Source: Rugalucina vietnamica (lineage: Eukaryota > Mollusca > Bivalvia > Lucinida > Lucinidae). Taken from it: DNA of 64,000 nt. The stretch spans positions 16,885,851 to 16,949,850 of the forward strand of contig OZ024878.1 in the NCBI GenBank assembly GCA_964017185.1, read 5' to 3'. This document shows positions 1-64,000 of this stretch, piece after piece; position 1 is the first letter of the stretch, and the number at the start of each line of letters is the position of its first letter. The notes beneath the pieces are model-generated. The model was not told the DNA's origin. It saw only the letters and a program-made list of their open reading frames with translations, and did not search any database. A program made the position numbers and the translations under genes.

Positions 1-331
1 AATTCGGCATCTTTGAGAGGCATGTTCCTATATGCACCGACCGTGGATCGAACTCGCAAGCTCTTTGTTGCAAAGTGAATATCTGGTAGATAACTTTAGC
101 CATGTTAGCAGGGCTTTATAAACCATATTGTAAAGTGCATACATTTCTAATTTGGCCGTTAAATTCACATTCTTGTTGAACACCCAAGTTAACAATTTTT
201 CAGTCACGTCGGACGGAGCCACAGCTTCCTGGGTATTCATCAGTACTGTGGGTAGTTAGTTTGTCTTGATAAACGACACAACACGGTGCCTCGTATGGGG
301 ATCGAACTAAGCACCTCTCGATTCGGTGTCC
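1..331 (-). repeat. tRNA-like (SINE-type) repeat, copy 1, cut at window edge
   Basis: This matches 27905-28260 and 51480-51810 closely. On the minus strand a pol III B-box-like string TAGTTCGATCC lies at 299-309, and a second tRNA-like segment (B-box-like GAGTTCGATCC) lies near 49-59. The copy stops abruptly at about 331, where a fragment of the hairpin MITE family 3 begins, so the A-box side is lost. Two tRNA-like segments about 250 bp apart on one strand suggest a tRNA-derived SINE, possibly with a dimeric head, or two tRNA pseudogenes carried in one repeat. No reading frame here is conserved between copies. Confidence 0.55.
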
Positions 332-372
332 AATCAGGAAAACATGTCCGTGAAATGTATTCTCCCTTAAAC
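332..372 (+). repeat. MITE family 3, terminal fragment
   Basis: About 40 bp matching the CATCAGGAAAACATGTCCGT end of the hairpin MITE described at 7945-8213. It replaces the rest of the tRNA-like repeat, so it marks an insertion followed by deletion. Confidence 0.6.
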
Positions 373-375
373 AAT

Positions 376-1190
376 AGACTGTAAGTGCAGAACCGATTTA
401 AATATTTAAGCTGCTTCATCCATGCAACGAATGTATGGCCACATATAGTTATTAATATTTGCACACTGAAAGACACTAGAGTTGAAATTCAAATATTTTG
501 CATTTCGATTCAACGAAAACATTGACAGGAAACATTGACATGCCAACAAACTATGCTCTAAAATGGTTAAAATTAAGCAGTGGTCAACAAATGACACAAT
601 CAAAAAGAAATTCCAGCTCCCAGAACAGAAAATCTTAATCAGGTACTTATATAATGACTAAACAAGAAAAGATATGACACAAGTGTCATATCAATAGCCT
701 CAATTTTCTATCGCAGTCTATAACGTATAAGACAAACCGCGCACCGAGCGTGTGGAAAAATATGCCGCAAATTCAAACAATGTATTTCCATAGACATAGA
801 GATACCTTGATTCAACAAACATCAGAAGCACGTCGGAGACACGTAACAAATGCGATTAATACATACGTGGTTTGTCAGAAAAGTTCGTGTACACCATTTA
901 TATTTTCAACAGAAAAATGAATATATCTGCTTTCGCAAAAGTATTTTATAAGCAAATATACAAGAAATTTTATTGAAATCTGACAAAAACACGTCATCTA
1001 CAGCCTTTTCCCTGCACTTCCGAACCGAGTGCGGGGCAAAGGTCAACGTCTCTATATGACGTTACTTGACATTTTAAGCCGCCAGCGCGTTATACATTTG
1101 TTTCAGGGTGTTTTTTTTTTAAAGAAAAGACCCTTGTCTATCAACATTTTTATGTCTGTGTATCCAGCTGTCAAATGCAGATACGCCGTA
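376..1190. other. No feature recognised
   Basis: AT-rich sequence with no conserved frame, no clear inverted repeat and no match that I can see elsewhere in the window. Confidence 0.5.
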
Positions 1191-2427
1191 CACTCCCGCC
1201 CGCGTAATTGTACTCCATTTACGCGTATTACGCGAGTATTACGTGAGTATTACGTGCGTAAGGCCAATTACGCGCATTTACGCGTAACATGCGCATATTT
1301 ACGCGTAACATATCTCATTAATATTCATAAGCAGAGATAAATGCGTCGATGCGCGTAAGGCTCAGTCATTACGCGTATGAAGTATCGCCCAATCAGACTG
1401 GCAATACGTTTACGCGTATTTACACGTATCATACGCGTAATGACAAGGAGTATAAAAGCTAAAGTACTTAACGGTTGATTTTATTATTCAATCGAAAATA
1501 AAGAATGTGCAAGTTTTATGGATTTTATTGATATGTCGTGATCGTGAAAATGGCGTGACTTTATTCTAGTTATTGTCAAATTGTTTTATGTTTACATGGG
1601 GTTTAAAGTTTACAGATTCAAGAAGCATAAAACTTACCCAATAATCGTCATCATGTCAACATTCAGCCTTCAACTGGAGTGAAAATTCATGCGTGACTAA
1701 GTGACTTTCACCTGTAGGTAACCATGTTCAGTTCTGTTCATTTTTTTTTTTCATTGTCGTTTAGTTCCCCCTCCATTTTTAGAGGCACCACCGTACGGTA
1801 TACGGCATGTTAGATTTTCGCTTGTTTTTCTCCCACGTCTCTTTCTTATTTATTGATATTCAATTATTATTTAACAGAACTCGAATGTTTTCTTCTTCAA
1901 AATAAAATCCACAAGCAAATATAACAGAAACTTGGTGTTCGTTCAGCTACCGATCTGGGGATGAAGCTTTAAAAATATTTCTCACGGATGTTATTTCGTA
2001 CTCATGAAGTGTTCGAGCCCTTAATACTGCAGGTCTTAGTTTGAAAAAGATAAGATATTGTTTTGGTCTAAAGCAAAGTCCAGAATTTTGCTTTAACCAT
2101 AAAATTTCAAGATTGTTGGCTCATTCATTACGCGTATATTACGCGTATTTTTTACGTAAGACTGTTTTAATCTCGATTGGTTAGAACAATACGTATACAT
2201 AAGCATATATACTTCAAATACGCGTAATGACTTGCTTTACTAATTCACCGCTCATTGGTTAAAGTCATTACGCGTAATGTATGCGCATTACGCGTATCAT
2301 ACGCGTAAGAACAATTGAATTTTGACTGGCTATTGACACATACGCGTATAAAATAGGTGCGTATTACGCGAGTATTACTCGCGTATGTTACGCGCATTCA
2401 ATGAGTACAATTACGCGGGCGGGAGTG
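1191..2427. mobile_element. TA-flanked DNA element with 25-bp perfect TIRs and TACGCGTA clusters
   Basis: The two ends, 1191-1215 and 2403-2427, are perfect 25-bp inverted repeats beginning CACTCCCGCCCGCG. TA sits immediately outside both, the expected target duplication for a TA-inserting element. Inside, the palindromic octamer TACGCGTA occurs 13 times by eye, six within the first ~250 bp and seven within the last ~310 bp, and none in the middle (about 1450-2120). These CpG-rich clusters contrast with the AT-rich surroundings and resemble subterminal transposase-binding repeats of DNA transposons. TATAAAA strings lie near 1451 and 2346, next to the clusters. The 1237-bp length and lack of a long frame say non-autonomous. 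The superfamily is not certain; TA targets fit Tc1/mariner-like enzymes best. I see no second copy here. Confidence 0.8.
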
Positions 2428-2430
2428 TAC

Positions 2431-2850
2431 CAATTCTCGCAAAATTGTTCATCCACCTGTTGAACATGTGTAACAATTTCTTGCGGCGAGCCTGCCAGAC
2501 AAGTGATCTTCCTTTTATCATCATAGGTGGACTTCTGAGAAGCTGAAAATCGTCTGTGCCACAACTACTGTGAACTAAATAGTAACTGACAGACCGATGA
2601 CGTTTCTGTTGTTTGTAACATTTTCATCGTATCTGTGGGTGATTTCCTTAACGAAACATACAATCGGCGTCGGCTGTTCTCCGACGTCAAATTACGCCAT
2701 TATTTCAAACAGATTTTTCGGTCTGTTTCTGATTTTTTTTTCACATAAATCAAACAACACTGCCGCCAAGTCGGAATCTTTCTGAAACTGAAGTCAGTGT
2801 TATATGGTTTTAGGACGAAATATTTTGATGTTATAACATATTTAAGTGCC
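2431..2850. other. No feature recognised
   Basis: The 62-codon frame at 2597-2785 has no recognisable domain and no support from a second copy. Confidence 0.5.
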
Positions 2851-2980
2851 GTTTGACAGGGAAAAAACACAATATGAAAATCGTCACATTTTGTTGACGT
2901 TTTGGCACCTGTCCCGTTTGACAGGGAAAAAACACAATATGAAAATCGTCACATTTTGTTGACGTTTTGGCACCTGTCCC
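2851..2980. repeat. Two-unit 65-bp tandem repeat
   Basis: Two head-to-tail 65-bp units start at 2851 and 2916, each beginning GTTTGACAGGGAAAAAACAC. They are essentially identical, so the duplication is recent. A short echo of the unit end (GTGTCCCGTG) follows at 2981. Confidence 0.85.
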
Positions 2981-3960
2981 GTGTCCCGTGTAATATTTAA
3001 CGTGTTGATACTTCAAATTGAAACAAATTCCTCAAATGTGCTCATAAGCTATTGCTGCTTATATTTATACAAAAACAAAATAACTTAAACGACAGCACTT
3101 TACTTTTCCTGCTAGATAAGGTGTCCACAAACCTCGTACATGTGCGTTCTGTATGCTTGGTGTACGTTAAAGTATTTTAAGCATGCAGCATGCTTAAAGC
3201 TCGACGTGTCTCGGGTATGTGTCTTATACGAATAAGTTCAACACGCATTACATTAAACGTTTGATACGCGCCTATACTATATTGTGTGCTTAACATAACT
3301 GTACAAAAGTACATGCAATCCAAAGTTTTCAGCATGCTGAGATTATTATACGACCTGTACACACCTTAGACACACGCTAATCATTTGTGACTGCTAATTC
3401 ACCATAGAGACTATGGGCCCCCCTCCCATTGGGGCCTAAAGAAATATATATAGGCTACTTGTGCCTCCAGGTAAAGCTAAGTACATTGCTGACTGACCGT
3501 CTGATTACTGGTTAACCGCGCTTGTCTGAGCCTGCCGAGGAAACATTTCAAGTCAAACCATCCATACGTAAAAGCCTTTTGGGTCTTAGTTGGATAGTTA
3601 CATTTCAAGCACTTGTTGGATGTGATGACATCCTCATTTTGGGTAAAAGTCCTGTAAAATGGAGGCAACATCCCAACATGACCTTAGCTGTTGACTGGGA
3701 CGTAAAGCATCAATTAAAACAAACAAATCACGCCAAGAGGTTGCAAAAGTGGTCGGAGATTTCTCCATACTTCCATGTTGTGGTTTTACTAGATTCTAGT
3801 AATTGATTAGCCGTAAGTCCTATACTATAGGTAATTAAAGTTTAAGAAGCAAATTTTCTTATTCAGCGTGTTGAGATTTTTTTCATACGCCAGGGTCGCG
3901 TTTGTCTTGTACGTTAATGTTTGACTGACTTTTCAAGATTGACGTGTATGTATGGGTATG
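2981..3960. other. No gene recognised
   Basis: Contains a small imperfect palindrome of AGCATGC words around 3180-3200. The 94-codon frame at 3522-3806 overlaps a 64-codon frame on the other strand and has no recognisable domain. Confidence 0.45.
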
Positions 3961-3971
3961 GGTATATACTT

Positions 3972-4430
3972 AGAGGATATTTTACTTTTTTGAATTGAAT
4001 ACCAAATATATTTAATCGAGTGTGTTGATTTTGTACATTTTTCCCATTGAAGAGGCAGGCGGTGAAAATGCAAAACAAAAAAAATATTGAAAACACAAAT
4101 ATTTTTGGTACACTCTTCCTTACGTTCTAAATAAAAAAAATAAGAACATGAACACCAATACTTTATGTTATTTCGTAAATAACTGAGTCAAAGGCGTTAG
4201 AATTTCTGACGTGAAACACTTTTTAATGACGTCAAGTGAATGGAAACGTCAGAAGTTATCAGAAATTTACAGTTAAAATATCGGCTGATATCAATCACTT
4301 GTGAAAATCATCAGATATCTCAACATACACTTTACATAATTTACACCTATGTAATACATTTATCTTTTTTGCCATTGAAGATACGGTTAAACATCATTTC
4401 AAAATCCAATATTAAATTTTGATAATGCAA
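3972..4430 (+). repeat. MITE family 4 copy (TGACGTCA-containing)
   Basis: Shares AGAGGATATT-type ends, a GAATACCAAATA segment, a CACCGCCTGCC-type segment and a TGACGTCA octamer (4227-4234) with the inverted copy at about 11600-12132 and, more distantly, with 38307-38796. The central hairpin present in those copies is missing here. Right boundary is approximate. Confidence 0.55.
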
Positions 4431-4559
4431 CATTCATCTGTCTGGGCCTACCAGTTATCGCCAGAACTGAACAACTTTTTTCAGCGTTCTGCAAAATAGA
4501 CTCCATAAAAAAGGAAGAATTAAAACGAATGAAGAAAGAAAAGAAACTTATTATGATAA

Positions 4560-4560
<1 letters not shown>

Positions 4561-4596
<36 letters not shown>
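4561..4596. repeat. Poly(A) tract, 36 A
   Basis: An uninterrupted run of 36 A, followed by TAAATAAATT. On the minus strand it is a T-rich tail directly downstream of the tRNA-like fragment at 4604-4660. Confidence 0.95.
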
Positions 4597-4598
<2 letters not shown>

Positions 4599-4603
4599 AA
4601 TAA

Positions 4604-4660
4604 ATTGGCGGATACGCGGCGAGATTCGAACCTGTAAGAGTCTGATTAATGGGGCCGACA
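4604..4660 (-). other. tRNA 3'-half-like fragment
   Basis: Read on the minus strand this contains GGTTCGAATCTC (4621-4632), a good T-loop/B-box match, followed by a GC-rich acceptor-like GCCGCGTATCCGCCA. A matching 5' acceptor arm and D arm are not found, so this is a tRNA-derived fragment or SINE head remnant rather than a working tRNA. Confidence 0.45.
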
Positions 4661-4689
4661 GAATTCTAACGGCATTACTCATGTAATTA

Positions 4690-5904
4690 TTAATATTTAT
4701 GGTCTATAAATAATAATCTAAAAATAGTTGTCATTATCGGCTGTTTTCCCGTTATCAGGTTTTTTATGTTATATGTAGATATATTCGGAATAGGAACCAG
4801 TGCCATGCTTAATTGATACCGTATCATTTTCCCGCCCTTGGTTACTAGAAGAGAAAAGAGAATCAGGCTATCTCGGCTTCATTCGTACCTTCAGGGTTAT
4901 CATAAAAAAAACTATTGAAGTGACCAAGGCAGCGTAGCGCTAAATACAAACCGCGACGAACTATTATTATTATGAAGAACAGGCAGGCACTACAGGCATA
5001 ATCAATGATAGAAATCATGTCTTAAGCATGTCGTTTATAGATTAGAAACCGAAATAACAATTTGTATCGAAATAATTGGGGACGAATATGCCTAAGGCTT
5101 GCAAAGACCGCAGACTGATGACCGCCGACCGAATCACTACCCATGGCCTCTAAGCATTATTTTTAATTTGAAACGTTAGTAACTTTCAAACTTTTAAGTG
5201 TCCCAGTTGACAAAACAATCGATTTACTTTTTGTATGTCTACAGCTTTACATCCTAAAATAATCATATTGACGAATAAACAATCTTTTAAAACCGGACTT
5301 CTTTTTTTCTCGGATGGATATCTATATGGGCCTTTTACATTACAGTTATAGCTATAGAATAATACATTGAAGGGTTGAGGCTATAAAGAGAACATATCGT
5401 AAGCCGAGTGAGTAGCTATTTCCAAATAGTTATACGGACTTAATTAAATATATGAAAATGAACATAATATGCAAACAGCATATCTACATACAGATAAACA
5501 TGCATGCAATGAACAGAAGAACTTTCCTGTAGGCTATATACATACATGTATAAATTGTAAAATATACATATATATTGTATAATGTAGATAAGTCTTGACT
5601 TACAATAAAGTGGACGCAACGTCATGGGCGTGACAGCCAATGACAATTAATGCCATGCTATATGGGCAATATATCGGATATCTACATACAAATAATAAGA
5701 AGCTGACCATTAATTGGGTTCTTGAATATCCGTTCTGACACCGTGAGTGATTTATTCTGAGCAAAAGTAGACTCTTACGGTCCTTCCAGAATCTGGAGAC
5801 AAATACTCTGACGACTGTGTCGAATAAACGCCCTGAAGTCATTTCACAGATAATTCCTTGTGCTAGCTCATTTAGCTTCATTGAAATAAGCAATAAAACT
5901 TAAC
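4690..5904. other. No gene recognised
   Basis: The longest frame, 97 codons on the minus strand (5600-5893), has no recognisable motif and no second copy. Confidence 0.5.
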
Positions 5905-6050
5905 GGTTTCTAGTCGGACACGTTCTTCGTCGCCGGTTTATAAAGGGACACTAATGAGGATTCAGTACCCAAAATTGCGCAATATGGCCCATGCCTCCTC
6001 CCTTTGAACGTTGTCATTTTTTCTAAAGGATCTTACATTTATATTTTATT
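5905..6050 (-). repeat. Family F repeat, partial copy
   Basis: Matches 32785-32988 and 46360-46520 (shared words include GCCGGTTT, AAGGGNNACTNATG, CCCTTTGAA and TTATATTTTATT). It abuts MITE family 1 at 6053. It is the most diverged of the copies that share this half of the repeat. Confidence 0.6.
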
Positions 6051-6052
6051 TT

Positions 6053-6285
6053 AGCCACCTCATGGGAAAACCAACAATCTGCATAGGCGAAAACAAAGAC
6101 GCAGATCAGCTTCGCGGTAACCGCGAAGCTGATCAGCGCCTTTGTTTTCGCTACTTGGATAGTACAATTGCTCTTCTACTTAAATCCGAAATTTCAAGCT
6201 TCTAGCTCTTTTCTGTGCTTGTACAGGCCGGTTTGTGTCAGACCTGTTCGGAAACCACATTGTTGGTTTTCCCACGAGGCGGCTC
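6053..6285 (+). repeat. MITE family 1, copy 1 (internal hairpin)
   Basis: About 230 bp with imperfect TIRs of the form GAGCCGCCTCATGAGAAAAC. Near one end is a ~60-bp perfect-looking hairpin (about 6089-6151) built from GGCGCAGATCAGCTTCGCGG and its complement. The rest of the unit, about 6160-6285, carries a word similar to ACAGGCCGGTTTGTGTCAGA in every full copy. Nine copies lie in this window. It has no coding capacity, and the transposase family that moved it is unknown. Confidence 0.85.
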
Positions 6286-6347
6286 ATTTGTTATAACGAT
6301 CAGAGACGCGCCATACACGGCTGGTGAAGAAACAGGCTCAACGACTG

Positions 6348-6561
6348 CATCAGGAAAATATGTCCGTGAAATGTATACCCCTTATACCCCACTTCTATAT
6401 AGTGAAAATGGGGTATGCAAGGGTTTACCTATTGTTCTTATTTTTGCTCCAAAACATACATGTAGATTGTGGGTGCTCGTTATCCATTTTTCTAGTGAAA
6501 TTTTAAAATTTCACAAATGAAACAAAATCCCTGTTTATTGCATGGGCAAGTTTTTGTAATG
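6348..6561 (+). repeat. MITE family 3 copy lacking its hairpin
   Basis: Begins CATCAGGAAAATATGTCC and ends TGGGCAAGTTTTTGTAATG, both family ends. The central inverted repeat (GTTAGAACCGCCTCG and complement) has been lost near 6485, consistent with hairpin deletion. Confidence 0.75.
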
Positions 6562-6990
6562 GGTTACTAACATTTTACAACAAAATAAAAAAGAGATTGA
6601 ATATTTATGTTTTCTGAGAAGCCTTGAATAGTTATGTAAATGGTCATTTCTACATGGACTTGAGTGAAGCTAGCTGACGTTTATTGCATGTCCATTCTTG
6701 TGGCATATTGTCGAGAACTTATTAGCCCTCCCAAGGCCCTAATCGATCGAACGGGAACACGACTTTTCTTTTCCCTTCGGCCCATAAATCTTCTTTTTAA
6801 ATGTTCATAAGCACATACACTGTAATTGTAGTACGGCTAAGTGTTTTCTCAGATTATATACATTAAGAATGGTTTTGCGACTTCACAATGGAGTTTAAGT
6901 ACTTGTGTCTGACCATATCATAGATAATTCCATTCGGTCAGACAAATTGTTTGGCAGCATTCAAATTTTACAGTAATATATCTGTATATT
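6562..6990. other. No feature recognised
   Basis: AT-rich, without repeats shared with the rest of the window that I can see. Confidence 0.5.
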
Positions 6991-7170
6991 AGCCGCCGCA
7001 TTGGAAAACCAACAATCTGCATAGGCGAAAATAAAGGCGCAGATCAGCTTCGCAGTAATTTCGAAATACAAAATTTCCAGCCTCTAACCATGTTTTGTGA
7101 CTGTACAGCCCGGTTTGTGTCAGACCTGGTCGGAAATCCCCATTTTTTGGTTTTCTCACGCATAGACTCA
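6991..7170 (+). repeat. MITE family 1, copy 2, hairpin-deleted
   Basis: Both ends of family 1 are present, but the second arm of the hairpin is gone: the sequence runs from CAGCTTCGCAGTAA straight into the post-hairpin segment. Length is ~180 bp instead of ~230. Confidence 0.75.
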
Positions 7171-7254
7171 TATGTTCTACACTTGTAAACCGTGGTGGAG
7201 ATATTTAAGCTGCTTCATCCATTGCAACACCAACAGAAATATCAACATAAATTG

Positions 7255-7370
7255 TGAGAACACGTTAGAACCGCCTCGCCGAGGCATAAGTATAGCCCTG
7301 CAAACCCCAGTTTTGCTATATAAAAGTGGAGTATAAGGGGGTATACATTTCACGGAATGTTTTCCTGATG
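7255..7370 (-). repeat. MITE family 3, partial copy
   Basis: Reverse orientation. It holds the hairpin start (GTTAGAACCGCCTCGCCGAG), the segment with two runs of four C, and the CATCAGGAAAAC terminus at 7370. The other terminal half is absent. Confidence 0.75.
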
Positions 7371-7920
7371 CACCGCAGTACTTTTACGCCCTTTAAGTCT
7401 TACCTTAACTGAGCTTTTGAGTCGTTTTTAGTTTGCCTAAGTCACAAATATTAATGTATCCAGTTTTTTTTTTTTTTGTATGCCTGAAACAAAAATATAG
7501 ATAATAAAGTAATTTCAGCCTCGTTGAAAGTAATCTTAACGCGCTATTATATAATAAGCATGCCCATTAAATGCGTTGGCGCATACACGATTATCATAAG
7601 AATTAAACAAATATCCTTCTTTGCATTGTTTCGATCGTAAATAAAAAAAATATCTGGATACCTCTTAGGGCAATCGTGATATAATAAAAAGAGATTTCGA
7701 CTATTACGAGATCTTTTAAACTGACATAAGGAATCTAAAGAAAGCGGTGTAATTTGAAGATGTATAAGGGACAGTTGCAATACTCCAATTCAGAACATAC
7801 AATTTAGAAAATGAATCTAAACCAAGCATATTTGACTTTTATCTGGGAATACTCAATTCGCACAGAACCGACATGCAAAATGCAATCTGTACATTATTGA
7901 TGGTCTACATGTAAGATCAT
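7371..7920. other. No gene recognised
   Basis: Contains a run of 15 T near 7466-7480; otherwise featureless AT-rich DNA. Confidence 0.45.
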
Positions 7921-7944
7921 GTGCAGGCAAGCTCCTATCTGAAA

Positions 7945-8213
7945 CATCAGGAAAACATGTCCGTGTGTTGAATACCCCCTTAAACCCCACTTTTATATAG
8001 TAAAACTGGGGTATGCCTATTTTTCTTATTTTTGCTCCAAAACATAAATTGTGGGTACTCGTTAGAACCGCCTCGACGAGGCGGTTCTAACGTGTACCCA
8101 AAATCTATGTTTTGAGCAAAAATAAGAAAAAGATCAAATTTGTTCAGTTGAAAATTTTCAATTTTTAAAGCTAAAAAAATCTCTGTTTATTGCATGGGCA
8201 AGTTTTCGTAATG
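7945..8213 (+). repeat. MITE family 3, best full copy
   Basis: About 270 bp. The ends CATCAGGAAAACATGTCC and, on the opposite strand, CATTACGAAAACTTGCCC form an imperfect 18-bp TIR. The centre is an inverted repeat around GTTAGAACCGCCTCG/CGAGGCGGTTCTAAC, flanked by pairing words (TTGCTCCAAAACATA and AATCTATGTTTTGAGCAAA). A 25-bp direct repeat with one mismatch surrounds the insertion (7921-7945 and 8213-8237), far longer than a usual target duplication. Confidence 0.85.
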
Positions 8214-8239
8214 TGCAGGCAAGCTCCGATCTGAAACAG

Positions 8240-10870
8240 GTTCACTGAGTATATATTTTGCAAAGTGCTATATCGTGATTCTTGCAACTTTGCCCTGCTC
8301 GTTACACCCCCAGAAAGCAGTTATAATGATGGTCATGTAGGAGGACGATCACCTACTATACAGTCAGACATAAGTTAATCATCACTAGAATATTTTCCGG
8401 GAATAAACAGTGCACCTTTCAGGTCAGAAATATTTGCTTTGATATTTGTGATATTTGCTATATGGGTGATAATATAAAGCAGACCCTGATTAAATTAACA
8501 TTAAGGTAAACAACGAGGCTTTGTTTATGCAGGCATACCCCAACATAATCCGAATTCACTGTTTTATTATTCATTTCACGCTGCTTTGCACCCTTAACTT
8601 TAACCTAGAAATGTTTTGAACTTTGAACTTCTTTGTTTCTTTGTCCTTTAAGAAGTTATAGAACAAATCTGGCTTGAGTGCAACTCTGCCAACTTTTGGC
8701 AACTCAAGCACTTTGCATGAATCCAAGATGGCCGCCGGGAATCAGTGAAATTTTCTAATTGCCAAAAAGTGTAAGCTGATAATGTCATGTTTTGACCCTT
8801 CCAACACCATAATCAATCTGAAAAATTCAGACAGATAATCTCGAACTCATGAAAAGTTATGGAAGTTTAAAGAATGGCATGTTACATAGTGAAAACGTCG
8901 TGTTTAAGAAACAAGTAAATAACTTTCCCTGCATCTGCCTGTAACTGCCATAAACATATGCGGATCGGTGAAACAACATCTAATTGCATACCCCCGAAAT
9001 AGGGGTAGGCGTATTCAGGACACCATAGAACTTAAGCGACAAGGTCAAATGCAATACTGAAAGGCCTAACAAATCAGGGATAGACGCGAATTAAAGACCC
9101 TTACAAACTAAATGTTATTTTTGCAAAAATTTTACTTGTAAACCACCTTAGTTTAGAAAAAGATAAGGGTGATGCTTAACATACGTCTTAACATATTTTG
9201 TGGTTGGCATAACTATATCATGCGAGATATTAATCAACAACCTAGCTAATATATAGCTATATGCGTAATAGCGTCTAGACACACATTGTACACTTATCCC
9301 ATTTAAGAGCCAGCTTAGATGATCCACTTTCTCCGAACCCAAGTTAGACTGATACATATACAGTGTAACTGCATATTCGGTTTGTATCAAGAATGATAGG
9401 CCAAAGTCAGGACATACATGTATATCTGTGATTAAAATCATTTGAACTCTGTCGCGGCTCTAGCATTGAATGATCAAATGTTCGTCTCAGAAACTTATTT
9501 GCAGACATTGTCGTATAAAATTACACCAGGGGTTGTTATACAGACGGTATTTAGTGATCTAATGTGGAGTGCATTTCAGTCTAAAAGTCAACCTATGGGA
9601 TTTATGAGACCTTCTGGGACAAGTTTGTTTTTTGTTGAACATGCATTATAATAATCTCCATTGCATGTGACTGATAGCATTCTGAAGCAGCGAGGCAAAG
9701 CTTATTGGACAAAAAATATATGACCACGCAATTATTCTATATCCCTTCTCCGATAAAACCCAACTGTCATATAGTGATACGCATTTCTGCTGTGTCATTA
9801 AAAGTGGTGTACCATTAACTAAAAATGTCAACATACGACAATTTAAGAAGAAACTAGTAAAATGTTTGTTACTTGGTCCAAATATAGAAGCAATAAATTT
9901 TATGAAAATGCAGCCAGCAGTTATTTCTTGAATGTAGTATTATTCCACAGAGTATCATGTGCACATTTTATTACAGTTCATTTAAATTCAGGCCTACAAA
10001 ATACATGCAAATCTACCAGTTGGAGGCCAAGTAATGTAAAGTACTTCTAAACTTTGTGTGAATAACCGTTCGGAACAAAACCTTTATTCTTGTTTTTCAG
10101 AAATCACATGTCTTAATCTAAAGATTGAGGAATTGAAATTCGCTTAATGATATTAAGTGTGCATTACTGTCAAAGTAAATGTTAGCTTGCAAGCGTTAAA
10201 GTAATAACATTTGAACGCTTATGTTGGCTTTGACCCATTTCGGACAACAGATGATAATAAGCGACAATGGACAATAAGCGGTTCCGTATAGGTACATTTG
10301 TTTTTAAGCGCAAAATATTCTGCTCTTATTCTTGTCATGAGCCTTGCCTGTCAGAACAATCTGTTGCGACGAAATACCAGGATTCTCTTTCAAGTAAACA
10401 AGCGTGGCTAGTCTCGAAATAATGGTCTGCTACCGTCAGAATTTAATAGGCACATAAAACTCATGAGAGATGATACTCATGAGAGGGTGCTGCAATATGA
10501 AAAGATAAAATTTTAGGTATAACTACTCACACAATTATATGAAGAATTTTGCAGTTATATATATTAGTACCAAAATTATATCCAAACAATACAACACTAT
10601 AATACAAGTTGCAAACTGACAAAACTGCACCCAAGTCGTATGTACATGTATATAAGCCGTTTATCGAATAATGGCCCTTTGCATCTGGTCTTCATAGATT
10701 CTATCATTATCAAAATAATGCTGTATAGCTTTTGCTTTTCGTAGCTTCACTTTAGGTATTATACCTCGAAGCATTTGCAAAACTCAGTGTTATGAAAATA
10801 CGTCGTTATAAGCAGGATTACCAGATTCGTTGCCTGTGCCGTGTCACCACTGCCCGGCACAAATAGACAT
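8240..10870. other. Long stretch without recognised genes
   Basis: No frame above 97 codons and no duplicated block. An AAGATGGCCGCC string at about 8727-8738 resembles a YY1-type site but stands alone. I see no conserved frame, tRNA or repeat family member here. Confidence 0.45.
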
Positions 10871-11100
10871 GAGCCGCGTGATGAGAAAACTAACAATGTG
10901 GTTTTGAATAGGTCCGACACAAACTGGTCTGTACCGTCACAGATTTCTCAAACTTGAAATTTTGTATTTAGAACGTAGAGGAATTGTTCTGTCTGTGTTG
11001 CGAAATCAAAGGCTCTGATCAGCATCGCTGTTACCGCGAAGCTGATCTGCGTCTTTGTATTCGCATATGCAGATTTTTGGTTTTCTCATGATGCGGCCAC
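10871..11100 (-). repeat. MITE family 1, copy 3
   Basis: Reverse orientation: the hairpin (around 11005-11065) lies near the right end. Ends are GAGCCGCGTGATGAGAAAAC and GGTTTTCTCATGATGCGGCC. ACAT on the left and ACATGA on the right may be a short target duplication. Confidence 0.8.
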
Positions 11101-11599
11101 ATGATTATGTACAATGAGCCTCATCGCAAAAACTATGGATACAGCGTGCTCGCCGATAAATCCGTGTGCCAACATGGTATAATATTGGGATGAGGATTCA
11201 AGAAATTCAGCGATCAAGTGGACAAGGAGTCCGATCAGAGTGAATTAGAAATTACACACTTTTTTTTTAAGTCTGAGTCAGTATTATAACAAATTAATGC
11301 GTGCGAATGTTTTCTGATAATGTGGCACATACTCTATTCTTACGGGGTGCGATAAAATAGACCATGCCTCAATAAAATTGTAACGTATCGATTAAAATTT
11401 ATACCTGATTAAGAAAATTTAAAGCTCCATATTATTTAACTAAATCAAAAATAGCACAAATGACATAATTATTCAGTGCACCCATACAAATACAATGTAA
11501 GTACAAAAATACAAATATGCTACAATTGAGACGCAACATCACAAAACAAAATAAGTATGCTTCAGGTAAACGTTTTAAAGAACTAACTTATTTCATACT

Positions 11600-12132
11600 T
11601 TACAGTGAAAACCAATGTATATCAAAACTTGATAATTGATATGCAATTTCACTGATATCAAATCTCACTGATACCAAAAGTCACTAGTGACTGATAATCA
11701 GCCTATATATTCACTGTAGACTTTGGATTACTTCTGACGTTTCCATTTACTTGACGTCATTAAATGTGTCTCACTTCAGAAATCCAAACGCCTATAACTC
11801 CGTTATTTATGAACTAAAACATAAAGTGTGGGTATTTATTTTCTTAGTTAGAACGTAAGGAATAATGTGGTACCAAAATTATTTGTGTTTTCAAAAATTA
11901 TTGGTTTTTGCATTTTCACCGCCTGCCTTGTGAATTGGAAAATCCCGTGCATTGTATAAAATAAACAGAAAATTTGCTCTCTTTTTTTCGGTGAATACCA
12001 AATAAATTTCATCTCGTGAGTTGAAAACATAAAAATTTTCACTCGTGCTGCGCACTCGTGAAAATTCTGATGTTTTCAACTCACTCGATGAAATATGTTT
12101 GGTATTCACCTCAAAAAAAGCAAATAGCCTCT
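11600..12132 (-). repeat. MITE family 4 copy with central hairpin
   Basis: Inverted relative to 3972-4430. The region 11998-12132 is a hairpin: GAATACCAAATA...CATCTCGTGAG pairs with CACTCGATG...TTTGGTATTC around a CACTCGTGCTGCGCACTCGTG-type centre. A TGACGTCA octamer is kept at 11752-11759. Short self-complementary words (ACTTGATAATTGATATGC, CACTAGTGACTG) fill 11620-11700. Left boundary is approximate. Confidence 0.6.
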
Positions 12133-12244
12133 ATATATCTCTGGTTTGAAATTCTGTAATGACTGTACAATTTCCATATCAACCCATGCATGTATATTAC
12201 ATGGAGGTTAAACCATAAGTTTTCCGACCCGCTGAAAGAAAAAT

Positions 12245-12671
12245 GAGCCGCGTCATAAAACAAAAAATGATAATCTGCATATGCGAAACCAAAGTCGCAG
12301 ACAGCTGATCAGCGCCTTTGTTTTCGCTACACGGATAGCACTAACTCATTTAAGCTTGGCGTCCCTTTTATGGGACATAGGCAAACCCATGAGCCCCATA
12401 TGGGACGCCGCAAACTGCGGCGACCCATCTGGGGCTATTCTGTTTGCTTAAAAATGGAATAAAATTTTTAATTCACACCTGCGGCCCCTAAAAATGAAAG
12501 TGAACTCAGCCAATTGATTATGATGGGAGAATCCATTCGCCAAATATGGGTTAAACTCCCTCTACGTCTAAAATACATAATTTCAGCCGTCTAGCCATCT
12601 GTGCCTGTGAAGCTTGGCTTGTGTAGGTCCAGTTCGGAAACCACATTGTTGGTTTTCTCATGAGGCGGCTC
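12245..12671 (+). repeat. MITE family 1, copy 4, split by a nested MITE
   Basis: The outer ends GAGCCGCGTCATAAAAC and TTTTCTCATGAGGCGGCTC belong to family 1, and AAAT lies next to both ends, a candidate 4-bp target duplication also seen for copy 6. The body is interrupted at 12342-12553 by family 2; removing that segment restores the family-1 sequence (GGATAGCAC joined to AACTCCCTCTAC). Confidence 0.8.
12342..12553 (-). repeat. MITE family 2, copy nested in MITE family 1
   Basis: About 210 bp, an inverted counterpart of 17841-18069. Its centre is a strong hairpin built on AGCCCCATATGGGACGCCGC and its complement. The ends are TTAACCCATATTTGGC and TAACTCATTTAAGCTTGGC, an imperfect TIR. Confidence 0.8.
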
Positions 12672-12698
12672 AAATGTCATGCTGACCATTTTTTCTAA

Positions 12699-12829
12699 AA
12701 AGGTACAAGTAGGCAAAGATCAGAAAAAGGCGCAATCAGAAAAAGATTCCCACTCCAAAAACCGAGGTGGGAAAAAACCAAACTAACAATCAGGTACTTA
12801 TACCATGAAACATATCGCAAGCCGTTCAC
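12699..12829 (-). repeat. Tail family ('ACTTGTACC' tail), short copy
   Basis: On the minus strand this is the last ~130 bp of the repeat that follows the frame fragments near 59.0-62.3 kb, ending GCCTACTTGTACCTTTTT. Copies keep this end and lose different lengths of the other, the pattern expected of 5'-truncated retrotransposition. Confidence 0.7.
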
Positions 12830-13207
12830 CTACAGTTTGTAGTATGATTTCATTTTGAGAACACGATTTTTCTTGCACAGTTTCTCGCGTCTTATTAGTG
12901 TGAAGCCTTGAATGCGATTTAATTTGTTTCAAAGCATAAGCTGCATTGCACTTGTAGATTAATTTTCAAAATACAGAGTTCAAAGGAACAAATTAATAGC
13001 CGCTGGTGCTTCTTTCCTTTGAATCTATCAAACTTTGAAATTAAATCATGAAAATGGGAAATTCAGACTATATTACATTGTAGTATCTTTCAGATAAACC
13101 GTAATCAGGGTTTACTTATGTTTTCTCATTAAATCAGTCACTGTCATCTGTAGTTTTTGTGAGTTCTGACATTGATAAACATTGAAATCATCACAAACGG
13201 TTGGTTC

Positions 13208-13352
13208 CATTACCAAAACTAGCCCGTGCAATATACAGAGATTTTTTTCAGCTGTAAAAAATGAAAATTTCATTTAAAAAAAAATAATATTTTTTACATT
13301 TTTGCTCAAAACATTGATTGTGGGTACACGTTAGAACCGCCTCGCCGATGAA
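13208..13352 (-). repeat. MITE family 3, half copy
   Basis: Reverse orientation, from CATTACCAAAACTAGCCC to the hairpin midpoint (GAACCGCCTCGCCGATG). The half beyond the hairpin is missing. Confidence 0.7.
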
Positions 13353-14119
13353 TTCAATGGATGCGGATACTTTATCCTGGTCACATGACTGAAAAGATTA
13401 ACTGGAAAGTTTAGCAAGCAAAAACTGCAAATTTCCAGAAACATCTTCGTATCGTGCTTATTTAACAGAATTTGGTGTCAGCTTTGACTTCTCTATCAAT
13501 ACCGCATTTGAATAATGGAACATGCATCGGGATGCATATTTTCATTCACCGGGACTTAAACTGACGTAATATAGTCATATACCATTTTCAGTAACATCAA
13601 CTTCAGCAAGCTAAAGGATGGGCCACCTCTTGGTGTTGAGATTCACTTTTATTATGTCACTTAGGAATTCTAGGCAAATGCTCTTAAGCAAGCTCTGTTC
13701 TGTCTATTGTAAATGTTTCCAGATTTAATCCTTTATTTAAGGAGCGTTATTTCTGAGAATCAAGCGGGGTGATTCAATACTCACCCAGCGGTGTCAAAAG
13801 CGACTTAGATATCAAACTTGAAAATCAGAAAGTAATTCTAACGGTTGTTCACCAACCTAGTTTCAGGAACAATGCAGTTTTGTTATTAACAAGACGGACA
13901 TAATCTGATGCCAGTCTAAGCTTTGGACTCCCCGAGATATTCATTAAACCTCTTTATGCGCCATTGGAGATGTCTGACCGTCAGAGAAAGACCCGGATAC
14001 GAGAGAACATTGTTATATGCTTGAATTTCACTCCATTACATAACTATAATACATGTATATAGAAAATTAGCCCATTATAACAGTTGGAAAAAGTATTTAT
14101 ACTGAGCAAAGGGGCCAGT
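13353..14119. other. No feature recognised
   Basis: No conserved frame or repeat shared with other parts of the window. Confidence 0.45.
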
Positions 14120-14366
14120 GCCCAGAATTACAATATCCCTTCAATTTAAAGAAAACCATAGTTAACGTGACGAATTTCAGCATCCAAAATGATGCACCGA
14201 AAACATACCGAAATACAACTTAACTGTTTTATTATGTAAAATGACGTTTCTATACACACGTGCATATTTTCGTCGAAGCAGTTGTTGTATTGTAAAATAT
14301 CAAGTCAAAAGTTGTCAACTTAATTAAGGCCTTCCTTAACTTAAGGTAGGATTGTAATTCTGGGCC
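14120..14366. repeat. Possible small TIR element (~250 bp)
   Basis: GCCCAGAATTACAAT at the left and ATTGTAATTCTGGGC at the right are perfect 15-bp inverted repeats. Further in, TTAAAG-rich words pair imperfectly. CCAG lies just outside both ends. A single copy, so status as a mobile element is tentative. Confidence 0.5.
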
Positions 14367-14897
14367 CAGGTGGATGGGCTAACATAACAAGAGGATCAAA
14401 AGCCATGTTGAACTCGATAAAACACGGTGAAGACATTTACCCACGTTAGCAAGGCGCCCTTTTTATCGAACATAGGCAAATAAATAGTAGCCAAAAGTTC
14501 AAACCGGCCACTTACATTTTATTGATTTTCTTAGAAACTTAAAATAATTTGAAATTTTATTTACATCTCCAAATAGACAAATCCTTCATCGACGAAGGGT
14601 AGTGAAAACTTTCACAGAATTGTCTATATAGTTTGCAAGGTTCTCCACTGAATGGCGGTACCCCCATTTTCAAAATTCCCTAGTATCCCTGATGCATGTT
14701 TCGGCATTGTGCAAAGCTGTTTAGTGGAAATCTTTACGGATACATGTATGTTGGTGTAGTAAATGAAGCAAAACTAATTTATCTAGTGCTTTTGGCTTCG
14801 AAGAAAATCGATAAAAACATTGATGACCGTTTAGAACTTTTGACTAGTATAGTACAACCCAAGCGTTGGCACACTACGTATCTGGAGGTTATGATAT

Positions 14898-15131
14898 GAG
14901 CCACTTCGTGGGAAAACCAACAATGTGGTTTCCGACCAGGTCTGACACAAACCGGCCTGTACAAGCACAGAAATAAGCTAGAAGCTTGAAATTTCGGATT
15001 TATGAAGAAGAGGCAGTGTACAATCCGTGTAGCGAAAATAAAGGCGCTGATCAGCTTCGCAGTTACTGCGAAGCTAAACTGCGCCTTTGTTTTCGCATAT
15101 GCAGATCGTTGGTTTTCCCATGAGGCGGCTC
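14898..15131 (-). repeat. MITE family 1, copy 5
   Basis: Reverse orientation with the hairpin around 15030-15095. ATAT borders both sides (GATAT at left, CATATTT at right), a possible short target duplication. Confidence 0.8.
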
Positions 15132-15412
15132 ATATTTATACGAGGAATTGTATCCATTTTTATCTCTGCAAGTGAATGTGAGTATTTTTCTTGATTCATT
15201 TCTTTTAAATCTTAACCCCTCTTGTGTTGATTTAACCTAATTATAAAATATATAGTTATCAAGGTCAGGAAAAATACATGTTAATCTTACCAACCTAATT
15301 TACTACCGTTCTAGGGTGCAAAGTATACTAAGCAAAACATATAACGCAGCAAAAGTTTACAAGAATTTTCTTATCGTTTCATTGGTTCCTTATGGCCAAC
15401 AGATCCTGTTCA

Positions 15413-15776
15413 TATATCAGGAAAACATGTCCGTGAAATGTATAGACCCTTTAACCCCACTTTTATACAGTAAAACAGAGATATCATCAGGAAAACATGT
15501 CCGTAAAATGTTTACCCCCTTAAACCCCACTTTTAAGTTAAAAAAAAACAAGGTTTTACAGGGGTTTACCTATTTTTCTTATTTTTGATCCAAAACATAG
15601 GCTGTGGGTACTCGTTAAAACCGCCTCACCGAGGCGCTTCTAAATAACGTGTACCACAATCAATGTTTTGGGAATAAAAATTGAAAATATCATTTTTTTT
15701 TCTCATGAAATTTTCTTATTTTCTTTTTCTTTACGGCTGAAAAAGCTCTATATTGCATAGGCAAGTTTTCGCAATG
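15413..15776 (+). repeat. MITE family 3, tandem: truncated unit plus full unit
   Basis: A first start (ATATCAGGAAAACATGTCCG) at 15413 runs only ~65 bp before a second start at 15485. The second unit continues through the hairpin (about 15615-15655) to GCAAGTTTTCGCAATG at 15776. Tandem starts also occur at 37580/37773. Confidence 0.75.
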
Positions 15777-16038
15777 TCAACGGATAGCAACCTCAATAGA
15801 TTGCAGGTTAAAACAATGATTTTTTGTGAATCATTTGGTTTAAAAGAAAATCTTTTTTTTTTCTGACGTGATGCGTTATAAATTCGGCTCAGTATATTTT
15901 GAATCGGTGAAGTTAACCAGACACTATTCAAGTAGTGTTCTTTAATTGAAATGGTTCCTTGTAAATCAGCAGGTGGTGATGTATGTGAATACCTGTAATA
16001 CCTGTGAAAAAATTATGATCAGAAAACAGAAATCAAAT

Positions 16039-16273
16039 GAGCTACGTCATGAGAAAACTAACAATCTGCATTTGCGAAAACAAAGGCGCAGTTCAGCTTT
16101 GCAGTAACTGCGAAGCTGGTCAGCGCCTTTGTTTTCGCTACACGGTCAGTACGATTCCTCTACTTTCTAAATCTAAAATTTTCAGCCACTAGCCATCTTC
16201 TGTGCTTGTACAGCTCAGTTTGTATTGGACCTGTTCGGAAATCACGTTGTTGCTTTTTCACATGACGCAACTC
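16039..16273 (+). repeat. MITE family 1, copy 6
   Basis: Full copy with hairpin near 16077-16140. AAAT flanks both ends, the same candidate target duplication as copy 4. Confidence 0.8.
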
Positions 16274-16369
16274 AAATGTGAACAAAGCAAACATTAGATT
16301 AATGTTTGTTGAATTTTTAACTTAGTTTCAGAAGTCTCAAACAAACATTGTGCATAACCATTACCCTCA

Positions 16370-16610
16370 TCCAAATGCTTCCAAGAGCGGATCGTATCAG
16401 ATCAATCATGAATTAAGCCACAGAAAACGACAAATAATCCGTTCCAAGATTCATTAGTAGATAGTCTCACTCTAATAGAGGCCTGAGAGCTTAACGGCTC
16501 AGGATTTCTAGGAATGAGTTAAGCACTTGACCTAGCTTCGTAATTACTTAAAACTTACATATCGGACAGGAAAAAACATAGTCCTCATTGCAAAATTGTA
16601 GCAGAAGTTG
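16370..16610 (+). repeat. Duplicated module, third copy
   Basis: Matches 33790-34010 and 60475-60690 (words such as AAGCCACAGAAAACGA, TTCCAAGATTCATTAGT and GGAATGAGTTAA). In the two large copies this module comes late; here it precedes the duplicated block, showing that the region grew by more than one duplication. Confidence 0.7.
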
Positions 16611-16909
16611 CTTTAAAACGGAGTTTTTGGGCTTTCGAAAACAAGACATATACTACATAAGAGAGTCAATGGTCCTTCGTTTCACTTAGTACCGAATAAC
16701 CCGTGTTATCATTTCACTTACCTAAACTGTAATTTAGACCAACTGTATTCCAAAAAAATCATGTATATGAGTGGCTGCTCTGAATAGCCTTTTGATTTAA
16801 GGCGACGGTAAATCCGTTTTGCTATTTTGTGGGGGTACTGAACACCATCACTGATACAAATTCACATTTTTTTTCCGTTTCAAATTTAGAAACTAATCAG
16901 CTACATGTA

Positions 16910-17804
16910 CAGGTTTCTTAAGTAATTGCATAGCAGTACAAATACTTGTTTTCAAATTTGGACGGATTTCACCAAGTCAATCCTAATACATACAAATATG
17001 CACTGATTTTTGCTCTATTAATTTATGAATAGTAACACATATAAATGACAAGCAAAATATCACAACTTCTGGGATACAAATATCAATTTTTACATTGATT
17101 TCACACACTTCAAGAAAGACTGAACCAAAAACAGATTATATTGTTAAATTGACATATCACCCAGTAGACTTCGCCTAACATAATATTTGGTCTACCCTGG
17201 GTATATACAAGGTTATTGAAGCTTGAAATTTGGTTATCCTACTAGCCGTGGTACACCATATTATACAATCAGTCAGCATTTGATGCATGATAGTACATAC
17301 TGTACAATCGGTTGCATGTAAATATTTGATCCCAAGGAAGCCGCTCGAAAGGTCCTGGGACACAAAATGGCGAAATGACAGTCCGGCAATGTAAGGCAGC
17401 CTTGTAAGATGCTAGATCTCAATTTCGTTAAATTTGACTGTACAAAGGGTAGACAAAATATTATGTAAGGTGAAGTCTACTGGATGATTTGTTATTTTAA
17501 TGGAATAATACAATTTTATTTCAAACTTCCCTATAGTCTGAGAAATCAAGGTTAAAGTTGATATTGTGTCACAGAAGTTATGCTACTTCGCTTATCATTT
17601 TTATGTGCCATTTTCTATTTATTAATCGATCAAAATCAAACATGTTACAATCAGTGCATATGTCTATGTGTGAGGATTGACTTAGCAAACTCCGTTCAAA
17701 TCTGAAAACACCCAATAAAATTTGGCCAAGCTTCAAGTACTGGTATTGCTATGCCATTACTTATGAAACAAATCGCTATGTACTAAACTTATAAAACGAA
17801 CCTG
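16910..17804. mobile_element. 0.9-kb palindromic (foldback) element, absent from copy B
   Basis: The two halves pair over most of their length: left words TAGACTTCGCCTAACATAAT and GAAGTTGTGATATTTTG (complement) recur inverted at 17460-17490 and 17570-17600. The ends are CAGGTTTCTTAAG and, inverted, CAGGTTCGTT, each with TA outside. Removing it rejoins GCTACATG to CGTCACATCTCG, matching the uninterrupted sequence in copy B at about 49930 and in the related modules at 31545 and 54590. No coding capacity. Confidence 0.75.
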
Positions 17805-17840
17805 TACGTCACATCTCGTGGAGTATCTCCGTTAACAATA

Positions 17841-18069
17841 TTAACCCATATTTGACGAATGGATTCTCCCATCATTATCATTTGGGTCAGTCCACTTTCA
17901 TTTTTAGGGGCATCAGGAATGATTTTGAATTTTTATTCCATTTTTCGATGAAATTCCTCTACGCAAACAGAATAGCCCCAGATGGGACGCCGCGTTCTGC
18001 GGCGTCACATCTGGGGCTATGCTGTTTGCCTATGTCCCATAAAAGGGATGCCAGGCTTATATGAGTTAA
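17841..18069 (+). repeat. MITE family 2, free copy
   Basis: About 229 bp between TTAACCCATATTTGACG and its imperfect complement ending ATATGAGTTAA. The hairpin at 17974-18018 pairs AGCCCCAGATGGGACGCCGC with its complement. Absent from copy B. Confidence 0.8.
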
Positions 18070-18285
18070 ATATACCATGAAAGTTTTATATATCCATTAA
18101 AACGTAAGATTATTTTACCGAACTTTTAGATAAACAATAAAGTCTGGCACTTTCAGGATTTCCCGTCACAGTCGCATATTTTTGGTCACAGTACGAATAC
18201 ATTTTCCTGATGCTCTTGTAGATTCCATATCATCTTTATGTGATGGTTTGTTAGCTACGCCAATATTTCTATGAAAGAACGACAC

Positions 18286-18515
18286 GAGGCGCAGCACGAG
18301 AAAACCAACAATTTGCAAAAGCGAAAACAAACGCGCATACCAGCTTCGCGTTAACCGTGAAGCTGATCAGTGCCTTTGTTTTCAATACACATATAGCATA
18401 ATTATCTTGAATAAAAGAAACCTCAAGCTTCTAGCCTTCTTCTGTGACTCTACAACTTGGTTTGTGTCAGGCCTGGCTGGAAACCCAAATCGCTGGTTTT
18501 CTCAAGCAAAGGCTC
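18286..18515 (+). repeat. MITE family 1, copy 7
   Basis: Diverged ends (GAGGCGCAGCACGAGAAAAC and TTTTCTCAAGCAAAGGCTC). The hairpin at about 18322-18385 has accumulated mismatches. It lies between CAATATTTCTATGAAAG and the downstream module, which in copy B (around 50130) are nearly adjacent. Confidence 0.75.
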
Positions 18516-18989
18516 ATACGTTGTATTAAAAAGTGAGTTCTGTTGCCCAATGGTTTCAAAGTCAGAATATTCAAAGTATTCACCATTATATGCCAGCATG
18601 TCTTATATCAGCATGACCTGCAGCGGCACACTGGCCAGAAAATTAGATTGTCTGATAAAAAAACTAGTCTAAGATTATATTTATTGGCAATGAATAAAAG
18701 AGTCCTATGTCTATATAAATATCCGGACAATACAATTCTTGAATGCCCAACCATTGAAGGGGTATGTGCGGCAGACATACGAATTGTATATGATTAATTA
18801 AAATGTAGAAACAGATCTCGACAGTTGCCTGTTCGGCAACCAAATTGGTTCGTAAACATGTATACATATTAGATATAGCTCGTTTAACATTTATTTCACT
18901 GTCGTAAATATAAGCTCCATTTTCATTTGGTGCGTAAGAACTGTTCACAAATTATTATAGCGGTCATCAAGACACACTCTGAAGCTGTT

Positions 18990-19175
18990 GCAATGTCTTT
19001 CTGAACATTGATGCAAAGTAATTGAATAAAAATTAAACTGAGACCCTTTAAGAACAGTGAACATATTGCAGAGAAAGGGGGTGGGCCACACCATGATTTC
19101 GGCTACCTAAGCCTCAGTGACCCATTAGATTGGGCAACAAGAGCTAAATATATTATGCCCGTCGTAGATAAATTG
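18990..19175 (+). repeat. Family F repeat, copy shared by A and B
   Basis: Starts near AATAAAAATTAAACTGAGAC and holds AACATATT...AGAAAGGGGGTGGGCC. It can be read in frame as a peptide similar to that at 44900-45050 (the word GYLSL followed by DP is kept). Its partner is 50605-50760. Confidence 0.65.
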
Positions 19176-19755
19176 ACCGAAGTCCTATGTCGTGATGCTT
19201 TGTGGCCAAAACCCACACGAACGCTATGTAAAATTTCTATTACACACATTTTGTAATCTACGTATAACAAGTCCTTATCGGATTGAGTTTTTGAGAGTAT
19301 AACTCTGATGACAGAATCTCTCACATCGAAATAGTTCAAAGTGGAAATCTGTTTTGTCATTTCCCAGCCTAGCTTTGGGCGGCCGATGATTCACGGTACA
19401 TGCAAAAAGTCAAATCCTATCCAATACCAGTCTACTTTCAGATGCTTCCAATACAGTAGATTAAAGTTCATATGCAGTGTGTATCACATAATTACTCGAT
19501 ACACGTTTAAATAAGTCAACAAGTGCACTTCAGAGTTTTCTCTGATCCTTTTCCAGGATATTAAGTAATTGACTTCTGTATAAACCTTATAACATATACA
19601 ATAAACTGTCTAACGAGTTCCATAATCGAAAAGACAAGTATTATTACAGTTTCATTTATCATTAACATTCTGTTATAGACTGATGTCCAGTAATGCGAAT
19701 AGGGTATGGACTTGATGCATCGAAATAAGTGAAATTCTAAACAAATCAATGCAAA

Positions 19756-19759
19756 TTAA
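19756..19759. other. TTAA target duplication, left
   Basis: Directly outside the left GAGCAATTCCGTG end. The same TTAA occurs once at the empty site in copy B (51378-51381). Confidence 0.85.
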
Positions 19760-21539
19760 GAGCAATTCCGTGTAAAAACCAACCAAAGTGTGGCCACGCA
19801 TAGTCTCAGATTTTAACGAAAACCTGATTTTCGGATAGAGGGTCAAAAACGATGTATTGAAACTTCCCTTCGTTTTTTGAAAATATGCATGGTTGCCATG
19901 GAAACCACACTAGAAGGTTTTGGGCTTCAAAACAGCATTTTTTGAGTGAAAATTGGCACTTTTTCAAACACAACCTAGACATCACCTAACTTGGTATCTT
20001 AATTTTGAATGCATACAGTGGTACAGATATATATACTAAAAATTACTGTAACTTAGCATCTTAGTATAATGACAGTCTTTTAGCTATGGTAGTCGTAAGG
20101 TGGGTGGGGTTTCCCATTTTTTCAATTTTATCAAAATGTCATTTTTCAGCATATTTTGAGAACATGAAGAAAAAAATTGAGGTAAATTTAAGAGGCCTCA
20201 CATAGTTGTCATGAAAGATCATTGTCAGCATGGCCAGTTAATATAAAATCTTAGTGGGCACTTCATAAACAAAAATTTCAGAGACATCTAAATCTACCTA
20301 CTAGGACAAGACCCCATAAAATTGTGTTTTTATAATATCAAGGTTAAAGAATGAGGCTATCCAAATATTCTTGACTTAACACTAAATGAGAATTTTAAAC
20401 AGTTATATAATGATATAAAGCATCTAAAAATACTTATAAAGCAATAATTAATTGCATTTAAAGTGTTAAATGACAATGTAGAAGTACCCCACCCACTTAA
20501 ATTAACATGGAAACTGGTACATTTTCAACCTGAAACAGAAATTATTACAAGTAAAATGTGATAAAATGCTATAGTCAAGAGACATATTGTATATTTAGTG
20601 CAAAACCAATGAATTGTTCACCAGTAAAACAATGGTTACCATGGTAACACTTAGAACAAACATACATGGTCGCATCTTAAATAGCAATGGCAAATAGACT
20701 TCATTGCTGGTAACTTCATACAATATATCAAACATCATTTTTTTGATTATTTTTATGTTGTAAATCATTAGCAAAATGTTTAAATACTCATAAATATGCT
20801 TTACTGTCTAAGGTACTCAATGACAGGATAACCTTACCCCACCCACTTAATTAACATTAAGAGCAATTCTCTGTGACCACTTAAATTTTTTCACAGGGCC
20901 GTGCAACGCATAATCACCGATTTTGCTGAAACTTTCCTATCTTGGTTATTTAAACACAAAACTTTTTAATCAACACTCATTTGGTCCAATTTCATTCCCG
21001 TTGCCATGGAAACGGCAAATGAATATTTTGGCAAAATGTGTGTCCGAAAATCACTTAAACTGGGTATTTTCCAGCTGAAACAATTACTTTATACAAATTC
21101 AGATCCAGCTTCTGGTCCCTGTTTATCAATATATAACACATTCTGGTTAGAAATACAAAAAACAAACATTGATTTGGAAAACCTCTGATTTTATCGTGGC
21201 CCTGCAAAGTGGGTGGGGTTTCGAAGATTTGAAAAATGTGATTTTGAAGCATTTTCATGGACTATTTTCATAGTGAGTGCAGTCGGTTGCAGATATACGC
21301 GCATATTTATGATATCCAACAGTGTTTTGTTAACCAAGTTCTGAAAATACATGTTTGGGAAGTTAAGTCTGAATATGCGTAACCATAGCAACAATGATGG
21401 TACTGTCACAAAACGCAAATTTGTGAGTGTCTGTCATTTTGGTCTCATAGAATTCTAATAAGAGGACATAATTGATTGTAAATTATTTGATACATGTATG
21501 TTGCAATTGAAACTACTCTTTAGAAAATTTTGCATATAT

Positions 21540-23994
21540 TCTTCAGTGACCTTCTAAAGGTCAAGGTCAAGGTCACAGAATAGAGAAAAATGGCACAAAA
21601 TTGGCCTTTTCCCATGTTCAAGTTGATTTATGCATAATTGAGGCTCAAATTTCTTACTTTATTGAATATTTATGCATATCACAACAAAGTATTTCATGTT
21701 GAGATATTTTTGTCCACCAGGTGACTTCAAGGTCAAGGTCAAATATCATTCAGACAATCCTCCTGCTGACATTAAATAACCTTTTAAGGGTCAAGGTCAA
21801 GGTCAAAAATGCAAGAAAATGGCTTAAATTGGCATTTTCTTACCAGTATTTTGTTATGTTTCAAAGAGTGTGTTGCAAAATTTCCTTAATATTTGTTTTG
21901 AAAGCTTGAGATATGTTGTATATGAAACAAAGGTTAAGAAAATATGGCATTGAATCTACAGTGACCTTCAGAAAGTCAAAGTCAAGGTCACGTTAGAGAA
22001 AGATAACAAAAATTGGCTTTTATTTTGCTCATGTTATAGTTGATTTGGCCATAATTTAGGCTCACATTTTTTTTCCCTTATTGAATATTTATGCACATCA
22101 CCACGATGTTTTTCACGCTGAGATATTTTTGTCCACCAGGTGACTTCAAGGTCAAGGTCAAGGTCATGAAAAGTTCAATTTTTCAGGGGGTAAAATGAAG
22201 TTTTTTGTTGAAGAAGCAAACAATTAAAGTGTTAATTTTTATCGTATTAAGCTTTTTCATTTTAACATGTATTGCTAAGTTCAATATCATTCAGACAATC
22301 CACCTGCTGGCCTTAAATTACCTTTTAAGGGTCAAGGTCAAGGTAAAAAAAAAGCAAGAAAATAGTTTAAACAGGCATTTTCTTACCAGTATTTTGTTAT
22401 TTTTCAAAGAGTTTGGTGCAACATTGCCTAAATATTTGTTTTGAAAGCTTGAGATATGTTGTATATGAAACAAAGGTTAAGAAAAAATGGCATTGAATAT
22501 GCAGTGACCTTCGGAAAGTCAAGGTCAAGATCACGTTTGCTCATGTTATAGTTGATTTGGCCATAATTTAGGCTCAAGTTTTTTTCCTTATTGAATATTT
22601 ATGCACATTACAACGAAGTTTTTCACGCTGAGATATTTTTGTCCACCAGGTGACTTCAAGGTCAAGGTCAAGGTCACGAAAAGTTCAATTTTTCAGGGGG
22701 TAAATGAAGTTTTTTGTTGAAGAAGTAAACAAATTAAAGTGTTAATTTTTATTGTATTAATCTTTTTCATTTAAATATGTGTTGCAAAGTCAAATATCAT
22801 TCAGACAATCCACCTGCTGGCCTTAAATTACCTTCTAAGGGTCAAGGTCAAGGTCAAAAATGCAAGAAAATGGTGTATACGGGCATTTTCTTACCAGTAT
22901 TTTGTTATTTTTCAAAGAGTTTGGTGCAAAATTGCCTAAATATTTGTTTTGAAAGCTTGAGATATGTTGTATATGAAACAAAGGTTAAGAAAATAAAGCA
23001 TTGAATCTGCAGTGACCTTCGGAAAGTCAAGGTCAATGTCACGTTAGAGAAAGATAACAAAAAAATGTTTTGTTTTGTTTTTTTTGCTCAAGTTAAAGTT
23101 GATTTGGTCATAATTTAGGCTCAAGTTTTTTTTCCTTATTGAATATTTATGCACATCATCACGACTTTTTTCACGCTGAGATATTTTTGTCCACCAGGTG
23201 ACTTCAAGGTCAAGGTCAAGGTTACAAAAACTTCAATTTTTCAGGGGGTAAAATGAAGTTTTTGGTTGAAGAAGTAAACAAATTAAAGTGTTAATTATTA
23301 TCGTATTAAGCTTTTTCATTTAAATATGTGTTGCAAAGTCCAATATCATTCAGACAATCCACCTGCTGGCCTTAAAGGGTCAAGACAATCCACCTGCTGG
23401 CCTTAAGGGTCAAGGTCAAAAATGCAAGAAAATGGTTTAAACGGGCATTTTCTTACCAGTATTTTGTTATTTTTTCACGGATTTTGGTGCAAAATTGCTT
23501 TAATATTTGTTAAAACGCTTGAGATATGTTGTATATGGAACAGCAGTTAAGAAAAAAATGGCATTGAATATGCAGTGACCTTCAATGGCATTGAATCTGC
23601 AGTGACCTTCTGAAACTGAATTCTTCAAGGTAACAGAATCAAGAAAATGACATGAAAATGTCATTTTTGGCCAATATTCAATTTTATGCTGCAATAATTG
23701 TTCCATGGTATTCGAGTTATCATGAATGATTATAAATGTTTACACAAAGTCTTTCAATCTGTGATAATTTTTCTCCACCAGGTGACTTCAAAGTAAAGGT
23801 CAAGGTCTCAAAACTTTGAATTTTAGGGGGTAAAATGGAGTTTTTTGTGTTAATTGTAAACAAATTAAATTATTAATTTCAATCATAGTATGCTTTTTCA
23901 TTTAAATATGTGTTGCAAAGTACGATATCATTCAGACAATACACCTGTTGACCTAAAATAACCTTTTAATGGTAAAGGTGAAGGTCAAAGATGC
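21540..23994 (+). repeat. Left-arm tandem array of ~0.5-kb units with TCAAGGTCA clusters
   Basis: Units are marked by GTCCACCAGGTGACTTCAAG (or close variants) at about 21712, 22131, 22641, 23189 and 23773, spaced 419, 510, 548 and 584 bp. Each unit has three AGGTCA clusters: after CCACCAG, after CCTTTTAAGG, and after CAGTGACCTTC. TCAAGGTCA occurs about 21 times in this arm. Internal deletions and a small internal duplication (23380-23410) explain the uneven lengths. Confidence 0.85.
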
Positions 23995-24356
23995 ATGCAT
24001 TTTGTCTTGCGCATGTGATCTGGATTTCATTCCCCTCACCTATAGAGGTTCAGAGGTACTGTGAGGTTAGGGCCCAGTAAAACCGGTTTAAGTCCCCCCA
24101 GTAATTTTGTTTTACTGATCGTTCCAAGGCGGTGCTTCTGTTGTGGTTCTATTTGTTTTTGTTTTGGGGTGGAATTTTCTGCTTTTTGAACCTTATGTGG
24201 ATTTACATATTTTTATTTAAGTTTGGGTAACTGAGTGGCCACCTGTTGAGAAATAGCTGCTTCTTCGGCTTACGATGTGTTTTCTGGTACCTGGTTGTCG
24301 GTTTAGTTTTTTCCCACCTCGGTTTCTTTCTGATTGCACCTTTTCCTGATCGTACA
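23995..24356 (+). mobile_element. Tail-family insertion in the palindrome spacer
   Basis: About 285 bp of this (24070-24356) matches the tail family found at 36525-36800 and, inverted, at 59019-59340, running from AAAACCGGTTTAAG to GCACCTTTTCCTGATCG. The preceding ~75 bp (GGATTTCATTCCCCTCACC...) is not seen in the other copies. It interrupts the otherwise symmetric arms. Confidence 0.65.
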
Positions 24357-24361
24357 CAAAT

Positions 24362-24525
24362 TTGAGAGGCTTATACACTCCCCATGAAAGAACATTGCCA
24401 TCTAAGGCAAATCTGAAAAAAGTAATATTAGTGGGAACTTCATAAACAAAGTTTTCAAGGACAATTAAATGTGAGCACTAAAGCAAGATCTCATAAATTC
24501 ATGTTTTCATAATACTGAGATTGGA
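24362..24525 (+). repeat. Direct diverged copy of outer-arm sequence in the spacer
   Basis: AAATTTGAGAGGC...CATGAAAGA...GTGGGAACTTCATAAACAAA matches 20186-20345 in the left outer arm in the same orientation, but is clearly diverged. So part of the outer arm exists three times: both arms plus here. Confidence 0.65.
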
Positions 24526-24719
24526 CCTGTGGCACTCCATACTTTTCTATATTGATACCTATATCTAAACATAAATCAGTTAAAAAATGGATGATTATAG
24601 CTGTTTCATATGCTGTACATTATATTTCAAACTTTAAAAAACAAACATTAAACAGTTTCGCACCAAAATCGGAGGAAAATAACAAAATACTGGTAAAAAA
24701 CGCCAGTTTCAGCCATTTT

Positions 24720-25940
24720 CTTACATCTTTGACCTTGACCTTTACCATTAAAAGGTTATTTTAGGTCAACAGGTGTATTGTCTGAATGATATCGAACTTT
24801 GCAACACATGTGTAAACATGTATAATCATTCATGATAACAAGAATGTCAAGAAACAATTATTGCAAAATAAACTTGAATATTGGCCAAAAAATGACATTT
24901 TCATGTCATTTTCTTGATTCTGTTACCTTGAAGAATTCAGTTTCAGAAGGTCACTGCATATTCAATGCCATTGAAGGTCACTGCAGATTCAATGCCATAT
25001 TTTCTTAACTGCTGTTCCATACACAACATATCTCAAGCGTTTTAACAAATATTATTACAATTTTGTACCAAACTCTGTGAAAAAATTACAAAATACTGGT
25101 AAGAAAATGCCCGTTTAAACCATTTTCTTGCATTTTTGACCTTGACCTTGACCCTTAAAAGGTAATTTAAGGCCAGCAGGTGGATTGTCTGAATGATATT
25201 GGACTTTGCAACACATATTTAAATGAAAAAACTTAATACGATAAAAATTAACACTTTAATTTGTTTACTTCTTCAACAAAAACTTCATTTTACCCCCTGA
25301 AAAATTGAACTTTTCGTGATCTTGACCTTGAAGTCACTTGGAGGACAAAAGTATCTCAGCGTGAAAAACGGTGTGGTGATGTGCATAAATATTCAATAAG
25401 GAAAAAAAACATGAGCCTAAATTATGGCCAAATCAACTATAACATGAGCAAAAAAGCCAATTTTGTGTTATCTTTCTCTAACGTGACCTTGACCTTGACT
25501 TTCCGAAGGTTACTGCAGATACAATGCCATATTTTCTTAACCTTTGTTTCATATACAACATATCTCAAGCTTTCAAAACAAAATATTTAGGCAATTTTGC
25601 ACCAAACTCTTTGAAAAATAACAAAATACTGGTAAGAAAATGCCAATTTAAGCCATTTTCTTGCATTTTTGACCATGACCTTGACCCTTAAAAGGTTATT
25701 TAAGGTCAGCAGGAGGATTGTCTGAATGATATTTGACCTTGACCTTGAAATCACCTGGTGGACGAAAATATCTCAACAGGAAATACTTTGTAGTGGTATG
25801 CATAAATATCCAATAAAGTAAGTGAGAAATTTGAGTCTCAGTTATGCATAAATCAACTTGAACATGGGAAAAGGCCTATTTTGTGACATTTTTCTCTATT
25901 CTATGACCTTGACCTTGACCTTTAGAAGGTCACTGAAGAT
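24720..25940 (-). repeat. Right-arm tandem array with TGACCTTGA clusters
   Basis: Complement of the left array but shorter: unit markers lie at about 25334 and 25752, plus a deleted unit between 24740 and 25130. About 11 TGACCTTGA words are present. Confidence 0.8.
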
Positions 25941-26043
25941 TATATGCAAAATTTTCTAAAGAGTAGTTTCAATTGCAACATATCAAATAATTTACAACCA
26001 ATAATGTCCTCTTATTAGAATTCTATGAGACCAAAATGACAGA

Positions 26044-26062
26044 CAGTAGTAGTAGTAGTAGT
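26044..26062. repeat. AGT/GTA microsatellite, about 6 units
   Basis: A short trinucleotide run inside the right arm. The left arm at the matching place (around 21430) lacks it, so it arose after the arms formed. Confidence 0.85.
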
Positions 26063-27805
26063 AAAGATTAGGCTTTTAACGTCATCCTGGGCCAAATAAA
26101 ATGACAGACACTCACAAATTTGCGTTTTGTAACATTACCCTCATTGTTGCTATAGTTACGCATATTCAGACCTTACTTCCCAAACATGTCTATTCAGAAC
26201 TTGGTTAACAAAACACTGCTGTATATCGTAAATATGCGCGTATATCTGCAACCGACTGCACTCACTATGATAATTGTCCCTGAAAATGCTTCAAAATCAC
26301 ATTTTTCAAATCTTCGAAACACCACCCACTTTGCAGGGCCACGATAAAATCAAAGATTTTCCAAATCAATGTTTTTTTTTTTGTTTTGTTTTTTTTTTTG
26401 TATTTCTAACCAGAATGTGTTATATATTCATAAATAGGGACCAGAAGTTGGATCTGAATTTGTATAAAGTAATTGTTTCAGCTGGAAAATACCCAGTTTA
26501 AGTGATTTTCGGACACACTTTTTGCCAAAATATTCATTTGCCGTTTCCATGGCAACTGGTATGAAATTGGACCAAATGAGTGTCGATTAAAAAGGTTTGT
26601 GTTTATATAACCAAGATAAGAAAGTTTCAGCAAAATCGGTGATTATGTGTTCCACGGCCCTGTGAAAAAATTTAAGTGGTTACAGAGAATTGCTCTTAAT
26701 GTTAATTAAGTGGGTGGGGTAAGGTTATCCTGTCATTGAGTACCTTAGACAGTAAAGCATATTTATGAGTATTTTAACATCTTGCTAATGATTTACACAA
26801 TAAAAATAATCAAAAAAATGATGTTTGATATATTGTATGAAGTTACCAGCAATATAGTCTATTTGCCATTGTTATTTAAGATGCGACCATGTATGTTTGT
26901 TCTTAGTATTACCATGGTAACCATTGTTTTACTGGTAAACAATTCATTGGTTTTGCACTAAGTATACAATATGTCTTTTAACTATAGCATTTTATCACAT
27001 TTAACTTGTACTAACTTCTGTTTCAGGTTGAAAATGTACCAGTTTCCATGTTAATTTAAGTGGGTGGGGTACTTCTACATTGTCATTAAACACTTTAAAT
27101 GCAATAAATCATTGCTTTATAAGTATTTTTAGATGCTATATATCATTATATAACTGTTTAAAATTCTCATTTAGTGTTAAGTCAAAAATATTTAGATAGC
27201 CTCATTCTTTAACCTCGATATTATAAAAACACAATTTTATGGGGTCTCGTCCTAGTAGGTAGATTTAGATGTCTCTGAAATTTTTGTTTATGAAGTGCCC
27301 ACTAAGATTTTACATTAACTGGCCATGCTGACAATGATCTTTCATGACAACTATGTGAGGCCTCTTAAATTTACCTCAATTTTTTTCTTCATGTTCTCAA
27401 AATATGCTGAAAAATGACTTTTTTGATAAAATTGAAAAATGGGAAACCCCACCCACCTTACAACTACCATAGCTAGAAGACAGTTCATTATAATAAGATG
27501 CTAAGTTACAGTAATTTTGAGTATGTATATCTGTACCATTGTATGCATTCAAATTTTAGAAAGCAAGTTATGTGATGTCTAGGTTGTGTTTGAAAAAATG
27601 CCAATTTTCACTCAAAAAATGCTGTTTTTAAGCCCTAAATCTTCTATTGTGGTTACCATGGCAACCATGCATATTTTCAAAAAACTAACATTGAAAAACC
27701 TGTTTTTGTGTGGTCCCTAATATATCAGTAAAGTATGAAGGAAATCCATGACCATGCGTGCCGAGCCCCCATAAGGATTTGGCTGGTTTTCACACGGAAT
27801 TGCTC

Positions 27806-27809
27806 TTAA
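27806..27809. other. TTAA target duplication, right
   Basis: Directly follows the right GGAATTGCTC end and is followed by GTAACAC, as at the empty site in copy B. Confidence 0.85.
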
Positions 27810-27904
27810 GTAACACTGTGTAAGCTGAATTATAGTGTTTTACGTTATTTTAGGCTTTATGAAAACCAAAATGCGTATAACCTTAGCTTCTTAAGTTAGG
27901 CCGA

Positions 27905-28300
27905 ACATAATTCGGCATCTCTGAGAGACATGTTCATGTATATACCAGCCGTGGGTCGAACTCGCAAGCTCTTTGTTGCAAAGCGAATACCTGGTAGATA
28001 ACCTTAGCAGAGCTTTCTAAATGCCATGATAGATTCTCTTCCATATTGTGAAATGCATACATTTCTAATTTGGCCGTGAAATTCACATTCTTGTTGAACA
28101 TCCGAGTTAACAATTTAATTTTTCAGTAACTTCGGGAAGGAGCTACAGCTTCCTGGGTATTCATCAGTACTGTGGGTAGTTAATTTGTCTTGATAAACGA
28201 CCTAACACGGTGCCTCGTATGGGGATCGAACTAAGGACATCTCGATTCGGAATCCGGATGCTCTAGATCTTCAACCTGGCCAACACGTTCTACTTCCCCA
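27905..28300 (-). repeat. tRNA-like (SINE-type) repeat, copy 2
   Basis: On the minus strand an A-box-like TGGCCAGGTTG (28272-28282) and B-box-like TAGTTCGATCC (28223-28233) are ~45 bp apart. Between them lies GGATTCCGAATC, an anticodon-arm-like word that would carry CCG. A second tRNA-like stretch, GCGAGTTCGACCC, lies at about 27955-27975. Stems are imperfect, so neither is a functional tRNA. Confidence 0.55.
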
Positions 28301-29469
28301 GATCCTTAATCTAAAGCAGTGCAGTACAACAAACACTGTACACGTTTATGATACGCATACTCATTTGTTACGTGTATCACCGTACGTGTAATATTAGACA
28401 CATTCAAAAGAAAGAGGACAAGCCATAGTGGACAGTTTAAGTGACCCTCTAAAATTCTACCTCGAGAGGCAGTATAAAAGTGGACAAAATGAAACAAATT
28501 ACGTAAAAATTTATCCGGACACGTTACAGCGTCGTGTATACGGAAACTCAGGAATGCTTATATGTCATTCTAGTCGAGATTAATGTAACAAGCATTTGAA
28601 GGTATTCAGTATTAGCAATAATTAACTTTAGGAATAGATTAACCGGAAGGATCAATCAATCACTAGAAACAGGACAAAATAAAAACAGACGCCCACAAGA
28701 CAGGAACTCGAACTAGCTTGCGTCTAGTTGTGTCATGATAGCATTCAATAATAGATAAAGTCCCAACCTAAATTAAACCTCTGGTAGGAAAAAATGCAAA
28801 TAGGGTATAATAGAAAGAGAACATACGTCAAGCTGATAAAGCAGCTTTTCCCGTAAAGGTATTTTCTTATGTTAATTTAAAAAAAAAAAAACCGCAAATA
28901 TTACAAGTACAATGTTGTGAACATGCAAAGGATTAGAACGAAAGTATATCCCAGTCCCAGTTAACAGCTATGGTAATTTTGGGACATTACTTCCATTTTC
29001 ATTTTATGGACCTTCTACCCAGCACTAAGGATACCATGACTTCCGGAATGTGTTTTGAATATAATACCTAAAGTAAAACAACAAATGCTTATATGTATGG
29101 ATGGTCAGGCTATACCACAACAATTGAATTTGACGTAGGATATACATGACGAATAGTACCTTCATGGGATCATTCGAATAACCTACCCATGTCGACTTTT
29201 CAGTTATAACCTCGGGACCTGTTTCTTGAATATGTATTGTTAAGCATTGATTAATATACCCAAGCCTTGCCCAAGGCTCAGAAATAAAGAAATGCGCTTT
29301 TTTGTATTTTCATTTTCATTTTTTTTCAATCTCTGTTGCTAGCTAGTCTAATCTATAGATGGGTCTCGATAAACTCAGCCAAGTCGACCGGAGAAAAATC
29401 CATTTTTAGACTAGCTACGTAGACTCTGAATTTGAATTTCAATATATACAAAAATATGTAGTTAGGCGC

Positions 29470-29526
29470 CTGAAAAACCGGTTTAAGCCCGCCAGTAACT
29501 TTGTGTTACTGATCGTTCCAAGGCGA
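29470..29526 (+). repeat. Tail-family internal fragment
   Basis: AAAACCGGTTTAAGCCCGCC...GATCGTTCCAAGGCG, 57 bp, cut at both ends and present only in copy A. It is not anchored at the tail end, so it is a deletion remnant rather than a fresh truncated insertion. Confidence 0.7.
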
Positions 29527-30112
29527 GTTTGTAAAATAAATCTTCTCACCCATCAGACAAGCATGTCCCTTTGTGTGCCTGTCAGAGATTTTTCTATCCC
29601 GGTACCAATACATTTCAACAGTCTCAACATGCCAGTCATTGCTACATTTAGCTACTAGAAATGCACACCTTATGTTTACTTCTATATCAGGAAGTGAGAC
29701 GCTTAGTGTCAGCTGGCAGAGACAAAAATACCTTTACAGGGGTTAATTCAGTAGCTTATCAATAGCTGGGATCAAATCAAAATCGACACAGTAATTTCTT
29801 TCTATAACATGTTTTGGGATTCCTCCCTTCTTCAGATAAAAATGTAAATAAAAGAAAATGCTTATCAATAGTAATTGTAGTCTGCTGCTTTGACAAACAT
29901 TTCAAAATTTAGTTTTGCTGAGGATTTTTTTGCACACAAGAACATGCTAATTTAATAGTTTTGTAAGGTGATTGAAAATACAAACTATGTTTTTTTCTCA
30001 AATGGCTAATTTGTATATTGTTTCATGGCAAACAAAATTACTGCCTGAACAGCACTTGAATCAAAGTCAGAGTCAAAATCGTTTAAGAGATGGTTGAGAA
30101 AAATAATCAGTG

Positions 30113-30275
30113 AGTGGTGTTGGGGCCTCAACAAGGAAATCTCATGCTCGTTTTCAGATTATTCAAGTCTCGCCCTCGACAGAGCCAAGGATCTGTGAAC
30201 GTGACTGAGATGTCCTTGTTGAGGCTAATAATCTGAAGCCCGAGATTTCCTTGTTGAGGCCTCAATCCCATCACA
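30113..30275. repeat. Foldback segment (CCTCAACAAGG arms)
   Basis: GGGGCCTCAACAAGGAAATC pairs with GATTTCCTTGTTGAGGCCTC, with inner words also pairing (CAGATTA with TAATCTG). Copy B (53490-53620) has the same arms but rearranged inside, as expected for a rapidly changing hairpin. Confidence 0.65.
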
Positions 30276-30664
30276 GATTCTTTTATTCTACAGAAATAAT
30301 CCTTGTTGTCCTAATGTTCAAATAAGCATTTGTCTTTAGTTCTATGCTTGGGTTCGCACGTCGAGTGAGACACAAGCAGAGAGTGTCAACTTTCTTTTGT
30401 TGCTAAGTATACATAACAAGGTACATATGAATTATTTGGCACGAAGCAGTCATGGCATAACAGAACTGCACAGGATCGAAAACGCTGATCAGCTGCGCGG
30501 CGTATGTTGGTTAGTCGTAGACTGTTCTGTCTATTCGGTCTATGAAACTTTAGATCTTGATCTCAAATGTTGTTTATATACAAACTGCTTGTTACTAACA
30601 CGACCTGTCTAGATGTTGCAAAAAGATAAAACAGGCATAAAACAGGCTGCTTAAAACGGCTTAG

Positions 30665-31004
30665 GCGGCCCTAAAAATATCCCCGTACATCATCCATAGT
30701 GCAGGCTATAGTTTCTTTTTGGTCCTTTGAGATAAGCGAGGATATTCTGAGAAATCAGATATTTATTATCGGTTAACATTTTCTTACAATGTTTAATATT
30801 ATTGGTCCCATTTAGATTATACTTGTCTTTGTATCGACTGCCCTGTTGAAAGTTGCTAAATTTCAGTAATTCTCTTTGGCTCCATGCTGCCAAATCTAAA
30901 GGGTCACTGACGAGACTAAATAGTCGAAACCGCGGTATGGTCCATCCCCTTTCTCATTAATGTGTTCACTGCTCTGAAAGGATCTCAGTTTTGAATTTTT
31001 ATTA
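30665..31004 (-). repeat. Family F repeat, near-complete copy, A only
   Basis: The minus strand partly reads through as a peptide (67 codons at 30690-30893, including the word ISQNILAYLKGPK) that lines up with 45000-45210 (ISQNTLADLKGSK in the matching frame). Upstream, on the minus strand, the words SEHINEKGDGPYR are readable, then a frameshift. In copy B the flanks are directly joined (about 53985: CAAACGACTAAATG...ATACTGCAAG), so the unit is an insertion here or a clean loss there. The peptide is not one I recognise. Confidence 0.65.
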
Positions 31005-31822
31005 AATACTGCAAATAAGGGAAGTATCATTTTGGCAGGTATTGTTGATGTCTTGTCAACAGATGATATAGCCCTTTGAAACTAATTTAATTTTGTCTAA
31101 GATTTAATCATTTATCAAGACATGCAACCAGTTTATTTCACTATTAATTTGTTACCACGCCCCATCTACATGTACGTTTCAGTGCCCTGCTATATATAAG
31201 CCTTACACTTATGGGACAATCTGGAAGTCAAAACTATGTTCTGTCCTCGCAATAGAAAATCACACTGGGATAAGGAGCTTAGTGTGAAACCCCTGTCATT
31301 TCCCCTACACTGCGGGACAATCAAAATTGTAATTGCCCGGCACTTTAGCCCGCCTATCTCTCACCCATTCCCGTAGGTGTGGGGGCGTAATTACAAATGA
31401 CTGGATCATATAATATGGGTAACTCGCAACTTAGTACAAAATAACCGTGTAACAATGTTACTTACCGTAAACTGTATTAAATCAAGTATTTCAAATACAT
31501 ATTTTAATTTTTAAATTCCAGTGCTCAAACTTAGAAACCTGTGTACCATGTCGGTATCTACTCTAATATATCCCTTAACAATGTAAACATTACATGTAAG
31601 TGTGTTTTCAATTTTGATTATCTTTACAGAACTAACAAATCAAACCAATAGAGACTGAGACTTTCAGCGTTTCCCGTTACATACTTGTTTTGTCCACAGT
31701 ACGAATACATAATTATGCGGTGATGTTCCAGTAGCTTATCTGATGGTGTATAAACTACGTATACATATCCCTGAAACGAACACATTTATGTTGTAAAGTT
31801 ATTATTTTCAACGCCACCATAA

Positions 31823-32125
31823 AAAGGTACAAGTAGACAATGATCAGGAAATGACGCAAAGAAATTCCCACTCCACAAACCAAGGGGTTGGAAAATACTT
31901 AAACGACACTTAGGTACTTTTACGATGAAAACATATCGTGAGCCGATTGAGCGGTTATTCCCCAATAGGCGGCCACGCATTTATCCGAACCGAACTAAAA
32001 TATGAAAACGTACAAAGGGCTCAAATAGCACAAAAAATCGACTCCAAAACACAAACAATTAGAACCACAACACAAGTATCGCCTTCGAACGATCAACAAT
32101 ATAAAATTATAAAATTAATAATACG
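31823..32125 (-). repeat. Tail-family copy in duplication A
   Basis: Minus-strand tail ending ACTTGTACCTTTTT. Extends to the GATCGTTC word and lacks the CCGGTTTAAG start. The orthologous copy in B is 55215-55490, so this insertion predates the duplication. Confidence 0.75.
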
Positions 32126-32781
32126 TCATGGACAAAATATTGCGCGCTTACCTGTTATATGTTATGCTGACCAGCGATATATTGTCCAGAATATCATGAA
32201 TATTGAATTAAATTTCTAATAAAAAGATCCAGATAATATTCATTGGCAATGAATAATAAATCCGATGGCATAAAAGAAGAACCCTTCGATTAGATAACGG
32301 GCCGACGCAATCATACTCTTATGCCCTCTCAGAATAAAGTGTGTCACCGGCGCACAAAGTTGTCCGTAATTTGTCAACTATTTTATACCCATATCTTTAT
32401 GACATTGTGTTCGTGATTATGTGTATTCGGTATTATTATCTCGGTCTTCGTGACATAATCTGAAGCTGTTGCAATGTCTTTCAGATTAGAGAGATGCCAA
32501 ATTATTGACATATATTTTGCAACGTCGTAGAAAAACATTCTGCACTAGAATCAGTTCCGTCATCTGAGCAGCGCTGTGGCTTAAAATCACTCAGAGAATA
32601 ATTTATTTCAGCTAGTTCTGATGAACTGTAATTTTATCTTATCAAGTACGCACCACCCTCCTTATCACCACGTAGACCCGTTTTAGTCCATGTACGTCAT
32701 GTAAAAAGAATTTCTCGCACCAAAGTAGTTCCATTGAAAATCTTGTCTGTCTTTGCCCATGCAAGCTGAGAGATTAATATT

Positions 32782-32988
32782 TGACCCAATTTCGGAATAT
32801 GTCTTTGATTTAGACTCCTCGTGAAAATTCTCGAAATTGCAGCGCAATAGTCTGGCGTTCGTTGCCGGTTTAAAAAGGGCTACTGATGTGTGTTCATTAC
32901 CCGAAATTGCGCAATATAGTCCATACTATCTCCCTTTGAATGTTTTTACTGCTCCCAAAGGATCAAACATTTATATTTTATTCAGTGT
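32782..32988 (-). repeat. Family F repeat, half copy, A only
   Basis: Matches 46330-46520 and 5905-6050. Copy B joins AAGATACTTCA directly to CTGTAATTACGTAG at about 56180, giving the empty site. Confidence 0.7.
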
Positions 32989-33279
32989 AATTACGTAGAA
33001 TGAAAATGCTAGTCATGGACAGTATGTCGGGTGTCTGAGTTATATCTCGATGATTCCAATACAACAGATGAAAGAATAAGCAACTCCCATAAATGTTTGC
33101 TCGGTTTTACATGTCTATGAATGCACTGCAGAGTATTCTTTTGTCGGTTTGTTAGGACTATAAGTAATGGATTTCTGTATAAATCTTATGACACATATAA
33201 TAAACTGCCTGACAAGTTCCATTATCGAAAAGACAAGTATCATTACAGTTTTTCATCAACAAGGTTGTGGTTCCAATCT

Positions 33280-33490
33280 TTTAATTTGCACCTCTTATGT
33301 GCATTTTTAAATATTTAGTTTAGTCAGCATATCTGAGAGGCTACCTTACGGAAACATCTTTTCACTCGGCTTGGATTTATTCTCTTTGTATAAAGAATTG
33401 GTTGTCAGCCTCGGCTTTTGGAGAGGAAGTTTCTTCGCGAGTGCGCCATTTCCTAATCATTTCTCCCTATTGTTATCTTTTCTGTTATAG
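33280..33490 (+). repeat. Old tail-family copy
   Basis: Recognisable by CTGAG...GGC...ACTCGGCTT, GGAGAGGAAGTTTCTT and GCGCCATTTCCTAATCATT in the tail-family order, but strongly diverged. Orthologues in B are 56515-56700 and 59960-60115. Confidence 0.55.
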
Positions 33491-34416
33491 CTTGTTGTCC
33501 AATTAAGCCGCTAGGTGCTAAATTTGATGTATCTAAATATGCGAAACAAATATGTGCAAGTTGCATTATACTATGTAAAATGCGGACATTTTGTAATTGG
33601 TCGCCAAATACTTATTGGAATACAGTATTAACAATAATTTAGACACTTCGCCTATATATGTGGGAAAAGAATAGATTGACCCTGCGCAAGACACCCGAAG
33701 TACATGTATATCATAGAAATTAATGGCTATACATTCCTTGACATATCGGAAAGAACATTGTGCATGAAAATTCTCCAAGCGCTAGTGCAAACGATTCCAA
33801 GAGCAAACTTTATCAGGTCAAGCATGTATCGAGCCACAGAAAACGAGACGAGTAATCAATTCCAAGATTCATTAGTTGATAGTTTCACTCAAATACAGGC
33901 TTGAGGGCTTTACAGCTCAGGATTTTCTTGGAATGAGTTAAACACTTGACCAAAAGTCGTAATTTCGTTAAACTAAATATCGGAAGGAGAAATCACTGTA
34001 CATTTATTTTCAAGAAAAGTACAACCTATTAGGCATTTACGAGGCAGAGCATTCTCTGATGAGAATACGCACTATCATGCACACTTCGTACATGTACTCG
34101 CACTGTTACGCTATGAATCGACCAAACTCTGTTAGGTTAATATTATATCAGGTCATTGCTTCCTACATGGCAATGTATATTTTTGGTCCATGGCTTGACC
34201 GGACACTTTTCTATACGTGTTGGCCAAGAAAATTCTTCCGGGTGTCTGATTTCCAATACAACAACGTAATGTAGAAGGACAGCATATACATGCATGCTCT
34301 TTTTTTACAAGTCAACAAGTGTACTGCAGAGTTTGTCAGGATGTTAAATAACATATTTCAGTATAAATCTTATGAATCGATATAAGCGAAACAAATAATC
34401 ATGAAAATTAACGGTT

Positions 34417-34640
34417 TGCCTTTACGATGAACATTATTTGCAAGCATGGCAGGCATGTACCGCCGAAGACCGAACTTGCAAGCTCCTTGTTGCAAAGCCA
34501 ATAACATAATCTAGTAACCACTTTTAGTTGGCAGGTGTTTATAAATGACGAGACAGAATTTCTTCCCTAGCACATAAAATGCATATATTTTCTAATTGGC
34601 CAGCAATTTCACATAATAAAAATACTGCAAAATGACAAAC
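34417..34640 (-). repeat. tRNA-like repeat, diverged copy 4
   Basis: GACCGAACTTGCAAGCTCCT and TTGTTGCAAAGCC match the inner tRNA-like part of copies 1-3. The part with the second tRNA-like unit is absent. Confidence 0.55.
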
Positions 34641-34849
34641 ATCGAATACTTTCATAACAATTTGTAATCACCGTATAATAGCCTCAAGTTATTAAGTTTT
34701 CTAAACAATAGAAAATGGGTACCAATTTCATAAGACATTTTCCTGTGCTTGGGCATGTCTTGTTTACATGTATAATTCGGCAAATAGGTTACTGTATGGG
34801 CGTTACCTCATGAATACGGTATTGGGAATGGTCTATTTTTGACCTAGGT

Positions 34850-35368
34850 GATAGTTCGTCTCTCACTAATGAGAAAGACCATCATTATTTCTTGAATAGT
34901 GCTGATGTGTGTTGGTGAGTTCTTTGATGGCTGACTAGGCCAATTCTGGCTCTAAACTGTCGGTTGCAAGTAGAGCAAGTCAATGTCATAGAGTCTGATG
35001 GTGGCACATTTGTTTTGGCTTTGCGCTCTCTTCGCTTTCTTTCAGCTTCACAGATTCTCTTCTTTTCATAAAGAGCTACTCCTTTGTTGATGAGACCTCG
35101 CCACTTTGATCGCTCCTGTGCACTCTGTTCCCAGGACCCCATTGGTATTTCGAAATCCTTCAGAGAGGCTTTGAGGGTGTCTTTGTAGCGTTTCTTCTGG
35201 CCACCTTGAGAGCGCTTTCCCTCCTGTAGTTCTCCATAGAAAACTTTCTTTGGAAGTCGCGCATCAGGCATTCTTATAACATGGCCAGTCCATCTTAGCT
35301 GTGCTAGCTTTAAGACTGTATGCATGCTTTGCATCCCTGCTTTCGTCAGGACCTCTGTGTCTGGAATC
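34850..35368 (-). mobile_element. 5'-truncated non-LTR retrotransposon fragment
   Basis: This 519-bp segment is bounded on both sides by the same 11-bp word TTGACCTAGGT (34839-34849 and 35369-35379), a target-site duplication. It contains the end of a retrotransposon frame plus a ~35-bp 3' untranslated part ending GACGAACTATC. It begins abruptly inside the coding sequence, as 5'-truncated LINE copies do. The frame is still open for its whole length, so the insertion may be fairly young. There is no matching copy in duplication B. Confidence 0.85.
34885..35334 (-). pseudogene. C-terminal part of a LINE-type polyprotein with C2H2 finger
   Basis: 149 codons from the first ATG, and in-frame coding continues ~11 codons further upstream to the truncation point. 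The N-terminal half has the pattern RWTGHVIRMPD...KKVFYGEL...KKRYKDTLKASL...WE...ERSKWR, which I recognise as the post-reverse-transcriptase C-terminal region common in invertebrate non-LTR elements. The C terminus has a C2H2 finger: Cys120, Cys123, His136, His140 (CX2CX12HX3H), a nucleic-acid-binding module. Basic stretches (KKR, ERKRRERKAK) precede it. Endonuclease and reverse-transcriptase domains are missing, so it is not functional. The clade is not certain. Confidence 0.8.
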
Positions 35369-35755
35369 TTGACCTAGGTAAAAGCTAAAGGTATACAGTT
35401 AAAAGATTCTACTCACATGTTTTCCGTTAGAAAATACGAATAGAAATACTACTTTGTCTAATTCACTGGATTGGACAAAATACAGGTAGCTGATCTCTAA
35501 CGGTAAATATGTGATAGCACTCTAGGCTGACTGAGTTCGATTAATGTATAATCTCCCCATTTGAACAGATGGAATAGCCGACCACGCCCAGATATGAATA
35601 GTAAAGTTGCCGCCTATACAGTGACCTATTTGCCGAATTATACCATGATAGAATATCGTTGTTGAAAAGTTGCTCATTAAGAAACACAAATCTATGTCAA
35701 AGGTACCTAGTATGGTCAAAGATATTGCACTAAACATGTGCATGCAATGAAATAA

Positions 35756-35930
35756 GAGCTGCCGCATGATAAAACCAACAATCTGCATAGGAGAAAACAA
35801 AGGCGCAGATCAACTTCGCAGTAACTGCGAAGCTGATCGGCGCTTTTGTTTTCGCTACTCGAATAGTACAATTCCTCTTCTTTCTAAATCCACAATTTCC
35901 AGCCTCTAACCATCTTCTGTGACTGTACAG
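35756..35930 (+). repeat. MITE family 1, copy 8, truncated
   Basis: Has the left end (GAGCTGCCGCATGATAAAAC) and the hairpin, but stops at GACTGTACAG, lacking ~60 bp of the right end. Confidence 0.75.
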
Positions 35931-36179
35931 GCTACCAAATATGATTCATACAAATGTCAGAAAACCTGATTTAAATTATCAAGTTGTTTTATGATATTAT
36001 TGAAAGTCCCAGATTCAAAAACATTTAAGTGCCATATATTCTTGCACACCAGACAGAAATTGCCACACTTTTTGACTGGGTGATAAAATTGCATCTCACC
36101 CAGGTGTTCTCACCCAGGCTAAAAAAATTACGCAAAACCTTGAAATAAACCAGATTTTGGGGTTGTTGTGCAAGAAAAA

Positions 36180-36330
36180 GAATCTAATATGGTGTTCTGT
36201 TCTAGATGGAAGTTTCCAACCCTCGGGATGACCGTGCTGAGCGGAACCTCGGCGGAGCCTCGGTTCCGCTCAGCACGGTCATCCCTTTGGTTGGAAACTT
36301 CCATCTAGAACAGAACCCCATATAAGATTC
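36180..36330. repeat. 151-bp near-perfect hairpin
   Basis: The left arm 36180-36250 and right arm 36258-36330 pair almost completely (for example GACCGTGCTGAGCGGAACCT with its complement); the loop is only a few bases. The stem is far stronger than the MITE hairpins nearby, so it is probably young. No second copy in the window. Confidence 0.85.
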
Positions 36331-36524
36331 TTATAATCTTGATATGTCTACCGTTGGAATGGTTCTGGGAATTTGTTACGTTTCATCCGGAGCAAAATAA
36401 GGATATAGCTTGAGATGACACCAGCTGCTATTGACATTTCCACAAGCCAAACAAAAGGCCACGTCTACTTTTAAAGTAATTGTCGCTACGCAAAATTACA
36501 TTACACAGGCATGCTTCCAATTTT

Positions 36525-36800
36525 ATATTACTGATCGTTCCAAGGCGATACTTCTGTTGTGGTTCTAATTGTTTTGTGGTTTGGAATCGAATTTTTGTGA
36601 TGTTTGAGCCTTATGTACGTTTAAATGTTTTTAGTTCAGTTCGGGTAACTGAGTTGCCGCCTATTGCGGAATAGCTGCTCACTCGGCTTACGACATGTTT
36701 TCATGGTATAAGTGCCTAAGTGTCATTTTACTTGGGTTATGGAGTGGAAATGTCTTTTCTGATTGCGCCATTTCCTGATCATTGCCTATCTGTACTCTTT
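36525..36800 (+). repeat. Tail-family copy, plus strand
   Basis: From TTACTGATCGTTCCAAGGCG to TGCCTATCTGTACTCTTTTC, with the TGAGTTGCCGCCTATTG and CTCGGCTTACGA words in family order. Confidence 0.75.
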
Positions 36801-36886
36801 TCTAAGCATTAAAATAGTGTTTAATTGGGAGTCCATCAGACTCGAAAAGATTTTAAACATAAATGAAAAGTGGTAAAAAATTATTT

Positions 36887-37158
36887 CATTACGAAAACTT
36901 GCCTGTGTAATATGCATGAACAGATAATTTTTACAGCCGTAAAAATGAAAATTTCATTGGAAACAGTTCATTTAAAAATATTTGTTCAAAACATTGATTT
37001 TGGATATACGATGTGGATTACAGAGGTGGTTCTAACGTATACGCACAATCTATGTTTTAGATCAAAAATAATAAAAATAGGTATACCTCTGTAAACACCA
37101 GTTTTACTATATAAAAAGTGTGGTATAAGGGGGTATATATTACAAGGAAATCCTGATG
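36887..37158 (-). repeat. MITE family 3, full diverged copy
   Basis: Both ends are present (CATTACGAAAACTTGCC at left, CCTGATG at right). The central hairpin has decayed (ATGTGGATTACAGAGGTGGT), so this is an older copy. Confidence 0.75.
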
Positions 37159-37579
37159 GTTTGATTTTTACGTCCCTGTATCTCCAAGACTCAATAAACA
37201 TGAACGCGCCAAATGGTTTGAGTTACAGCTGATTTAACACTACGATATCCGCAGCAGTAAAGCAAACTGGCAATACTCTTGGAAGTCTAATGTTTTATCT
37301 TGAAATGATTCCGAGAAAATACTCGTGCTTCATGCAGAGCAATAGAAAGATTGAGCTTAGGAAGTGAGGCGCAGCTGTTATTGACAACACTACTAGCCGT
37401 TCACATATACGCACAGACATGGGGCAACTTTTTACAGACAACATACACATATATCTTCTGTTAGTTGCCCATGATCTGCAAAATGATTTCGTAACGTTTT
37501 TTTTTTTCTCATTCATAGTAAACTGGCCTTTCTGTACCAGAAAGCCAAGGTAACCAAAGGATCACCATTTGTCACATTT

Positions 37580-38103
37580 CATCAGGAAAATATGTCCATG
37601 AAAAGTATACCCCCTTGAACCCCACTTTTGTCAGAAAAACTGGGGTTTGCAGGGGTATACCTATTTTTTCTTAGTTTTGCTCCAAAACATAGATTGTGGG
37701 TACTCGTTAGAACCGCCTCGCCTCAGACGGTTCTAACGTGTACCCACAATCTATGTTTTGAGCAAAAAAATACATCAGGAAAACATGTCCGTGTAATATT
37801 TACCCCCTTATACCCCACTTTTATATAGCAAAACTGGGGTATGCAGGGGTAGGCCTATTTTTCTTATTTTTGCTCCAAAACATAGATTGTGGGTACTCGT
37901 TAGAACCGCCTCGCTGAGCAAAAATAAGAAAAATATCAAAAACTTTCAGCTGAAATTTATCATTTTTTAAAGCTCAAAAAATCTCTGTTTATTGCATGGG
38001 CATGTTTTCGTAATGGAAAAAATTCAAAATTTTTCGGCTGAAAAATTTCAATTTTTACAGCTAAAAAAATCTCTGTTCATTGCATGGGCAAGTTTTCATA
38101 ATG
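37580..38103 (+). mobile_element. Double MITE family 3 insertion with clean empty site in copy B
   Basis: The first unit starts at 37580 and is cut after its hairpin. The second starts at 37773, has lost the hairpin, and has a duplicated tail (two TTTATTGCATGGGCA-type ends). Copy B at 63290/63291 reads TTGTCACATT joined to TGCAGAACAT, so the whole 524 bp is one insertion locus. Confidence 0.85.
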
Positions 38104-38306
38104 TGCAGAACATGAACCCCTGATGCTCCAAGCAATGCCTTCAAGACCTTAGGACTTTTGAGAAAATTTTTATAGATTTTGGCCATTTATTATGCATGTT
38201 GGACATCTTTGTCGCCTGACCGGAAATATGTCACTGACTTTTATTCTCAGTTTGCAAGGTGGTTCCATTTTTTAATTTTGCATCTTTAGTGGTTTTATGC
38301 ATATAT

Positions 38307-38796
38307 AGAGGATATTCAAGTTTTTGGAGTGAATATGAGTTTTATTTCATTGAGTGAAGTGAAAAAATTTTATATTTCATGAGTGCCGAAGGCACGAATG
38401 AAATATATAATTTTTCACTTCACGAGATGAAATAAAAGTCATATTCACGACAAAAACTTGAATTTTCTTTTTATTATATTGCATGTAGTCATTGTAACGT
38501 TGCGCGCTAAAGCATATGACGTCAAAATCTTAAATGACGTCATTACGTCACGTCATTACGTCGCTATTGTGTGTGAACGTTCATTGCGTCAACAATAGCA
38601 TAGATGATAAAATTTAGCTGTGTATAAATTAGAAATGAAACGGTGGAATCGTAATTTGCGTATTCCCGAATCTTATATTTTCACATGTGAAAATATAACT
38701 TTTTTATATTTTCACATGTGAAAATATAACTTTTTCAAATATTGGTTATATTCAATACATATTTCTCTATATTTCATCACTTGCCATATAATAAAT
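38307..38796 (+). mobile_element. 490-bp insertion: MITE family 4-like, with hairpins and CRE-like sites
   Basis: Absent from copy B (63481-63484: GCATATAT joined to GGTTTTATG). The first 170 bp is a hairpin centred on GAGTGCCGAAGGCACGAATG. Next comes a cluster of TGACGTCA-type words (38517-38562). Then two copies of the palindrome TATATTTTCACATGTGAAAA-type (38674-38697 and 38705-38728) at a 31-bp period. Confidence 0.75.
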
Positions 38797-39303
38797 GGTT
38801 TTATGTTTTGTGTAATGTCGGTCTGATGTAGAACTGCTGATGTCCGAACCATACGAAAATTCGACATTTCCAGTACACCAGAAAAGATAAAAAAAGATTG
38901 AAAACTGACTTTCCTGATATAAGTAATGATGTCTATTTGAATATAAGAATATGTCCCCGGGGTCTGTTCCAATAAAGGAATGCCAGCTTTGATTTAAAAT
39001 CTTACCGACAATAGGTCTCTCTAGTCTGTCGTTGTGGACAAAGCGGTAATTGGTTACTTAGTATGTTGCACGTTATTTGAAATTGTCCCTCAGGAAATTT
39101 CATCGAACGTTTTTCGTGTGTGAATACGCATTTTAGCGCATTTGTCTACATTGCTTCCAAAAGTATAAGTAAAATGTCATTGTAATCAGCACACTATGAA
39201 TGAAACAAACCATAAACTGCCGAAGTAATCATGTAAAATGCAATTTCAATGTTCCAACCTTTGCAAAATATCGCTAGATCGTTTAGGCACCTGATAAGTT
39301 ATA

Positions 39304-39519
39304 GATAATCAACTGATTTTTGTTTCAAGGGCAGTGTTTTGTAAATTAAAGCACACTTTCAATGTCCTTTAATCACGTCCTCACGAGCCGCAACGCGGCG
39401 AGTGAGGTCGTGAGTCCTCACGAGCCGCAACGCGGCGAGTGAGGTCGTGATGAAAGATCACTCAAAGTGTGCTTTAATTTACAAAACACTGCACTTGGAA
39501 CGAAAATCAGTTGATTATC
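39304..39519. repeat. Palindrome with exactly duplicated 37-bp core
   Basis: Arms 39304-39359 and 39465-39519 pair (GTAAATTAAAGCACACTTT with complement). Between them a 37-bp unit is present twice without a mismatch (39377-39413, 39414-39450); it contains CGAGCCGCAACGCGGCGAGT and is itself partly self-complementary. Confidence 0.85.
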
Positions 39520-40150
39520 CGTTTTATCCTATAGGCTTTAAGGTCCAGATCTGCTTGTTATAACTGTGTAGTTGATTAGTGTCTTTGTCTTACTGTATAA
39601 ATAGTACTGTTCATAAGACAAGTTTTGTTGTGACACAGCTTTGTTTTCCAAATTTTGACATTTTCTATTTTATTGAGTACAGCAATAAGCCACATCATGA
39701 AAAAGGTGTAAATCTGTAATGTGATCAGCATGCACAACCCCGCACTTGAAGCCAAAACCAGTTGATTTTATGCTTTATTCTTTAAGCTGTAAGATCCATA
39801 TCAGCTTGTTACAACTCTGCAGTTGTTCAGTGTTTTTGTCTTACTACTGTGACTGTCTAAATTGTACTACTCATTAAGAAACATTTTGTTGTGACACAGC
39901 TGTTTCCAAAATTCCAATCACACTTTATAGGCTACATCATGGAAAAACAATCTGTAAAACTATTATGAGAATAATGTGATCAACATTCAGCAGTGCAAAT
40001 TAACTAGCAGTAACATGACTTTTTAGTACAAAATAAAGAATTAGATAAGCTTTGTGACAACAGCGCAGCTTATCTATGTCTTTGTTTCGATTGTATGGAA
40101 AGTATACAGCCACTAAAGATAGACTTTGTTGTGCCAAGGCACTTATGGAT
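39491..40150 (+). repeat. ~250-bp tandem repeat, 2 clear units and a decayed third
   Basis: Units start at 39491 and 39742 with GCACTTG, then CAGTTGATT, CAGCTTGTTA-type and GTGTTTTTGTCTTACT words, and end with TTTTGTTGTGACACAGCT and a CACATCATG-type word. A third, diverged unit covers about 40020-40150. Confidence 0.65.
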
Positions 40151-40790
40151 AGTAAAAGTATACTGTAGACAAAAACAGATATATGTAAATGAGATGTTCA
40201 TTGATTGGTGTAAAACGTATTGATTAACCAGATGTACATGTAAACAAAAAATTATACACTATTGGTTAATTTTCGTTATCTGATTTAATCACAGTTTTGT
40301 CGCCACAGGCTCTGTACTAAGCCTATAGGGTAAAATATACTGATGTCCGGTATAACAAACGGTGTTTAAAGTACGAATATGCTAGTCGCAAAGTATGCGC
40401 TTATGATATGCGCTTTTTATTTGACCTTGGTCTATGCTAACTGCAGCATGTACGCTATACAGAATATGAATATGGTCCATATACGTTTATAACAAGTCGT
40501 CACATTCTGTTTCATTCTCAAATAATGAATCCTCGGCCCCTTCGGGGCCTCAGATCCATTATTTTTCAGGAATGGATAGTTACTCGGACTTTCTCCTTTA
40601 CTTAATGTCTTGTCACCCGATAACTGTATTTGTTCACTGCACGGTCCCATTACTTACTTAGCGATTTGCACTGTATTATGTGGTTCCCTAGAGCATTTAG
40701 CACAGACAGACAGAAAATGAAGAAGTTCGTATTTAAGCAAAGTGTCAACGATCTCAAGGAACGAAATCTTATAGACGTACAATAATAATA

Positions 40791-41784
40791 TACTTAGAAA
40801 AACAATTGAGTGATATGATTTTTGTTTCGATTTCATTCCTAAAGGTATAATCTTTTCTACCCAAATAATTAATAGATTTGTAGCAGAACCATCACTGTGC
40901 AAGGATTCCATGAAATTTTTGCGTTGCCTGGAAGCGCTTCTTGCAGACTTGCAGAAATGATGGAACACCCCTAAAATTAAAGTTATCACTGCTCCTTACC
41001 CTATCCAAATCTTTCATTTACCCCCTCTTACTGGTTCATCCAAATGCAAAACTGTTTTGATAATCGAAATGGCGTCACTTTTATGTCTAAAACGCACTTT
41101 GGGGAAATTTCAGAAATCTGTGATTTTTGGTAAAAAACACATTTTTTAACCAAAATTTTTTTTTCGTTTAAAATGTTTCCCTTTGCACTGTGAGTATGAA
41201 ACTGAAATACGTTTTTGAATGTGCGCTCTGGTTTTCTCAAAACAGCGTTTTTTTTTAAAATGTGTTGACAAATTTTTAATCACGTAATGCAAATTCCCAT
41301 TAAGGTAATGTTCAGTTCTTTAGCAAATATTTTGAAACACTGTAAAATCTAAACTAATGCCCGTAGCTCAAATCGGTTTTCTGTCTTAAAGGGCAACGTT
41401 TTAAGCGAAAAAAATGTTTTTGGTAAAAAATCGTGTTTTTAACCAAAATCACAGATTTCTGAAATTTTCCCAATATGCATTTAAGACATAAAAGTACCGG
41501 CATTTCGATTATCAAAACAGTTTAGCAGTTGAATGAACCAGTAAGAGGGGAGGAATGGCAGAATTCGGTAGGGTAGGCAACAGTTGGAACTTCAATTTCA
41601 GGGGTGTTCCAACGTTTCTGCACGTCTGCAAGAAGCGCTTCCAGGCAACGCGAAAATTTTATGGAATCTTTGCACAGTGATGGTTCTGCTACATATCTAT
41701 TAATTATTTCGGTAGAAAAAATTATACCTTTAACAATGAAATTGAAACAAAAACCATATCCCTCAATTGTTTTTCTAAGTATAT
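40791..41784. mobile_element. 1-kb palindromic element
   Basis: The arms pair from ACTTAGAAAAACAATTGAG at the left tip with its complement at the right tip, through CTGGAAGCGCTTCTTGCAGA-type sequence, to about 41190 and 41390, leaving a ~200-bp spacer. AT-rich TA repeats lie outside both tips, suggesting a TA target. Frames at 40654-40989 and 41604-41798 are the two arms read on opposite strands and encode related strings by symmetry, not as genes. Confidence 0.75.
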
Positions 41785-41799
41785 ATAATAAAATGTAAC

Positions 41800-43239
41800 T
41801 CGCGAGTGATCATGCGAAAACTTAGTCGAGTTCACTTTGAACGGCAGTATATTATCAAAAGTGGCAAACATAAAATCATAAGGAAAACCAACCGCAATTA
41901 TTGGTGTCTGTAATAGTTATGATTCTGCCTTACGTATATATAAACAAAGAAATAAAAGGTTGTGTAGCTGCATGACCAACTTTTTGAAAAAGAGCTTCTC
42001 AATCGGTTAACTACCAGTCGTTCTTTTGTTTCCATTCTTCTTTGATTTGAATTAAGTTTTATCTTTTCTTACACCGGATCATAGTCGTATTCTTTTGTTT
42101 TGCTTAAGGTAGTGTGCACGTGACATCGGTTAATGGTCTTTGCTTTCGTTTTACTTTAGGTAGTATGCACTTTAAGAGTATTCGTTTCATAAACAAAGAG
42201 ACGTAGTTTGGTATGAAGGGCTACATGCACCACGCGTGTTATATCATTATATCACCAACTAAATAAGCAATGCTTATGACAAATGTCTGACTCTCGTGTG
42301 TTTTTCGCAGATAATAAAACACCAGAAGCAGGTTCGCTAATCGCCTTACATTCTTACGTTTTTAATTAGCTAATACGAGCTAATTCTGTTGCTGAGTCGG
42401 TCATTAAAAATTAAAAAAAAAAACATTCCAAACTGACGACATTTGAAAACCGGCAGAATCGCATAAGCATTTTTTAAATTGTCTATAACAGTATATCAGG
42501 TAGATAAACATCAGTGGTTATAGATTCCGCCGCTTCGGGTGCGGATGGTCGGGAGGCGGGGGGGGAGGGGTGTCGGTTCATAGTCGCGTCATACTAAATA
42601 CATTAAAATTGTGTATGTGGCTACTTTGCTTGGCGCTAGCCTTATAAGGCAAGCACTGGTACATGTTCATGCCTTGCATGTTGGTGAATACTGTTCACCC
42701 AGACGCAATTGAACGAACTGCACCATATCGTGGGTAGGGGCATGCGTTCTTGGACATGAAGCAATAATAACTTGACACATAAACGAAACTTAACTCAGAA
42801 CGTTTGTAAATCACTGTCATCTACAGACCCAATCATACTGTGATAATGTTTTGTCTAGGAATTTGATTAATGTTGGTCAAAATAGGCTCTCAAGGGAACA
42901 GACAATGCTATAAACATAGAAAGTTAATTTTCTCTGAACGATGAGTTGCATAAGGCGGCGAACTGTCTTTAAATTAACCCTCCATATGGCCATGCTGACA
43001 GTTATGAAATATAAATTGAACCTCAACGCGACAAAATGTACCTTCGTACATTCTGACATAACTAGGAGAAAGCAGCATAAAAGCGGAAAAATCATGTAAC
43101 ATGTGTTTTAGAAATAACACTATATTTGTAATCTTTGAACACTGGGCGACCAAATTTATGAATTTTCAAACATATTTATTTTCAAAATTTGGAGTTATCT
43201 GCCCTTGTTTTTGCCCATAATATACTTATTTTTCCTATA
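41800..43239. other. No gene recognised
   Basis: Apparently unique in the window. Holds a G-run at 42551-42570 (four G-tracts, potential quadruplex) and a weak duplication of TTTAGGTAGT-type words around 42105-42175. Confidence 0.5.
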
Positions 43240-43241
43240 TA

Positions 43242-44290
43242 CACTGAAAAAAAGTTATAAGAGGCCACTTTTCAAACTCATTTTTAATTTATAAGCCATG
43301 TGCAAAATTGACTGATTTTTTGACGTGTCTTTCAAGTAAGTAAAGTTACAAAGTGTTCAGAAATAATTTTCTTTCACTAAACGCGTTTTTTTGTATTAAA
43401 GTGCAAAAATCAATGTTTTTGAATAAAAATTGGTCAAAGCGCAAAATTTATTGAAATAAGGAACGAGTGTCATCAAAGGGGCCATTCCAGGTTGGAAAAA
43501 ACATCAAACATTCGAATTTTCTCAACTTAATAATTTTTTACGCATTTTTAAAAAAACGCTATTTTCGAGATTATTTGAAAAATCAACAATGTACCTCTTA
43601 AACATGTTAATCCCTATAAATTCACTTTTTGAGGCCTGGAAATAAGAAATATACCTCGAAAGAGCCGTATTATACGATTTTTGAGGACAAACAGGTCACG
43701 ACTGCCGCACACTTCCGGTTTCAATTCCAAATTTTAACGACAAAAATAACAAAATCTGTGGACGATTTTTAAAATTTTCATAATCTATCAGAGTCAAGTA
43801 TTAAACATAAATAATCGCTGAAAATTTCAGTGCCGTGCTGCTGCTAATAATGCAACCAGAGAAGAACAAAGTTTGTATGCAGATTGCATACAAAAAGCTG
43901 AATTCCTGTTATTCATGTTGCTGTCTTTTTGCATTTACAAAACTGAAACGAAAATTCTTATTGCAGCAACACATATAACATGATTTTATCATACATCGTA
44001 GCAGTCAATAACACTTTCAAATAAATTAAAATATAAAACAAAAACGTCGTAATATGACATTTAATTTGATGTTACTAAAGTGTGACTTTTTGAATTGAGG
44101 GTAATTGAGGGTACCCTTACTCATGCTTCGTCTGTATGAAAAGTATCACACAGATTGGAATGCAGAAACTCACAGAGCCACTGTTAGACATTGGTATATT
44201 CATATGACCATGAATTGTAATTGATCGTATTTTACTTTCTGAACTAGAAGGAAACAATATAAGGCGGCCTCTTATAACTTTTTTTCAGTG
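43242..44290. mobile_element. 1.05-kb TA-flanked element, family T, simple copy
   Basis: The ends CACTGAAAAAAAGTTATAAG at 43242 and its complement ending at 44290 form a ~25-bp perfect TIR, with TA directly outside each. The interior has no long frame. A second, inverted and longer copy is 57093-59959; aligning the two shows two insertions in the latter. Non-autonomous, TA target. Confidence 0.85.
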
Positions 44291-44884
44291 TATATCGCAA
44301 AACGGTAACCATAGCAACTGCAGCATGATAAAAATAGACAAAATAATTTCAAAAGATTGCCTGTAAAGATGATATGCTTCTATTTTAAAAAAATAGGTTC
44401 TGACCAGTGTTTAAACAGTTTTAAGCAAATGCATCAAGTTTTTTAGGCTCTACTAATATGCAGAAATCATTACGCAGCTTTGGCGTCATTTTCCAGGACA
44501 ATGACGTATGTAGGGTTCATATAGTAAATTGGTCGTAACTCACAAAATAACTTGAATAATCTGGTCAAGTAAAGACTAACAAACTGTAGAAGGATTATAC
44601 ATTCAAAGTAACATTGTTTTTCTAATACTAAAACATTGTCCGAAGGTACATTTTCTCACGTTGTGGCCCAATTGTATATCCCGCCTGGTTTCTGTAAGTT
44701 GTGATAATAGATTTGATAGCATCAACATATTTGGAAACAAAGGTTCATCAGGCCACTGCAATGTCTGCTTTTACCTAATAGTTTATTAAAAATAATCAAT
44801 GATATCCTCTTTGCCGTCCATTGGACATTTTTGCTGTGATTTATCTTCATGATAAATCATGTTGTTTTATGTTTGTCTATCTGC

Positions 44885-45230
44885 TTTATGTTATAAAAAT
44901 AAAACTGAGATCCTTCAATATCAGTGAACATATTAATGAGAAAGGGGATGGGCCATACCGCAGTTTCGGCTACTTAAGCCTCTTCAGTGACCCTATAGAT
45001 TTGGCAATATGGATCAAAGATAATTACTATAATTTTGCATGTTTCAACAGGGTGGTCAATACAAAGACTAGTAAAAATCCATATGGGACCAAATATATTA
45101 AAGCGTTGGTTAGAAAATGAATCTAAACCGATAATAATTTTCTGATTTCTCAGAATACCCTCGCTGATCTCAAAGGATCAAAAGGAAAATATAATATTTA
45201 CTATGGATGATGTGCGGGGAGACTTTGGGT
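44885..45230 (+). repeat. Family F repeat with longest readable frame
   Basis: Read in frame 1 of 44821-45120, it gives SEHINEKGDGPYR, FGYLSL and DPIDLA words, then a NF.CFN...NTKTSKNPYGT-type segment. After a stop, the same frame resumes as TDNNFLISQNTLADLKG up to about 45210. The minus-strand reading of 30665-31004 gives the matching peptide. This suggests a decayed coding ancestor. No domain is recognised, and the residues are too few to call a family. Confidence 0.6.
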
Positions 45231-45506
45231 TCGGCTGATGCTAGTAATTATGTGAAAAGAGCTTAGCCGCCTAGTTATCTTCTTCTCCATGCGTGGGATT
45301 TAATAGCAGTAAAACAGGAAGTTAATAATTTAGAAAGTTCAGTGGTAGTACAATTACTAAAACATTTTAATAATATTGTTGCTGTTCTTTCTTTCCAGCC
45401 TGATGTCCATGTTGTGATTTTAAATTCAATTGTATTGAGTCTTGGTAACCTTTATTCTTACATGAAAAGTAGAAAGTTAGGAACTCATACAATTATTTAA
45501 TTATGT

Positions 45507-46080
45507 ATGATACTGGGGTTTCCACGACCAAAATGTTTTGAGCAAAGTTATAGAAAAAATCGCGAACTTTTCCAATTACTTTTTACAGCTAAAAAAATGT
45601 ATGAGCAAGTTTACGTCATTTTAAAAAATGTTTGCAATGGACAGGAACCGGCGCAAGCAGACCAAAATTCCCGACCAAAAACTAAAGTAGAGAAAGACCC
45701 AAAAAGAACCAAAATCTCTTAATAAAAAGTTGACCATTCAGTCAACTGAACACAATTTGATATATTTATACATATAAAAGGTAAAAACACCACCGAAAGA
45801 GACACATATAAAACATCAATAGAAGTGTCGCTACGGGACGGTTAGCAGTACAAAATTACTTAAGAAGGGGTTGAACCGTTAAAACAACTGTTAAATCAAT
45901 TATTAACGTTAAATCTTGTCAAACTTTGACTAGTATAAAACAATACATATAAAGGTCTCTTTAAAGAGTCATTACAAACAAGAATGATGCTGGAACAAAT
46001 GGCAAAGGCAATCCGATTTTACGTTGTAGCTTAACATCATTCAGACGTGACTAAAATAGAATTAAAGAACTGACAATCAA
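45507..46080 (+). repeat. Local duplication, unit 1 (pairs with 47655-47830 and 49064-49620)
   Basis: AAAACTAAAGTAGAGAAAGA, GAAAGAGACACA, GTGTCGCTACGGGACGGTTA, TCAAACTTTGACTAGTATAA and CAAATGGCAAAGGCAATCCG recur in order in the second unit, which is split by about 1.2 kb. Confidence 0.8.
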
Positions 46081-46189
46081 ATCATGCACTTTTTTCCGCC
46101 GAAATCTGCAAATTTAAAGTATTTATTTGATTGAGAGTCCATTAAAGTCTAAACGAGCTGGTGTTGTGCCGTGTGGTGGCCCAAAAAAG

Positions 46190-46520
46190 TCTCCCCTACA
46201 CCATCCATAGTGTATATTATATTTTTATTTAGGTCCTTTGAGATCAGCAAAGATATTCAGAGTGTTCAAAACACTCACGTTTAGAAACATACTTCTTAGC
46301 CATGTTTAAATTATTTGACCCGTTTAGGAATGTGTCTTTGATTTAGTTTTCTCACGTAAAATTTTCGAAATTACAGTAAAGTAGCCTAGCTTTCGTTGCC
46401 GGTTTTAAAAGGGCTACTGATGAGGGTTCTTTACCCGAAATTGCAAAATATAGTCCATACAATCTCCCTTTGAATTGTTTTACTGCTTCCAAAGGATCAA
46501 ACCTTTATATTTCATTCAAA
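46190..46520 (-). repeat. Family F repeat, full-length but rearranged copy
   Basis: Links the two halves seen elsewhere: its left half (ACACCATCCATAGTG...TCCTTTGAGATCAGC) matches 30680-30770 and its right half (GTCTTTGATTTAG...TTTATATTTCATTCA) matches 32815-32988. This is why I treat them as one family. Confidence 0.65.
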
Positions 46521-46905
46521 TATAATTGTAGAGTGGCAGAATACAGAAGCTGTCCGATTTCTACGGCCGTATATTTCCCTTATTTAAATAAAATGCTAAA
46601 TCTGAATTAAACTGTTTTAGACAATACTACAACCGCAGCACTTGTATCAAAAGCAAACCCACAATGCTCTTGCATCCCTAAATATTTTTCTTGCTACGCT
46701 TACCATTTGTTCAGAGAAAGTTTTAAGCCTCATGCTGAGAAATGTAAGGATTAAGCGAAAGAATTAAGTAACATCTGGTATTAACAACTATTAAAAAACC
46801 GTACACATGTCATGTCTACTTTTATCATAAAGCATTGACGCAGCACAAAATTGTATCACCCTTAGCATTCAGCAACGTATAAGCAGCGCATGAAGCAGAT
46901 TATCT

Positions 46906-47140
46906 GAGCCTCGACGCGAGAAAATCGGTCTTCGGGGTTTCCGACCAGGTCCGACACAAACCGGCCTGTACAAGCTCAGAAAAGAGCTAGAAGCTTGAAA
47001 TTTCGGATTTAAGTAGAAGAGGAATTGTACTATCCGAGTAGCGAAAACAAAGGCGCTGATCAGCTTCGCGGTTACCGCGAAGCTGATCTGCGCCTTTGTT
47101 TTCGCCTAGGCAAAAATCCGGTTTTCTCACGATGCGGCTC
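46906..47140 (-). repeat. MITE family 1, copy 9
   Basis: Reverse orientation, with the best-preserved hairpin of the family (about 47043-47106, GGCGCTGATCAGCTTCGCGG and complement). Confidence 0.85.
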
Positions 47141-47244
47141 ATCTGATGAAAGTGTTATTCATTTGTGAATCGTGATTTAGTGTTGGTAAGAATTACAAAT
47201 GCCCATCAACACTCCTGCTGTCTTCGTGAAAAGAAAGTTTCATC

Positions 47245-47248
<4 letters not shown>

Positions 47249-47290
<42 letters not shown>
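47249..47290. repeat. Poly(A) tract, 42 A
   Basis: An uninterrupted A run. There is no recognisable retrotransposed sequence upstream on the plus strand, so its origin is unclear. Confidence 0.95.
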
Positions 47291-47291
<1 letters not shown>

Positions 47292-47654
47292 AGTGGGACC
47301 AGTTCCGAAATCTTAAACCAGATTAGTTTGTATTTCTATGTTTTCATACACCGCATGACAGGGAAAAAGTATTAAACGACACAATGTCACATAAGTTATT
47401 CTTAAGTGAATAATCTTAAAGAGATTTACATTTTTGTGTCAGTAACTCAGCATTATTATTGTCACCCGTGAGGTCATCCTATTACGAAAAATTAAAAAAC
47501 AGCAAACTCAGTTGATGTTTAAAAAGGAAAACACACCATTGCACAATTGTACCCCAATATGACCCAAGATGCAAGTGATTTCGCTTCATGAATATTTCTG
47601 ACAATAAAAACAGTAATGACGGTGTTGTGGTAGAGTATTTTCCATACCATGTCA

Positions 47655-49620
47655 TTAGAAAACACGCCTATGTAAAATACAGTTTTTTTTAAAACTGTAA
47701 AAATAAAAATGATAGAAGAGCGGGTCTAAAAATTTATGAACAAAAACTAAGGCAGAGAAAGATCCAAAAATCCAAAAAGGACTAAAAACGTCTTCACAAA
47801 AAGGTGACCACTCTGTTAGCTGAACACTATTCGTCTCAGCTACGATCAGATGCAAATTTTTGTTTCACCTGTTTTCAAAGTTGTACACTTTGCTTTGTTA
47901 CAATTTTTCCAAAACCTATAGGTTAAACAATTTCAGAAAATATATACCTTTTTATCATTCTATGCCATACATTTCCGTTATTATCAAAAACTCGATTTCC
48001 ACTTGGAAAATCATGAAAATTTACAACGGGGAGCTTACTCCTTACTGAGGAATCGGATTTGCCCGAAACTTTATATAAGTAAAGCCGGTGTGTATATCCT
48101 GGTTACAAATAAGTTTGAGCAAAATCAGATCAATTGCTAGCTAGAAAATCAGAACACATTGTTTTCGCCATTATAACCGTATTGGACCTCTCCGTTGCCA
48201 TGGTAACTAGAGGTTTGATCCATTCCACCCTATATTCTAATGAAACGTTTGTCCTGCTAAAAGTATGCGTCATGTGAAATTTGATAGCCCTGGGATCATT
48301 GGTTTCAGAAATGTTGCATATTTTGGTTGATTTTTCTCTTCGGACAGGGCATTTTTGACCAAATTATTATTTCCATAATTCTACATTGTCATCGGAATAA
48401 TATTTTTCTTATGACAAAAAATCAGTTATGAAGACTCCATTCCCCAGTGTGATTTAAACTTGCAGATGTATGCGATCTATGTCTTACGGACAGGACACTT
48501 TTTTGTTACATTGTCATCAGTAATTTGGAATATAAATTTCTATCCAGTGATCTGGTAAGCCACGCGACTGGTTATGTTTACTAATTAGGTATGTCCAAAT
48601 ATTGTTTATAACCCATTGAATGTAGTATTGGATTTAACAGCCTGACTTATCAGGCTCACTTTAAGATGCCTCAATTTGGCACATGTCATCAGTTTTAGTA
48701 ATCATGGCATAACTACAAAAGAAATAGCCGTAGCCCATTCAAATAAACGGCAGAATAAAGGGGATATGATCGCTTACAAGCCACAAACTATTTTATATGC
48801 ACATAAAGTGTCGGTTTCAATTCCCTGACCCATAAAAGAGAGGTAATATTCAAGTGAGACAGTATAACACCTGTTTTGGGGGTATTTTTGGTTATTTAAA
48901 CTTATACTGTGAAAAATGGCTTGTCCAATCAACGTGACTTTTTAGGCCAGTGAGAATTAATAGATCATGACATCCTGCACTTCAATTTAAGTATATTAGT
49001 GTGAAAGAATTCGTTACACAACCGCATAACACCTGGTAAATTGGTAAATGATCTTAGCCGACCCGTATTTGATATATTTATGCATATAAAAGGTAGAAAC
49101 ACCACTGAAAGAGACACACAAAGAAAACATCAATATAAGTGTCGCTATGGGACGGTTAGCAGAACAAAAATTACTTCTGGGAGTGAACCGTTACGAAAAC
49201 TGTTCAATAATTTATAAACGAAACAGATTATCAAACTTTGACTAGTATAAAACAATAAATTCAAAGGAATTGTTTCTTAATGAGCCACCACATACAAGAA
49301 TAAAACAAAGTACGATCACACCGTACAACCGATTGTTTTGAAACCAGACATTGTTGAAAAAAGGGTAGGTGAAGATTTCTTGTTTGCAAATATCAAGAAG
49401 TGAATCTGTTGCGCCCTGACGTTCTGTCTTCAAAGCAGAAATCTGTCTTCTACACAGTCGGTTGCACGGTGTACACGATGTTTGAACAAATGGCAAAGGC
49501 AATCCGATTTCATCTCGTAGCTTAACACCATTCAGACGACTCAAATAGGATTTAAAAACAATCGAATCATTTACCTTTTTTATCTGAAATCTGCTAATTT
49601 GAAGTATTGAAAGGCTCTTG
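47655..49620 (+). repeat. Local duplication, unit 2, interrupted
   Basis: 47655-47830 and 49064-49620 match 45580-46080. The intervening ~1.23 kb (about 47831-49063) has no counterpart in unit 1 and no recognisable family. No convincing terminal inverted repeats are visible by eye. Confidence 0.7.
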
Positions 49621-49765
49621 AAAATAATGCTAAAGAAAGTTTTATTTTGGCAATTTTGTCAACAGAAGCAATAGTCCATTGAAATTGATTCGATTATGAC
49701 TAATAATTAATCCATTACCTACTTATGTGTACTTTATTGTGGTAAGTAAAACAACCCAAGCACAC

Positions 49766-51377
49766 TTTCACTTACCGTAAACTGTATTGAAGCAACTATT
49801 CAAAAATGTTCATGTATGTGAATGACTGTTCTGAATAGCTTATTTATTCAAGTCGAATGTAAATTTGTTTTGTTAAATTTGTTTGGGTATTGAACACCAC
49901 TATGTATACATAAGTTAAGAAACCAACCGGCTACGTCAGTATCACATTGTTACATGTCCATTTACATCTTCTTTAATGTTACGGAAATTTCAAATTACCA
50001 GTATAGTCTGACACTTTCAGGATTTCCCGTTACACACTGGTTTTGGTCACAGTTTGAATACATATTTTGATGCTACAGTTGATTCCATATCATATTTATC
50101 TGATATTTTGTTCGCTACACGAATATTTCAATGAAAGCACACTGGCCAGAAAATTAAATCTTCTGATAAAAAAAAAACTAGATTATATTTGTGGCAATGA
50201 ATCAAAGAGTCAAAGAGTCCTATGTCTGTATAAATATCCGGACGATACAATTCTTGAATGCCCAACAAGTGAAGGGGTATGTACGGTAGACATACATGTA
50301 CGCCTTCTATATGATTATAATGAAGAAACAGATCTTGTACGTTGTCTATTCGGTAACCAAATTGGTTCGTAAATTGTCATCAACGATATGCTTTCAACTG
50401 CCCTATCATTGTGTGTATCAAATGATACAAGTACATGTATACATAATATATATAGTTCGTTTAACAAAATTCTTTTTAATCCACTGTCGTCGTAAATATA
50501 AGCTCCATATTCATTTGGTACATAAGAAATGTTCACCAGTTATTATCGAGGTCATCAAGACACATTCTGAAGCTGTTGCAATGTCTTTCTGAATAGACAT
50601 TGATGCAAAGTTATTGAATAAAAATTAAACTGAGACCCTTTAAGAGCAGTGAACATATTAAAGAGAAAGGGGGTGGGCCATACCATGATTTCGGCTATTA
50701 AAGCCTCGTCAGTGACCCTCTTTAGATTTGACAACAAGAGCTAAATATATTTTGCCCGGCGTAGATAAATTTACTGAAGCACTATGTCGTAATGCAAATC
50801 TGATCAGCTTTGTGGCCGAAACCCACACGAACGCTATGTTAAATTTCTATTACACACAATTGGTAATCTACGTATAACAAGTCCTTATCGGATTGAGATT
50901 TTGAGAGTATAGCTCTGATGACAGATTTTCTCACATCGAAATAGATCAAAGTCGAAATCTGTTTTGTCATTTCCCAGCCTAGCTTTGGGCGGCAGATGCT
51001 TCACGGTACATACAAAAATGCAACATCCTATCCAAGACCAGTCTACTTGGTGTCTGATTTTTATTCAGATGCTTCCAATACAGCAGATTAAAATACATAT
51101 ACAGTGTGTATCACATTCTTGTACTTGATGTACGTTTGAATATGTCAACAAGTGCACTTCAGAGTTTTCTCTAATCCTTTGCCAGGATATTAAGTAATTG
51201 ACTTAAATCTTATGACACATACAATAAACTGTCTGACGAGTTCCATAATCGAAAAGACAAGTATTTTTACAGTATCTTTTATCAATAACATCCTGTTATA
51301 GACTGGTGTCCAGTAATGCGAATAGGGTATGGACTAGATGCATCGAAATAAGTGAAATTCTAAACAAATAAATGCAA
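49766..51377 (+). repeat. Segmental duplication, copy B part 1
   Basis: The shorter partner of 16707-19755. It lacks the palindrome, MITE 2 and MITE 1 found in A. Frames such as 50067-50372 (101 codons, readable word RVLCLYKYPDDTILECPT) and its counterpart at 18543-18797 are open in both copies but differ by frameshifts beyond the shared part, so they do not qualify as genes. Confidence 0.85.
50605..50760 (+). repeat. Family F repeat, partner of 18990-19175
   Basis: Same start (AATAAAAATTAAACTGAGAC) and internal GAAAGGGGGTGGGCC. The frame is broken by an in-frame stop after FGY. Confidence 0.65.
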
Positions 51378-51381
51378 TTAA
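51378..51381. other. Empty TTAA site matching the 8-kb insertion
   Basis: Left flank AAATAAATGCAA and right flank GTAACACTATG match the outer flanks of 19760-27805, with one TTAA between them. Confidence 0.85.
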
Positions 51382-51479
51382 GTAACACTATGTAAGCTGA
51401 ATTATAGTGTTTTGCGTTGTTTTAGGCTTCATGAAAAACGAAATGCGTATAACCTTAGCTTCTTAAGTTAGGGCGAACA

Positions 51480-51870
51480 TTATTCGGTATCTCTGAGAGA
51501 CATGTTCCGGTATATACCGGCCGTGGGTCGAACTCGCAAGCTCTTTGTTGCAAAGCGAATACCTGGTAGATAACCTTAGCAGGGCTTTATAAATGTCATG
51601 ATAGATTCTTTTCCATATTGTAAAATGCATACATTTCTAATTGGCCGTGAAATTCACATTCTTGTTGAACGTCCCGGTTAACAAAATTTAAGTTACGGCG
51701 GGACGGAGCCACAGCTTCCTGGGTATTCATCAGTACTGTGGGTAGTTAATTTGTCTTGATAAACGACACAACATGGTGCCTCGTATGGGGATCGAACTAA
51801 GGACCTCTCGATTCGGAATCCGGATGCTCTAGATCTACAACCTGGCCAACACGTTCTACTCCTCCAGATC
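51480..51870 (-). repeat. tRNA-like (SINE-type) repeat, copy 3
   Basis: B-copy orthologue of 27905-28300 with the same A- and B-box-like words on the minus strand (about 51850 and 51789-51799). Confidence 0.55.
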
Positions 51871-52322
51871 CTTAATTTAAACCAATGCAGTACAACAAAC
51901 ACTGTACACGTTTATGATACGCATAATCATTTGTTACGTGTATCACCGTACATGTAATACAACTGAAGTTCTTTTAAAAGAGGACGAGCCATAGTGGACA
52001 GTTTAAGTGACTCTCTAAAATTCGACCTCAAGAGCGATTTAAAAAAAAAGGCAGTATAAAAGAAGTAAAAATGGAACACACTATTACGTACGCATTTATC
52101 CGGACACGTTGCAGCGTCGTGTATACGGAAACTCAGGAATGTTTATATGTCATTCTAGTCGAGATTAATGTAACACGCATTTGAAGGTATTCAGTATTAG
52201 CAATAATTAACTTTAGGAAAAGATTAACCGGAAGGATCAATCAATCACTAGAAACAGGACAAAATAAAAAACAGACGCCCACAAGACAGGAAAAACAGCC
52301 TATATCAAGAGCACAGTTTCCA

Positions 52323-52488
52323 GATAGATTAGACTAGCTAGCAACAGAGATTGACCAAAATGAAAATGAAAATACGAAAAGCGCATTTCTTTATTTCTAA
52401 GCCTTGGGTAAGACTTGAGTATATTAATCAATGTTAAACAATACATATCAAAGAAACAGCTCCCAAGGTTATAACTGAAAATTCGACA
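52323..52488 (-). repeat. Micro-inverted segment relative to copy A
   Basis: Reads as the complement of 29191-29357 (AAAAGCGCATTTCTTTATTT here, AAATAAAGAAATGCGC there), while both outer flanks stay in the same order. TAGACTAGCTAG-type words sit at the edges. Confidence 0.8.
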
Positions 52489-55214
52489 CTAATCTATCAT
52501 GGGTCTCGATAAACTCAGCCAAGTCGACCGGAGAAAAATTCATTTTTAGACTAGCTAGACTCTGAATTTTAATTTCAATATAGACAAAAAATATAATGAA
52601 TGTAAAACAATAACCATATCAAAATAATGTTTTACGGGCTAGTAGCTAGTCTAGATATAATTCAATTGTTTGGATTACTAAAAATGACTAAGACACGAAT
52701 ATTTAGCAATCTCCGTTAGAACTACGTGTGCACCATGTCAGCAACCGATATCAAGCGTTGCAGACTTTGCAATTTCAAAATTTTAAAGTGCACTTTTTTC
52801 GACACTGGTGTTGGTTACATGAAAACATTTTCAAAAAAAACTCCAAAAGACTTATATTCCCGGGCCAAATATGATAAAAACACCATTTTTGACGTCGTAA
52901 CGTCATGTTTTGAATTTGTAAAATAAATATTCTCACCCATCAGACAAGCATATCTCTTTGTGTGCCTGTCAGAGATTTTCCTATCCCGGTACCAATACAT
53001 TTCAACTGTCTCAACATGCCAATCATTGCTATATTTAGCTACTAGAAATGCACACCTTATGTTTACTTATATAAGGAAGTGAGACGCTTAGTGTCAGCTG
53101 GCAGAGATAAAAATACCTTTACAGGGGTTACATTAATTCAGTAGCTTATCAAATCAAAATCGACACAGTAATTTTCTTTCTATAACATGTTTTGGGATTC
53201 CTCCCTTCTTCAGATAGAAATGTAAATAACAGGAACTGCTTATCAATAGTAATTGTAGTCTGCTACTTTGACAAAAAATTCAAAATTTAATATTGATAAG
53301 GATTTTATGCACACAAGAATATGCTGATTTAATATTTTTGTAAGGTGATTGCAAATACAAATTATTTTTGTTTTCTCAACTGGTTAATTTGCATATTGTT
53401 TCATGGCAAACAAAAATACTGCATGAACAGCACTTAAAGCAAAGTCAGAGTCAAAATCGTTTAAGAGATGGGTGAGAAAAATAATCAATGATGGCGTTGA
53501 GGCCTCAACAAGGCTCGTTTTCATCAGATTATTCGAGTCTCATCCTCGGCAGAGCCTAGAGTGAGACTTGAATAATCTGAAAACTTGCCTGAGATTAACT
53601 TGTCTCAGGGTCAACATCATCATAGATTCTTTTATTCTACAGAAGTAAGCTCTGCTGTCCTGGTGTTCAAATAGGCATTTGTATTTAGTTCTATGCTTTG
53701 TTTCGCACGGATGGGACACTAACAAAAAATGTCAACTTACTTTTGTGGCTAAGTATACATAAAAAGTACATGTAACTTAATTGGCACGAACAGAACTGTA
53801 CAGGATCGAAAACGCTGAACAGCTGCGCAGCGTAGGTTGGCGAGTCGTATACTGCTTCGTGTATTCGGTCTATCAAAGTTTAGATCTTGATCTCAAATGT
53901 TGTTGATGTTACTAACAAAACCTGTCTAGATGTTGTTAAAAGATACCAAGGTTATATTAGAAAACATGCTGTTTCAAACGACTAAATGTATACGGATACT
54001 GCAAGTAAGGGAAGTATCATTTTGGCATGTATTGTTGGTGTTGTCTTGCGATCATAACTGAAAATGAGTAGTATTGTCAACATTGAGACTAACTTTACTC
54101 TGTCTAACATTTAATCATTTACACAGACATGCAACCAGTATATTTCACCATTAATGTGTAACCACGCCCCTACATACGGGGAAAGGCGGTAATTATTACT
54201 TTTCAGTGTCCTGTCATACTTATGTAATCCTAACCATTATGGGACAATCAATCTGGAGGTCAAAACTATGTCCTGCCCTTCGCAGTAGAATTTCTCACTG
54301 GTATAAGGAGCTTCATGTGAAAATCCTGTCATTTCCCCTACACTACGGGACAATCGAAATGATAACTGCTCTGCACTTTAGCCCGCCTATCTCACACCCA
54401 TCCCCGTAGGTGGGGGAGCCGTAATAACAAATGACTGGATCATGAAATAATGTGTAGTTCGCAACCTAGTACAAGATAACCATGTAACAAAATATCTTAC
54501 CGTAAACTGTATCTAATCAATTATTTATGGGCACCATCACTTGATACATAAATTTGTAAATTCCATTGCTCAAATTTAGAAACCAGTGCATCATGTCAGT
54601 ATCTCCTCTTATATAGCATAAAGGGACCAGTTATCGATCAAAAATAGCCATGTTTGATAAATTTTCGGATCAGACATGCATTGGGGAATGCATGTGTACA
54701 TGCCATATCGAAGCTTGAGCCTTCGCCATGTTTTTTTTTCAATATGTCAATTTATAACGTAATCACGTCACATTCTCAGTGACGTCGTTTTAACACACCC
54801 ACCATCATACAAAGTGAATCAGGGTCAGGTTGAACAGTGATCGATCACCTTCATTTTCTCTCCAAAACCGCGGCTACATTGGAAGGTATTTATATTTTTA
54901 GAGAAAAATTATTGTTTACCTCTAGCCACGAAACACAATTGGGAAATATTCAGTGTGTTTAAAGAATTAAAGCAGCAAAATGAGGTGGTAAAAAAGCATA
55001 CACGCCCAACAATGGAAAAGTGTTGAAAAAATAGCTCGAAAATCACATAAACTATCAATTAATCACAGCGTTATCCTATACAATTTGGATGTGGATCAGA
55101 TTTGTTTAGTATGCAGTAAAGTTAAAAAAGCCAGTCGAAAAGAAATGCAGATCGTTTCATCTTGAAGAATTTATTGAACAATCTCCGCTTTTAAGCAGTG
55201 TAACTAAGACACCT

Positions 55215-55490
55215 CTTCGTACAAGTAGACAATGATCAGGAAATGGCGCAATCAGAAAGAAATTCCCACTCCATAAACCGAGGGGTTGGAAAATACTAAA
55301 ATTATACCATGAAAACATAGCGTAAGCCGAGTGAGCAGTTATTCCCCAATAGGCGGCCACTCATTTACCCGAACTGAACTAAAAATATGAAAAAGTACAT
55401 AAGGCTCTAACAGCACAAAAATTCGACTCCAAAACACAAAACAATTAGAGCCACAACAGAAGTATCGCCTAGGAACTATCAGTAATATAA
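55215..55490 (-). repeat. Tail-family copy in duplication B
   Basis: Orthologue of 31823-32125. The sequence upstream (54625-55190) is not shared with A. Confidence 0.7.
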
Positions 55491-56514
55491 AAACATAAAA
55501 TTAAAAGTATGTCACGGAAAAAAATATTGCGCGCTTACCTGTTATATGTTATGCTGACCAGCGATATATTGTCCAGAATATCATGAATATTGAATTAAAT
55601 TTCCAATACAAATATCCAGATAATATTCATTGGCAATGAATAATAAATCCGATGGCAAAAAAAAAAGAACCCTTTGATTAGATAACGGGTCGACGCAATC
55701 ATAGTCTTATTTCCTCTCAGAATAAACTGTGTCTCCGGCACACAAAGTTTTCCGTTATTTGTCAACTATTTTATAACCATATCTTTATGACACTGTTATC
55801 GTGATTATGTGTATTCGGTATTATTAGCTCGGTCTTCGTGACATAATCTGAAGCTGGTGCAATGTCTTTCAGATTAGAGACTGATGCCAAGTTATTGATA
55901 TCTACTTTGCAACGTCCTAGAAAAACATTCTGAACTAGAAACAGTTCCGTCATCTGAGCAGCGCTGTGGCTTAAAATCACTCGGAGAATAATTTGTTTCA
56001 GCTAGTTCTGATGAACTGTAATTTATCTTATCAAGTACGCACTACCCTCCTTATCACCACGTAGACACGTAGACCCGTTTAAGTCCATATATGTCATGTA
56101 AAAAAATCATCGCACCAAAGTAGTTCCATTGAAAATCTTGTTTGCCTTTTCCCATGCAAGCTTTGAGATTAAGATACTTCACTGTAATTACGTAGAATGA
56201 AAATGCTAGTCATGGACAGTATGTCGGGTGTCTGAGTTGTATATCGATAATTCCAATACAACAGATAAAAGAATAAACAACTCCCATAAATGTTTGTTCG
56301 GTTGTACATGTCTATAAATGCACTGCAGAGTGTCCTTTGTTGTTTGTTAGGACTTTTAGTAATGGATTTCTGTATAAATCTTATGATACATATAATAAAC
56401 TGTCTGACAAGTTCCATTATCGAAAAGACAAGTATCATTACAGTTTTTCATCAACAAGGTCGTGGTTCCAATCTTTTAATTTGCACCTCTTATGTGCGTT
56501 TTCATATATTTAGT

Positions 56515-56700
56515 TAAGTCAGCACAACTGAGTGGCCACCTTTTTTAAAAAATATTTTCACTCGCCTTGCGATATATTCTCTTTGTATTAGTACTTGGTT
56601 GTCAATTCAGTTTTGCCCAGTCTCGGCTCTTGGAGAGGAAGTTTCTACCTTTGTGCGCCATTTTCTGCTCTCTATTGTTATCTTTTCTGTTATAGTTTGT
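56515..56700 (+). repeat. Old tail-family copy, B
   Basis: Diverged; contains CTGAGTGGCCACC, ACTCGCCTTGCG and GGAGAGGAAGTTTCTACC. Serves as the empty-site reference for the family T insertion (AAAAATATTTTCACTCGCC). Confidence 0.6.
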
Positions 56701-56792
56701 TGTCTTATTATGCCGCTAGGTGCTAAATTAGATGTATCTAAATAGGCGAAACAAATATGTGCAAATTGCGTTATACTGTGTAAACTGAATAT

Positions 56793-57029
56793 ACAGAGAT
56801 TTTTAAGTTGTAAAATTGAAATTTTTCAGTAGAAAATTATGATATTTTTCTTATTTTTGCTCAAAACATAAATTGAAGGTACACATTAGAACCGCCTCGG
56901 CGAGGCGGTTCTAATGAGTACCCACAATCTATGTTTTGGAGCAAAAATAAGAAAAATAGGTATACCCCTACTAACCCCAGTTTTTCTATATAAAAGCGGG
57001 GTTTAAGGGAGTTTACATTAATTCTGATG
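56793..57029 (-). repeat. MITE family 3 copy
   Basis: Reverse orientation with an intact hairpin at about 56885-56920. The tip bases of the left end are missing; the right end reads AATTCTGATG. Confidence 0.8.
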
Positions 57030-57394
57030 CTACGTTTTCTCATTTTTTTAAGTTAAGTCAGCATAACTGAGTGGCCACGTTTTGGAAATATACACTGAAA
57101 AAAGTTATAAGAGGCCGCCTTATAGATATTTCCTTCTAGTTTAGGAAGTAAAAGCCGACCAATTACAATCCATGATCATATGAATAAACCAATGTCTAAC
57201 AATGGCTCTGTGAGTTTCTGCATTCAAAAATGTGTGATACTTTTCACACAGACGAAGCATGAGTAAAGGTACCCTCATTTCACAAATCAGTTCAAAAATC
57301 ACACTTTATTAACACCAAATTAAATGTCATATTACGACGTTGTGCTTTACACTTTAAATTTATATGAAAGTGTTATTGACTGCTATGGTGTATG

Positions 57395-58132
57395 GTACAA
57401 GAACTCCGCGGAGGTCGATATCGCACCTGCATCGGGCAAAGTCAATGGAACGTGAAATATAGGTCAAGGGCACCGGGTCAAGGTGCGTCCTTGAAGAGTA
57501 TGTCAATGACAATTACTATGCAAGGTTTCACACTCGCATCTATCAATGATGCAGAGGAAACCAAACTTCGAAGTAATTTTGAAGTAAAAATTTGCAAAGT
57601 AAATGGATCGCAAAAGATAGGTGAAGGGCACTGCGTCAAGGTGCCTGCTCGAAGGGTATGTCAAGGACAACTACTATGCATGGTTTCACACTTGCAGCTA
57701 TCAATGATGCGGAGAAAACCAAACTTCGACGTAAAAATTAACAAAGTCAATGGACCGTGAAATATAGGCCAAGGGCGTGCTTGAAGGGTATGTCAAGGAC
57801 AATTACTATGCAAGGTTTCACACTCATGGCTATCACTGCTGCAGAGAAAACCAAACTTCGGCGTAACTTCGACGTAAAAATTAACAAAGTCAATGGACCG
57901 TGAAATATAGGTCAAGGGCACTGGGTCAAGGTGCGTGCTTGAAGGGTATGTCAAGGACAATAACTATGCAAGGTTTCACAGTCACAGCTATCACTAAGGC
58001 AGAGAAAACAAAAAATTCGACGTAAATGTCAAACTTCGATGTAAATGTTGACGGACGGACGGTCGGACGTACGGACGAACGAACTGACGGAAATTTGGAC
58101 TCCTATATCGCACCCTGCTATAAGCAGGTGCG
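57395..58132 (+). mobile_element. Pearl/CvA-like (Helentron-associated) non-autonomous element
   Basis: The boundaries come from comparing with the uninterrupted family T copy (complement of about 43985-44000: GTATG joined to ATAAAATC); no target duplication is visible, as expected of rolling-circle insertion. A subterminal ATATCGCACCTGC at 57419-57431 is the complement of GCAGGTGCGATA near the right end (58124-58135). Four core repeats start at 57441, 57599, 57746 and 57899 (periods 158, 147, 153). A tetranucleotide run (ACGGACGGACGG..., 58051-58090) follows. A hairpin CACCCTGCT/AGCAGGTG (58111-58130) closes the element. The 122-codon frame at 57392-57760 is an artefact of the repeat periodicity. 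Family names are from memory. Confidence 0.8.
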
Positions 58133-59018
58133 ATAAAATCATGTTAAATGTGTTGCTGCATAAGAATTTTCGTTTCAGTTTTGTAAATGCGAGAAGACAG
58201 CAACATGAAAAACAGGAAACCAGCTTTTTGTATGCAATTTGCATACAAACTTTGTTCGTCTCCAGTTGCATTATTACATGTAGCAGCAGCACGGCATTGA
58301 AATTTTCAGCGATCATTTAATACTTGACTCTGATAGATTTTGAAAATTTAAAAAATCGTCCACAGATTTTGTTATTTTGGTCGTTAAAATTTGGCATTGA
58401 AACCGGAAGTGTGCGGCAGTCGTGACCTGTTTGTCCTCGAAAATCGTATAATACAGCTCTTTCGAGGTATATTGCTCATTTCCATGCCTCATAAACATGT
58501 TTAAGAGGCACATTGTTGATTTTCCACAAATTTTGAAAATAGCGATTTTTTTAAAATGAGTAAAAAAATCTACAAATTGAGAAAATTCGAATGTTTTATG
58601 TTTTTCCAAACCAGACAGGCGACTTTCTCCACCAATCTCCCCCAATTTTGGGGTTCTCCAAATACCACTGATTTTCATTTTATCTCAACAGCTCTTGCAG
58701 TTTAATTGGCTACAGTTTAAACCTACTTATAAGTCAGGTAGTATTACAGCCGCTCTACTGCTTTTAACGTCACTCTTTTACTATCATTTAGTTGCATATA
58801 AACAAAGTGCTTGTGGTTTCTTGATATATGAGCAATTAAAATAAACAATCTTGCAGAGAAGTGTAGAGCACTAGATAAGTAAAATACCTCTGAAAAGTGG
58901 AGAAAGTCGACAGTCTGAAACTGGAATGGCCCCTTTGATGACACCCGTTCCTCATTTCGATAAAATTTGCGCTTTAACTAATTTTCTTTCAAAAACATTG
59001 ATTTTTGCACTTTTACCA

Positions 59019-59806
59019 GAAAAAGGTACAAGTAGGCAAAGATCAGGAAAAGGCGCAATCAGAAAAAGACTCCCACTCCAAAAACCGAAGTGGGAAAAAA
59101 CCAAACTAACAATCAGGTACTTATACCATGAAACATATCGTAAGCCGAATGAGCAGCTATTTTCCCAATAGGTGGCCACTCAGTTACCTTAACTTAACTA
59201 AAAATATGAAAACATACATAAGGCGCCAACAGCACAAAAAAATTTAAACACCAAAACATAAAACAAAAAGAACCACTACAGAAGTATCGACTTGGAACGA
59301 TCAGTAACACAAAGTTACTAGCGGGCTTAAACCGGTTTTACAGGTACCTAACCTCACCCTCAGCTTCTGCAGTGGTTCACAACATTTAGTTAGTTCTTCG
59401 GTCCTCGTGGTGAATCTCTAACTAGTCAATGAATCATCAAGAACAAACAAATAAATCATGGTAAACATCCTGATGAATCAAAAACCAGGACTCACAGATT
59501 GAGTAAGCTGCCCGACGATGGAGATCCCTGGGCGCCGAATAACCTACTTACTCCGGAGCAAAAGAAAAACACCAGTTGGACCCCGGTGGGCCAAGCAACA
59601 GACAAGAAGCTCCGGTCCCAACCAACTAAAATGAATAGCTTTAAGTCGGGGCCATCATAGAGTCTGACGCCCGACCCACCGGCGTGCAATTGAAGAAGGC
59701 AGCATAGTTATCAACCATGATTGGGTTAAAAACTAAGCATGCAGACTGTCGCATAACATTCAAGTTATAACCTATACGTCTGTAACGTTTAGGTTTAGTG
59801 AAAGAA
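59019..59806 (-). mobile_element. 5'-truncated retrotransposon-like insertion (frame C terminus plus tail)
   Basis: On the minus strand, in order: 49 codons of the frame described at 59641-59787, ~300 bp of untranslated sequence, then the tail family from CCGGTTTAAG to ACTTGTACCTTTTT. It sits inside family T, whose other copy is uninterrupted here. Start inside a frame plus a fixed 3' end is the signature of target-primed reverse transcription. A repeated GTTTAGTGAAAGAAAAA at the right side may be the target duplication or a local repeat. Confidence 0.7.
59641..59787 (-). pseudogene. Unidentified C-terminal frame fragment, copy 1
   Basis: 49 codons reading RYRRIGYNLNVMRQSACLV, then F.PIMVDNYAAFFNCTPVGR and ending SDSMMAPT before a stop. 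The same peptide occurs in two more copies nearby. I have the impression that such strings are common in repetitive frames of marine invertebrates, but I cannot name the protein. No catalytic motif is visible. Confidence 0.6.
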
Positions 59807-60015
59807 AAACGCGTTTAGTGAAAGAAAATTATTTCTGAACACTTTGCAACTTTACTTACTTGAAGGACACGTCTTTAGGAAAAAATCATTCAATTTTGAA
59901 AATGGCTAATTAATTAAAAATGAGTTTGAAAAGTGGCCTCTTATAACTTTTTTTCAGTGTATTTTCACTCACCTTGCAATATATTCTCTTAGTATTAGTA
60001 CAATGTACTTGGTTG

Positions 60016-60115
60016 TCATTTAAGTTTTGTCCAGTCTCGGCTCTTGGAGAGGAAGTTTCTACCTTTGTGCCCCATTTCCTGATCATTGCTCTCTATTGTT
60101 ATCTTTTCTGTTATA
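60016..60115 (+). repeat. Old tail-family remnant right of family T
   Basis: The right half of the copy split by 57093-59959 (CCAGTCTCGGCTCTTGGAGA...TGATCATTGC). Confidence 0.55.
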
Positions 60116-61124
60116 GTTTGTTGTTTAATTAAGCCGATAGGTGCTAAATTAGATGTATCTGAATAGGCGAAACAAATATGTGCAAATTGCGATATACTGT
60201 GTAAACTGAATATGTTCCTAAAAGATAGACGTACGTATTGCAATTGTTTAAAATTCGGACATTTTGTAATTGGTCGCCAAATACTTATTATGGAATACAG
60301 TATTAACAATAATGTAGACACTTCGCCTATATATGTGGGAAAAGAATAGATTGACCATGCGCAAGACATCCGAAGTACGATCAAGTACACGTATATCGTA
60401 GAAATTAATGGCTATAAATTCCTTGACATATCGGAAAGAACATTGTGCATGAAAGTTCTCCAAGCGCTAGTGCAAACGATTCCAAGAGCAAACTTTATCA
60501 GGTCAAGCATGTATCGAGCCACAGAAAACGACGATTTATCCATTCCAAGATTCATTAGTTGATAGTTTCACTCAAATACAGGCTTGAGGGCTTAACAGCT
60601 CAGGATTTTCTTGGAATGAGTTAAACACTTGACCTAAAGTCGTAATTAGCTTAAACTAAATATCGGAAGGAGAAATCACTGTACACTTATTTTCAAGAAA
60701 AGTACAACCTATTGGGCATTTACGAGGCAGAGCATTCTCTGATGAGAATACGCACTATCATGCACACTTCGTACATGTACTCGCACTGTTACGCTATGAA
60801 TCGACCAAACTCTGTTAGGATAATATTATATCAGGTCATTGCTTACTACATGGCAATGTATATTTTTGGTCCATGGCTTGACCGGACACTTTGCTATACG
60901 TGTAGGCCAGGAAAATTCTTTCGGGTGTCTGATTTACAATACAACAACGTAATGTATAAGGACAGCATATACATGCTCACTTTTACAAGCCAACAAGTGT
61001 ACTGCAGAGTTTGTCAGGATGTTAAATTATATATTTCAGTATAAATCTTATGACACGTATAATAAACTGTCTGACAAGTTCCATACTCGAAAAGACAAGT
61101 ATTATTTCTAAAGTATGATATAAA

Positions 61125-61427
61125 AGTACAAGTAGGCAAAGATCAGGATAAGGCGCAATCCGAAAGAGATTCCCACTCCAAAAACCGAGGTTGGAAAAAA
61201 CTAAATTAACAATCACTTATACCATGAAAACATATCGTAGCCGAATGAGCAGCTTTTTTCCCAATAGGTGGCCACTCAGTTACCCAAACCTAACTAAATA
61301 TATGAAAACATACATAAGGCGCCAACAGCACAAAAATTTTAAACACCAAGACATAAAACAAAAGAACCACCACAGAATTATCGCCTTGGAACGATCAGTA
61401 ACACAAAGTTACTGGCGGGCTTAAAAA
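61125..61427 (-). repeat. Tail-family copy, full tail only
   Basis: From GTACAAGTAGGCAAAGATCA to TTACTGGCGGGCTTAAA. It directly abuts the next copy at 61427, giving two tails in tandem. Confidence 0.8.
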
Positions 61428-62330
61428 AAGGCACTAGTAGGCAAAGATCAGGAAAAGGCGCAATCAGAAAGAGATTCCCACTCCAAAAACCAAAGTAGGA
61501 AAAAACCAAACTAACAATCAGGCACTTATACCATGAAACATATCGTAAGCCGAATGAGCAGCTACTTGCCCAATAGGTGGCCACTCAGTTACCTTAACTT
61601 AATTAAAAATATGAAAACATACATAAGGCGCCAACAGCACAAAAAACTTTTAAACACCAAGACATAAAACAAAAAGAACCACCACAGAAGTATCGCCTTG
61701 GCACGATCAGTAACACAAAGTTACTGGCGGGCTTAAACCGGTTTTACAGGATCCTTACCTCACCCTCAGCTTCTGCAGTGGTTCATAACATTTAGTAAGT
61801 TCTTCGGTCCTCGTGATGAATCTCTAACTAGTCAATGAATCATCAAGAACAAACAAATAAATCATGATAAACATCCTGATGAATCAAAAACAAGGACTCA
61901 CAGATTGAGTAAGCTGCCCGACGATGGAGATCCCTGGGCGCCGAATAACCTACTAACTCCGGAGCTAAAGAAAAACACCAGTTGGACCCCGGTGGGCCAA
62001 GCAACAGACAAGAAGCTCCGGCCCCAACCAACTAAAATGAATAGCTTTAAGTCGGGCCATCATAGAGTCTGACACCCGACCCACCGGCGTGCAGTTAAAG
62101 AAGGCAGCATAGTTATCAACCATGATTGGGTTAAAAACTAAGCATGCAGACTGTCGCATAACATTCAAGTTATAACCTATACGTCTGTAACGAGTTATGA
62201 TTTTTCTGAACTGAAACGAAGAATCATTAATTCCTTTAAGTTTCTTAAATTTGTAAACCAAGTCACCATAAAATTCAGGTTCCGAAAGGCCCTCACTTAA
62301 AAGCATCTTTAATGTTTTATCATTAATCAT
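61427..62330 (-). mobile_element. Frame-plus-tail unit, copy 2
   Basis: Tail (61427-61745), ~300-bp untranslated part, then the frame up to about 62330. A further ~90-bp partial repeat of the frame start region follows (62326-62418). Confidence 0.7.
61965..62330 (-). pseudogene. Unidentified frame, copy 2, frameshifted at its C terminus
   Basis: 121 codons including LSEGLSEPEFYGDLVYKFKK, GINDSSFQFRKIITRYRRIG and NCTPVGR. At about 62055 it has one G fewer than copies 1 and 3, so the usual MMAPT-stop becomes MARLKAIHFSWLG and reads on into untranslated sequence. The extended C terminus is therefore an artefact of the frameshift. Confidence 0.65.
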
Positions 62331-62429
62331 TAATTCCTTTAAGTTTTTTAAATTTGTAAACTAAGTCACCATAAAATTTAGGTTCCGAAAGGCCCTCACT
62401 TAAAAGCGTCTTTAACCCAACATTATAAA

Positions 62430-63003
62430 CCGGTTTTACATAGCCATAACCTCACCCTCAGCTTCTGCAGTGGTTCATAACATTTAGTTAGTTCTTCGGT
62501 CCTCGTGGTGAATCTCTAACTAGTCAATGAATCATCAAGAACAAACAAATAAATCACGATAAACATCCTGATGAATCAAAAACCAGGACTCACAGATTGA
62601 GTAAGCTGCCCGACGATGGAGATCCCTGGGCGCCGAATAACCTACTAACTCCGGAGCAAAAGAAAAACACCAGTTGGACCCCGGTGGGCCAAGCAACAGA
62701 CAAGAAGCTCCGGCCCCAACCAACTAAAATGAATAGCTTTAAGTCGGGGCCATCTTAGAGTCTGACGCCCGACCCACCGGCGTGCAATTAAAGAAGGCAG
62801 CATAGTTATCAACCATGATTGGGTTAAAAACTAAGCATGCAGACTGTCGCATAACATTCAAGTTATAACCTATACGTCTGTAACGTGTTATGATTTTTCT
62901 GAACTGAAAAGAAAAATCGTTAATTCCTTTAAGTTTCTTAAATTTGTAAACCAAGTCACCATAAAATTCAGGTTCCGAAAGGCCCTCACTTAAAAGCATC
63001 TTT
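62430..63003 (-). mobile_element. Frame-plus-untranslated unit, copy 3, no tail
   Basis: Stops at AAACCGGTTTTACA (62440), where the tail would begin. Its upper boundary is where duplication copy B resumes (AATGTTTTATCTTG). Copies 2 and 3 share this upper boundary, which suggests tandem duplication rather than two insertions. Confidence 0.65.
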
Positions 63004-63224
63004 AATGTTTTATCTTGAAATGATTCCGAGAAATACTCGTGATTTATGCAGAGCAATAGAAATTTTGAGCTTAGGAAGTGAGATGCAGCTGTTATTGACA
63101 ACACTACTAGCCGTTCACATATACGCATAGACATGGGACAACTTTCGACAGACAACATACACATATATCTTCTGTTAGTTGCCCATGATCTGCGAAATGA
63201 TTTCGTAACGTTTTTTTTTCTCAT
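62739..63224 (-). pseudogene. Unidentified frame, copy 3, fused to unrelated upstream sequence
   Basis: 161 codons open, the longest frame in the window. Only the part from about codon 70 (DKTLKMLLSEGLSEPEF onward) is shared with copy 2. The first ~70 codons lie in duplicated sequence that also exists at 37295-37516 without the C-terminal part, so the long frame is a chance fusion at the insertion boundary. It ends SDSKMAPT with the expected stop. Confidence 0.6.
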
Positions 63225-64000
63225 TCATAGTAAGCTGGCCTTTCTGTACCAGAAAGCCAAGGTAATCAAAGGATCACCATTTGTCACATTTGCAGAACAT
63301 GGGCCCCTGATGCTCCAAGCAATGCTTTCAAGACCTCAGCACTTTTGAGAAAATTTCTAAAGATTTTTGCCTGATGGACATCTTGGTCGTCTGACCGGAA
63401 ATATGTCACTGACTTTTATTCTCAGTTTGCAAGGTGGTTCCATTTTTTAATTTTGCATATCTAGTGGTTTTTTATGCATATATGGTTTTATGTTTTATAT
63501 AATGTCGGTCTGATGTAGAACTGCTGATGTCCGAACCATTATGAACATTCAATATTTCCAGTTCACCAGAAAAGATAAAATCTAACAATAACATAAGAAC
63601 GAAAACTGACTTTCCTTATATAAATAATGAAGTCAACTTGGATATAAGAATATATCCCCGGGGTCTGTTCCAATAAAGGAATGCCAGCTATGATTTAGTC
63701 TTACCGACAATAGGTCCCTCTAGTCTCTCGTTGTGGACAAACCGGTGATTGGTTACTTAGTATGTTGCACGTTATTTGAAATAGTCCCTCAGGAAAATTC
63801 ATTGAACGTTTTTCGTGTGTGAATACACATTCCTTCCATTTAGGGCATTTGTCTACATTGCTTCCAAAAGTGTAAGTAAAATGTCATTGTAATCAGCACA
63901 CTATGAATGAAACAAACCATAAACTGCCGAAGTAATCATGTAAAATGCAATTTAAATGTTTCAACCTTTGCAAAATATCGCAAGATCGTTTATTTATTTA
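63004..64000 (+). repeat. Segmental duplication, copy B part 3, runs off the window
   Basis: Partner of 37281-39300. It lacks both A-specific insertions and so provides the empty sites at 63290/63291 and about 63484. Confidence 0.85.

What the first reader, a model, noticed from the sequence alone, without database searches (positions are those of the whole stretch)
19756..27809. 8-kb TTAA-flanked palindrome with a sequence-verified empty site
The element is 8046 bp of almost complete inverted repeat with GAGCAATTCCGTG tips and TTAA on both sides. The paralogous locus at 51378-51381 keeps one TTAA with both flanks joined, so insertion with a 4-bp duplication is directly visible. TTAA targeting is known for piggyBac-like transposases, but these tips do not look like the piggyBac ends I know, and no transposase is inside. 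A mobile unit that is almost all inverted arms of about 4 kb would be an unusual TTAA foldback family.
Basis: partly seen in the sequence, partly recalled or inferred. Interest (0 to 1): 0.85.

Follow-up and report, generated by a model that had tools for sequence, protein, structure and literature searches.

The report
Two-layer TTAA foldback transposon family
This 8-kb stretch is one of about forty copies of a gene-less jumping element that is almost all mirror-image DNA, and its copies record how one half of the mirror can be copied from the other.

Summary
Observation confirmed. Window 19756-27809 is an 8046-bp palindromic insertion with GAGCAATTCCGTG tips between two TTAAs; the paralogous site at 51378 has one TTAA. 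It is a mobile family: 75 exact TTAA+tip sites in the host genome (reversed-pattern control 0), and 38 of 40 scored left ends pair with a right end 1.7-17.7 kb away. None of 21 copies read has a long ORF, except one with a private insertion. It is a non-autonomous foldback transposon.

The arms are layered: ~1.1 kb inside each lies a second tip, TTAAGAGCAATTCTCTGTR, that also bounds a separate freestanding family ("A"; 26 convergent pairs among 86 sites).

The palindrome probably formed by copying one arm onto the other. Consensus left/right divergence falls from 27/296 (101-400 bp) to 33/1490 further in; nested A ends are of one type while two freestanding A copies have two; one copy, L014, has a left arm carrying right-arm states at 22 of 22 inner diagnostic sites.

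TTAA plus 5'-RR..YY-3' termini fit Kolobok better than piggyBac, but no tip-sharing autonomous element was found. Nearest kinds: foldback transposons (Tetris, Galileo) and MULEs with tandem TIRs. New variant of a known kind.

The parts
19756..19759 (.). left TTAA (one copy of the target-site duplication)
   Evidence: empty site at 51378-51381 has one TTAA
19760..19871 (+). left-specific end (L-end) with tip GAGCAATTCCGTG
   Evidence: outside the arm palindrome; 40 scored genome matches at 90-100% identity
19872..20856 (+). left outer arm, inverted copy of the right outer arm
20857..21440 (+). left nested A-type end beginning TTAAGAGCAATTCTCTGTG ('long' end type)
   Evidence: same tip bounds freestanding A elements elsewhere
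21735..23989 (+). left array of diverged ~520-bp tandem units with TCAAGGTCA motifs
23996..24621 (+). central spacer (~626 bp) not in the palindrome; holds a dispersed repeat at 24061-24325 that also occurs elsewhere in the window
24622..25740 (-). right (inverted) array, shorter than the left
26098..26699 (-). right nested A-type end, also the 'long' type, with TTAA at 26696-26699
26700..27688 (-). right outer arm
27689..27805 (-). right-specific end (R-end) with tip GAGCAATTCCGTG
   Evidence: 40 scored genome matches at 92-100% identity
27806..27809 (.). right TTAA
51378..51381 (.). empty site: single TTAA in the paralogous segment

Best explanation
The element ('B') is a non-autonomous cut-and-paste foldback DNA transposon, moved in trans by a TTAA-specific transposase, most likely of the Kolobok superfamily. 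Shown: palindromic anatomy, absence of long coding sequence, TTAA flanks, one exact empty site, about 40 dispersed copies with distinct L- and R-ends, and a second mobile family (A) sharing the first 13 bases including TTAA. Inferred: the transposase binds the shared end module (tip, ACGCAT..TC..GATTT, GTTGCCATGG.AAC, GTGGGTGGGGTTTC). Also inferred: the present palindrome arose when DNA repair in the founder of the main lineage copied the left arm (outer arm inward from ~400 bp, plus the nested A end and array) onto the right side, with the older inverted outer arms as the place of switch; one present-day copy (L014) shows the same kind of arm-to-arm copying, in the other direction. The composite multiplied as one unit using its outermost tips.
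For: 75 exact TTAA+tip sites, control 0. 40 L-end and 40 R-end matches scored (of 47 and 45 first-look candidates), 38 convergent pairs. These two searches do not demand TTAA: 40 of 40 L-end and 38 of 40 R-end matches begin at query base 1. Exact empty site for this copy; alignments through the join for 3 further copies of 21 tested. Inner tip: 169 sites at up to 1 mismatch; 86 exact sites without C at -2 (C being the nested context), of which 52 form 26 convergent pairs. Two freestanding A copies read at both ends have TTAA on both sides and unlike flanks. Consensus L/R arm difference 27/296 at 101-400 against 33/1490 at 401-1900 (12/700 in the outer arm, 21/790 in the nested part), Fisher p 1.3e-7. 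Per copy, 118-400 exceeds 401-1100 in 19 of 19 main copies, 18 clearly and L021 by almost nothing (3.5 vs 3.4%); of the older subfamily L025 does not (5.7, 6.9%) and L026 only slightly (6.5, 5.4%). The nested end is the long type on 36 of 37 ends found in the 19 main copies by the script's test, the 37th (L013 left) by eye, and on both left ends of L025/L026, while both freestanding A copies have one long and one short end. L014: left arm has the right-arm state at 22 of 22 diagnostic sites from 700 to 1720 and at 4 more (239-248), arms 0.1-0.5% apart there against 3-6% in most copies; L022 has a 4-site left-type patch in its right arm. Kolobok rule TTAA, 5'-RR..YY-3' (PMC9587614, passages); the tips here start GA.
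Against: No autonomous element with these tips was found, so the superfamily rests on target site and terminal dinucleotides. Sola3 also uses TTAA (recalled) and was not tested. The founder-copying model rests on 21 of about 40 copies and the ends of only 2 freestanding A copies. In L025/L026 only 4 of 12 diagnostic sites at 121-400 (162, 239, 241, 245) and 1 of 11 at 401-1100 (947) show left = B-left and right = B-right; at most others their two arms agree with each other, so most L/R differences, outer ones too, may have arisen within the main lineage, and the outer palindrome itself is older than the copying event. L021's right arm carries mainly left-type states from 239 inward without fresh identity, which I do not explain. 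In the whole-set alignment the per-copy distance at 1101-1650 averages 8.3% (median 5.3%; L012, L018 and L024 reach 22-34%, probably misalignment at private insertions), not lower than 118-400. Loss of an inner right arm in L025/L026 is not excluded.
Confidence: 0.7

Rival explanations
1. Nested insertion: a complete palindromic A element inserted at the TTAA in the exact centre of a smaller (~2.2 kb) B palindrome, and the composite then amplified.
For: A is mobile on its own with TTAA on both sides; at both nested junctions the flanking side reads ACATTAA / TTAATGT; the diverged copies L026 (right side) and L003 have other DNA beyond such a junction.
Against: Both nested A ends are of one type whereas 2 of 2 freestanding copies have two types. 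Consensus L/R divergence is low in both the outer arm beyond 400 bp (12/700) and the nested part (21/790). The insertion would have to hit the exact symmetry centre. No B copy without any A end was found among 21.
Confidence: 0.21
2. piggyBac-superfamily non-autonomous element moved by one of the intact piggyBac transposases in the genome.
For: TTAA target; the ten best PF13843 matches lie in open frames of 593-635 aa without stops.
Against: Tips begin GA, not CCY (the CCY rule is recalled; PMC9587614 contrasts Kolobok RR..YY with piggyBac). None of the 40 listed PF13843 matches lies inside any of 38 B pairs or 26 A pairs.
Confidence: 0.08
3. Not a transposon: a palindromic segmental duplication or assembly artefact.
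For: The window does contain a diverged segmental duplication around the locus.
Against: About 40 dispersed copies, unlike flanks, TTAA at both ends, exact empty site.
Confidence: 0.01

Closest known systems
Tetris foldback transposon, Drosophila virilis (PMC4079207; passages including part of the abstract)
   Same: Inverted arms made of an outer flanking domain plus variable numbers of tandem units, a non-coding middle, no conserved ORF, and shared ends with a second non-autonomous family (DAIBAM).
   Different: 8-10 bp target duplications and TIRs up to 1,735 bp, against TTAA and ~4-kb arms here; no second complete mobile tip inside the arm is described in the passages I saw.
Galileo / Foldback elements of Drosophila (PMC3573991, PMC3688188, PMC4168063: search listing only)
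   Same: Long, internally repetitive inverted repeats; repeats said to hold extra transposase-binding sites (Galileo, as cited in PMC4079207 passages).
   Different: Galileo belongs to the P superfamily (listing), not a TTAA system (recalled). No sequence comparison was made.
MULEs with multiple (tandem) TIRs in plants (PMC3310237; abstract and section 4.2)
   Same: A second, internal set of end sequences stacked inside the outer one and amplified as a unit; nested insertion and duplication are both considered there.
   Different: Mutator-like elements of plants; here the inner end also bounds an abundant separate mobile family, and the target is TTAA.
Kolobok superfamily, with T2-MITEs and XKol elements of Xenopus (PMC9587614: abstract and passages; PMC6004289: passages)
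   Same: TTAA target duplication and 5'-RR..YY-3' termini; ten XKol elements of 6.8-13.9 kb, with TTAA at 19 of 20 ends in the table; a T2-MITE (Xmix) carries an amplified internal segment.
   Different: The XKol ends listed start with AG, here GA; no foldback architecture is described in the passages I saw; no transposase in the element.

Membership tests
Foldback transposon (structural class) | long inverted repeats make up most of the element | tested here: met
   88% of W in inverted repeat; 0.35-0.91 across 21 copies, below 0.5 only in L024-L026
Foldback transposon (structural class) | arms contain internal tandem repeats of variable number | tested here: met
   ~520-bp units; array length differs between arms and between copies
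Foldback transposon (structural class) | mobile, with target-site duplication | tested here: met
Kolobok superfamily | TTAA target-site duplication | tested here: met
   TTAA at both ends, single TTAA in the exact empty site; the other, more diverged empty-site relatives read TTAG, TAAA, TTAA or TCAA
Kolobok superfamily | termini 5'-RR ... YY-3' | tested here: met
   GA...TC in B and A tips; rule from PMC9587614
Kolobok superfamily | encodes a DDD/E transposase of Kolobok type | tested here: not met
   no long coding sequence in 21 copies beyond a private insertion in one; at best a non-autonomous dependant, so not filed as a member
Kolobok superfamily | autonomous partner with the same tips in the genome | tested here: inconclusive
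   104 listed PF20700 matches (taken as Kolobok-like by recall) and 56 listed P2RX7_C/KolX matches, 0 inside 38 B or 26 A pairs; all lists are capped
piggyBac superfamily | tips beginning CCY (recalled) | tested here: not met
   tips begin GAG
piggyBac superfamily | TTAA target | tested here: met
   as for Kolobok
KolobokP | long terminal direct repeats around an internal coding region | tested here: not met
   repeats are inverted and no coding region is seen
Sola3 | Sola-type transposase with TTAA target (recalled) | not tested
   no model at hand

The most novel reading that the evidence does not exclude
A Kolobok-mobilised foldback lineage that grows in layers: end modules of successive families become stacked head to tail, and each layer is made symmetrical by repair copying of one arm onto the other, a process still at work in single copies (L014), while the extreme L/R tips stay distinct; the arms are thus a record of palindrome birth and upkeep inside a transposon.
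Probability: 0.38. Interest if true: 0.66.

Novelty: new variant of a known kind. Interest (0 to 1): 0.54.

Why it matters
How kilobase-scale foldback transposons acquire and keep their palindromes is unsettled; [quoted passage not shown] Here a young family (outer arms about 2-3% apart between copies) carries a divergence step, an end-type mismatch and one copy with freshly copied arms, which together help separate 'arm copied onto arm' from 'insertion of a ready palindrome' and can be tested in relatives. None of the titles and abstract starts listed by nine searches of the open-access library describes a TTAA foldback family; that covers only that library and those words. If transcribed, the 4-kb arms would be a source of long double-stranded RNA (inference).

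Tried and rejected
Autonomous partner: the five longest freestanding A-tip pairs are 11.4-15.9 kb; I sampled three of them (15.9, 14.6 and 14.4 kb) by twenty 250-bp pieces. Eight of the 20 pieces match the B-arm arrays or spacer side (including all four from the 15.9-kb pair), two match a private insertion of L015, ten match nothing held. Seven of those ten are open for 78-83 codons and look like LTR-retrotransposon parts: integrase hits for two of the four scanned with Pfam, the rest by eye. So these three show no sign of being the autonomous source; the other tip pairs were not read inside.

piggyBac (PF13843, 40 listed), KolX/P2RX7_C (PF20478, 56) and Mutator-like PF20700 (104): none lies in the 38 B or 26 A pairs. 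Other tips (TTAAGAGCAATTCNWTG): 6 sites; three lie in known B copies, three were not read.

Viral contigs: the first pattern gave 0 matches, the second 1, taken as chance after reading about 300 bases around it.

Local alignment of A and B ends without the first 30 bp did not beat shuffles (scores 29-30, shuffle maxima 29-33); their kinship therefore rests on the shared tip and exact motifs at similar offsets.

Insertion of an intact A into the centre of B was my first reading; I moved away from it. I mended that and moved the odds slightly (best 0.68 to 0.70, nested-insertion rival 0.22 to 0.21, novel case 0.35 to 0.38).

No protein structure prediction was made, as there is no protein.
Full report
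OBSERVATION. Aligned to its own reverse complement, 88% is covered; the uncovered parts are 1-116, 4241-4866 and 7934-8054 of the element. So it has a left-specific end (L-end), a right-specific end (R-end), two arms of about 4 kb and a centre of about 0.6 kb. No ORF of 80 aa or more overlaps it. The paralogous segment at 50433-52292 carries a single TTAA at 51378-51381 where the element sits in the other copy.

IT IS A FAMILY. The host genome (1.09 Gb, 47 contigs, unnamed) has 37 + 38 exact TTAAGAGCAATTCCGTG sites against 0 + 0 for the reversed control. I read 20 further copies in full plus this one. In all 21 both tips are intact and the flanks differ, but these copies were chosen because they have both exact tips. 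Searches with the 117-bp L-end and 121-bp R-end, which do not demand TTAA, scored 40 matches each (47 and 45 first-look candidates): 40 of 40 and 38 of 40 begin at base 1, the first base of TTAA. Of these 40 L-ends, 38 have a convergent R-end within 20 kb; spans run from 1679 to 17746 bp, 33 of 38 between 7.3 and 10.5 kb. Joined flanks of the 21 copies were compared with all DNA held. Four gave alignments through the join: W (exact TTAA, 92% over 404 bp), L022 (four repeat copies, 93-97%, reading TTAG), L016 (80-82%, TAAA) and L019 (75-86%, TTAA, TCAA or TAAA). Only W is a clean empty site.

NO LONG CODING SEQUENCE. In the 21 copies the longest stop-free stretch is 122 codons, except a 301-codon frame in L023, in a stretch that the other copies do not cover. 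Nine peptides scanned with Pfam at E 0.01 gave only integrase hits, in two of four retrotransposon pieces from A elements; none in the four frames from B copies nor in the L023 piece.

SECOND LAYER. About 1.1 kb inside each arm, after ACA, there is a second tip, TTAAGAGCAATTCTCTGTR. At up to one mismatch it occurs 169 times (79 + 90, control 0). Exact sites without C at -2 (C being the nested context) number 86, and 52 of these form 26 convergent pairs spanning 422-15,876 bp, 13 of them 5.3-6.5 kb. Two such freestanding 'A' copies read at both ends have TTAA on each side and unlike flanks. Twenty 250-bp pieces from three of the longest A pairs: eight match the B-arm arrays, and in the 14.4-kb pair they do so in opposite orientation on the two sides of a nested retrotransposon, which indicates that A is a foldback too. 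A and B ends carry the same motifs at similar offsets: 13 bp of TTAA plus tip, ACGCAT..TC..GATTT at ~50 (with variants), GTTGCCATGG.AAC at ~137-140 and GTGGGTGGGGTTTC at ~345-350. A local alignment score without the first 30 bp did not beat shuffles, so this kinship rests on the motifs.

ARM CONTENT. The inner arms are arrays of diverged ~520-bp units, longer on the left than on the right in W and many other copies. TCAAGGTCA occurs 21 times in W (shuffle mean 0.07) and once in the rest of the window; GTTRCCATGGHAAC 7 times (shuffle mean 0.01) against 2 in the rest of the window. By recall these resemble nuclear-receptor half-sites and RFX X-boxes; they may equally be transposase-binding sites, as argued for repeats in Galileo arms (cited in PMC4079207, passages).

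HOW THE PALINDROME AROSE. Outer-arm distances among the 19 main copies are L-L 2.6%, R-R 2.1% and L-R 4.75% between copies; within copies the mean is 4.75% over all 21. So most of the L/R difference was inherited from a founder. Consensus L and R differ at 34/100 sites in the first 100 bp, 27/296 at 101-400 and 33/1490 at 401-1900 (12/700 in the outer arm, 21/790 in the nested part; Fisher p 1.3e-7 for 101-400 against 401-1900). Per copy, 118-400 is more diverged than 401-1100 in 19 of 19 main copies (means 7.9% and 3.3%), though in L021 only 3.5 against 3.4%. Of the older subfamily, L025 goes the other way (5.7, 6.9%) and L026 drops slightly (6.5, 5.4%). Against a clean picture, the same alignment gives 8.3% on average at 1101-1650 (median 5.3%; three copies at 22-34%, probably misaligned private insertions); a separate alignment of the inner segment gave 5.2%.

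L025 and L026, about 5-8% from the others in the outer arm, have that arm on both sides but the nested A end and the array on the left only. At 162, 239, 241, 245 and 947 their left arms match B-left and their right arms B-right; at most other diagnostic sites up to 1100 their two arms agree with each other. So part of the outermost L/R difference is older than the split, and the rest arose in the main lineage.

Both nested A ends in main copies are of the 'long' type, as are the left ends of L025/L026, whereas both freestanding A copies have one long and one short end (the script labelled L013-left '?' but its letters are the long form with two changes, and L027's left tip was not found). The simplest history is that in the founder of the main lineage the left arm, from ~400 bp inward and including the nested A end and array, was copied in inverted orientation onto the right side. 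A broken right half that invaded the homologous inverted outer arm would do this. The break and the repair path are inference.

That such copying happens is visible in L014: its left arm has left-type states at 147-231 and 263-488 but right-type states at 239-248 and at 22 of 22 diagnostic sites from 700 to 1720, and its arms there differ by only 0.1-0.5%; its right arm has one left-type state, at 488. L022 has a left-type patch (4 sites, 1182-1217) in its right arm. L021 has mostly left-type states in both arms from 239 inward without fresh identity, which I leave unexplained.

RIVAL. Insertion of a ready-made A palindrome at the symmetry centre explains the TTAAs but not the equal end types; I give it 0.21.

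WHICH TRANSPOSASE. TTAA with 5'-RR..YY-3' termini is the Kolobok rule (PMC9587614, abstract and passages); Xenopus XKol elements with TTAA and AG-starting ends are a precedent (PMC6004289, passages). The genome has PF20700 open frames of up to 690 aa, which I take as Kolobok-like by recall, and long piggyBac frames, but none of the listed matches lies in a tip pair. The element is therefore not filed as a Kolobok member; it works like a Kolobok-type non-autonomous element with about 0.6 probability.

COMPARISON AND NOVELTY. As an architecture it is a foldback transposon like Tetris (outer domain, tandem-repeat domain, non-coding middle; 8-10 bp duplications; PMC4079207, passages). Its stacked ends recall plant MULEs with tandem TIRs, where nested insertion and duplication are both left open (PMC3310237, abstract and section 4.2). 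New here, as far as the nine searches show, are the TTAA target, the scale, the inner end that is also a mobile family of its own, and the traces of arm copying.

LIMITS. Ages in years are not given, as no rate is known.

Noticed in passing
G000 C4:68178757-68230326, C12:28967974-28994502, C2:67350015-67382641 (positions): Tandem arrays of PF20700 (Mutator-like) frames, mostly at ~4.98, 4.23 and 4.61 kb spacing, resembling the KolobokP multimers described in PMC9587614.
   Followed up: no
G000 C17:451668-461262: Two copies of one multi-piece PF20700 gene in head-to-head inverted order, similar in layout to a third at C10:38573821-38578020; perhaps a coding Kolobok-like element caught as a palindrome.
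   Followed up: no
window 59599-59666 (-): Rfam SECIS_1 match just above the gathering score (35.8 vs 35), overlapping the edge of a repeat found several times at 59-63 kb.
   Followed up: no
G000 C10:46596073-46596498: A 422-bp convergent pair of A tips: a possible MITE-sized relative.
   Followed up: no
window 18112-34385 and 49976-61062: Diverged segmental duplication (about 78-94% identity in blocks) around the locus; the element is in one copy only, so it probably inserted after the duplication.
   Followed up: partly
L023 element coordinates 4470-5372: A private insertion with a 301-codon open frame whose letters look like a reverse transcriptase (YLDD; recalled); no Pfam hit for its first 150 aa.
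   Followed up: partly
L003 from base 1501 on; L026 right side: Diverged right-end copies continue past the inner TTAA junction into other DNA (TTAAAAGAATG...), perhaps the state before the inner arm was added.
   Followed up: partly
L021, both arms, diagnostic sites 239-1720: Both arms carry mostly left-type states although they differ by about 3%, unlike every other main copy.
   Followed up: no
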